Positions 1 to 40,816 of a DNA stretch of 40,816 bases are shown here, piece by piece. The notes beneath the pieces were generated by a model. It was not told the origin of the DNA, did not search any database, and saw nothing but the letters and a program-made list of their open reading frames with translations. The translations under genes and the position numbers were made by a program. How positions within the stretch are numbered: position 1 is the stretch's first letter; each line of letters begins with the position of its first letter. Origin of the DNA: Burkholderiaceae bacterium (GTDB lineage: Bacteria > Pseudomonadota > Gammaproteobacteria > Burkholderiales > Burkholderiaceae_C); NCBI GenBank assembly GCA_016790515.1, contig JAEUOY010000038.1, positions 1 through 40,816 on the forward strand, given 5' to 3'.

Positions 1-54
1 ACACCAACCGCCGTAAGTGCTTGATCCGTATGGGTCAGCCCTTCGGAACCGCCA

Positions 55-561
55 CTACAGCAGCGTCAGCTGGGTGTCGAGGGTGGGTTTCTTGATGCGT
101 AATGCGGCCAGCGCTTGGGCCTGGCGGGGTTGAACGGTGGATACGCCGTGAATCGGGGCACCGCTGTCGATGCTGACGGTGTGACGCTGGATGCGGCGCA
201 GGTCCGACAGCGCGGCCTCGGGCGAGAGGTCGCTGCCGGCGAGCTTCAGTCGCTGTCGCATGACGCTATACAGGATCAGCGCCATGAAGCAGATGCTGGC
301 CGCATCGTCGAGGGCTTCAAACGCCTGAAGCGCAGCCTTCGCCTGGAGGCAGTCTGGGGCCTGAGCCAGCATGCGCTGGTGTGTCTGGCCGTGCAGGCCG
401 ATCCCGACATGCCACCGTAGCGGCGTTGCCAGCGCACCCACGCAGGCCTCGTCGTGCAGCGCATCCTGCCGCGTGAGTTGTTGGCCATCGGCGACGCGCT
501 GGCCGGCATCGCACGCACGTTGCACCGCGTCGCCACAGGTCGCACGGCGCCCCGGCCGCAC
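55..561 (-). pseudogene. IS1634-like transposase remnant (C-terminal part)
   Basis: The minus-strand frame ends in a stretch that reads like the C-terminus of IS1634/IS4-superfamily transposases: a hydrophobic ICFMALIL helix, then RQRLK, then SPEAALSDLRRIQ, with about 60 further residues. In these families that block follows the last catalytic Glu. The upstream half of the frame (towards 561) does not resemble a transposase catalytic core, and the expected DDE residues are absent, so I read this as a decayed fragment rather than a gene. The adjacent frame at about 276-450 carries some similar Arg-rich text, which may indicate an old frameshift. No clear terminal inverted repeat or target duplication was recognised in 1-54. 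It marks the edge of the EPS region. Family assignment is from memory of the motif and is moderately sure. Confidence 0.55.
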
Positions 562-922
562 GCTTCACCAAGCCTCATCCGCGTCTTGCCTGCAAGGGGT
601 AATCGGCGTAAGTTTGCTGCATTGCGTGCCAGCGCCCTGGTTTTTTCGAGACTCGATGTCCATGGCTGGATTGGCCCGTTGCCTTCTGAGGATGAAGCTG
701 GCGGCAAGTCCATTCTTATCGATAGGAATGGATTCGTCTGCTCGCGACGGGTAGTCCCTTCTTCGAGGGGTGGAGAGTATTTGTATTGTGAGTGCCTGGC
801 GCGCGCGGCCCGCAGCAGTCGCGGCGGCGTGCTGCAAAAATCTATTCAATTCATGGAGCGGCGTGTCCAGGATACTTGGTTCAGAGCGTACATTGTCGAC
901 TCGCCCAGAGTCAAATAGCAGT
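562..922. other. Non-coding stretch upstream of the GT-C gene
   Basis: About 360 bases with no convincing gene. Open frames cross it on both strands, but none has recognisable protein content or a good start. It holds a near-perfect palindrome at 709-732, listed separately, and otherwise I see nothing. It may contain the promoter of the membrane glycosyltransferase and leftover insertion-sequence DNA. Confidence 0.5.
709..732. repeat. 24-bp near-perfect palindrome
   Basis: The left arm is TCCATTCTTATC (709-720) and the right arm (721-732) is its reverse complement except for one symmetric pair (716/725, T opposite G, which would still pair as U-G in RNA). There is no loop, so a DNA-binding dimer site is more natural than a terminator. 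No T-tract follows. It lies about 190 bp upstream of the GT-C start at 923. Confidence 0.5.
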
Positions 923-2632
923 ATGACGAAAGATCTCCCGCACATTCGATGGGCGTTGTCGTCGAGTGGGAATTTGGCGTCGATTCTTGCCGGATTGTTT
1001 CTTCTGATTTCCCTGTTGCCTGTCGTCCAACTGTTGTCGCGTGAATGGATCACTTTCGCCAACGAATACACGCACGTTGACGAGATCTTCTTCGCGGTCT
1101 GCGCCGCACGTGGATTGGTCAGTGGCGATGTTCCGATTGCTGGTTGTCACGACAACAAAGCGCCACTGATCTATGCGCTCTATCAATTGCTCGAACTGGG
1201 CGGCAGTCGGTATTCGCTGGGTGGAATCAAGCTTGCCGGGGCAGTCTCGATGATTACTGCGGTCGCGTTGGTCGCATTCGTGGCGCAACGGATCGGTGGC
1301 AAACGCGCTGCGGTGATTGGCGCTGCGCTTGCATTGCAGACGTTCGCCGTCAATGCTGAACTACTCGCATTCAAGACCGAAGTGGTCGGCACGATATTCA
1401 TGCTCGCGGGAGCGGGTTACCTGCTCCGTTGGATTCACAGCTCAAACCTGACAGCGTTGTTTGGCGGTGGTGCACTATTCGGCATGGCCGTGATGACCAA
1501 GCAGACATTCGCGTTCGGGGCGTTCGCGGCATGTCTTTGGCTATTGGGTGAGCCCGTCAGACCGCCGGGCCGTGCGTGCGCAGATCGATTGTTGCGCTGT
1601 TTGGTCTTCGCCGCCGGGGTCGCGCTGCCGTCGGCAGGTTTCCTGGCCCTCTTCTGGCTGCGTGGCGAAGCGCTGGATTTCCTCGCCAGCGTGTTCCTGC
1701 ATGCAATTGCCTACGGCACAGGCGGTGCTCCGTTGTCGTCGTCGGAGCGAGCTTGGAAGGTGGGTTGGTTCCTTCACCAGTTCGGCTTGGTCTATCCGCT
1801 GACCATCCTGTTCAGTGTTGCGCTGACGCAGTGGCTGCAGCCTTTACTCGCACGGCAGGGTCGGCCGGATCGACGGAGGCCGGACATCGGGCTCCTGTTG
1901 GCGCTGGCGATTGCCATGGCCGTCGTGCCAATTGTTTCTCGGCAGTACTTTCTGTCTCACCTGTTGCCTGCTTGGCTGCTGATGGTGGTCCCGGCTGCCG
2001 TTTCGGTGTCTGCATGGCTGGAGCGCCCCTCCGCAGACGCAGGGCCAACGGTCGAATCGTTGCGAGTCGTCGGTGCGGTCGGGTTGCTCATCGCGGTTCT
2101 CTTGGCCGTGGACTCATGGTATCTGAATGGCGATGTGAAGAAGCGGCTGGCGGGCAGGCAGCACGTGTTGGATGAGGCAAGCCGAGTTCCAGGCGGACGT
2201 GGATGCTACGGCTATGTCCTTGGAATCCGGCCAGAGTTCTATTTCTTCAATGGAATATTGCCGTCGAGCGATGTTCTGTATCCAGCGGCGCTCGCCGGTG
2301 CCGGCGCGGCACCGCGACCGGTCGACTTGCAGCAACACGGGCCGCCGCTCGCGAGGTTTCACTCTGTCGTTCAGGTGCACGCGGCGAAGCGACTATTGGC
2401 ACAATTCGCCCTTACGCCACCCCAATACGTCCTGCTGGTGGACCGATGGGCGCGAGCGCCGCAATCGGACGCGGTCTCGGATGTGGCCGTGGTGCGGGAC
2501 CATGTGGCTGCCCACTGCAAACTGATGCGCAAGATCGACGGGAAGGAATACCAGGCTGGTTTACTGTTCGAATGCGGTGGTTCCCCTGCTGGCCGAGGGG
2601 TTCGGGACCCGTTACCCAGCGCAGGCCCGTGA
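923..2632 (+). CDS. GT-C type membrane glycosyltransferase (PMT/ArnT-like)
   Basis: A 569-residue polytopic membrane protein with about ten or more hydrophobic segments filling its first 400 residues and a soluble C-terminal part of about 150 residues. Near the N-terminus, after the first membrane segment, it has HVDEIFF and then DNKAPLIY. This matches the acidic first periplasmic loop and the D-x-x-P-L-x-Y pattern of the PMT_2/ArnT glycosyltransferase group, which use polyprenyl-phosphate sugars in the periplasm. The start at ATG 923 is chosen because the longer frame from 770 adds 51 residues without membrane or family character. The ribosome site before 923 is weak. It is convergent with the asparagine-synthase-like gene, with a 68-bp gap. 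The substrate is unknown; location suggests EPS or glycan decoration. Confidence 0.75.
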   Translation: MTKDLPHIRWALSSSGNLASILAGLFLLISLLPVVQLLSREWITFANEYTHVDEIFFAVCAARGLVSGDVPIAGCHDNKAPLIYALYQLLELGGSRYSLGGIKLAGAVSMITAVALVAFVAQRIGGKRAAVIGAALALQTFAVNAELLAFKTEVVGTIFMLAGAGYLLRWIHSSNLTALFGGGALFGMAVMTKQTFAFGAFAACLWLLGEPVRPPGRACADRLLRCLVFAAGVALPSAGFLALFWLRGEALDFLASVFLHAIAYGTGGAPLSSSERAWKVGWFLHQFGLVYPLTILFSVALTQWLQPLLARQGRPDRRRPDIGLLLALAIAMAVVPIVSRQYFLSHLLPAWLLMVVPAAVSVSAWLERPSADAGPTVESLRVVGAVGLLIAVLLAVDSWYLNGDVKKRLAGRQHVLDEASRVPGGRGCYGYVLGIRPEFYFFNGILPSSDVLYPAALAGAGAAPRPVDLQQHGPPLARFHSVVQVHAAKRLLAQFALTPPQYVLLVDRWARAPQSDAVSDVAVVRDHVAAHCKLMRKIDGKEYQAGLLFECGGSPAGRGVRDPLPSAGP

Positions 2633-2700
2633 CGTTGACACAGCCGGGGGCCAATGTACTCGGCTGGCGAGGTCGGAAACGGTGCCCTTCTTCTGCGGAT

Positions 2701-4404
2701 TCATGGCTTCAGGACCAGGTTCGGCGCGTGCGACTGCAGCCATTGCTCGAGCATCATGAGAATCCACACCATCTCGCCATAGTATCCCGGGTGTTCGGCC
2801 AGCCGCCGTTCGAGCAGCGCCTCGATGAAGTCCGCGCGGACGATGCCGCGATTGCCCAGGCTCCGCAACGACTCGGTCGCGAGATCACGCAAAGCAGCGT
2901 GCCGCGTGGCCCAGACGCCGAACGGAAGTCCGAACCCTTGCTTCTTCTTGGTCAGGATCTCGTCCGGCAGGAAGCCCCGCAAGGCTTCCTTGAAGAACCA
3001 GCGCAGCTTCAGGCCCTTCAGCTTGTACGCCGTCGGCAGCTTCATCGAAAACGCCAGCACCTCGGTGTCGAGGAACGGAAAGCCCACCTGAACGCCCGCC
3101 AACTGCGACGTGACACGCACCTTGGGCAAATCGGCCTCGGCCAGCGTATAGCGCCAGTCGTAGGCCAGCATCCGATCCAGCGGTTCACGCGCAACGGCGC
3201 GCTGCCAGACCTGCTGCTGCTGTGCGAGCGGATCGTCGACATCCACCTGCGCCAGGAAGCCCGGGGTCAGCACTTCGTCGACGCCGAGCCGCAGGAGCAG
3301 GTTGTACATCTGCATTCGGTCGGGGAGGGCGACCTTGGCCTGCTCGACATAGCTGCGGGCCTTGCGCAGCAAGGGCCAGTCGCCCAACGGCGTGCGCTCG
3401 AGGACGGGTTCCAGGAATCCGCGGCGCAGGACCGGCGGCACCGCATCGTAGACGCCGAACACCCGCTGCTTGGCGTAACGCGCATTGCCGCCGAAGAGTT
3501 CGTCGCCACCGTCGCCCGCCAGCAGCCTGGTCACGCCATCGGCGCGGGCCATCCGGGCGCAATAGTAGGCCGGCAGCGCCGACGAGTTGCCGAAGGGCTG
3601 GTCGTAGTGCGTCGCCACACGCCCGATGCTCGCGACGAGATCGGCCGGCGTGACGTAGTACTCGTGGTGCTCGGTGCCGAATCGCTCCGCGGCAATTCGC
3701 GCGAAGGCCATTTCGTCGTAGCCTTCCGCTTCGAAGCCGATCGAGTAGGTGGCCGCCGGCGCGCCGCTGGCCAGCCCGATCATTCCGGCCACCGTCGAGC
3801 TGTCGGTCCCGCCACTGAGGAAGCACGCGGGCTTGCTGCCGTCCAGCTGGGCGGATACGGCCCGACGAAGCACGCTGCGGAACTCCTCGGCCAATGCATC
3901 GAAGCCCGCCGCGCTCGGCGCCTGGAACTCCGGTGTCCAGTAAGCGCCCACGGTCAGCTGCTTGCCGTCGAACCACGCAAAGTGTCCGGGCGGCAACCGC
4001 CGCACCCCCTTGAAGACGGTGCGCGGCGACGGGATCACGTGGAAGTACAGGTAGTCGAACAGCGCCTGCGGGTCGACTTCGGCCGTCGGTGCGATGGCCG
4101 CCAGATCATCGGCGCGCTCGGCAAAGTGGAGCTGACCTTCGATCAGGCGGTAGCAGAGCGTGCGAACGGCGAATCGGTCCGTCGCCAGGAAGGCCCGGCC
4201 GTCTGCCCCACGCAGGCCGACCGCAAAGTCGCCGTCCACGCCCCGTGCCGCGTCGGCATATCCGGATTGCAGGGCTTCGCGCCAGGCCGCTTCCGCGCCT
4301 TGCGCCATTGCCAGGCGTGCCAGACGAGGGTCCTCGAATCGCGGGGCACCCAACAGCAGGGTGGGCGGCGACACGCTTCGACCGACAGCCTCGACATCCC
4401 CCAT
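2701..4404 (-). CDS. Asparagine-synthase-like protein without the glutaminase Cys
   Basis: A 567-residue two-domain protein. Residues about 15-160 resemble the class II glutamine amidotransferase fold of AsnB (GVDGDFAV at 55-62, then the DRFAVRTLCY region), and residues about 165-567 are the ATP-pyrophosphatase synthase domain with SGGTDSS at 197-203 and AGDGGDELFGG further on. AsnB enzymes begin with Met-Cys-Gly-Ile, where Cys is the nucleophile for glutamine hydrolysis. Here no such start exists, so glutaminase activity is unlikely. ATG 4404 is chosen because AGGAG lies 8 bases upstream (4413-4417); an in-frame start at 4500 would overlap the preceding gene. It lies 34 bp downstream of the GT4 gene, probably in the same operon. 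It may use free ammonia or form an amide on another carboxylate, for example a uronic acid; this last part is inference. Confidence 0.85.
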   Translation of the reverse strand: MGDVEAVGRSVSPPTLLLGAPRFEDPRLARLAMAQGAEAAWREALQSGYADAARGVDGDFAVGLRGADGRAFLATDRFAVRTLCYRLIEGQLHFAERADDLAAIAPTAEVDPQALFDYLYFHVIPSPRTVFKGVRRLPPGHFAWFDGKQLTVGAYWTPEFQAPSAAGFDALAEEFRSVLRRAVSAQLDGSKPACFLSGGTDSSTVAGMIGLASGAPAATYSIGFEAEGYDEMAFARIAAERFGTEHHEYYVTPADLVASIGRVATHYDQPFGNSSALPAYYCARMARADGVTRLLAGDGGDELFGGNARYAKQRVFGVYDAVPPVLRRGFLEPVLERTPLGDWPLLRKARSYVEQAKVALPDRMQMYNLLLRLGVDEVLTPGFLAQVDVDDPLAQQQQVWQRAVAREPLDRMLAYDWRYTLAEADLPKVRVTSQLAGVQVGFPFLDTEVLAFSMKLPTAYKLKGLKLRWFFKEALRGFLPDEILTKKKQGFGLPFGVWATRHAALRDLATESLRSLGNRGIVRADFIEALLERRLAEHPGYYGEMVWILMMLEQWLQSHAPNLVLKP

Positions 4405-4438
4405 CAAAGCCTCTCCTGGACCGTCGATGCGGTCGACA

Positions 4439-5644
4439 TCAGCGGGCATGGCCATGCATGGCGCCCAGGGTCCGGCGCAAGGCGTTTCGAAGATTGGCAT
4501 GCAGCTTCGTCTTCATCGAGTAGGTCGGCAGATTGCTGGGAGTGTCGGCGATGGTCTGGTAGCGCTCGACGTACTGGCGCTCGAGAACCCGAAGGTCGTA
4601 GTGCTGCTCGACCCGGGCGCGACCCCGCCTGCCCAGTTCGACGAAGGTCTCGCGCGGGGTGTCCCGCAGGGCCGCCGTCAGCGCACCGGGCTGGCTCATG
4701 TCGATGAACACGCCCTCCTTGACGATGGAGCGCTGGTTGACGTGGTGGGTGCAGACCACCGGCAGGCCCATGGCCATGGCCTCGATGTAGACGATGCCGA
4801 AGGTCTCGAACGTCGAGCCCAGGACGAAGACATCGGCCGCGGCATAGGCCGAGGGCAGTTCGTGGTGGGGCAGGCGCGCGAAGATCACACGGTCGCCCAT
4901 CAGGTCGCGGCCTAGCGCCTTGATGGCCGGCGTCTCGCCGCTCTCCTGGCCGACGATCACCAGGTAGGCGTCCTTCAGCGCGGCGACCTCGCGAATGACA
5001 TGATCCATGCGCTTGTGGCTGGCGCTGACCGTGCCGACGCTGATGACGACGAAGGCATCGGACGGGATGGAGTGCCGTGTGCGGAAGTCGCTCTGCAGAC
5101 CGGGGTGGAATCGATCGAGGTCGACCCCATGCGGAATCATGAAGGCCTTTTCCTTCGCGCTGTAGGCGAAGTTGCGCTCGGTGTGCTCCTGCACGAAATC
5201 GCAGCGCGGCAGGTTCCTTGCGGGTATCGCCCCGCCGTTGGAAAAGACGATCTTCGGCGTGCGCTCGAACAGGTGCCTGTTGTCGTGGACGATGTTGCAG
5301 ACTTCCATCTCGAGGCAGTGGATGACGTCGAACCCGCCTTCCAGCAGCGGTTGCAGCGCGGCATAGGCGAAGGTTTCGTGCTCGATTCGCGAGCGTTCCT
5401 GCTCACGCACGGCTGTGGACCACCGGGGGGATACGGCGGTATGTATGTGATCCAGGCAGGGCGAATTGCGGTGCAGATTGGGGATCACGCGCTCGCGTTC
5501 AGACGCGTCGCCGGCGCCCTTGAACAGGGTCATGTCGAGCGTGCCCGACAGCAGATCGAACAGCCCGCGAGCGAACACTTCGTGTCCTCGAACGACGTGA
5601 CCCAGGCCGGAGCAGAGCAGAGCGACTTTGATGGGGGATGGCAT
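4439..5644 (-). CDS. Family 4 glycosyltransferase
   Basis: A 401-residue GT-B fold retaining glycosyltransferase. The N-terminal Rossmann half starts IKVALLCSGLGHVVRG. The C-terminal half carries IPHGVDLDRF (170-179), the AAADVFVLGSTFETFG block and the EX7E pair Glu280/Glu288, followed by EAMAMGLPVV. These are standard for GT4 enzymes that transfer a sugar from a nucleotide donor in the cytoplasm. The frame is open back to 5875, but the extra 77 residues are Arg/Pro-rich and unlike the family. ATG 5644 begins just before the first beta strand; ATG 5665 is an alternative seven codons upstream. No strong ribosome site is seen for either. It is the first gene of a two-gene minus-strand unit with the asparagine-synthase-like gene. 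Confidence 0.85.
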   Translation of the reverse strand: MPSPIKVALLCSGLGHVVRGHEVFARGLFDLLSGTLDMTLFKGAGDASERERVIPNLHRNSPCLDHIHTAVSPRWSTAVREQERSRIEHETFAYAALQPLLEGGFDVIHCLEMEVCNIVHDNRHLFERTPKIVFSNGGAIPARNLPRCDFVQEHTERNFAYSAKEKAFMIPHGVDLDRFHPGLQSDFRTRHSIPSDAFVVISVGTVSASHKRMDHVIREVAALKDAYLVIVGQESGETPAIKALGRDLMGDRVIFARLPHHELPSAYAAADVFVLGSTFETFGIVYIEAMAMGLPVVCTHHVNQRSIVKEGVFIDMSQPGALTAALRDTPRETFVELGRRGRARVEQHYDLRVLERQYVERYQTIADTPSNLPTYSMKTKLHANLRNALRRTLGAMHGHAR

Positions 5645-6055
5645 GTGCACTGGTCGTGCTGGCATCGAACGCGATGCCGGATTGAAGGTACGCGGCGGAG
5701 GCACCCGTCGAGGATTGGCATTCTGACTTGCGTCGTGCGGCGACGCGTCCGGTGGCCCTGGGGAACGCGTGCACGAATTGGCGTTGCCGCACCACGGCGT
5801 GGTGCATCGAGTTTCCGGCGATGCAAGAATGCCGACCTTCATCCTGTTCCTTCGGCGTCTGCGCGCCGGCCGCATCAGCGAGCGGGCAGGTTCGGTACCG
5901 GATTCCGCCCCCGTTCTTCCAACTTCCCATCGCTCGATGAGCCATCAGCTCGGTTGCCATGTGGCGCTGTGCCTTCGGTCGAGGCCGTGCAGTTCGCCGA
6001 CGTCGGCCGGTGACCTCCGGGGCGCAGGCGGCAAGGGCCGTCGGCTCGCATCGCC
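5645..6055. other. Divergent intergenic region
   Basis: About 410 bases between the GT4 gene (minus) and a GT2 gene (plus). I find no gene in it. It contains a perfect palindrome at 5789-5805, listed separately. A TGGCA...TTGC sequence at 5716-5731 resembles a sigma-54 site but has the wrong spacing. Promoters for both directions should lie here; none could be assigned by eye. Confidence 0.5.
5789..5805. promoter_or_regulatory. 17-bp palindrome between divergent EPS genes
   Basis: GCACCAC (5789-5795), spacer GGC, GTGGTGC (5799-5805): perfect 7-bp arms. It sits about 145 bp from the GT4 start and 250 bp from the GT2 start. It could be an operator, but nothing else in the sequence supports that. 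Confidence 0.25.
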
Positions 6056-7003
6056 GTGAACCGGGTGTCGGTCGTCATTCCCTGCTACAACGCCGCGCGC
6101 TACGTGGCGGCCACGCTGCGGTCGGTGATTTCCCAGGCCGGGGTCGAAATGCAGGTGATCGTCGTCGACGACGGATCGACCGATGGCTCTGCCGAGTTGG
6201 TGCGCAGCGAGTTTCCGGACGTGACGCTGGTGCAGCAGCCCAACCAGGGCGTCGCCGCCGCGCGCAACCGGGGGGTTCAGCATGCGGTGCACGACTGGGT
6301 CGCGTTCGTCGACGCCGACGACATCTGGCTCCCTGGCAAGCTGCAGGCGCAGCTGCGTCTGCTCGAGGCGCACCCGCAGGCGCGCATGGCCTACACGTCC
6401 TGGCAGGTGTGGACTAGCGACGAGCCGGAACCGGCGCGCGAGTGGCTGTCGGAGCTGCAGGCCGGTGGCGACAAGATGCCCACCTGGATCGGTCCTTCGG
6501 GATGGATCTACCCGGAACTGCTGCTGATCTGCGAAGTCTGGACCTCGACCGTGCTCGCCAGGCGCTCGCTGCTGGAGGAGTTGGGAGGGTTCGATCCGAC
6601 CCTTCGCATCGGTGAGGATTGGGACCTGTGGCTGCGGGCATCCCGGGTGACCCAGATCCTGCAGGTGCCGAAGCCCTTGGCGCTCTACCGGATGCATCCG
6701 GCCAGCATCACCAAGGCGCCGCCGGACGTGAACTTCAAGCACCTCGTGCTTTCGAGGGCAGTGACGCGCTGGGGATACGTCGGGCCGGACGGGCGGAGCG
6801 TCTCGAGAGTCGCCTTCCGTCGCTCGCAGGCTCGCACCTGGAGCGATCTGGCGATTGCCCGATTGAAGGTGGGTGATCTGGCCAGGGCGCGCCACGATGC
6901 CGCCATGGCGGTGCGGACGGCGCCTGGGTATCGGCGAGGGTGGACGGTGCTGGCGAAGACGCTGGTGCAATCCATCATGCGCGACAGGATCTCGATTGGC
7001 TGA
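6056..7003 (+). CDS. Family 2 glycosyltransferase
   Basis: A 315-residue GT-A fold glycosyltransferase. It has the N-terminal VSVVIPCYN strand, DDGSTDGS at 38-45, the metal-binding VDADD at 85-89, and a later GEDWDLWLR motif that supplies the acidic residue typical of GT2 enzymes. No membrane segment is present, so it acts in the cytoplasm, probably adding a sugar to a lipid-linked EPS repeat. The start is GTG at 6056; there is no upstream in-frame ATG that fits the family. The stop overlaps the proposed start of the flippase gene, so the two are probably translationally coupled. Confidence 0.88.
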   Translation: MNRVSVVIPCYNAARYVAATLRSVISQAGVEMQVIVVDDGSTDGSAELVRSEFPDVTLVQQPNQGVAAARNRGVQHAVHDWVAFVDADDIWLPGKLQAQLRLLEAHPQARMAYTSWQVWTSDEPEPAREWLSELQAGGDKMPTWIGPSGWIYPELLLICEVWTSTVLARRSLLEELGGFDPTLRIGEDWDLWLRASRVTQILQVPKPLALYRMHPASITKAPPDVNFKHLVLSRAVTRWGYVGPDGRSVSRVAFRRSQARTWSDLAIARLKVGDLARARHDAAMAVRTAPGYRRGWTVLAKTLVQSIMRDRISIG

Positions 7004-8501
7004 GTCGGCCAAGCGTGGCGCGCGCACGCCGCTGCAGCACGCCTTCACCTTGCGTGCCGATGGCCTGGGGCGGCGCATCGCCGGCGGCGCGAGCTACCAG
7101 TTTCTGGGCATCGCGCTTCGCACCGTGTTGACGATCGGTTCGACGGCGACGCTTGCGCGGCTGCTGACGCCCGCCGACTTCGGCTACGTGGCGATGGCCA
7201 CGGTGGTGACCGAGTTTGCCGCCCTCCTCGGCGCGTTCGGGTTCGGCAACGTGATGGTCCAGCGCCGCGTGATCAACCGCCTGCAGCTCGATACCGTCTT
7301 CTGGGCCACGGTGGCGATCGGTGCGCTGCTCACCGGCGTCGTGTTCGTGCTGTCGTTCACGACCGGCTGGCTCTTCGCCGATCCGCACGTCGGTGCGCTG
7401 CTGCGTGTGCTGTGCCTGACTTTCGTCATCAACAGCCTCACCACCGTGCCATGGATCGTGATCGCGCGACAGATGCGCTTCCACATCGAGTTCTGGATCA
7501 ACCTCGGCACGGTGGTGATTCGCATCGGCGCCGCCATTGTCAGCGCTGCTGCGGGACTGGGCGTCTGGAGCCTGGTCGTCGGCGCCGTCGTCGGCTCCTT
7601 GGCGGCCGTGACGCTGTACTCGGTGTTCGTTCCATACCTGCCGAGGCGGCGCATGCATCTGCCCTTCCTGAGGTCGATCTGGCGCACCAGCAGCGGCTAC
7701 CTCGGCAACTCCACGCTCTACTACCTCAATACCAATCTCGACCTGCTGCTGATCGGGCGTCGGCTGGGCCCCACGCCGCTCGGTTACTACCAGAATGCCC
7801 GCGCGCTGACCGACGAGATCCGCGCCCGCATCGCGATGCCGATTCAGCAGGTGCTGTTCCCGGCCTTCTCTGCGATCCAGACCGACAGGGCCCGCTTTCA
7901 GCAGCTGGTGCTGCGAGCAGGTCGTCTGCTGGCGGCAGTGGTCGTGCCGATCGGCGTCGGTGTTTCGGCCAACGCGCCGGAGTTGGTCAGCGTGCTTTAC
8001 GGCGAGGCATGGCGGCCGATGATTCCTGTCATGGCCATGTTTGGATTGAGCGCGGCGCTTCGCGCCGCCAGCGCAATCTCGCAGCCGCTGTTCAATTCGA
8101 ACAATCGAGTCGTCCTGGCGTTCCGCTACAACGCGGTCGGCACGGCCCTGCTTGTCGCCGGTGTCCTGCTGACGATGCCCTACGGCATCGAGGCCGTCGG
8201 GATCGCCGTGGCGATGAGCTCCCTGTACAGCGTGGTGACCCTGCGCGCGGCATTCGGGCTGATCGGGCTCGGTACGCGGCATGTCTTGCAGGTGCTCGGC
8301 CCGCCCGCAGTGGCGTCAGGGGTCATGTGGCTGGCAATTGCATCGATTCGTGCCATGGATTGGAATTCCGCGCCCTCGGTGATGCTCGGAGTACAGGTTG
8401 CCAGTGGATCAATCGTCTACCTCCTGACGCTTCACATTCTCTCTCGCCAATACCTCAATGATCTTCGACAGGCCCGGGGGCCGTTTCTGAGCAGAAGTTG
8501 A
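6996..8501 (+). CDS. Wzx-type polysaccharide flippase (MOP superfamily)
   Basis: A 501-residue protein, mostly hydrophobic, with about 12-14 membrane segments. Features typical of the Wzx/PST branch are GGASYQFLGIALR near the N-terminus, RLLTPADFGYVAMATV, a YLNTNLDLLLIGRRLGPTPLGYYQNA block, and QVLFPAFSAIQ. It should flip undecaprenyl-pyrophosphate-linked repeat units across the inner membrane. The frame is open from 6873, but those residues overlap the GT2 gene and look unnatural. I propose TTG 6996 because AGGA lies 6 bases upstream (6986-6989), the start overlaps the GT2 stop by 8 bases, and the resulting length is normal for the family. The TTG start needs confirmation. Confidence 0.88.
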   Translation: MAESAKRGARTPLQHAFTLRADGLGRRIAGGASYQFLGIALRTVLTIGSTATLARLLTPADFGYVAMATVVTEFAALLGAFGFGNVMVQRRVINRLQLDTVFWATVAIGALLTGVVFVLSFTTGWLFADPHVGALLRVLCLTFVINSLTTVPWIVIARQMRFHIEFWINLGTVVIRIGAAIVSAAAGLGVWSLVVGAVVGSLAAVTLYSVFVPYLPRRRMHLPFLRSIWRTSSGYLGNSTLYYLNTNLDLLLIGRRLGPTPLGYYQNARALTDEIRARIAMPIQQVLFPAFSAIQTDRARFQQLVLRAGRLLAAVVVPIGVGVSANAPELVSVLYGEAWRPMIPVMAMFGLSAALRAASAISQPLFNSNNRVVLAFRYNAVGTALLVAGVLLTMPYGIEAVGIAVAMSSLYSVVTLRAAFGLIGLGTRHVLQVLGPPAVASGVMWLAIASIRAMDWNSAPSVMLGVQVASGSIVYLLTLHILSRQYLNDLRQARGPFLSRS

Positions 8502-9024
8502 ATGCCTGGTCGACCTGTCGCCGGTGTCATGCATGAGTACGGCGCCGACGCGTATTTTCGGATCCATAGGTTGACTGCATTCGACACCAATCCGAAGCCA
8601 GCCAGGCATGTCGAATTGCCCAGTTCGGCCCGACGCGCCCGCGCTCGGCGTCCACGAGCGCGCGCACGATAATGCCGGACCAACAGACACCTCGATTGAT
8701 CAGCCTCGGAACTCGCGGCTTCGCCGGGGGTGCCAGCGGCAACGGCTCGCGCTGGTGTCCCGCAGATGGACAGCAGTGGTTGCCTGGCTTTGTCGGAAGG
8801 GCCGCTTCGCCGCCGAACAGAAAACCACCGATCGCCGTCATGATATCCAGGCGCGGTCGGCCGCTACAGGCAAGCGCGCTGCAGGCACCATCCCGGCCAA
8901 CCGGCAGGCGCGAACCGCGGGAGCACCGCGGGTGGTCGCGATGAGTCGCGCAGGCTTGCCTGACCTGACAATTATCGTGGGCCGCTGAAGCTTGACAGGC
9001 GGGCCTGTCCTCGAAGGTTCATCC
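8502..9024. other. Non-coding stretch with two small palindromes
   Basis: About 520 bases without a convincing gene. Open frames (for example 8608-8988 plus) translate to Arg/Ala-rich text with no recognisable family and no ribosome site. Near its end are CAGGC-TT-GCCTG (8951-8962) and GACAGGC-GG-GCCTGTC (8994-9009), the second just upstream of the next gene. Confidence 0.5.
8994..9009 (+). promoter_or_regulatory. Perfect 16-bp palindrome just before the pyruvyl transferase
   Basis: The arms GACAGGC and GCCTGTC are separated by GG. The site ends 15 bases before ATG 9025 and 4 bases before the AAGG ribosome site (9014-9017). It also overlaps a TTGACA hexamer at 8992-8997, for which no matching -10 box was found. 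It could be an operator, or an mRNA hairpin affecting initiation. A second palindrome lies at 8951-8962. Confidence 0.3.
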
Positions 9025-9948
9025 ATGAAACTACACTATTTTGTCGATCCCGAGGGAAACTTTGGTGATGACCTCAACCCGTGGCTTTGGCCGCGTCTGC
9101 TGCCGCGCCTGCTGGACGATAATGCAGAAGAACTACTGGTCGGCATTGGGACCCTGATCAATCATCGATTGCCGACCTCCCCTATCAAGCACGTGGTCGG
9201 CAGCGGTGTCGGATATGGACAACTTCCCGAGGATATGCGCAGGTTCAGATTTCATGCCGTTCGCGGATTCGAGAGTGCAAAGGCTCTGGGGCTCGGCAAG
9301 GAACATGTCATTACCGACGCCGCGGTTTTGATACGGACGGCAAACCTGCCTCCGGTCGCGGGCTCCCGGTCGAGGACAGCGCTCATGTTGACTGGCCGAA
9401 GCCTGCAGAACTTCGACTGGGAGCGGGTCTGCGAGCGGGCCGGAGTCGCTTTCATAAGCTGTCACTGGAGCGTGGACCGTGTGCTTTCCGAAATTCTCCG
9501 CTGTGATACCCTCCTCACAGAAGCCATGCACGGCGCCATCGTGGCCGATGCATTGCGCGTGCCGTGGGTTCCAGTAACCTGCAGCACGCAAGTATTGGAT
9601 TTCAAATGGCGAGACTGGCTCTCCAGTCTGCACCTGGCATACGAGCCAAGCCGGGTGACGCCACTCTTTGAAGCGAACCGAAGAGTCTCCGGGATCGATC
9701 GGGCCAAGAGTGCGGTCAAGCGCGGGATGCGCGGACTCGGCATTTGGCAGAGCCAATGGAGCGCACCCCTTCCAAGGGATTCATCGGCAATCGAAATTGA
9801 TCAGGCCGTCGATCAAATCAGGGCCGCGACACGAAGAAGGCCGTACCTCAGCGACGAGAATCTGCTGCAGTCCCACACGAGGCGCTACCTGGAATTAATC
9901 GAACGCATCAGCGCTGCGAGAACAGATTCAGAGCTCGCTGGTCGATAG
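9025..9948 (+). CDS. Polysaccharide pyruvyl transferase family protein (ExoV/CsaB-like)
   Basis: A 307-residue soluble protein. GNFGDDLNPW (11-20) at the N-terminus, VGIGTLI (39-45), VVGSGVGYG (57-65), AVRGFESAKALGL (78-90) and LTEAMHGAIVADALRVPWV later are the hallmark order of the PS_pyruv_trans family (PF04230). These enzymes transfer pyruvate from phosphoenolpyruvate to a sugar to form a ketal, adding negative charge to EPS; ExoV of succinoglycan is the closest pattern I recall. ATG 9025 is preceded by AAGG at 7 bases. The long gaps on both sides mean it is probably transcribed on its own. Base composition is visibly less GC-rich than the genes beyond 25 kb. Confidence 0.85.
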   Translation: MKLHYFVDPEGNFGDDLNPWLWPRLLPRLLDDNAEELLVGIGTLINHRLPTSPIKHVVGSGVGYGQLPEDMRRFRFHAVRGFESAKALGLGKEHVITDAAVLIRTANLPPVAGSRSRTALMLTGRSLQNFDWERVCERAGVAFISCHWSVDRVLSEILRCDTLLTEAMHGAIVADALRVPWVPVTCSTQVLDFKWRDWLSSLHLAYEPSRVTPLFEANRRVSGIDRAKSAVKRGMRGLGIWQSQWSAPLPRDSSAIEIDQAVDQIRAATRRRPYLSDENLLQSHTRRYLELIERISAARTDSELAGR

Positions 9949-10238
9949 CCGGTCTCGTTTCCTCGATGTCGGCTGATCGAAGAGATATAACGCTCGGGCG
10001 AAGTTCGATGCTTTCACGCAGTGAATACATCTGGTGACTGACTGCAGCGCGGATCGGGTGCGCTCGGTCGCGCGATGATCGGTTGACGAACTACGGTACT
10101 ATTGGAACCATGCAGCCAAGTAGGTCGAACTTGCACAGCCATCGAGGCTCGATCGCCTGCGGCCGATTCGGCCTGTCTCCTTGATAATCTCGACCGCAAA
10201 TGTCCAGCGCTTGGCACCCATCTCAAGAGGCTGTACCC

Positions 10239-11747
10239 GTGCCCATGCCGCATTTTCGGCGGGTGGGTGACGATCTATATTTCCTGTCGTCCACGAGACC
10301 GGCGTATCGGTTGAGTGCCGAAGAGGGTGAAGTACTCGCTCGAATGGACGGCAAGCTCACCGTATCGGATATCGGGCGCGCCTGCGGCGATGTAACGGGG
10401 ATCGTTGAACGTCTCGTCGGTGCCGGCCTTGTCGTCTTGGCGCCGCGAAACCTCACCGTACCGTCCGGGGCGCCGCGGCTGTTGGTCATCGAACCGCATA
10501 TGGATGATGCGGCACTCAGCGTCGGGGGCAGCCTGTTGCACCGGATCGGGCGCTGCAACATCTCCATTCTCGCGGTGGTGCGCGAATCCAACTACACCAG
10601 CTATATTCGGCTTCGGCGCGACTACCTTGACATCGGGCATATCACCAAACTGCGACATGCGGAGTCCGAACTCGCTGCGCGCATTTTGGGCGCGGACTTC
10701 CGTTGCCTGGACTGGGCGGACGCACCGAACCGCCTTCTCCCCGGCGAGCACTGGACGGTCGATGCACTTCCGGAGATTGGCCGGGCGACCGAGGCGTTCA
10801 TTCATGGTCCAATCTACCCCGACGACGTCGTTCAACTGGCCGCCGAGCTCGAGGCCGTGGTTTCCGATGTCGCGCCCGATGAGTTGTGGGTGCCGCTTGC
10901 AGTTGGTGACCACATCGACCACCGCCTGACACACGAGGCTGCGCTGCTGATATGGCCAATGCTCCGTTCCTCGAGGCCGGGGTTGAAACTGTGCTTCTAT
11001 GAGGACGTGCCCTATGCGAGCGAAGCCAATGTTGGCGAAGCGCTGACCCGGCTGAAATCGCGAGGCCTTCTGCTTCATCGAATCTGCGAGCCTATTGCGG
11101 ACACCTACTCGCGAAAACTCGACGCCGTGGGTACCTACGCTTCTCAGTTCAAGCGTGACGTGATTCAGGAGCGAATACGCACATCGGCCACCCGTGCCGC
11201 TTCCGGTGAAAATACCGCGCTTTGCGAGGTGCGGTACGAAGTCGTAGGGCCGGCAGGCGAAGGCCGATGCCTATCGAGCGCAAATGCTGCGCTACGGCCA
11301 AACATGCATGCAAGTGTCGAACGATTCGCGCGAACCAATGTCAGAGCAAGTGCACTCTCGGTGATCGTGTTGCCTTCCGGACACTTGGGCGAATGGCCGA
11401 AGGATTTGGCCGCACTGAGAGCCGCTTTTTCGTGTACAACGATCACGATCTTGATCGCGCGAAACGTGGTGTGGCAGCTGGCTGGGCGCGGCGGGGGTGT
11501 CACGCCAGTCGTTGTACAGCCCCTGCCTGCGTCGACAGCCGGATTGATTCTGCGACTGGCCTGGGAGGTCCTACGCCACCCCGCAAGGCCGCGTGTTTGG
11601 GTGCACTGGAGCGCGGTTGTCGAAGGCCGCAGCTTCAAATCGACAGTGATTCGAAAGCTCCTCTCGCTGGGCCAGTCGATACAGGTTCGCACGCTCGTGG
11701 ATTTCACGGCGGCAATCCCGGCGCGCGCCGAAGCCATGCGGGATTAA
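10239..11747 (+). CDS. PIG-L/LmbE-family deacetylase with extra N-terminal and C-terminal domains
   Basis: A 502-residue protein. The core (about 75-300) is a PIG-L zinc-dependent N-acetyl deacetylase: PHMDDAALSVGG gives His87, Asp89 and Asp90 and VGDHIDHR gives a second metal/active-site group (224-228). These remove acetyl groups from GlcNAc-type sugars. Residues about 1-70 resemble a PqqD-like or winged-helix peptide-binding module (YRLSAEEGEVLARMDGKLTV followed later by VERLVGAGLVVL). The last 170 or so residues (from about 330) are not recognised. GTG 10239 is chosen over ATG 10200 because AAGAGG (10225-10230) sits 8 bases upstream; ATG 10245 is also possible. The position suggests EPS sugar deacetylation. 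The N-terminal domain call is inference from pattern. Confidence 0.75.
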   Translation: MPMPHFRRVGDDLYFLSSTRPAYRLSAEEGEVLARMDGKLTVSDIGRACGDVTGIVERLVGAGLVVLAPRNLTVPSGAPRLLVIEPHMDDAALSVGGSLLHRIGRCNISILAVVRESNYTSYIRLRRDYLDIGHITKLRHAESELAARILGADFRCLDWADAPNRLLPGEHWTVDALPEIGRATEAFIHGPIYPDDVVQLAAELEAVVSDVAPDELWVPLAVGDHIDHRLTHEAALLIWPMLRSSRPGLKLCFYEDVPYASEANVGEALTRLKSRGLLLHRICEPIADTYSRKLDAVGTYASQFKRDVIQERIRTSATRAASGENTALCEVRYEVVGPAGEGRCLSSANAALRPNMHASVERFARTNVRASALSVIVLPSGHLGEWPKDLAALRAAFSCTTITILIARNVVWQLAGRGGGVTPVVVQPLPASTAGLILRLAWEVLRHPARPRVWVHWSAVVEGRSFKSTVIRKLLSLGQSIQVRTLVDFTAAIPARAEAMRD

Positions 11748-11906
11748 TTGCCTCCAAGCGTAGGTAGGGGCAGCGATTGCGAATTTCCCGCTCGATGCAG
11801 GCTGTGCGCGTTCTTCGAGACGTTCGCGGACCTCGCCGATGCGTGCTGTTCTGTCGCGCCGCCGCACTGGCGCACCGTTAGGATTCGAGAAAAAAGAGGA
11901 ATATCG

Positions 11907-12785
11907 ATGCCGCAACGCACCGGGTGGGATTGCGCTGTCATTGCGAGCAGGGCGTGGATACGGTTTGCACCACTATCGCTGGGAAAGTGGTGGTTGTGGA
12001 CGCGCGTGCACGAGCACTACCGTGACTTCACCTGCAGGACGATATTCGGCGCCAAGGTGACCGGCAACACCAAGGATCTGATACAGAGGCACCTCTATTA
12101 CTTCGGCGTTTGGGAGCCCCATATCACTCGTATGGTCGTCGACCTGCTTCGGCCGGGCGATGTATTCGTGGATGTCGGTGCGAATATTGGCTACTACACC
12201 CTGCTGGCTTCTCGAATTGTCGGTCCCACCGGCAAAGTGGTTGCCGTCGAGGCGGCACCGTGGATCCATGCAGTTCTAGAGCGACACGTGGCGCTCAATG
12301 GACTTGGCAACGTCCGCACGGTCAATAGGGCCGCCACCGACAAGACCGGAACGTTATCGCTCTACAAGGCTGACGACAGCAATGTGGGCTCGACGTCTTT
12401 GATTCGAAAAGTTGGCGAAGCCGTTGAGGTCGAAGGAGCCCCGCTGGCGACCCTGTTGGACGATGACGAAATAGCCCGCGTCAAACTCCTGAAGATCGAC
12501 GTGGAGGGCGCCGAACTGCAAGTCCTTGCCGGACTCACATCGTTGTTGCCGCGCATGCGACCGGACGCTGCGCTGCTGATCGAGGTTCAGGGAGCCAACG
12601 CCGTTGTGGAAGGAGTATTCTCGCTGATGCGGCGCCACGGCTTTCTGGCGTACCAATTGCGCAACGTGTACTCACCGGGTGTCTACATGGCGAACGAACC
12701 GCGCATGTCCCCGGTCAGAATATCGCACCCGAACGGGTTCAACGGCGACCTGCTGTTCACACGTGTGGCACTGGACGGGACATGA
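11907..12785 (+). CDS. FkbM-family SAM-dependent methyltransferase
   Basis: A 292-residue protein. FVDVGANIGYYTLLAS (87-102) is the SAM-binding motif I of FkbM methyltransferases, with the acidic end of the next strand in VAVEAAP, and KIDVEGAELQVLAG is the family's diagnostic second motif. It probably O-methylates a sugar hydroxyl of the EPS repeat unit. ATG 11907 is well supported by AGAGGA (11895-11900) 6 bases upstream in an A-rich leader; the frame open from 11748 adds residues without family character. It lies 159 bp downstream of the deacetylase gene. Confidence 0.85.
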   Translation: MPQRTGWDCAVIASRAWIRFAPLSLGKWWLWTRVHEHYRDFTCRTIFGAKVTGNTKDLIQRHLYYFGVWEPHITRMVVDLLRPGDVFVDVGANIGYYTLLASRIVGPTGKVVAVEAAPWIHAVLERHVALNGLGNVRTVNRAATDKTGTLSLYKADDSNVGSTSLIRKVGEAVEVEGAPLATLLDDDEIARVKLLKIDVEGAELQVLAGLTSLLPRMRPDAALLIEVQGANAVVEGVFSLMRRHGFLAYQLRNVYSPGVYMANEPRMSPVRISHPNGFNGDLLFTRVALDGT

Positions 12786-13289
12786 GCGCCGGTCGACCCC
12801 GCCGCAGTCACAGGCTGAGTCCGCGGCCGATGATGGGGTCATCCGTGGGCCAGTGCCATGGCCGTGCGCGCAGCACCGGCCAAGCGTGTCGTAGCAGTCC
12901 TGCTGCGTAGCGCGCCAGATCCCTGGTCGCCCGAATTCGACACGTTCAGCCCGATTTCCCCGTCGCCAGCGACTGCGCTTTGCGGAATCAAGAACTTGGT
13001 GAACCGATCCCTATCGGGCCTCAGTCCTGCAACGCGCACCAACTGCAATAACCCGGAAGTCAGGCATCGGCGCGAACTCTGGTGCCGTTCAACTGGATGA
13101 AGTCGTGAGTGATGGAATGGGTCAAAGTTCCGTACATGGCGTCGGCGGCTCATATCGGCCGGTTGAATGCCGTGCCCTGCGCACATTTCTGAAACGCAAG
13201 CCTGCTGTACAACGAAGGGCAGATCGATTCCATTGACCCAGCGAAAGCGCAGCTGCGGGCTGCCCGCGGCGAATACCGCTCCAGCGAGA
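12786..13289. other. Non-coding stretch between convergent genes
   Basis: About 500 bases between the 3' ends of the FkbM gene and the GT2 gene. A minus-strand frame (12839-13324) is open for 161 codons but overlaps the end of the GT2 gene and has no recognisable motif or ribosome site. I see no clear terminator hairpin with a T-tract. It may be a decayed gene. Confidence 0.45.
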
Positions 13290-14237
13290 CTAGACTCGTC
13301 GGAACAGCAGTTCGCGCAATGCACTGTTGCGCACTATGTGGCCGATGACCAGCGGTAACACTGAAAGCTTGAGCCGTTTGAGCATTGACAAGCCATTGCC
13401 GAGGTATGCACGCCGGTTGTCGTCCAACAGCGCCTTGACCTCTGTGAGGTTGTCGTCATCCATGGAGACCGAACGCAACAGATGGCTGCGGTAGTTGATT
13501 TCGTCGAGCAGGCGTCGCGCCAGATGGTCGCTACCCCAAGCTGCGCCGGAAAAAAGGTTCACGCCCTCGCCGCAGTTGGCCGTGATCGCCGACGTGAACG
13601 TGATGGACCGGGCACTGGGAAGCAGGGACAGCCACATGAGGTAGTCTTCGCCCGCGAACTTGAAATCCTCTGCGAAGCGGTTGTTCCGGGCGCGGCTGAA
13701 CCGGTAGACCACCGAGGTCGTACCGATCACGTTCCTGCAGGTGATCTGTCGCACCATATTCCCCTCATACCGGTGCACGAACGGCGCGACGATCAGTTCA
13801 TGCTGATCGGCCGTGAGGTACCCAGCCCGCTCGAACGCCCCGACCGACTGTCCGATATGAGTGAAGTTTGAGAAGTGGAAGTCAGACCCTGTCTCCAGGC
13901 CAGCGATCGACCATTCCAGGTGATTCGGCAGCCAGACGTCGTCCGGATCCAGGAAAGCAACATACTCCGTGTGCGGCGGAACACGATCGAGACCGGCGTT
14001 GCGCGCGCTCGACACTCCGCCGTTACGCCGTTCAATCAATTCGAGTACCGCATGGACCCGATCCCCGGGGTCGAGGCTGGCGATATCGAACTTGGCCGGA
14101 CGAGGTGAGCCGTCGTCGACAACGATCACTCGCTGGATCATGTCGACGACGGTTTGTCTCGAGACACTCTGCAAGGCCGTCGCCAGCAATCCCGGCCGGC
14201 GCTGAAAATACGGAATGACGACGGCGATGGAACTCAT
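13290..14237 (-). CDS. Family 2 glycosyltransferase
   Basis: A 315-residue GT-A glycosyltransferase: IAVVIPYFQRR at the N-terminus, VDDGS (40-44), NGGVSSARNAGLD, the metal-binding FLDPDDVW (95-102), and FAGEDYLMWLSLL later as the acidic ED motif. Cytoplasmic, and probably part of EPS assembly. ATG 14237 is used; a TTG two codons upstream is the alternative and no strong ribosome site is seen. It is the last gene of the minus-strand run that begins at 25092, 52 bp after the TPR gene. Confidence 0.87.
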   Translation of the reverse strand: MSSIAVVIPYFQRRPGLLATALQSVSRQTVVDMIQRVIVVDDGSPRPAKFDIASLDPGDRVHAVLELIERRNGGVSSARNAGLDRVPPHTEYVAFLDPDDVWLPNHLEWSIAGLETGSDFHFSNFTHIGQSVGAFERAGYLTADQHELIVAPFVHRYEGNMVRQITCRNVIGTTSVVYRFSRARNNRFAEDFKFAGEDYLMWLSLLPSARSITFTSAITANCGEGVNLFSGAAWGSDHLARRLLDEINYRSHLLRSVSMDDDNLTEVKALLDDNRRAYLGNGLSMLKRLKLSVLPLVIGHIVRNSALRELLFRRV

Positions 14238-14289
14238 CGGCAATCGAAATCAAGTATGTGGCCATTGCCGGTGCCGCGGCAAAGGTCTT

Positions 14290-14982
14290 TCATCCGCCGG
14301 GCTCGGCCCATTTGTTGGCCGCCTTGAGCTTGTCGGCCAGCTCAGTGCGGCCGTAGCCCAACGCAATGGCTTTGTGAGCCTGTACGAGAGCACTTTCGAA
14401 TTCGCCGATCTCAAAGTAGACCAGCCCAAGATTGTAATTCGAAAGTGGGTTGTCCTTCGCGAATCCCTCGGCGGTCTTGAGCTGCTGTACCGCTGCCGCC
14501 TGTTGGCCTTTCTTGGCAAGGTACAAGGCATAAAGCGCTCGCACCACAGTGTCATCGGGGACAAATGTCGTGGCGCGGCGGAAATAGCAGTCGATCGTAT
14601 ACGTTGACGAAGGTGGCTGGTCGGATTTGTGGCGCTCACCCAGTCTGACCATAGAAATCAATGCACGATGGTGATTCGGAAAGACTGCGAGCGTATATGA
14701 TATATCGCCCGCAATGTTGTGCAGCGTGGAATTGACGGGACGGGTCAGGCTCTCGATGCCAGGGGTGAAATGCGCGGTTTCAACCAACTGCTTGTCGTGC
14801 TGGCTCGCGACACGGTAGTCCCAGGGCCCAAAGTGATTCCTGAAGGGATTTCCACACGCCGAATCAGACGTCGACTGGGCGATGCTCTGCCCTTGGAGGG
14901 CGAAGCAGAGGCTCAGCATCACGCAGCCACGCGGCAGAATTCGGGATATCAAGGCATTCGGATACCGACGGTTGACTGGCAT
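14290..14982 (-). CDS. Exported tetratricopeptide-repeat protein of EPS clusters
   Basis: A 230-residue protein. Residues 1 to about 35 form a signal peptide (basic start, hydrophobic stretch CVMLSLCFALQG, then a likely cleavage near IAQS). The mature start has GPWDYRVAS, ETAHFTPGIE, GDISYTLAVFPNHHRALISM, a pattern I recognise from TPR proteins beside EPS/PEP-CTERM genes. The second half holds TPR helices (residues about 140-220: ALYLAKKGQQAAAVQQL, YNLGLVYFEIGEFESALVQA). It is periplasmic and probably a protein-interaction scaffold. ATG 14982 is supported by AAGGGAG (14987-14993) 4 bases upstream; the open frame to 15063 overlaps the previous gene. Exact role unknown. Confidence 0.78.
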   Translation of the reverse strand: MPVNRRYPNALISRILPRGCVMLSLCFALQGQSIAQSTSDSACGNPFRNHFGPWDYRVASQHDKQLVETAHFTPGIESLTRPVNSTLHNIAGDISYTLAVFPNHHRALISMVRLGERHKSDQPPSSTYTIDCYFRRATTFVPDDTVVRALYALYLAKKGQQAAAVQQLKTAEGFAKDNPLSNYNLGLVYFEIGEFESALVQAHKAIALGYGRTELADKLKAANKWAEPGG

Positions 14983-15028
14983 ACGACTCCCTTCTGTCAG
15001 CAGCGATGGCTGGGCGCCAGCTCTGGAT

Positions 15029-16135
15029 CTATCCGACTTTGAGTCCCGAGTCCTGACCGGCAACGGACGGGGCTGCGACGGAATCGGAAGGTGCCGAGGC
15101 CATCTGCCTGATCTTTTTCAGCCACGGCCACCGAAAGCTGGTGAGATGGTGAAGGGTGCGCTTTTTTTCGGTCCAGCGTGAATGCCACTCCATGAAGCGG
15201 CCGAAGTATTCCAACCGATTCGTCCTGGCATCCTCGAAGAGCGTCCGAAGGCTTGCCAGATGCAGCAGGAACGCCGGCGACAGCGACTTGTCGACGGATT
15301 CGTCGTAGGTGGTCTTGAGCACGACGAGCGTCCCGGCGCGTGTCAGGCAGAGATTGGAAGCAACGGTGCGGCCGTCGAGCCGGTATTCATAGACCAGCGC
15401 TTCGCCTCGGGACGCTGCCTGCTCCAGCAGTTGCCTGTAGAAGCGCCCCTGGTCGTTGTCGGGATGGATTGCCGTGCCTTGTCCGGCCTTCCAGCCAGCA
15501 GACTCCAGCTGGCCGTACCGTTCGAGCGCGGGCACCATGTCGGCGGCCGCCGTGAAGCTGAGCAACTCGCCGGCGACTCCCTCCGAAGACAACTTGTTCT
15601 GCTGCTTGCGCATGTTGCTGCGCAGGTTCTTGCCGCGCTGTGCCCAGTAGGCGTCGAAGGTCCCTTCGATATCGATCCAGCCGGTCTCGATGTAGTCCGT
15701 CCAGAGGCAATCCGGGCCATCGGGCTCGCGGGGCGCATGGGCCGGGTCGACCTGGGTGATCGACAGCACGAGGCTCGCGCCCAGCGGCCCCCGCAGCAGT
15801 TGCCTCGCCAGATCGGGCAGCGACAGGCCCGGCTCCGCGACCCACGCGCCCAGCGGCACCTGCGACGGTTGCACGGTCTGCCACCGCCCATACCCGCAGC
15901 GCTGCAGCAGGAACATCGCACGCACCTTGCCGGCGTCACGTCCCACCAGCAGGCGTTCGTCACCACGGCCGAACACACGCAGTGCGCTGCCCAGCGCGTA
16001 GGTGTCGAGGAATGGCAGGTTCGATCGAAGGGAGTTCAACCGGTTCCACTCCGCGCAGACGGCCGGGTCAGCGAACGAAGGGCTGGCAGCAAGGTTTTGC
16101 CAGGTGAGTGAGGTGACGGTCATGGCGCGGGACAT
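15029..16135 (-). CDS. CelD/FemAB-like GNAT acyltransferase
   Basis: A 368-residue soluble protein with the Acetyltransf_6 (CelD/BcsL) pattern: RGKNLRSNMRKQQNKL in the middle, a GWKAGQGTAI segment, ALVYEYRLDGRTVASNLCL, and the family's terminal LKTTYDES...SPAFLLHL block. Related proteins in exosortase A clusters are called FemAB-like, and FemAB proteins transfer aminoacyl groups. Start options are ATG 16135 (used), ATG 16123 and GTG 16174; none has a convincing ribosome site. It lies 102 bp after the fused hydrolase and 46 bp before the TPR gene. It may acylate, or possibly aminoacylate, the glycan or the NRPS product; the donor cannot be read from sequence. Confidence 0.75.
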   Translation of the reverse strand: MSRAMTVTSLTWQNLAASPSFADPAVCAEWNRLNSLRSNLPFLDTYALGSALRVFGRGDERLLVGRDAGKVRAMFLLQRCGYGRWQTVQPSQVPLGAWVAEPGLSLPDLARQLLRGPLGASLVLSITQVDPAHAPREPDGPDCLWTDYIETGWIDIEGTFDAYWAQRGKNLRSNMRKQQNKLSSEGVAGELLSFTAAADMVPALERYGQLESAGWKAGQGTAIHPDNDQGRFYRQLLEQAASRGEALVYEYRLDGRTVASNLCLTRAGTLVVLKTTYDESVDKSLSPAFLLHLASLRTLFEDARTNRLEYFGRFMEWHSRWTEKKRTLHHLTSFRWPWLKKIRQMASAPSDSVAAPSVAGQDSGLKVG

Positions 16136-16237
16136 GTAGGGGTCGGGAGCCTCGCCCGTTGTCGGCACGGGCACGAAGTTTGAGCCAGTTCTCGCAAGCT
16201 TGGAACCAGGCGAAAGATCCGACCCATTGTCACGGTA

Positions 16238-18013
16238 CTAGGGCAGCGAGCCCAGCCATTGGATCGTGATCGAATTCATCGCACGCTGGTCGGCCGAGGC
16301 GGAAAGCGTGTGGTCCGCGTCGGGAAGGTCGACCCGGCTGAGGCCGCGACGTTCGAACAGGCCGTGCCAGTCGGGGCTGGCGGCTGCAAACTCGAGGAAC
16401 TCCTTGGCGGTGTAGTCGTCGCCGCTCAGTGCCAGCAGCAGGCTGCCGTCGAACTTGCGCCACGCGTCGGCCATGCGGGCCTGAAAGGGCAGCGGGCCCG
16501 ACGAGCCCGGTTTCTGCCGTGCCTTGAGCAGGTTGCTCCACAGCCCCCGTACAGCCTGGCCAGCGACTCGGCCACTGAGCAGCTTGAGCCAGAAGCCGCG
16601 TTGCCGCAGCCGCTGCGCGTAGTAGTGCTTGACCTGGGTACGCGCCAGGCTGGCTTCGGACCGCACCCAGGGGTTGAGCAGGCAGAGCCCTCTCACACGG
16701 GTGTCGGGATGCGCGTGCGCATACAGCAGGGCCGCCGACGCGGCGTCACACAGGCCCCACAGCGCGATGCGCTGCACCTGTGGCACCTGGCGGCACAGCG
16801 CATCCGACGCTGCCTTGACGTCGGGGGTGATCTGCTCGAACTGACGCAGAGCCCCCGAGCTGTCACCCATGCCGCGTGAATCGAAACGCAGCACCGGATG
16901 GCCGGCGGCCGCCAAGGCGCGCGCCAGGCTCACGAACTGGCGATGGCTGCCGGCGCGGTACTGCGGGCCGCCGACGATCACCACGACGCCGGTGCCCAGG
17001 GCGCCGCACGGGGCGTCGTGAGGCGGTCGATGCAGGATGCCGACCAGCGCCTCGCCCTCGCAGTCGAAAGCGAACGCCTCCTCGTGCGGGCCGACGCCAT
17101 CGTTGTCGGCTGCGCTGTCCTGGCGCTCTGTGCTCGTCGGCAGGGGCGGACCGGCGGTTTCGGCCTCGGCAAGGGCCTTGCACGTGAGGGCCAGCAACTC
17201 GGGCGCGTCCTCGATTTCGGTGGTCTGCCAGAACGACGGGCCGCGCACGGCGTCGGCGCGAACCGACCAGCCGGCGTCGCGCCAGACCGACGCGCCGTTG
17301 GCACCCACCGGCGACAGCGACGGGGTCGCGCCAGCAGACACCTCGAACCACAGCAGCCGACCCGGCGGAGTGGAGGCGCGCGGCGGGCGCAAGGACGCCC
17401 GCTCCAAGCCCTGGCACAGCGCCGAGGACAGCGTGTAGCCGGCCACTTCGACACTGCGGCCGCTGGCTATGTCCGCGCGCAGCTGTTCCATCGCGCCCTT
17501 GACCTGGCCGTTGAGCAGTTCTCCCGCTGCCTTCAGGCGCAGAAACTGCTGCAAGCCGAGCTTGCCGGCAGAGAACGGTTGCCAGAAGACGAGATTGCAG
17601 GTGTCGCCCACCCTGCTGGCGGCCTCGGCCGCCAGCAGGCACCCGGTGCGCAAGCCCCAGATCCACAGGGGCAGCGCCGGCTTGTCGGAGGCCACAGCGT
17701 GGCGCCCGCGCAACCACTGGCAGCCGAAGACGACGTCCTCGACCCAGTGTTCCCAGGTGGCGTCGCCGAAGTCGCCGGCGCTGTCGCCACAGCCCAGCAG
17801 ATCGATCTGCAGTACCGCGTAGCCTTTCTCCGCCAGCGCTCGCGACTGCATCGCGGCCATGCGCCGTGACTTGTTCATCTCCTCGGCGAAGGGATGCACG
17901 TAGACGACGAGGCCGCGCATCGCGCCGCCCCGTGGCCAGTGGTGCATGGCGAAGCGCTGACCGAGTGGTCCGGCGTGCGATGTCAGGAAGAGAGGTTCGA
18001 AGCCTGCTGTCAC
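16238..18013 (-). CDS. Fused exosortase-A-associated hydrolases 2 and 1
   Basis: A 591-residue protein made of two alpha/beta-hydrolases. Residues 1 to about 275 match exosortase A system-associated hydrolase 2 (TIGR03101 as I recall it): VHPFAEEMNKSRRM (39-52), QIDLLGCGDSAGDFGDA (69-85), PSFWQTTEIED (259-269). After an acidic, Ser/Thr-rich linker (about 285-310), residues 310-591 match hydrolase 1 (TIGR03100): VGGPQYRAGSHRQF (347-360), FDSRGMGDSSG (377-387), LWGLCDAASAAL (418-429) and DADHTLS (565-571). At the nucleophile elbow the first domain has GLRTG, without Ser, and the second GLCDA, with Cys. So the second may use a Cys, and the first may be non-catalytic. These are normally two adjacent genes; a fusion is unusual. 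It lies 45 bp after the carrier-protein gene. Confidence 0.9.
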   Translation of the reverse strand: MTAGFEPLFLTSHAGPLGQRFAMHHWPRGGAMRGLVVYVHPFAEEMNKSRRMAAMQSRALAEKGYAVLQIDLLGCGDSAGDFGDATWEHWVEDVVFGCQWLRGRHAVASDKPALPLWIWGLRTGCLLAAEAASRVGDTCNLVFWQPFSAGKLGLQQFLRLKAAGELLNGQVKGAMEQLRADIASGRSVEVAGYTLSSALCQGLERASLRPPRASTPPGRLLWFEVSAGATPSLSPVGANGASVWRDAGWSVRADAVRGPSFWQTTEIEDAPELLALTCKALAEAETAGPPLPTSTERQDSAADNDGVGPHEEAFAFDCEGEALVGILHRPPHDAPCGALGTGVVVIVGGPQYRAGSHRQFVSLARALAAAGHPVLRFDSRGMGDSSGALRQFEQITPDVKAASDALCRQVPQVQRIALWGLCDAASAALLYAHAHPDTRVRGLCLLNPWVRSEASLARTQVKHYYAQRLRQRGFWLKLLSGRVAGQAVRGLWSNLLKARQKPGSSGPLPFQARMADAWRKFDGSLLLALSGDDYTAKEFLEFAAASPDWHGLFERRGLSRVDLPDADHTLSASADQRAMNSITIQWLGSLP

Positions 18014-18058
18014 GGGCGATGTCGATCGGCCTCGGTGCGCCGGGGCGGCAGTGTCGAC

Positions 18059-18307
18059 TCAGGGCGCGAGTCGCTCGCTGACGAAGTCGGCCAGGGAGCC
18101 GACCGTGGCGAAGGTGCTGCCGTCGAAATCATCGTCGATCATGAATCCGAAGCGCTCCTCGAGGGTGGTGATGAGCGTGGCAACGGCCATGGAGTCCAGC
18201 TCCGGGACAGCGCCCAGCAACAGGGTGTCTCGGGTGAAACCTGCCGAGCGACCAGCGAGACTGAGCACCTCATCCAGGATGTTGATCACTTCTCGCATGA
18301 CATCCAT
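18059..18307 (-). CDS. Acyl carrier protein, exosortase-A-associated (copy 1)
   Basis: An 82-residue carrier protein. The helix-II motif ELDSMAV carries the phosphopantetheine attachment Ser39, and the acidic DDDFDGSTFATVGSLADFV end is typical of carrier proteins in exosortase A clusters. It should carry an acyl or aminoacyl thioester handed on by the ligase or the NRPS. ATG 18307 gives the family length; the frame is open to 18367 but adds nothing. It is about 60% identical by eye to the second carrier protein at 24841-25092, with the Ser at the same position. It lies 141 bp after the DegT-type gene and 45 bp before the fused hydrolase. Confidence 0.9.
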   Translation of the reverse strand: MDVMREVINILDEVLSLAGRSAGFTRDTLLLGAVPELDSMAVATLITTLEERFGFMIDDDFDGSTFATVGSLADFVSERLAP

Positions 18308-18448
18308 CGCTATCGTGCCTCGGGCTAGGGTAATCAATGAGTCGCGGATTTTAGGCGCTGCCCGCAACGCTCAGCGGTCGAGCCGACACAGGGGCCGGAG
18401 ATTGGTGAACGGGTTCTCGATTGTGCGGGGCGGCCCGGTCCGGGCCCG

Positions 18449-19636
18449 TCATGTTCCGCGCATCACCCGCGCCACCGCCGCCGTCATCCAGGCCATGTCC
18501 TGGTCGGTCAGGGCCTGGTGACAGGGCAGGTGGAACACGCCTTGCCGGTAGCGCTGCGAGACCGGGCAGTCGGAGACGGCCATGTCGTCCCAGCGCCAGA
18601 TCGGCACGCCCAGGTGCTTGAGCGGGAAGAAGGAGCGCGGCGGGTCGTCGACCAGCAGCGGGAACATGTAGGGCGTGCAGTCCGCGGGCAGGGCGGGAAA
18701 AAGGGCCCGGCATCCCGGAAGCAGGGCGACGGCGTCGGCCCATTGCCGGTAGCGAGAACGCCGGCGCTGCACCATCATCGAGACATCGGTGTGGCGCTGG
18801 ATCCAGCGCGACACCCGCAGGCTGGACGCGGTCTCGCTGGCCGGGTCGTACTCGGCGGACGTCGCGCCACCCGGGTCGGTCCAGTCGCGGCCGGTGTGCC
18901 GGGGGTTCTCGTCGAGCGCCTGCAGCTGGGGCTCGATGGCCTCGAGCCTGGGCGGGTCGCGGCGCACACACAGTTGCTGCAGCGCCTCGCGCAGGCCGCG
19001 CAGCTCGGCAACGAGCCCGGGCGCGGCCATCTCCCCTCGGGGCAGCGCGGCATCATTGCTCCACAACGTGCCGCCATCCGGACAGGGGAAGAACTTGTAG
19101 GGGCTGGAGACCGCATATCGCCCGGTGTCCCCGATCCGGGGTGACGAGGACGCCGGCGTGCGCACGGCCGGCGCCAGGACCAGCGCGTGGGAGCAGTCCT
19201 CGATCAGCACGATGTCCTGTGATCGGCACCAATCCGCCACCGGCGCGATGTCGCGCGGCAGGCCGAAGAAGTGGGTGAAGAGCAGCGCCCTGGGTGGAGT
19301 GCTGCAGGCCTTCGCCGCGCGACGCAGGCCGTCGAGATCGGCCTGCAGGTCTGCGGTCAACCGGTAGGGCATGACCTCGCCACCCAGGCGCAGCGCCGGG
19401 TCGAGCATCGTGCGGCAATGGTAGGCCGGTGCCAGCAGCCCGCCACGGGGGCCGACCCCGGCGAATTCGTAGGCAGCGCGCAAGGCATAGCGGCCGCGGG
19501 CGAAGTGCCACGGCTGCCGGCGTGGCAGGCTGGCCTTCGAGGTGAGCTGTTCCGCTGTCAGCGGAGCCAGGACCGGCACCTTCGGTCGCGGGAACCCGCA
19601 AGCGCTCGGGTCGAAGCGGTGGTAGCGCAAGCTCAT
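18449..19636 (-). CDS. DegT/DnrJ/EryC1-family PLP aminotransferase
   Basis: A 395-residue fold type I PLP enzyme. APAYHCRTMLDPAL, VLIEDCSHAL (Asp147 for the pyridine nitrogen) and SSPYKFFPCPDGG with the Schiff-base Lys181 follow the order seen in DegT-family sugar aminotransferases, although the protein is rather divergent. The usual job is amination of a nucleotide keto-sugar. Its ATG overlaps the NRPS stop by 4 bases, so the two should be translationally coupled. That makes a job in the same pathway likely, for example providing an amino group as acceptor for the NRPS condensation domain (inference). Other PLP reactions are possible in this family. Confidence 0.8.
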   Translation of the reverse strand: MSLRYHRFDPSACGFPRPKVPVLAPLTAEQLTSKASLPRRQPWHFARGRYALRAAYEFAGVGPRGGLLAPAYHCRTMLDPALRLGGEVMPYRLTADLQADLDGLRRAAKACSTPPRALLFTHFFGLPRDIAPVADWCRSQDIVLIEDCSHALVLAPAVRTPASSSPRIGDTGRYAVSSPYKFFPCPDGGTLWSNDAALPRGEMAAPGLVAELRGLREALQQLCVRRDPPRLEAIEPQLQALDENPRHTGRDWTDPGGATSAEYDPASETASSLRVSRWIQRHTDVSMMVQRRRSRYRQWADAVALLPGCRALFPALPADCTPYMFPLLVDDPPRSFFPLKHLGVPIWRWDDMAVSDCPVSQRYRQGVFHLPCHQALTDQDMAWMTAAVARVMRGT

Positions 19637-22600
19637 CCGGTCGCGCGCGGATCTTCGCCCCGGGACAGCGAACGCAGCAGGTCGGCGTACTGCTGCGCAA
19701 GCGTCGCGATGGCATCGTCGTCGAACCGTTGTCGATCATGGACCAGGCGCAGCTGCAGCACTGCGCCCGGCGCCACGATCAACGACAACGGATAGGCCGG
19801 CACGGTGCGGAACTCCGCAGGCGCTATCCGTAGCGGTCCGGCGCCCGTCGCATCGACTGCAGGGTAATTGGACATCACGAACAGCGATTCGAACAACGCG
19901 CGACCCGCCGGCAGCGCGCACCATTTGACAATCTGGGTCAGCGGCACCGCCTCGTGCTCGCGGATGGCGGCGGCGCGCCGTTGCACCTCCGCAAGCCAGG
20001 ACCCGAGCGTCTGACTTCCGTCGTGCCGGGTATCGATGCGCAACGGCAGCGTCGTGACGAACAGCCCGACCATCGCGTCGATGCCAGGGAGGTCGAGGTC
20101 GCGGCCGCTGGTCGCGACCCCGAACACCGGACGGCCGTCGCCGCTGTGCCGAGACAGCAGGACCGCCCAGGCCGCCTGCAGCAAGGTCGCTACGGTGACA
20201 CCATGACCCCGGGCGCAACTGGCGATCGCCAGACTGTCGTCTGCCCCGAGTTCGAACCGGGTCTGACCGAAGCCGCGGGCATGCTCCCGAGGCGCGGCGA
20301 GCGACAGCGTGGGTGCGAGGTCGTGTCCGGCCAGGCAGGTGCGCCAAAAGCCCTCGCTCGGCGAGATGTCCAACCCGGACAAGCGATCGGCATAGCGCGA
20401 CCATGTCACGGGTTGCGGCAGTGCAGCAGGTCGGCCGGCGCACAGGTCGGCGTGCACGCGCAGCACCTCCATCAGCACCAGCGACAGCGACCAGCCGTCC
20501 AGGATGATGTGATGGTGGGTCCAGATCAGCCGGTGGTGTTCCGGCGCGACCCGCACCAGCGTGACGCGCATCAGGGGCGGTTTGGCGAGGTCGAATCCCG
20601 GCTCGAGGTCGGCGTCGCGCAGGTCGTCGAACGCCCGGTCTCGCTCCGAGGGGTCCAGCACCGAGTGATCGACCCTGGCCACGGTCAACCCGACCTGGCG
20701 TCGCACCACCTGTGCCGGTTGACTCAACACGCTTCTCAGGAAGCCGGAGCGCAGCGCGGCATGGCGCTGCGCGACGAACTTCCATGCCGCCTCGAATGCC
20801 TCGGGATCGAGCGTCCCGCTCAACTCGTAGCAGTACTGGTCGATGTAGACCGTCTTGTCGCGTGCCAGCAGGCCGTGCAGGTAGATGCCTTGTTGCGAGG
20901 GCGTGAGGGCGCGCACGTCCTCGTACTGCGGCTCGCGGGCCAGGAAGGCCTGGGCCTCGGCGTCGGGCAGCCGGTGCGCGGCCGGCAGCGCCACGCTGGG
21001 CTGGCCGCCGATGCCGGCGCCGTCCCGTGGCGGGTCAGTCACCGGTCGTGAAACCGCGGCCAGCCGCGCGACCGTCGGGTTCGCGAGAACGTCGGCACTT
21101 CGCAGCTGCAGGCCGGCGTTGCGAGCGCCCACCGCGATGGCCAGCGCCGTGAGCGAGTCGCCGCCGAGGGCGTAGAAGTCGTCGTCGACGCCGACCCGCA
21201 GCGCTCCGAGCTCTTCTTCCCAGAGTCCTGCGAGCGCCTTCTCGGCGGCGCTGCGAGGCGCGAGGTAGCGCGCCCGGGCGGCCGTTGCTGTCGATTGCGG
21301 CGCCGGCAGCGCCCTGCGATCGACCTTGCCTGCGGGATTGACCGGCAATGCCGTCATCCGCACCCACACCGGGGGCACCATGTGGGGCGGCAGTCGCGCG
21401 GCCAGGTGGGCGCGCAAGTCGTCGTCGCACGGCGTGGCGCCGAACGTTGGCACCACATAGGCCACGAGCTGTCCGTCGCCACGCCCGTCGTGGAAGACCT
21501 GCACCACGGCATCGTCGACGGCCGCGTGCTGGCGCAGGACGGCTTCGATTTCCGGCAGTTCGATGCGGAAGCCCCGCAATTGCACCTGTTGATCCAGCCG
21601 TCCCAGGCATTCGAGCACACCGTCGTCGCGCCAGCGACCGAGGTCGCCGGTGCGGTAAAGGGTCGGGCCAGCGGCCTCGGGAAACGGGTTGGGCACGAAG
21701 GCCTGGCGGGTCTTGTCCGGCTGCTTCCAGTAGCCGGCGCCGACCCCGACACCCGCGATGCAGATTTCCCCCGGCGCACCGACCGGCAGCGGCTGCAGCT
21801 CGGTATCGAGCACGTACAGGTCCAAATTGGCCAGCGGCTGGCCGATCGGCACGCTGGATTGACGGGGCGGCAAGGGCTCCCGCACGATGGCCTGGGATAC
21901 GTCGTCGGCGGCTTCGGTCGGACCGTAGGCATTGACCACCGGAATCTGGGGATACAGCGCGAGCCAGGCGTTGACCAGGTCGACCGGTGCCGACTCGCCG
22001 GTCACCATCGCCCAGCGCAGGCTGGGCAGCGCGCGCTGGTCCGGTGCCAGCGAAGCGGCGTATTCGACGAGGTATCGCATCACCACGGGGACCAGCTCGA
22101 TCAGCTGCAACCGGTGCCGCTGCACCTGGGCGAGCAGGTTCGCCACATCGGTGGCGTCGTCGACGATCACCGTCGTGCCGCCGAAGACCAGCGGCGCGGC
22201 GATCTGCCACACCGAGATGTCGGATGAAGACGGCGCGGTCTGCAGGATGCGGCTGACCGCCCGCTCGCCCAATGCGTGCGCCTGCGCGAACAGATGGTTG
22301 ACGGCGCCGTCGTGACGCACGATCGCGCCCTTGGGACGGCCGGTCGATCCCGAGGTGTAGACCATGTAGGCCGCATCGTCCGGCCGGGCGCGGGGACCGA
22401 GCGGCGTCGACGGCTGGTCCTGCAGTTCAGCGGCACCGTGGCTGATCCACGAGCCGGGAGCGGTGGTCCTTGCATCGCCGGCCTGCGGGCAGAGCACGTG
22501 GCGCAGGCCGGGACATGCCGCAAGTGCCGGACCAGCCCTCGCCAGTGAACCCAGTCCGACGATGGCCACCGCCGCCTCGCTGTCGGCGAGCATGTAGCGC

Positions 22601-23532
22601 ACGCGGTCCTCCGGGTAGCTCGGGTCGACCGGGATGTAGGCGCCGCCGGCCTTCCAGGTCGCCAGCACCGCGATCACGAAGTCGAGGCCACGGAAGTCCA
22701 CCACGGCAACGAACTGCCCGGGGCCTATGCCCATTGCCACCAGCAGGTGCGCCATGCGATTGGCGGCCGCATCGAGATCGCCGAAGCGCATCGCGCGCTG
22801 GTCATGGATGGCGCACAGCGCGCCGGGGTCGCGGGCCGCGCGCGACGCGATCAGGTCGCCGATGGTCTGCCCCAGTGGAAACGGCAGGCGCAGACTGTTG
22901 AAGCCTCGCAGCACGCGATGGCGCTCGGCAGCGTCCATCAGCGGGACCTCGCCGACGCGGCGGTGGTCGTCGGGATCGACGACAGCCAGCAGGTGGGCGA
23001 GCTGCCGGGCGAGCGCTGCCATGCTCTGAGCCCTGTACAACAGCTCGTTGTAGGCCATGCTGGCGTCGATTCCGCCCGACCCGTCCGGCTGCGTGTCGAA
23101 GCCGAAAACGATATCTGCCCTGGCAGGCGTCTCGTGGTGACCGAGTTCGACGACGACGCCGGAGATGTACGCGTCGCCGGTGGCCTGCGGATCGGCCGCC
23201 CGAACCAGTTCACGGCCCATCGTCGACATGACCTGCGCGACGGGCAAGTCGCGCCCGACACAGGCCTTCACGACCCGCTCGCCATCGACCGCGCGCACCA
23301 CGAAGGCGATTCGTTCGCGCCTGGCCTGCCGGGCGAGGAGCAGCGCGACAGCGGTCATCAGCAGCGCCGGCTGCGCCGGCCTGCCGGTCGCCAGGCGCGG
23401 CCGCAGTACCGCCGGAACGGGGCAGACCCCCATCTCGTGGCGCAATCGGTCGGGCGGTACGAAGTCTCGCAGCGGCGCGCTGTCCTGCAGATCCTCGTCG
23501 GCCGGCGCAACGGACTGCCGGCCGTCAGCCAC
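19633..23532 (-). CDS. Nonribosomal peptide synthetase, partial C - A - T - C, predicted diaminobutyrate-activating
   Basis: 1299 residues. Residues about 50-205 look like only the C-terminal lobe of a condensation domain, with no HHxxxDG. The adenylation domain runs about 215-745: WKAGGAYIPVDPSYPED (293-309), VYTSGSTGRPKG (391-402), NAYGPTE (534-540), LYRTGDLGRW (625-634) and NPAGKVDRRALP with Lys736. The carrier domain has LGGDSL with Ser793. A full condensation domain (about 875-1299) has HHIILDG at 1007-1013. There is no thioesterase. Aligning the pocket by eye to GrsA gives D438, I439, W442, E479, M509, T511, A535, D543, D544, K736; this differs at one position from the 2,4-diaminobutyrate code I recall. 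GTG 23532 is supported by AAGGA 8 bases upstream and overlaps the aminotransferase stop by 8 bases. Confidence 0.92.
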   Translation of the reverse strand: MADGRQSVAPADEDLQDSAPLRDFVPPDRLRHEMGVCPVPAVLRPRLATGRPAQPALLMTAVALLLARQARRERIAFVVRAVDGERVVKACVGRDLPVAQVMSTMGRELVRAADPQATGDAYISGVVVELGHHETPARADIVFGFDTQPDGSGGIDASMAYNELLYRAQSMAALARQLAHLLAVVDPDDHRRVGEVPLMDAAERHRVLRGFNSLRLPFPLGQTIGDLIASRAARDPGALCAIHDQRAMRFGDLDAAANRMAHLLVAMGIGPGQFVAVVDFRGLDFVIAVLATWKAGGAYIPVDPSYPEDRVRYMLADSEAAVAIVGLGSLARAGPALAACPGLRHVLCPQAGDARTTAPGSWISHGAAELQDQPSTPLGPRARPDDAAYMVYTSGSTGRPKGAIVRHDGAVNHLFAQAHALGERAVSRILQTAPSSSDISVWQIAAPLVFGGTTVIVDDATDVANLLAQVQRHRLQLIELVPVVMRYLVEYAASLAPDQRALPSLRWAMVTGESAPVDLVNAWLALYPQIPVVNAYGPTEAADDVSQAIVREPLPPRQSSVPIGQPLANLDLYVLDTELQPLPVGAPGEICIAGVGVGAGYWKQPDKTRQAFVPNPFPEAAGPTLYRTGDLGRWRDDGVLECLGRLDQQVQLRGFRIELPEIEAVLRQHAAVDDAVVQVFHDGRGDGQLVAYVVPTFGATPCDDDLRAHLAARLPPHMVPPVWVRMTALPVNPAGKVDRRALPAPQSTATAARARYLAPRSAAEKALAGLWEEELGALRVGVDDDFYALGGDSLTALAIAVGARNAGLQLRSADVLANPTVARLAAVSRPVTDPPRDGAGIGGQPSVALPAAHRLPDAEAQAFLAREPQYEDVRALTPSQQGIYLHGLLARDKTVYIDQYCYELSGTLDPEAFEAAWKFVAQRHAALRSGFLRSVLSQPAQVVRRQVGLTVARVDHSVLDPSERDRAFDDLRDADLEPGFDLAKPPLMRVTLVRVAPEHHRLIWTHHHIILDGWSLSLVLMEVLRVHADLCAGRPAALPQPVTWSRYADRLSGLDISPSEGFWRTCLAGHDLAPTLSLAAPREHARGFGQTRFELGADDSLAIASCARGHGVTVATLLQAAWAVLLSRHSGDGRPVFGVATSGRDLDLPGIDAMVGLFVTTLPLRIDTRHDGSQTLGSWLAEVQRRAAAIREHEAVPLTQIVKWCALPAGRALFESLFVMSNYPAVDATGAGPLRIAPAEFRTVPAYPLSLIVAPGAVLQLRLVHDRQRFDDDAIATLAQQYADLLRSLSRGEDPRATG

Positions 23533-24832
23533 GCAGGCAATCCTTCATCGCCTGTTCGACGATCGCGAATCCGGCATCGAGCAGGTCGTCTTCGGTGGTC
23601 AGTGGCGGCAGGAACTTGAGCACGCTGTCACGCCGTCCGGCAGTCTCGATCACCAGGCCCAGTTCGAAACAGCGGGCGGAGACACGCTCGGCCAGCCCAT
23701 CGGCCACCTGGCTGCAGTCGATGCCCCAGACCATGCCCAGGCCGCGGCCGGCGAGACGCTCGTCCAGCGCGACGATCCGCTGCCCGACCAACCGTTCGAT
23801 CAGCGCGCGCTTGCGCTCCACCTGGGCTTCCAGGTCGATGCGCGATGCGAGCTCGAGCGCCGCGCTGCCGCCGACAAACGCCAACTGGTTGCCGCGGAAC
23901 GTGCCTGTGTGCTCGCCCGGCTGCCAGACATCGAACTCGGGCTTCAGCAGCACCAGCGACATCGGCAGCCCGTAGCCGCTGATCGACTTCGAGAGCACGA
24001 CGATGTCGGGCACGATGCCGGCCCTCTCGAACGAGAAGAAGGGCCCACTGCGATGGCAGCCGACCTGGATATCGTCGCAGATCAGCAGGATCCGGTAGCG
24101 GGCACAGAGCTGTTGCAGCTGCTGCAGCCACTCGATCGGCGCGACGACGATGCCGCCCTCGGCCTGGATCGTCTCGACGATGATGGCAGCGGGCACCTCG
24201 CAGCCCGAGTGGGTGTCGGACAGCACACGCTCGAGGAAGGCGATGCTGGCCCCTGGCGACATATGGCCGTCGGGGAAGGGCATGAAGCTGACGTCGTGCA
24301 GGGCTGTCCCGGCCCCGGCCCGCTTGCCGCGGTTGCCGGTGACGGCCAGGCTGCCCAGCGACAGCCCGTGGTATGCGCCCATGAACGCGAAGACGCCACT
24401 GCGCCCGGTTGCCTTGCGAGCGATCTTCAGTGCCGCCTCGACGGCATTGGCGCCGGTCGGCCCGGTGAACTGAAGCTTGTAGTCGAGTCCTCGGGGGACC
24501 AGCACCTGCCGGACGAAGGCATCGATGAATCCGCGCTTGGCCTCGGTGTAGAAGTCCAGGCCGTGGGCGATGCCGTCGCCTGCCAGGTAGTCGAGCAGGC
24601 GCGTCTTGATGAAGTCGGGGTTGTGGCCGTAGTTCAGGGCTCCCGCGCCGGCGAAGAAGTCGATGTACTCGCGTCCGGATGCCGAATACAGGATCGATCC
24701 CTTGGCTCTGGCGAACAGCGCCGGGAACGAGCGACAGTAGGAGCGGACCCCGGACTCGTGCCGTTCGAAGGTCGAGAAGTCCACCGGGGTCAACACGACC
24801 GGATCGCCCCCGCCGACTTCATGGAGCGCCAT
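23525..24832 (-). CDS. Diaminobutyrate-2-oxoglutarate transaminase (EctB type)
   Basis: A 435-residue class III PLP aminotransferase. It follows EctB/DABA aminotransferase closely: SYCRSFPALFARAKGS (31-46), FFAGAGALNYGHN (59-71), QFTGPTGANAVEAALK (121-136), an ICDDIQ strand (Asp253) and SKSISGYGLPMSLVL with Lys282 for PLP, then HTGTFRGNQLAFV. The family converts L-aspartate 4-semialdehyde plus glutamate to L-2,4-diaminobutyrate. No ectA or ectC is nearby, so ectoine is not the product. Its 3' end overlaps the NRPS start by 8 bases, and its start is 8 bases after the carrier-protein stop. Supplying Dab to the NRPS is the simplest role, and agrees with the adenylation-pocket reading. Confidence 0.92.
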   Translation of the reverse strand: MALHEVGGGDPVVLTPVDFSTFERHESGVRSYCRSFPALFARAKGSILYSASGREYIDFFAGAGALNYGHNPDFIKTRLLDYLAGDGIAHGLDFYTEAKRGFIDAFVRQVLVPRGLDYKLQFTGPTGANAVEAALKIARKATGRSGVFAFMGAYHGLSLGSLAVTGNRGKRAGAGTALHDVSFMPFPDGHMSPGASIAFLERVLSDTHSGCEVPAAIIVETIQAEGGIVVAPIEWLQQLQQLCARYRILLICDDIQVGCHRSGPFFSFERAGIVPDIVVLSKSISGYGLPMSLVLLKPEFDVWQPGEHTGTFRGNQLAFVGGSAALELASRIDLEAQVERKRALIERLVGQRIVALDERLAGRGLGMVWGIDCSQVADGLAERVSARCFELGLVIETAGRRDSVLKFLPPLTTEDDLLDAGFAIVEQAMKDCLRG

Positions 24833-24840
24833 GCGTCGCG

Positions 24841-25092
24841 CTAGCCGCCGACCTTCTTGCGGACGAACTCGGCCAGCGATTCAACCGTGGCAAAGGTGTC
24901 GCCGTCGATCTCGTCGTCCGAGATCGCGATGCTGAGCCGCTCTTCCAGCGTGGTGATCAGCGTGACGACGGCCATGGAATCGAGTTGCGGCACAGCGCCC
25001 AGCAGGTTCGTTTCCCGGGTGAAACTGCTCATGCGGCCGCCCATGCCCAGCACTTCCTCGAGAATGCGAATGACTTCTGCGACCACGTCCAT
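24841..25092 (-). CDS. Acyl/peptidyl carrier protein (copy 2)
   Basis: An 83-residue carrier protein with QLDSMAV and the phosphopantetheine Ser39, ending FATVESLAEFVRKKVGG. It is very similar to the copy at 18059-18307, differing mainly in the acidic loop (SDDEIDGD). ATG 25092 is preceded by a purine-rich GGGAAAG; GTG 25125 is an alternative. It is the first gene of the minus-strand operon and is divergent from the AMP ligase, with 309 bp between. It probably receives the ligase product or acts as the acceptor carrier for the NRPS terminal condensation domain; the sequence does not say which. Confidence 0.9.
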   Translation of the reverse strand: MDVVAEVIRILEEVLGMGGRMSSFTRETNLLGAVPQLDSMAVVTLITTLEERLSIAISDDEIDGDTFATVESLAEFVRKKVGG

Positions 25093-25401
25093 CGTGGCTT
25101 TCCCATTGACTGCGTTTTTCGACACGTGAAGATTCTAGGTGCCGTAACCAGGCGGGGAGGCGTCCGTGTGGCGATAGTCGCTGCGGTACGGCAAGGTGTC
25201 ACGCAATTGCTGCCGATCCCTGTCGCCCGCCGGCACCCGCAGGCAAGCGGTTGCTGTCGCGATCGCGGTCCCCTCGGCGGACGAGTGGTGCAGGATTTGG
25301 CAAGGAGGCTGCGCGACAGGCCTCTGTGGTGCGGCTGCAGGAACCTCCTCGGCTACAGTGAAGAGCCGATCGTTGTTCGATCGCTGGGGTTTCGGAACCG
25401 C
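25093..25401. other. Divergent promoter region of carrier protein and AMP ligase
   Basis: About 310 bases between the two divergent starts with no gene. It contains a candidate sigma-54 site for the rightward ligase gene (25298-25312). No matching site was found for the leftward operon. Confidence 0.55.
25298..25312 (+). promoter_or_regulatory. Candidate sigma-54 (-24/-12) promoter
   Basis: The sequence TGGCAAGGAGGCTGC matches the consensus TGGCAC-N5-TTGC at the GG and GC dinucleotides with the required 12-base offset; it differs at two consensus positions (C to A, T to C). It lies about 90 bp upstream of ATG 25402. Exosortase A/PEP-CTERM genes in related bacteria are known to depend on RpoN and the PrsK/PrsR two-component system, so the site makes sense here. 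Confidence 0.45.
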
Positions 25402-27015
25402 ATGAACGAGTCATCACGCATTCACGACCTGGTGGCGACTGCCGCCGAGCGGTCACCCGGCGCTGCGGCGTTGTGCCACGGCGCGGACACCTTGACGTAT
25501 GCGAGCCTGCAGGACGCGGTCCAGCGGTTTTCCCGTGGCGTGCTGTCGCTGGGCCTGCGTCGCGGCGAGCGAGTCGGTGTCTTCCTCGAGAAGCGCTTCG
25601 AGACGGTCATTGCGAGTTTCGGCGCCACGTCCGCGGGTGGGGTACTCGTGCCGATGAACCCGCTGTTGAAACCCGAGCAGGTGAGCTACATCGCCACGGA
25701 CTGCGATGTGGGGTTGATCGTCACCTCCGCGGAGCGACTGGCGTTGCTCGCGCCCGTGCTCGGCAGCTGCCCTTGCTTGCGCGGTGTCGTCGTGACCGGT
25801 GCGGTCGTCGATCCGCCGGCGCTGCCACGCGGCGTTGCAATGCACGCCTGGAACGACCTGCTCGATGCGCCGAGGCGGGCCCCGCACCGTGTCATCGACA
25901 CCGACGTGGCGGCCATCCTGTATACCAGTGGCTCGACCGGTCGCCCGAAGGGCGTGGTGCTCAGCCACCGGAACATGGTCGCCGGGGCCAAGAGTGTCGC
26001 CTCGTACCTGGACAACTGCCCTGACGACACCCTGCTGGCCGCATTGCCGCTGTCGTTCGACGCCGGCTTCAGTCAGTTGACCACGGCTTTCCATGCCGGC
26101 GCCCGTGTCGTGCTGCTCAACTACCTGCTGCCGCGCGACGTGCTCAAGGCGATGGCCACAGAGAAGGTCACGGGTCTGACGGCGGTGCCGCCGCTGTACA
26201 TCCAATTGACGCAGCTGGACTGGCCGGGCGCGATCGGCGAACACTTGCGCTACTTCGCCAACACCGGCGGGCGCATGCCACGCGAGACGCTGGACGCCTT
26301 GCGGGCGCGTGTCCCCAAGGCCAAGCCCTTCCTGATGTACGGCCTGACCGAGGCCTTCCGTTCGACCTACCTGCCGCCCGAGGAGGTCGATCGCCGCCCC
26401 GACTCGATCGGCAAGGCGATCCCGAATGCCGAGATTCTGGTGCTGCGCGAGGATGGCACCGAGTGCGCTCCGGATGAGCCCGGCGAACTGGTGCACCGCG
26501 GCGCCTTGGTCGGCCAGGGCTACTGGAACGACCCCGAGAAGACCGCCGAGCGTTACAAGCTGCTGCCCGTCGGCGTCGGCGGCCGGGAAGCCGGCCTGCA
26601 GTTGCCCGAGTACGCAGTCTTCTCCGGCGATACGGTGCGTCGCGACGCCGAAGGCTTCCTGTACTTCATCGGTCGGCGCGACGAGATGATGAAGACCTCC
26701 GGTTATCGCGTCAGCCCGACCGAAGTGGAGGAGCTGCTGTACGGTACCCGACTGGTCGGAGAATGCGCTGCCTTCGGCGTCGAGCATTCGAGCCTCGGCC
26801 AGGCGATTCAGGTGATCGCCACGCCGCCGGCTGGCGCTGATTCGGTGGATGTCAAGGCGCTGCTGGCCGAGTGCAAGACCCGCATGCCGGCCTACATGGT
26901 GCCACACGGCATCGCAAGCGTGGCAGGTCCCCTGCCGCGCAATCCCAACGGCAAGATCGATCGCAGGCTGCTCGCCACGCAGTGGCTCGAGCAGCGCGCC
27001 GCTCAGATGCCGTAA
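25402..27015 (+). CDS. AMP-dependent acyl ligase, exosortase-A-associated
   Basis: A 537-residue ANL-superfamily adenylate-forming enzyme. The P-loop ILYTSGSTGRPKG is at 172-184, followed by VVLSHRNM; the MYGLTEAFRSTYLPPEEVD region and SGDTVRRDAEGFLYFIGRRD follow, and the C-terminal catalytic Lys sits in NPNGKIDRR. The TEAFRSTYLPPEEV wording is what I recall for the exosortase A system-associated ligase family (TIGR03098). It activates a carboxylic acid as acyl-AMP and should load it onto a carrier protein, two of which are encoded nearby. ATG 25402 is the only good start for a normal length. A candidate sigma-54 promoter lies upstream. Its 3' end overlaps the convergent epimerase gene by 13 bases. 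The acid substrate is unknown. Confidence 0.92.
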   Translation: MNESSRIHDLVATAAERSPGAAALCHGADTLTYASLQDAVQRFSRGVLSLGLRRGERVGVFLEKRFETVIASFGATSAGGVLVPMNPLLKPEQVSYIATDCDVGLIVTSAERLALLAPVLGSCPCLRGVVVTGAVVDPPALPRGVAMHAWNDLLDAPRRAPHRVIDTDVAAILYTSGSTGRPKGVVLSHRNMVAGAKSVASYLDNCPDDTLLAALPLSFDAGFSQLTTAFHAGARVVLLNYLLPRDVLKAMATEKVTGLTAVPPLYIQLTQLDWPGAIGEHLRYFANTGGRMPRETLDALRARVPKAKPFLMYGLTEAFRSTYLPPEEVDRRPDSIGKAIPNAEILVLREDGTECAPDEPGELVHRGALVGQGYWNDPEKTAERYKLLPVGVGGREAGLQLPEYAVFSGDTVRRDAEGFLYFIGRRDEMMKTSGYRVSPTEVEELLYGTRLVGECAAFGVEHSSLGQAIQVIATPPAGADSVDVKALLAECKTRMPAYMVPHGIASVAGPLPRNPNGKIDRRLLATQWLEQRAAQMP

Positions 27016-28010
27016 TAACCGCGGTACCAGCGGACGAACCGCCCGACCCCGTCGTCGATCGAGGTCGCCGGGTGGAAGCCGGTCCACTGCTCCAGCGCCG
27101 AGACATCGGCATAGGTCGCCGGCACGTCGCCCGGCTGGATGTCCATCAGCCGCTTCTCGGCAGCCTTGCCGGTGTGGCGCTCGATCGCGGCGATGAAGTC
27201 CATCAGCTGCACCGGCTGGTGGTTGCCGATGTTGAAGACCCGGTAGGGCGCCCAGCTGCTGGCGGTGTCGGCCCGGGCCTTGTCGTAGGCCGGGTCGGGC
27301 TGGGGCGGACGATCGAGCGTGAGCACCACACCGGCGGCGATGTCGTCGATGTAGGTGAAGTCACGCACCATCCTGCCGTGGTTGAACACCTGGATCGGCT
27401 CGCCGGCGAGGATCGCCTTGGTGAACAGGAACAGCGCCATGTCCGGCCGGCCCCAGGGCCCGTAGACGGTGAAGAAGCGCAGCCCGGTGGTCGGCAGGCC
27501 GAACAAATGGCTGTAGGTATGCGCCATCAACTCGTTGGCCTTCTTGGTCGCCGCGTACAGGCTGACCGGGTGGTCGACGCCGTGGTGCTCGGAGAAGGGC
27601 ATCACGGTGTTGCCGCCGTAGACGCTCGAGCTCGACGCGTAGACCAGGTGCTGCACGCCGGTGTGGCGGCAGCCTTCGAGGATGTTGGTGAAGCCGACGA
27701 TGTTGCTGTCGATGTAGGCGTGCGGGTCGATCAGCGAATGGCGCACGCCGGCCTGCGCGGCCAGGTGCACGACACGGTCGAAGCGCTCGCGCTCGAACAG
27801 GGCCGGCATCCGCTGGCGGTCCTCGACGTCCATCTGCACGAAGCTGAAGCCCGGCCGCTCGGTCAACGGCTGCAGCCGGTCGCGCTTGAGCTGCGGGTCG
27901 TAGTAGGCGTTCAGGTTGTCGAGGCCGACGACGCTGTCGCCCCGACCGAGCAGGCGGTGCGCGACGTGGGAGCCGATGAAGCCGGCGGCGCCGGTGAGCA
28001 GGATCTTCAT
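27003..28010 (-). CDS. UDP-glucuronate 4-epimerase-like NAD-dependent sugar epimerase
   Basis: A 335-residue extended short-chain dehydrogenase. TGAAGFIGSH (6-15) binds NAD; SSSSVYGGN supplies the catalytic Ser, and Tyr152/Lys156 form YAATK. DNLNAYYDPQLKRDRL (31-46) is characteristic of the UDP-glucuronate 4-epimerase subgroup, as is FFTVYGPWGRPDMALF. It should convert UDP-glucuronate to UDP-galacturonate in the cytoplasm, matching the adjacent divergent UDP-glucose dehydrogenase. ATG 28010 begins the Rossmann fold; the frame upstream is not protein-like. The 3' end overlaps the ligase stop by 13 bases. Confidence 0.9.
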   Translation of the reverse strand: MKILLTGAAGFIGSHVAHRLLGRGDSVVGLDNLNAYYDPQLKRDRLQPLTERPGFSFVQMDVEDRQRMPALFERERFDRVVHLAAQAGVRHSLIDPHAYIDSNIVGFTNILEGCRHTGVQHLVYASSSSVYGGNTVMPFSEHHGVDHPVSLYAATKKANELMAHTYSHLFGLPTTGLRFFTVYGPWGRPDMALFLFTKAILAGEPIQVFNHGRMVRDFTYIDDIAAGVVLTLDRPPQPDPAYDKARADTASSWAPYRVFNIGNHQPVQLMDFIAAIERHTGKAAEKRLMDIQPGDVPATYADVSALEQWTGFHPATSIDDGVGRFVRWYRGYYGI

Positions 28011-28200
28011 GGGGTGGATGGCAGGCGGTCGCTGGCGCCAAGAGGTTCGCAGCCGGCATTCTCCCCTGCCCTGGTGGTGGCGGCCCGGCGCATTGTGTGG
28101 CGCCTGCCACGCCGCGAACGCGACATCGGGCAGCGTCGCCGCCTGCGCAGGCAGAATGCCGGCCACGTCCCGCTGAGGGAGTGTTGGAGGTCGTGCAGCG

Positions 28201-29547
28201 ATGAAGATCACGGTGGTGGGGGCGGGCTATGTCGGCCTGGTGACGGGCGCCTGCCTGGCCGAGATGGGCAACCATGTGGTCTGCCTGGACGTCGACGCGC
28301 GCAAGATCGCGATGCTGCAGAACGGCCAGATCCCGATCCACGAGCCGGGGCTCGATGCGGTGGTCCAGCGCAATGCCGCGGCCGGCCGGCTGCAGTTCAC
28401 CACCGATGCGGCCGCCGCGGTGGCGCACGGCACCCTGCAGTTCATCGGCGTCGGCACGCCGCCCGACGAGGACGGCTCGGCCGACCTGAAGTACGTGCTG
28501 GCCGCGGCCGACAACATCGGCCGCCACATGACGGACTACAAGGTCGTCGTCGACAAGAGCACGGTGCCGGTGGGCACGGCCGACAAGGTGCGCGCCCAGG
28601 TCGCAGCGGCGCTGGCCTCGCGCGGCGTCGACACAGCGTTCGCGGTGGTCAGCAACCCCGAATTCCTGAAGGAAGGCGCGGCGGTCGACGACTTCATGCG
28701 GCCCGACCGCATCATCGTCGGCTGCGACGACGAGCGCGCCGGGCTGCTGATGCGCGCGGTCTACGCGCCCTTCATGCGCAACCGCGACAAGCTGGTGATG
28801 ATGGACGTGCGCAGCGCCGAGTTCACCAAGTACGCGGCCAACGCGATGCTGGCCACCCGCATCAGCTTCATGAACGAGCTGGCGCTGCTGGCTGAGCGGG
28901 TGGGCGCCGACATCGAACAGGTGCGCAAGGGCATCGGCAGCGATCCGCGCATCGGCTCGCAGTTCCTGTACGCCGGTGCCGGCTACGGCGGCTCGTGCTT
29001 CCCGAAGGACGTCAAGGCGCTGATCCGTACCGGCCAGGAGAACGGCATGCAGCTCGGCGTGCTGCAGGCGGTGGAAGACGCCAACGAGCGACAGAAGCAC
29101 GTGCTGGTCGACCGGGTCGTCGAGCGCTTCGGCGAGGACCTTCGCGGCCGCTGCTTTGCGCTCTGGGGCTTGGCCTTCAAGCCCGACACCGACGACATGC
29201 GCGAGGCGCCCAGCCGGGTGGTGATCGAGGCGCTGTCCAAGCGCGGGGCGGACATCCAGGCCTACGACCCGGTGGCGATGACCGAGGCGCGCCGGGTGCT
29301 CGAGGGCACGCCCGGTTTGCGCTTCGTCGATCACCAGAGCGCCGCGCTGCAGGGCGCCGACGCCTTGCTGGTGGTCACCGAGTGGAAGGAATTCCGCAAC
29401 CCGGACTTCGAGGCGATCAAGGCGGTGCTGAGGCAGCCGCTGATCCTCGATGGCCGCAACCTGTACGACCCGCTGCTGATGAGGTCATTGGGCATCGACT
29501 ACGTCGGGATCGGGCGCGGCGTCGACTCGCCGCGCGAGCCGACCTGA
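28201..29547 (+). CDS. ugd: UDP-glucose 6-dehydrogenase
   Basis: A 448-residue NAD-dependent dehydrogenase with GAGYVG (7-12) at the N-terminus, [24 protein letters not shown] (152-165) and the catalytic Cys266 in [10 protein letters not shown], followed by the C-terminal [16 protein letters not shown] block. It oxidises UDP-glucose to UDP-glucuronate, the substrate of the divergent epimerase. GGAGG lies 10 bases before ATG 28201. The next gene, the PLP decarboxylase, follows after 18 bp, so they are co-transcribed. The length is normal. Confidence 0.96.
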
Positions 29548-29565
29548 CGCGGGCGCCGGCGGAAC

Positions 29566-30831
29566 ATGACGACCAGCGACATTCCACCGGGGACAGCAGT
29601 CCGCCAGCGGCCCGGGCATGCGCCGATGGACCAGTTCGCGGTCCGCGACGGCGAACTGGTGGTTGGCGGCGAACGGTTGAGCACCTTGGCCGCCCGGGTC
29701 GGCCGGACGCCGTTCTATGCCTATGACCGCGGCCTGCTGCGTCGTCGGGCAGCCGAACTGCGCGCTGCGCTGCCGAGCGCGGTCAAGCTGCACTACGCGA
29801 TGAAGGCCAACCCGATGCCGGCGGTGGTCGGCCTGATGGCCGGGCTGGTCGACGGCATCGATGTCGCGTCGGCGGGCGAATTGAAAGTGGCGCTGGACGC
29901 CGGCGCCGATCCGGCCGAGATCAGCTTCGCCGGGCCGGGCAAGCGCGATGCCGAGTTGCGACAGGCGGTGGCGGCGCGGGTGCTGGTCAACGTCGAGTCG
30001 CTGCGCGAACTGCCGGTGCTGGCCGCCGCGTCGCGCGAGCTGGGTGTGCCGGCGCGGGTGGCGGTGCGCGTCAACCCGGATTTCGAGCTGAAGGGCTCGG
30101 GCATGAAGATGGGCGGCGGGCCCAAGCAGTTCGGCATCGACGTCGAGCAACTGCCCGAGGTCTTCGCCCGCATCGCCGCCGAGGGGCTGCAGTTCGAAGG
30201 CTTTCACCTGTTCGCCGGCTCGCAGAACCTGCGCGCCGAATCGATCTGCGAGGCGCAGCAGAAGAGCTACGAACTCGCGCTGCGGCTGGCCGAGGGTGCG
30301 CCGGCGCCGGTGAAATTCCTGAATCTGGGCGGCGGCTTCGGCATCCCGTATTTCCCCGGCGAGCGGCCGCTGGACCTGGCGCCGATCGGCGCGAACCTGT
30401 CGGCGCTGTGCGACCGAGCGATGCGCGATCTGCCGGGTGCCGGCCTGGTGATCGAACTCGGCCGCTATTTCGTTGGGGAAGCCGGTGTCTACGTCACCCG
30501 CATCGTCGACCGCAAAGTGTCGCGGGGCCAGGTCTTCCTGGTGACCGACGGGGGGTTGAACCATCACCTGTCGGCGTCGGGCAACTTCGGCCAGGTCGTG
30601 CGCAAGAACTATCCGGTCACGGTCGGCAACAAGGTCGACTCGACCCGGCGCGAGGTGGCCTCGGTGGTCGGCCCGCTGTGCACGCCGCTGGACCTGCTGG
30701 CCGACCGCATGGACCTGCCGGTGGCCGAAGTCGGCGACCTGGTGGTGATCTTCCAGTCCGGCGCCTATGGCGCAAGTGCCAGTCCGCAGGCCTTCCTCGG
30801 CCATCCGGCTTGCGTCGAGGTGCTCGTCTGA
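29566..30831 (+). CDS. PLP-dependent decarboxylase, exosortase-A-associated
   Basis: A 421-residue fold type III (alanine racemase-like) decarboxylase related to diaminopimelate and ornithine decarboxylases. Lys80 in HYAMKANP forms the PLP Schiff base, FHLFAGSQNL and LNLGGGFGIPYF bind the cofactor, and VVGPLCTPLDLL holds the catalytic Cys of the second active-site half. The wording fits the exosortase A system-associated decarboxylase family (TIGR03099 as I recall). The substrate is unknown; given the neighbouring Dab genes, Dab or a related amino acid on or off a carrier is a possible substrate (inference). ATG 29566 gives the normal length; Met21 is an alternative. Confidence 0.92.
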   Translation: MTTSDIPPGTAVRQRPGHAPMDQFAVRDGELVVGGERLSTLAARVGRTPFYAYDRGLLRRRAAELRAALPSAVKLHYAMKANPMPAVVGLMAGLVDGIDVASAGELKVALDAGADPAEISFAGPGKRDAELRQAVAARVLVNVESLRELPVLAAASRELGVPARVAVRVNPDFELKGSGMKMGGGPKQFGIDVEQLPEVFARIAAEGLQFEGFHLFAGSQNLRAESICEAQQKSYELALRLAEGAPAPVKFLNLGGGFGIPYFPGERPLDLAPIGANLSALCDRAMRDLPGAGLVIELGRYFVGEAGVYVTRIVDRKVSRGQVFLVTDGGLNHHLSASGNFGQVVRKNYPVTVGNKVDSTRREVASVVGPLCTPLDLLADRMDLPVAEVGDLVVIFQSGAYGASASPQAFLGHPACVEVLV

Positions 30832-30907
30832 CCCCCTGACGGCGGGTTTCCAGCCGGCTGGCCGAAGTGCAAGAATCGAAAACCGTGCCCGACGGTGGCG
30901 GTTGACG

Positions 30908-31651
30908 ATGAAATACGGCCTGATTCAGCTTCGATGGATGCGCCCGGTGCGGGTGGCGATGGCGCTGCTGGTGTCCCTGGTCTGCGCACCGGTGAGTCTG
31001 GCAGCGCCGGTGTTGGCCACCGAGGAGGCCGATACCGGCGCGGCAGTGGCCGAACCGCTGACCGCGCCGATCCGGACGCCGTCGACAGGCCCTGCGCTGG
31101 GGCGCTCGAACGGCCCGGTCGTCGTGCCCGAGGCGTCTACCGGCAACAAGAACCTCGACCTGCTGCTCGAACTGCAGGGCCGTCCCGGCGAAGAGGATCA
31201 GCGCCAGGCCGCTCCGCCAACGACGGCGGCGGCATCGGCCGCCGCGGCGGCGCTGGCCGACCTGCGCCGCAGGGCGGCACAGAAGCCTGCCCCAGAACCC
31301 GATGCGAACAAGCCGGCGCAGCAGCCCCTCGAAGGCCTGGGCACGCTGGACAGCAACGCCGAACGGGCGCAGCCGCCGGAACGCCGTGAATGGACCGGTC
31401 GGCCAGCGGGCGCAGGCGGTGGCGCCGGCTTCGGAGGAGGCGCCGGGGTCGGTGGCGGGGACGGGGGCTATGGCGATGGGGGCCGCGAGTCGGCCGGTTC
31501 GCGCAATGGTTACGAGGACGACAACCTGCTGCGCCAATTGCCGCGCGAGTTGATGCTCTTCCTGCGCGACAACCGCTACTGGCTGCTCGGCGGCCTGGCG
31601 GTGATCGGCGTCATCGGCGCCGCGCTGCAGTCCTACAGCCGTCGCCCCTGA
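30908..31651 (+). CDS. Unrecognised exported protein, Gly-rich with C-terminal membrane anchor
   Basis: A 247-residue protein I do not recognise. It has a signal peptide (1-33, cleavage near SLAAP), an Ala/Pro/Gln-rich low-complexity middle (95-140), a very Gly-rich stretch (167-192), a short charged segment, then a hydrophobic helix (224-240) and a short tail ending SRRP. This gives a periplasmic or surface chain held by one C-terminal membrane segment. The layout, a signal peptide plus terminal helix plus Arg tail, recalls sorted proteins, but the Pro-Glu-Pro motif before the helix is absent. ATG 30908 starts the signal peptide. It follows the decarboxylase by 76 bp. Function unknown; a role in EPS export or a non-standard sorting substrate is possible. 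Confidence 0.7.
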   Translation: MKYGLIQLRWMRPVRVAMALLVSLVCAPVSLAAPVLATEEADTGAAVAEPLTAPIRTPSTGPALGRSNGPVVVPEASTGNKNLDLLLELQGRPGEEDQRQAAPPTTAAASAAAAALADLRRRAAQKPAPEPDANKPAQQPLEGLGTLDSNAERAQPPERREWTGRPAGAGGGAGFGGGAGVGGGDGGYGDGGRESAGSRNGYEDDNLLRQLPRELMLFLRDNRYWLLGGLAVIGVIGAALQSYSRRP

Positions 31652-31743
31652 GCCCGCGCGGTCGGGCCGGGCGTGCTGGTGGCAACGGCCGCCCCGGCTT
31701 CCCGCTACCATTCGGCAAGACTTCCTCGACCCGGAGACACCGC

Positions 31744-32220
31744 ATGATCGCCCTGAAACTGGAGGTCAACGGCCAGCCCGTGACCACCGAAGTGGCGCCA
31801 GCCACCCTGCTGATCGACCTGCTGCGCGGCCCGCTGGCGCTCACCGGCACCCATGCCGGCTGCGACACCTCGCAGTGCGGCGCCTGCACCGTGCTGGTCG
31901 ACGGCGAATCGGTCAAGAGCTGCAGCCTGCTTGCGGTGCAGGCCGCCGGCCGCCGCATCACCACGGTCGAAGGCCTGGCCAGCGGCGACCGCTTGCACCC
32001 GGTGCAGCAGGCCTTCATGGACTGCCACGGCCTGCAGTGCGGCTTCTGCACCCCCGGCATGATGATGACCAGCGCCTGCCTGCTGTCCAAGAACCCGAAG
32101 CCCAGCGACGCCGAGATCGCCCACGCGCTCGAAGGCAACCTGTGCCGCTGCACCGGCTACGTCAACATCGTCGCGGCGGTCAAGCAGGCCTCGGCCGCCA
32201 TCGCAGGAGCCCAGGCATGA
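31744..32220 (+). CDS. [2Fe-2S] small subunit of a CO/xanthine dehydrogenase-family enzyme (CoxS-like)
   Basis: A 158-residue protein with two iron-sulfur sites: Cys40, Cys45, Cys48 and Cys60 (plant-ferredoxin type, CDTSQCGACTVLVDGE) and Cys99, Cys102, Cys134 and Cys136 (CGFCTPGM and CRCTGY). It passes electrons from the molybdenum centre of the large subunit. GGAG lies 7 bases before ATG 31744. The stop overlaps the large-subunit ATG in ATGA. The length is normal. Confidence 0.95.
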   Translation: MIALKLEVNGQPVTTEVAPATLLIDLLRGPLALTGTHAGCDTSQCGACTVLVDGESVKSCSLLAVQAAGRRITTVEGLASGDRLHPVQQAFMDCHGLQCGFCTPGMMMTSACLLSKNPKPSDAEIAHALEGNLCRCTGYVNIVAAVKQASAAIAGAQA

Positions 32221-34583
32221 ACGCGCCCGCAGAAGCCACCCGCTTCGGCAGCGGCCACGCGGTTCGCCGCCTCGAAGACCCGACGCTGATCACCGGCCGC
32301 GGCCGGTACGCCGACGACATCTCGCTGCCGGGCCAGACCCACCTGGCCTTCCTGCGCAGCACCTACGCGCATGCCCGGATCACCGGCATCGACACCTCGG
32401 CGGCCCAGGGCATGCCCGGCGTGCTGGCGGTCTACACCGGGGCCGACCTGGTTGCCGCCGGGGTGCAGCCGGCGCCGACGCCAGCCGGCTTCCCGCGCCC
32501 CGACGGCTCGCCCGGCGCGTCGGCGCTGCGCTACCCGCTGGCCCATGAGCGGGTGCGCTATGCCGGCGAGGCGGTGGTCGCGGTGGTCGCCACGTCGCTC
32601 GACGAGGCGCGCGCCGCCGCCGACGCGGTGATGGTCGACTATGACGAACTGCCGGCGGTCGTCAACGTGTTCGACGCGATGAAGCCCGGCGCCCCGGTGC
32701 TGTGCGACGCGGCGCCCGACAACATTTCTGCCGCGATGCGTCATGGCGACGCCGCGGCCACCGACGCGGCCTTTGCCGCCGCCGCGCACACCGTCGCGGT
32801 CGAGGTCGACAACCAGCGCCTGGCCGCCTGCCCGATCGAGCCGCGCTGCACCAATGCCTGGGTGCCGGCCGACGGCGAGCCCGACGCCGGCCGCCTGGTC
32901 GTGCGCCTGTCGAGCCAGATGCCCACCGCGGTGCGTGACGGCCTGGCCGGCTCGGTTCCCGGCTTGAGCGCCGACAAGGTGCGGGTGCTGGTCGGCGACG
33001 TCGGTGGCGGCTTCGGCATGAAGACCGGCATCTACCCCGAGGACGTGATGGTCGGCTTCGCCGCCTGGCAGCTGAAGCGCCCGGTCAAGTGGCGCGCCGA
33101 CCGGATCGAGGAATTCCTCGGCGCCGCCGCCGGCCGCGACGTGATCAGCCGCGCCGAGCTGGCGCTGGACGCCAGCGGCAAGGTGCTGGCGCTGCGCGTC
33201 AAGGGCTATGCCAACGTCGGCGCCTACGCCAGCATCACCGGCGTGGTGATCCAGGTGCTGATCGGGCCTTGGGTGTCGACCAGCATCTACGACATCAAGA
33301 CGATCGACCTGCAGTTCACCGCGGTGATGACCAACACCACGCCCACCGGCGCCTACCGCGGCGCCGGCCGGCCCGAGGCGATCTACCTGACCGAGCGGCT
33401 GATGGACGCCGCGGCGCGCAAGCTGAAGCTCGACCCGGCCGAATTGCGCCGCCGCAACATGATCCGCCCCGATCAGATGCCCTACACCAGCCCGATGGGC
33501 CAGACCTACGACAGCGGCGCCTTTGAGCAGATCCTCGACCAGGGCCTGGCGCTGGCCGACTGGAACGGCTTCGCGGCGCGGCGCGCGCAGTCCGAGGCCG
33601 CCGGCAGGCTGCGCGGCCGCGGCATCGCCACCTTCCTCGAATGGACCGGCGGCAATGCCTTCGAGGAACGGGTGCTGGTCGACGTCAGCGCCGACGGCTA
33701 CATCGAGATCGGGTCGGCGACGCAGGCGATGGGCCAGGGCATCGCGACCAGCTATGCCCAGTTGGCGGTCGACGTGTTCGGCGTTCCGCTCGACCGCATC
33801 CGCATCCTGCAGGGCGACACCGACCGCCTCAACGGCTTCGGCAGCGCCGGCTCGCGCTCGCTGTTCACCGGCGGCTCGGCCGTCAGCATCGCGTCGCAGA
33901 AGACGATCGACGAGGCGAAGAACCTCGCCGCCGAGGCGCTGGAGGCGCCCGCGGCGGACATCGAGTACCGCGCCGGCCGTTTCAATGTCGCCGGCACCGA
34001 CCTCGGCATCGGCCTGTTCGAACTGGCCGCGCGCCAGCCGACGACGCGCATCTCGGTCGACAACACCAGCAGCGCCGGCGGCCCGACCTGGCCCAACGGC
34101 TGCCATGTCTGCGAGGTCGAGCTCGACCCGGCCACCGGCGAGGTCGCGATCGTCGGCTATGCCTCGGTCAACGACATCGGCCGCGTCGTCAGCCCGACCA
34201 TCGTCAAGGGCCAGATCGAGGGCGGCGCGGTGCAGGGCATCGGCCAGGCGCTGTGCGAGCGGGTGGCCTACGACACCGAGACCGGCCAGCTGCAGAGCGC
34301 CAGCTTCATGGACTATGCGCTGCCGCATGCCGACGGCTTCGTCGGCTTCAAGACCGCGTTCGACACCTCGATCCCGTGCAGGACCAACCCGCTGGGCGTC
34401 AAGGGCGTCGGCGAGCTGGGCACGATCGGCGCGACGCCCGCGGTGGTCAACGCGGTGATCGACGCGCTCGACCATGCCGGGCTGGGCGCGAAGGCTGAAG
34501 CCATTCAGATGCCGGTCACGGCCGAGCGGGTCTGGCGGGCACTGAAGCTGAAGCAGTTCGACCCGACGCCGTTCAAGGGCTGA
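32217..34583 (+). CDS. Molybdenum-binding large subunit of a CO/xanthine dehydrogenase-family enzyme (form II CoxL-like)
   Basis: A 788-residue catalytic subunit. GDVGGGFGMK (260-269) and AYRGAGR (379-385) bind the molybdopterin cytosine dinucleotide, and Glu733 in GVGELGTIG is the catalytic base. AYRGAGR, rather than AYRCSFR, is the signature of form II enzymes, whose true substrate is often not CO. The gene overlaps the small-subunit stop by 4 bases. No FAD-binding medium subunit is nearby, as would be expected for a full three-subunit enzyme. It converges with the ABC exporter operon, with only 4 bases between stops. Confidence 0.94.
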   Translation: MNAPAEATRFGSGHAVRRLEDPTLITGRGRYADDISLPGQTHLAFLRSTYAHARITGIDTSAAQGMPGVLAVYTGADLVAAGVQPAPTPAGFPRPDGSPGASALRYPLAHERVRYAGEAVVAVVATSLDEARAAADAVMVDYDELPAVVNVFDAMKPGAPVLCDAAPDNISAAMRHGDAAATDAAFAAAAHTVAVEVDNQRLAACPIEPRCTNAWVPADGEPDAGRLVVRLSSQMPTAVRDGLAGSVPGLSADKVRVLVGDVGGGFGMKTGIYPEDVMVGFAAWQLKRPVKWRADRIEEFLGAAAGRDVISRAELALDASGKVLALRVKGYANVGAYASITGVVIQVLIGPWVSTSIYDIKTIDLQFTAVMTNTTPTGAYRGAGRPEAIYLTERLMDAAARKLKLDPAELRRRNMIRPDQMPYTSPMGQTYDSGAFEQILDQGLALADWNGFAARRAQSEAAGRLRGRGIATFLEWTGGNAFEERVLVDVSADGYIEIGSATQAMGQGIATSYAQLAVDVFGVPLDRIRILQGDTDRLNGFGSAGSRSLFTGGSAVSIASQKTIDEAKNLAAEALEAPAADIEYRAGRFNVAGTDLGIGLFELAARQPTTRISVDNTSSAGGPTWPNGCHVCEVELDPATGEVAIVGYASVNDIGRVVSPTIVKGQIEGGAVQGIGQALCERVAYDTETGQLQSASFMDYALPHADGFVGFKTAFDTSIPCRTNPLGVKGVGELGTIGATPAVVNAVIDALDHAGLGAKAEAIQMPVTAERVWRALKLKQFDPTPFKG

Positions 34584-34587
34584 CCGG

Positions 34588-35757
34588 TCAGGCCGCGCGC
34601 AGGCAGTCGACGATCTGCAGGCGCGCGGCTCGCCAGGCGGGAATGAAGCCGCCGACCACGCCCATCGCCAGCGCGAACCCCATCGTCTGCGCCGCGATGG
34701 CCGGCGTCAGCACGAAGCGGAAGGCCAGCTCGGCGAAGGTCTGGAAGTTGGTCGTCGACACGTCCACCGCCTGCATGCCGCTGGCCGCCGCGAGGCCGAC
34801 CACGCCGCCCAGCACGGCCAGCAGCAGCGATTCGGCCAGGAAGGCGCTGAGCACCGCGCCGCGGCGGAAGCCCAGAGCCCGCAGCGTGCCGATCTCGCCG
34901 GTGCGCTGCGCCACCGCGGCGAACATCGTGATCATCGCGCCGACCACCGCGCCGATCGAGAAGATCACGGCCAGGCTCAGGCCCAGGATGTTGATGAAGG
35001 TCGCCAGCGCCTCGCTCTGCTCGGCATAGAAGCGGATCTCGGGCTTGGCTTCCAGCGCCAGCCGCGGGTCGCCTTCGATCAGCGCCTTGGTGGCCTCGAA
35101 GCGCACGGGGTCGGCCAGCCGGAACACGACGATCGAATACGCATTGCGGCGAAAGGCCTGCAGCATCTGCTCGGCGTCGCCCCAGACCTCCGAATCGAAG
35201 CCGCTGCGGCCCGAGTCGTAGCGGCCGACGATTTGCCAGTCGCGCCCGGCAAAGCGCAGGCTGGCGCCGATCTCGACACCGGCAAAGCCGGCCGCGGTGG
35301 CCTGGCCGACGACGATCTCGCTGGTGCCGGGCCGGAACATCCGGCCCTCGACGATCTTCACGCCCGGCCGCAGCTGCAGCCCCAGCCCGGAGGTGCCGCG
35401 CACCGTCACGTTGCTGGCCTTGCCGTTGCTGCGCTTGGGCAGGTTGATCAGCACCACCGGCTCGGCGCTGACCAGCGGCCGGCCCAGCGCGTCGGTGGCG
35501 ATGCCCGGCAACGTGGCCAGGATCGCCGCCTGACCGCGTTCGATGCCGCTGTTGATCTCGGCGCCGGCGCCCTTGCGCAGCACCATCACGTTGTCGGGCT
35601 GGCCGGTGGCCACCAGCGTCGAGCGGATGCCCTCGCTCATCATCAGCACGGTGGCGAAGACATAGACCACCAGCGCCATGCCGCCGGCCGTCAGCCCCGT
35701 GGTGACGCGCCGCACCCACAGGTTGCGGGCGATGTAGGCGAACGGCACCGCGCGCAT
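34588..35757 (-). CDS. ABC transporter permease (FtsX/MacB type), second copy
   Basis: A 389-residue protein with one N-terminal membrane segment, a large periplasmic domain (about 40-260) and three C-terminal membrane segments, the layout of FtsX/MacB permeases. TGEIGTLRALGFRRG between the second and third segments is the conserved cytoplasmic coupling motif. It is the last gene of the exporter operon, 6 bases after the other permease; the two probably form a heterodimer with the ATPase. Substrate unknown. Confidence 0.9.
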   Translation of the reverse strand: MRAVPFAYIARNLWVRRVTTGLTAGGMALVVYVFATVLMMSEGIRSTLVATGQPDNVMVLRKGAGAEINSGIERGQAAILATLPGIATDALGRPLVSAEPVVLINLPKRSNGKASNVTVRGTSGLGLQLRPGVKIVEGRMFRPGTSEIVVGQATAAGFAGVEIGASLRFAGRDWQIVGRYDSGRSGFDSEVWGDAEQMLQAFRRNAYSIVVFRLADPVRFEATKALIEGDPRLALEAKPEIRFYAEQSEALATFINILGLSLAVIFSIGAVVGAMITMFAAVAQRTGEIGTLRALGFRRGAVLSAFLAESLLLAVLGGVVGLAAASGMQAVDVSTTNFQTFAELAFRFVLTPAIAAQTMGFALAMGVVGGFIPAWRAARLQIVDCLRAA

Positions 35758-35763
35758 GGCGAT

Positions 35764-36921
35764 TCAGCCGACGTGCCGCAGTCCGGCGACGATGTCGATG
35801 CGGCTCATCCGCCAGGCCGGCCAGGCGGCGGCCACCGCGCCGACGACCAGCGCGGCCAGCAGCTGCAGCGCCGTCGTCAGCCCCGAGACCTGGAAGATCG
35901 GGAACAGCGTGCCCGCCGCGCTGCGGAACGCCGCGGCCAGCGGAAAGGTCAGCGCCAGCCCGGCCCCGCCGCCGATCGCCGCGATCAGCAGACTCTCGCC
36001 GAACAGCAGCCGCACGACGAAGCCCGGCGAGAAGCCCAGCGCCTTCAGCGTCGCGTACTCGGCCAGCCGCTCGCGGGCGGTCATCGTCATCGTGTTGGCC
36101 ATCACCGCCATGATGATGATCACGATGATGAAGCTCACCGCCTGCACCGCCGTCAGGATCGCCTCGCTCATCGCGACGAAGCTGAGCTGGAACGCGGCCT
36201 CGGTCTCGGTCAGCGTCTCGGCCAGCGAGTTGGCGAACAGCTGGTCGACCCGCTGGCTGACCTGCGCGGCGTTGTTCGGCTCGTCGATGCCGAGCACGTA
36301 GACGCCGACCTGGTCGGCGCGGCCCTTGAAGCGCTGGCGGATCGACTCGTTGAGGTAGTTCCAGTGCATCAGCAGCTGGCTCTCGTCGGTCTTGGCGTCG
36401 GCGCCGTCCCAGATGCCGCGCAGCGTGAAGGTCCAGGTGCCGGGGTAGATCGTGCCGCGCAGCGGGATCTGGTCGCCGATCTTCCAGCCGAACTTCTCGG
36501 CGAGCTGGCGGCCGACCAGCGCGCCCTGGCGGTCGCGGAAGAAGGCCAGCTTCTCCTCGTCGCTGAGCCGGTACTCGGGGTACAGCGCCAGGTAGCTGGG
36601 CGGGTCGACCGCGAACTGCGGGAAGAAGTTGCGCTCGGTGATGTAGACGCCGCCGAACCAGTTGGCCCAGCTGACCTGGCGCACGCCCTCGACGGCGCGC
36701 AGTCGCTGCGCGTAGTTCAGCGGCAGCGCGAAGGTCAACGAGATGTTGCTGCGCGTCACCAGCCGGGTGCTGCTGCTGGCCTCGACACCGGCATGCCAGG
36801 CGTCGACGATGGTGCGCAGCAGGCCGAAGGCGCAGATCGCGACCACCAGCCCGACCATCGTCAGCGCGGTGCGCAGCTTGTGGCGGAACGCGTTCTTCAG
36901 CAGCAGCCGAAATACGAACAT
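35764..36921 (-). CDS. ABC transporter permease (FtsX/MacB type), first copy
   Basis: A 385-residue protein with the same four-segment layout as its neighbour: a membrane segment at about 15-35, a periplasmic domain, and three segments in the C-terminal third with [19 protein letters not shown] as the coupling motif. ATG 36921 starts 6 bases after the ATPase stop. It works with the ATPase and the HlyD-type adaptor, a DevBCA/MacAB-like arrangement that exports lipids, peptides or drugs to the periplasm or outside. Confidence 0.9.
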
Positions 36922-36927
36922 GGCGCT

Positions 36928-37623
36928 TCAGTGTGCTGCCGGTGCTTCATCGACCAGCACACCCTTTTCCAGGTGCACCATGCGGCCGGCGCGCGCGGCG
37001 GCCTTCGGGTCGTGGGTCACCATCACGATGGTCTTGCCCAGCTCGTGCACCAGCTGGTCGAGCAGCCCCAGCACCTCCTCGCCGGTGGCGCGGTCCAGGT
37101 CGCCGGTGGGCTCGTCGGCGACGATCAGCAGCGGGTCGGTCACCAGCGCGCGGGCGATCGCCACCCGCTGCTGCTGGCCGCCGGACAGCTCGCTGGGAAA
37201 GTGGTCGGCGCGGTCGCTCAGGCCGACCAGGTCCAGCACCCGGGCCACGCGCTCGCGCCGTTCGCGCGACGACAGGCCGGTCAGCAGCAGCGGCAGCTCG
37301 ACGTTGTCGAAGGCCGAGAGCACCGGCAGCAGGTTGTAGAACTGAAAGATGAAGCCGACGTTCGCGGCGCGCCAGTCGGCCAGTTCGCCTTCGGACAGGC
37401 GCGAGATGTCGACGCCGCCGATCGCGATGGTGCCGGCACTCGGCTTGTCGATGCCGGCGATCAGGTTCAGCAGCGTGCTCTTGCCGGAGCCGCTGGGGCC
37501 CATCAGCGCGACGAATTCACCCTCCGTCACCTCCAGGTCCAGGCCGACCAGCACGGGGATCGCCTGGCCGCCGCGCAGGTAGGCCTTGCTGAGGCCGCGG
37601 ATGGCGATGAGGGGCGCCGTCAC
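36928..37623 (-). CDS. ABC transporter ATP-binding protein (LolD/MacB-N type)
   Basis: A 231-residue ATPase: Walker [10 protein letters not shown] (42-50), Q-loop Gln94, signature LSGGQQQR (146-153), Walker [14 protein letters not shown] (165-177) and a VTHD switch His. The TGDLD and LSGGQQQR wording is typical of the LolD/MacB exporter ATPases. The start is GTG 37623, overlapping the adaptor stop as GTGA, so translation is coupled. Confidence 0.94.
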
Positions 37624-38900
37624 TTCGCGGCCACCACCACTTGCGAGCCTGCCTTCAGCGTGTCCGCCGGGCTCAGCACCACCCGCTCGCCGGATTTCAG
37701 GCCGCCGCCGGCCAGCTCCTGCAGGTCGCCGATCTTGCGGCCCGGCGTCACCGCCACCGCCTCGACCGTCTCGCCGGCCAGGCGGAAGACCACGGGCTTG
37801 CCCTCGCGCTGGACGATCGCCTTCGGGTTGACCGCAATCACCGGCTGCTGGTCGGCGGCCGTCGCCGGCCGCGACAGGAAGCTGACCTTCGCGCTCATCT
37901 CCGGCAGGATGCGCGGATCGAGCGACTCGAAGCGGATCTTGGTCATCACCGTCGCCTTGGCGCGGTCGACCGTCGGCACGATGCGCGCGACGCTGCCGCG
38001 AAAGCGCGCGTCGGGCAGCGCGTCGAGCGTGATCTCGACCGGTTGGTCGGGCTTGATGCGCGCGACGTTGCTCTCCGAGACATCGGCCTCGACCTCCAGC
38101 GTCGCCATGTCGGCCATCGTCACCACCGCGCCCGAGGTGCCGCTGGCGCTCGAGAACGGCGTGATCATGTCGCCGACGTTGGCGTTCTTGACCAGCACCA
38201 CGCCGTCGAAGGGCGCGCGGATCTCGGTGTTGGCCTGGTTCACCTGCTGCACCTGCACCTGGGCCTGGCTCTGGGCGATCGCCGCCTTGGCGCTGGCAAT
38301 GGCGGCCTGCTGCCAGCCCAGGGTCGATCGCGCCACTGCCGCCCGGCGCTCGGCCGCGTCCACCGCCTGCGGCGAGATGAATCCCTGCGCCCGCAGCTCC
38401 TGCTGGCGTTTCAGTTCGATCTCGGCATTGGCCAGTTCAGCCCGGGCCTGACCCATCGCCGCCTCGGCCTGCACTTTCGCCGCCTGGCTCTGGGCCACGC
38501 CGGCCTCTGCGGCAGCGATCGCAGCCTGCACGTCGCTGGCATCGAGCCGGCCGATCAACTCGCCCTGCTTGACGACGCTGCCCTCGCGCACCCGCAATTC
38601 GACCAGCCGCCCGGTGCCCTTGCTGGCGACCGCGGCCCGGCGCTGCGCGACCACGTAGCCCGACGCGGTCAGGTCGGCGTACTGCTGCGACGGGTAGGCC
38701 GCCAGCACCGAGGCCACCTGCACCGGCGTCTTGCGCGGCACCAACGCCAGCGCGCCGGCGCCGGCCAGCAGCAGCGCGCCCAGCAGCCAGGGCCAAAGAC
38801 GGCGGCGCCGCTTCAGCGGCGCGGCGCTGCGGTCGATGCGCAGGCTCGACAGCGAGCGAGGCTCGGAAGGAGGACGGGGAACTTCGGGCGCGTCGGCCAT
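37620..38900 (-). CDS. HlyD/MacA-type periplasmic adaptor of an ABC exporter
   Basis: A 426-residue membrane-fusion protein. A basic stretch precedes one membrane segment (about 36-55, WPWLLGALLLAGAGALAL), followed by a split lipoyl domain (RLVELRVREGSVVKQGELI and IRAPFDGVVLVKN) around a long Ala/Gln-rich coiled coil, then beta-barrel regions. It links the inner-membrane permeases to an outer-membrane channel, which is not encoded here. ATG 38900 is used; ATG 38948 would add 16 residues. First gene of the four-gene exporter operon. Confidence 0.9.
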   Translation of the reverse strand: MADAPEVPRPPSEPRSLSSLRIDRSAAPLKRRRRLWPWLLGALLLAGAGALALVPRKTPVQVASVLAAYPSQQYADLTASGYVVAQRRAAVASKGTGRLVELRVREGSVVKQGELIGRLDASDVQAAIAAAEAGVAQSQAAKVQAEAAMGQARAELANAEIELKRQQELRAQGFISPQAVDAAERRAAVARSTLGWQQAAIASAKAAIAQSQAQVQVQQVNQANTEIRAPFDGVVLVKNANVGDMITPFSSASGTSGAVVTMADMATLEVEADVSESNVARIKPDQPVEITLDALPDARFRGSVARIVPTVDRAKATVMTKIRFESLDPRILPEMSAKVSFLSRPATAADQQPVIAVNPKAIVQREGKPVVFRLAGETVEAVAVTPGRKIGDLQELAGGGLKSGERVVLSPADTLKAGSQVVVAAK

Positions 38901-38999
38901 GGGAAAGCGGGCGGGAGCCAGGGCTGGAAAGTGCGGCAAGCATGCCATGCGCGGGCCACCGTCGCGCTGACGGGACGGCGGGCCGCCTGCGACCGGGTG

Positions 39000-39812
39000 T
39001 CAGGCGCGGCGCCAGATCGTCTTGCGGGCGAAGCGGCCCCAGGGCGCGCCGCTGTGCAGCGCGGCGATGAAGGCGGTGCGGTCCTCGATCCAGGTGCCGC
39101 CCAGCGCGGTGACGCCACGCTCGAACAGCGGCTCGGGCAGGCAGCCGGCGCCCGGGCCGATCATCACCACCGCTTTGGCCCGGCGGCAGTGCGCCAGCAC
39201 CGTATCGAGCGTGTCGTTGAGCAGCACGGTGCTGGTCATCAGCACCTTGTCGCAGGTCTGCAGCGCGGCCGGGTCCAGCGTGACCTCGAAGCCGGGATGG
39301 CTGCCGGCCAGGTCGGCGCGCAGTTCGACCACCGTCAGCCTGGCGCCATGCTCGGTCACCGGTTTCACCAGCGGCGGAAAGAAGCCGACCATGCCGATCT
39401 GCTCGCCGGGCTGCGGGTCGAGGCCGCCGATCGAGTCGGTGGCGTCGGGCGGCACCCGGCCGTCGCGGTCGAACAGGTGGCGGCTTAGCGCGTTGACCGC
39501 GGCAAATCCCAGCGTGCGCTCTGCGCCGGCGCCGTCGCGCCAGCGGCGGGCCAGCGCCAGTGCATCGCTGCCGACCAGGGCCTGGCCGTCGACGCCGGCC
39601 AGGGCTGCCAACGTGTCGTCGAGCAGCACGTAGCTCAGGCCCAGCGCGCCGCTGTCGAGTTCGACGGCGCCGAACTCGCCGTCCTTGGCGCCGGTCCAGG
39701 GCATGGGGGGCAGGTGCACGGCGCGAATCCGCGGCGCCAGGACGGGGCCCAGGCGGGTTTCGATCAGGTCGATCAGGTCGGCGGCGACGGTGTGGGCAGG
39801 CATGGGGCGCAT
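39000..39812 (-). CDS. DUF364/DUF4213-type protein (putative heavy-metal chelation family)
   Basis: A 270-residue soluble protein. The N-terminal half (GAVELDSGALGLSYVL, ALARRWRDGAGAERTLGFAAVNALSRH, broadly the DUF4213 region) and the C-terminal half (GMVGFFPPLV, VMIGPGAGCLPEPLFERGVTALGGT, the DUF364 region) match proteins annotated as putative heavy-metal chelation proteins. The real activity is unknown. Start could be ATG 39812 or ATG 39803; neither has a strong ribosome site. It stands alone between the exporter operon and htpG. Confidence 0.75.
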   Translation of the reverse strand: MRPMPAHTVAADLIDLIETRLGPVLAPRIRAVHLPPMPWTGAKDGEFGAVELDSGALGLSYVLLDDTLAALAGVDGQALVGSDALALARRWRDGAGAERTLGFAAVNALSRHLFDRDGRVPPDATDSIGGLDPQPGEQIGMVGFFPPLVKPVTEHGARLTVVELRADLAGSHPGFEVTLDPAALQTCDKVLMTSTVLLNDTLDTVLAHCRRAKAVVMIGPGAGCLPEPLFERGVTALGGTWIEDRTAFIAALHSGAPWGRFARKTIWRRA

Positions 39813-39968
39813 GATGCCCAATCTGCAGTGCCGGCGGATTGCGTCGCATCAGGCCCCGCCGGCGCCACCGCGGCGCGGACTTGAAATGCGCCAGCCCGGC
39901 CCAACATCCCGCTCGCCAGCCGGTTCCAGCCGGCACCTGTCGCCCATCCGACCACCCGAGACCCGCTC

Positions 39969-40816
39969 ATGACCAAGCAAACCCACGCCTTCCAGGCCGA
40001 AGTCAAGCAGATCCTGCACCTCGTCACCCACTCGCTGTACTCGAACAAGGAGATCTTCCTGCGCGAACTGGTGTCCAACGCGTCGGACGCCTGCGACAAG
40101 CTGCGCTTCGAGGCGCTGGACGACAACGCGCTGTACGAGAACCAGCCCAACCTCGAGATCCGCGTGCTGTTCGACGCCGACGCGAAGACGATCACGGTCC
40201 GCGACAACGGCATCGGCATGAGCGCCGAGGAGGCTGCCTCGCACCTGGGCACCATCGCCAAGAGCGGCACCCGCGAGTTCATGGCCCGGCTCGAAGGCGA
40301 CCAGAAGAAGGACGCCAACCTGATCGGCCAGTTCGGCGTCGGCTTCTACTCGGGCTTCATCGTCGCCGACCGCATCACCGTCGAGACCCGCCGCGCCGGC
40401 CTGCCCGAGACCGAGGGCGTTCGCTGGAGCAGCGACGGCACCGGCGAGTACGAGCTCGAGACGATCACCCGCCCGACCCGCGGCACCGACGTGATCCTGC
40501 ACCTGCGCGGCGACGAGGCCGAGTTCCTGTCGACCTGGAAGCTCAAGTCGATCATCGGCAAGTATTCCGACCACATCTCGCTGCCGATCCTGATGCAGAA
40601 GGAGGAGTGGGACAAGGACGCCTCCAAGCAGGTCAAGAAGGACGAGTGGGAGACGGTCAACAAGGCCGCCGCGCTGTGGGCACGCAGCAAGAGCGAGATC
40701 ACCGACAGCGAGTACCAGGAGTTCTACAAGCAGATCAGCTACGACAGCGAGGCGCCGCTGGCCTACACCCACAACCGGGTCGAGGGCCGCAGCGAGTACA
40801 CCCAGCTGCTCTACAT
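39969..40816 (+). CDS. htpG: Hsp90-family chaperone HtpG (5' part, runs off the window)
   Basis: The first 282 residues of HtpG, about 45% of the usual length near 630. The N-terminal ATPase domain is intact: [23 protein letters not shown], the lid AKSGTREF and [15 protein letters not shown], then the start of the middle domain with [13 protein letters not shown]. It is a cytosolic ATP-dependent chaperone. ATG 39969 matches the conserved N-terminus. No heat-shock promoter could be recognised in the 150 bases upstream. Truncated by the window end only. Confidence 0.98.

Follow-up and report, generated by a model that had tools for sequence, protein, structure and literature searches.

Transaminases of the EctB family, which form L-2,4-diaminobutyrate (Dab), serve nonribosomal peptide synthetase (NRPS) clusters by a shared logic in which Dab is made beside its activating enzyme, and Dab transaminases adjoining NRPSs that activate Dab are already known. 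In Paenibacillus sonchi, an EctB of the same transaminase family as the one studied here is encoded after an NRPS gene, and PvdH is given as the Dab transaminase for pyoverdine in PMC12195549. Exosortase-A (XrtA, EpsH) loci are accompanied by genes of the families TIGR03098 to TIGR03101 (a ligase, a decarboxylase and two hydrolases), which NCBIfam names just descriptively, as 'hypothetical equivalog' families, and none of the titles and abstracts listed in literature searches linked these accessory genes to diaminobutyrate, NRPS modules or BtrK. Here, we analysed a 40,816-nucleotide stretch of DNA (the window) from a draft genome of 176 contigs (82% complete, 2% contamination), in which an EctB-NRPS pair lies within an XrtA surface-polysaccharide locus. 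This position is what is new, and it was not found in the other loci examined. The features concerned are:

15029..16174, minus strand: GNAT/FemAB-like acyltransferase (PF13480, 66.1 bits)
16238..18013, minus strand: fused exosortase-A-associated hydrolases 2 and 1 (TIGR03101, 310.4 bits; TIGR03100, 338.9 bits; both above cut-off)
18059..18367, minus strand: ACP2, second carrier protein, adjoining the hydrolases (PF00550, 21.8 bits)
18449..19636, minus strand: DegT/DnrJ/EryC1-type PLP aminotransferase, Lys181 retained, overlapping the NRPS gene by 4 bases (PF01041, 47.2 bits)
19633..23532, minus strand: single-module NRPS, 1299 aa, truncated C-A-PCP-C (Pfam domains and motif scan)
21298..22890, minus strand: adenylation (A) domain, pocket DIWEMTADDK (alignment to GrsA)
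23525..24832, minus strand: predicted EctB-type L-2,4-diaminobutyrate:2-oxoglutarate aminotransferase, 435 aa (TIGR02407, PRK09264, TIGR00709 and trees)
24841..25125, minus strand: ACP1, stand-alone carrier protein with an LDSMA site, 8 bases ahead of EctB (PF00550, 28.5 bits)
25378..27015, plus strand: TIGR03098 adenylate-forming ligase of the XrtA system, divergent from ACP1, start codon provisional (768.1 bits, cut-off 592.35)
29566..30831, plus strand: TIGR03099 PLP decarboxylase of the XrtA system, BtrK-like (629.4 bits, cut-off 478.45)

The EctB ORF (ATG start) and the NRPS ORF (GTG start) overlap by 8 bases, as the initial annotation had reported, and the pair is placed between two ACP genes within the XrtA core locus. 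The run from ACP1 through EctB, NRPS, DegT, ACP2 and the hydrolases to FemAB is tightly packed, with successive gaps of 8, -8, -4, 81, 45 and 63 bases. The unit had earlier been delimited at 19633..25092. Its upper bound is an in-frame ATG of ACP1, which does belong to the run but reaches 25125 with its GTG start, and the run also extends beyond the lower bound. Promoter and terminator scans gave nothing above shuffled sequences.

The aminotransferase is a class III enzyme (PF00202, 217.2 bits) that scored above the cut-offs of PRK09264 (589.4 against 438) and TIGR00709 (429.2 against 401.6) and, by a margin of only 1.5 bits, of the TIGR02407 equivalog model (553.7 against 552.2). An LSK motif places the PLP lysine at Lys282, in agreement with the initial annotation, and DDIQ occurs at 253. 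Among solved chains, the closest to it are Dab-2-oxoglutarate transaminases (9s1q, 9s1p and 6rl5), and no second copy above cut-off was found in the genome. The phylogeny that had been proposed as a check grouped the protein among EctBs and apart from the outgroups in both trees. In the first tree it sat on a long branch amid ectoine EctBs with weak support (82/82); in the second it shifted to EctBs of Nostoc, Paenibacillus and a Klebsiella plasmid, only after plasmid rows were added (group support 94/46; the starred 97/95 branch adjoining it takes in the Dat outgroup on its side as well). Seven other NRPS-linked EctBs, including one linked to a DIWESTADDK domain, fell on the ectoine side of the second tree, indicating that the branch of the window EctB is not set by NRPS linkage in itself. 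The tree label 'ect' denotes sequences that are not on the NRPS list: 50 of the 59 loci in the EctB survey had a neighbour cluster whose single tested member was EctA, and the nine lacking an EctA-type cluster were the window, six NRPS-listed loci and two loci (L104 and L131) still labelled 'ect'. In one match survey, 30 of 60 matches had no assigned locus and were left unclassified. Because Dab is the product of EctBs from ectoine operons and NRPS clusters equally, tree placement leaves the case for Dab unchanged, and family membership argues strongly that the enzyme would turn aspartate semialdehyde and glutamate into L-2,4-diaminobutyrate.

Ectoine synthesis was rejected as the purpose of this Dab. 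The initial annotation had seen no ectA or ectC; neither family was matched when 30 window ORFs were scanned with NCBIfam, and ectoine synthase (PF06339) had no match in the genome (82% complete) and one match in each of five ectoine-operon controls. With EctB in single copy and ectC not found, this Dab is unlikely to feed an ectoine pathway.

The NRPS comprises Pfam AMP-binding (230-602), PP-binding (766-826) and Condensation (871-1289) domains, the A domain spanning residues ~230-745. Residues ~1-215 look by eye like a degenerate C remnant lacking HHxxxDG, and Pfam gives no domain there. A motif scan recovered core motifs A3, A5, A7, A8 and A10 and the phosphopantetheine site GGDS (Ser793), and found no thioesterase motif in the protein. 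The C-terminal condensation domain carries HHIILDG at 1007, and its C1 and C3 motifs resemble what we take to be those of D-C-L condensation domains. A poly-Dab synthetase was considered and rejected, since a normal C domain (PF00668) stands where the Pls/PosA end would be; TIGR02353 was not among the matches listed for the NRPS (best 25 of 102 families). No MbtH protein was found in this genome, nor in a same-family genome that bears the DIWESTADDK domain.

On a GrsA core ruler that agrees with 1amu residue by residue over 234-529, the pocket reads DIWEMTADDK, Lys517 included, the same ten letters as in the initial annotation. GrsA itself reads DAWTIAAICK on this ruler, presumably its established code. 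The window pocket fits the pattern D-x-W-E-x-x-A-D-D-K, which we take to be a mark of Dab, in keeping with the neighbouring genes in this analysis. Our literature search did not return an exact reference Dab code, and the code used for comparison in the initial annotation, DIWELTADDK, does exist in nature, in a predicted A domain on a Burkholderia arboris plasmid. For the A domain (43.9%) as for EctB (60.0%), the top-ranked plasmid match fell at the same locus, on plasmid pn1 of Nostoc sp. UHCC 0926 (NZ_CP117772.1, L175), where EctB adjoins a truncated-C/A/PCP protein with the identical code (40% protein identity) and a separate C domain is 33% like the terminal C domain of the window NRPS. 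In the same-family genome, EctB and the DIWESTADDK domain, one letter off, share a gene run. A Methylocystis iwaonis cluster contains both DIWELCADDK and a protein annotated as a Dab transaminase that is 38% like the window EctB. Of 80 other A-domain rows, which were chosen for EctB or for likeness to the window domain and not at random, 5 had codes of this pattern; two of the 80 repeat a domain already read (L182, L188). Three of the five lie in loci with a Dab transaminase of this sort, one with 2,3-diaminopropionate (Dap) genes and one without an EctB-like match within 20 kb. The reading covered 28 loci, gave no row from L137, L138, L140, L176 and L179, and misses domains without the two search motifs. 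Among genomes of the order (399 searched), the best NRPS match was 38%, and a contig scan returned only distant adenylating enzymes (20 loci, identity ≤31%).

All four XrtA accessory families are above cut-off at the locus, and the exosortase itself is encoded on a separate contig (C145; TIGR03109, 337.8 bits, cut-off 208). The ligase has Asp at the GrsA-235 position and Lys at 517, its pocket alignment being gapped at 330 and 331 and read at the remaining positions. The solved chain nearest to the decarboxylase is 7ru7, the L-glutamyl-[BtrI ACP] decarboxylase BtrK of butirosin (269.7 bits), whereas the top diaminopimelate decarboxylase scored 182.5. FlvO, the fluvirucin decarboxylase, acts on an aminoacyl-ACP as BtrK does, and the butirosin pathway uses an ATP-grasp ligase, unlike the XrtA line. 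With ligase, ACP and BtrK-like decarboxylase co-occurring, the XrtA core looks like an aminoacyl-ACP line. ACP1 and ACP2 share 62% identity over 87 residues. Accessory genes recur among relatives, with the XrtA ligase also present in 11 of the 13 relatives' DegT loci read and a FemAB-like acyltransferase homologue in 15 of the 44 XrtA loci that carry the ligase. A single alignment spans both hydrolases in another locus (L048) too, and the hydrolase fusion is thus no distinction of the window.

Taken as a whole, these observations are best explained by a Dab supply-and-loading module in the XrtA locus, a reading that we regard as probable; that the pair makes and activates Dab is, judged from its sequence, very probable. 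Dab supplied by EctB would be adenylated by the A domain, whose pocket and core motifs are present, and held as a thioester on the PCP. The terminal C domain, its HHxxxDG intact, would couple Dab to an amine. The XrtA ligase would charge an ACP with an amino acid; decarboxylation by the BtrK-like enzyme would then give an omega-aminoacyl-ACP, whose omega-aminoacyl unit may be the amine acceptor. Transfer of the resulting cationic Dab-aminoacyl group onto a glycan or anchor of the surface could fall to the FemAB-like protein or an enzyme related to it. We put forward this destination tentatively, as a possibility somewhat short of even. More speculative still is the idea that the XrtA metabolic genes build an omega-amino acyl unit for a glycan or protein anchor, to which a captured Dab NRPS module would add a cationic amino acid on the exosortase-linked surface. 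The 'EPS-linked modification' of the initial annotation is likewise a tentative reading, drawn from gene location. A module with a predictable amino acid wired into the XrtA pathway offers a handle on what that pathway decorates, and bound diaminobutyrate on the cell surface, if found, would show it directly.

The strongest alternative, which we hold to be possible but unlikely, is that the Dab made and activated by the pair goes into a soluble product, such as a small peptide or a compound resembling a siderophore, and that the pair's XrtA location is incidental. Relatives of the module and of EctB lie in multi-gene NRPS clusters (Nostoc L175, G077 L018, Paenibacillus L176), and EctB, NRPS A domain and C domain were found in none of the 44 ligase-bearing XrtA loci of other genomes, a count that leaves out 8 further ligase matches below the family cut-off. 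In the eight other genomes found to have both EctB and TIGR03098, all drafts, the two genes were on different contigs in every case. A conserved XrtA-NRPS subfamily was thus looked for and not found, a negative that stays provisional given the drafts, and conservation of the tie with the surface system is not supported by these counts. Against a soluble product, there is a single module without a thioesterase motif, no other NRPS among the 30 window ORFs scanned, and a pair packed into the XrtA run by 4- and 8-base overlaps with XrtA-type ACPs on both flanks.

That the A domain activates Dap instead of Dab is improbable. A DIWEVTADDK domain lies in a Streptomyces cluster with SbnA/SbnB, and the pocket alone could therefore denote Dab or Dap; according to PMC12283262, two Dap codes are 80% identical to Dab codes. 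The earlier claim that the operon makes and activates Dab is supported: the aminotransferase scores and groups as an EctB, the pocket recurs beside Dab transaminases, and none of the checks made here refuted it. The code alone does not separate the two substrates. The overlapping EctB, of a Dab-forming family, favours Dab as the predicted substrate, as does the identical code adjoining EctB in Nostoc, and SbnA/SbnB families were not found among the 30 window ORFs scanned.

Slightly less probable still is that EctB acts on a carrier-bound or modified substrate, with the amine formed on the ACP line and not as free Dab. ACP1 is directly upstream of EctB, and on two Streptomyces plasmids one run holds a decarboxylase, holo-ACP synthase, ligase, carrier protein and EctB; L177, the plasmid locus that was tested, has a decarboxylase and a ligase whose best matches are TIGR03099 and TIGR03098, below cut-offs. 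Both runs also carry EctA and ectoine synthase, and free Dab is therefore likely made there. The window EctB belongs to a free-Dab family, and the adjacent pocket suits a free diamino acid. Finally, a chimeric or contaminated contig, with a foreign NRPS fragment joined to the XrtA genes, is very improbable: despite the draft state of the genome and an arrangement found in no relative examined, the joints are overlapping genes flanked by XrtA-type ACPs, and GC3 of NRPS and EctB (0.85 and 0.87) resembles that of ligase and hydrolases (0.85 and 0.86), with close codon usage (ligase and hydrolases being inside the reference set).

Compared with Dab-supplied peptide clusters, the window pair has one NRPS module, no thioesterase motif and an exosortase-A locus around it. 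The Nostoc unit differs from it in having its C domain encoded separately, with RHFLIADG in place of an exact HHxxxDG, and in lying amid large NRPS genes. Pls/PosA poly-diamino-acid synthetases (L024 tested, L182 annotated, L023 by identical code) are alike in that EctB adjoins the amino acid-activating enzyme, but have a DFEC... pocket and, in L024, a TIGR02353 terminal domain, whereas the window NRPS ends in a normal C domain and reads a different code. As in several XrtA relatives, ACP, FemAB, DegT and TPR genes are nearby; beyond the usual XrtA locus, the window adds the EctB-NRPS pair and a second ACP.

The EctB-type aminotransferase and the single-module NRPS lie, together with a DegT-type gene, between two stand-alone carrier protein genes (ACP1 and ACP2), in a minus-strand run that diverges from an adenylate-forming ligase. 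The features are:

29566-30831, plus strand: PLP decarboxylase, over the TIGR03099 cut-off, farther along than the ligase
25378-27015, plus strand: adenylate-forming ligase, over the TIGR03098 cut-off, divergent from ACP1
24841-25125, minus strand: ACP1
23525-24832, minus strand: EctB-type aminotransferase (TIGR02407, Lys282)
19633-23532, minus strand: NRPS (C remnant, A, PCP, C)
18449-19636, minus strand: DegT-type aminotransferase
18059-18367, minus strand: ACP2
16238-18013, minus strand: fused hydrolases, over the TIGR03101 and TIGR03100 cut-offs
15029-16174, minus strand: FemAB/GNAT-like transferase
last in the run, after the FemAB/GNAT-like transferase, minus strand: TPR protein

From ACP1 to the TPR gene, successive gaps are 8, -8, -4, 81, 45, 63 and -35 bases, which includes the 8-base overlap of the aminotransferase and NRPS genes reported in the initial annotation. 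Because the ligase, the decarboxylase and both hydrolases exceed the cut-offs of TIGR03098, TIGR03099, TIGR03101 and TIGR03100, we identify the window as an exosortase-A (XrtA) locus. The XrtA exosortase itself is encoded on another contig of the same draft genome (5.0 Mb, 176 contigs, 82% complete), the window being contig C24 entire. Farther along, the XrtA genes seem to come to an end: an iron-sulphur subunit resembling that of molybdopterin oxidoreductases (31390-32220, plus strand) is encoded there, and after it an adaptor of the MacA kind, an ABC ATPase and two permeases with weak likeness to ADOP (34588-38948, minus strand). At 2701-4500 (minus strand) lies an AsnB-like protein whose closest model, the XrtA/PEP-CTERM amidotransferase TIGR03108, gives 245 bits, far below its cut-off of 816.9.

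The aminotransferase is of the EctB type with its PLP lysine, Lys282, in place, as first annotated. It exceeds the cut-offs of TIGR02407 (553.7 bits, cut-off 552.2) and PRK09264 (589.4 bits, cut-off 438) and falls under those of the two other Dab-transaminase models (PRK06938, 340 vs 671 bits; PRK06931, 331 vs 753 bits). The solved chains closest to it are Dab-2-oxoglutarate transaminases. Genome-wide, one copy only scored above the TIGR02407 cut-off, and the reported absence of ectC held, none being detected in the 82% complete genome with 5/5 controls positive.

The NRPS begins with a condensation-domain remnant without HHxxxDG (read by eye), followed by a complete A domain, a PCP bearing GGDS and a C-terminal condensation domain carrying HHIILDG; a motif scan of the NRPS found no thioesterase motif. 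On a GrsA reference verified against 1amu, the pocket reads DIWEMTADDK, identical to the initial reading. The closest solved A core, 9n1u, has D-V-W-E-M-N-A-D-D (by eye, from the printed alignment). Among 80 other A-domain rows, drawn from loci chosen for EctB or for likeness to the window A domain, D-x-W-E-x-x-A-D-D-K occurred in five. Specifically, these were from Nostoc, a same-family genome (G077), Methylocystis iwaonis, an SbnA/SbnB cluster of Streptomyces (NZ_CP108007.1, DIWEVTADDK), and a locus without an EctB-like match within 20 kb. Since the same kind of code is found with SbnA/SbnB, and may accept 2,3-diaminopropionate (Dap) too, the pocket alone indicates Dab or Dap; PMC12283262 likewise describes Dab and Dap codes as much alike.

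Dab is favoured by the EctB family of the neighbouring enzyme and by the identical code beside EctB in Nostoc sp. UHCC 0926, whose plasmid pn1 was the top-ranked plasmid-collection match for both the A domain and EctB. On pn1, the gene after EctB encodes a truncated-C/A/PCP protein of 932 aa (40% identity over 724 columns to the window NRPS) with the same ten letters, DIWEMTADDK. A separate C-domain protein precedes EctB and is 33% like the window terminal C domain, although it lacks the exact HHxxxDG that the latter carries as HHIILDG. In G077, a DIWESTADDK gene, a 2465-aa NRPS gene and EctB are successive on one strand, and the M. iwaonis cluster holding DIWELCADDK includes a protein annotated as a Dab transaminase that is 38% like the window EctB. 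Overall, the initial annotation read the sequence correctly and has a good probability of being correct on the amino acid.

Codes of other EctB-linked NRPS genes differ (DFECISAVTK, DFECLSVVTK, DIEHVTAV[ST]K, DVEIMGAIVK), the DFECISAVTK domain in L024 being of the Pls/PosA kind. In three loci (L023, L024, L182), EctB adjoins a synthetase with a DFEC code, assigned to Pls/PosA by model (L024) or annotation (L182); these units likely serve a diamino-acid homopolymer, and L023 is from the window's own genus. A DIEHVTAV[ST]K domain stands beside EctB in two same-class genomes (L132 7139-11022, L134 9945-13835). One relative (L046 18372-19901 and 8585-10737) has an A domain (DPIACGVIFK) about 8 kb from a FemAB/DegT pair, in a stretch without an XrtA ligase.

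In a first tree (60 rows), the window EctB had a long branch and fell close to ectoine EctBs with weak support (82/82). Once seven plasmid EctBs were included and a Dat outgroup had replaced the earlier one, it grouped with EctBs from Nostoc, from two plasmids of Paenibacillus and from one of Klebsiella (94/46), an EctB affiliation consistent with the initial proposal. Two of these four (Nostoc, P. sonchi) directly adjoin NRPS genes; a gene for an ACP S-malonyltransferase lies near the Klebsiella one. A 97/95 branch separates this group and the Dat outgroup from 61 other rows, comprising all 52 ectoine-labelled, seven NRPS-linked (G077 included) and two Streptomyces sequences. The window EctB branch is therefore distinct from the ectoine branch of its class, and NRPS linkage as such arose on both sides of the split. 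The best identity to the window EctB was 60% in the second tree (Nostoc) and 56% in the three genome sets searched (149, 399 and 369 genomes). We prefer the reading that the EctB-NRPS pair was captured from a secondary-metabolism cluster.

EctB at E 1e-100 or better was present in 11/149 relatives, 24/399 order genomes and 49/369 class genomes, each count including the window's own genome (union, 77 genomes). Nine of the 77 have an XrtA ligase, and the window genome alone has both on one contig. TIGR03098 gave 53 matches in 50 of the 149 genomes (own genome included). Of the 52 matches besides the window's own, 44 were read in neighbourhoods of up to 20 kb, shorter at contig ends and in 11 cases centred on DegT, not the ligase. 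Neither EctB nor any condensation domain or second A domain showed up in these 44. ACP matches numbered one in 37, none in six and two in one (L153). In other XrtA loci the single ACP usually joins the ligase side to the hydrolase side; in the window, ACP1 adjoins the ligase and ACP2 the hydrolases, with EctB-NRPS-DegT between, as if a duplicated ACP had been the entry point of this cassette. Elsewhere, too, DegT belongs to XrtA loci (ligase in 11/13 DegT loci read).

The closest solved chain to the XrtA decarboxylase is BtrK, named L-glutamyl-[BtrI acyl-carrier protein] decarboxylase (269.7 bits), vs 182.5 bits for the best diaminopimelate decarboxylase. Asp235 (GrsA numbering) holds the alpha-amine in amino-acid-activating enzymes; XrtA ligases keep this Asp and Lys517 in 44/44 other loci. 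Judged from sequence, the XrtA core may work as a line that decarboxylates aminoacyl-ACP: it would load an amino acid onto the ACP and then decarboxylate it. In the window organism, the terminal C domain would join Dab to the resulting ACP-line amine, and a surface destination for Dab is attractive to infer.

Two Streptomyces plasmid runs (L177 5921-15189, L178 5947-15091) encode, in order, decarboxylase, holo-ACP synthase, ligase, carrier protein, EctB, EctA, P450, ferredoxin, reductase and ectoine synthase, the L177 decarboxylase and ligase scoring best against TIGR03099 and TIGR03098, under the cut-offs. Such carrier lines and EctB therefore meet elsewhere too, possibly yielding an ectoine-like compound built with a carrier protein. 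No second XrtA core locus containing such a single-module unit was found in the genomes, plasmids and literature searched, the last mostly outside subscription journals. Word searches of PMC1569441 and PMC11631085 gave no link between the exosortase-A genes and diaminobutyrate; PMC9128505, on Methanothrix salinity genes, is the one paper retrieved with both 'exosortase' and 'diaminobutyrate'. That NRPS clusters can contain, or lie close to, a Dab transaminase is established by PvdH (PMC12195549) and DaT (PMC3849588), with pelgipeptin (PMC3479019) a probable further case; the parts of the window unit are therefore known ones.
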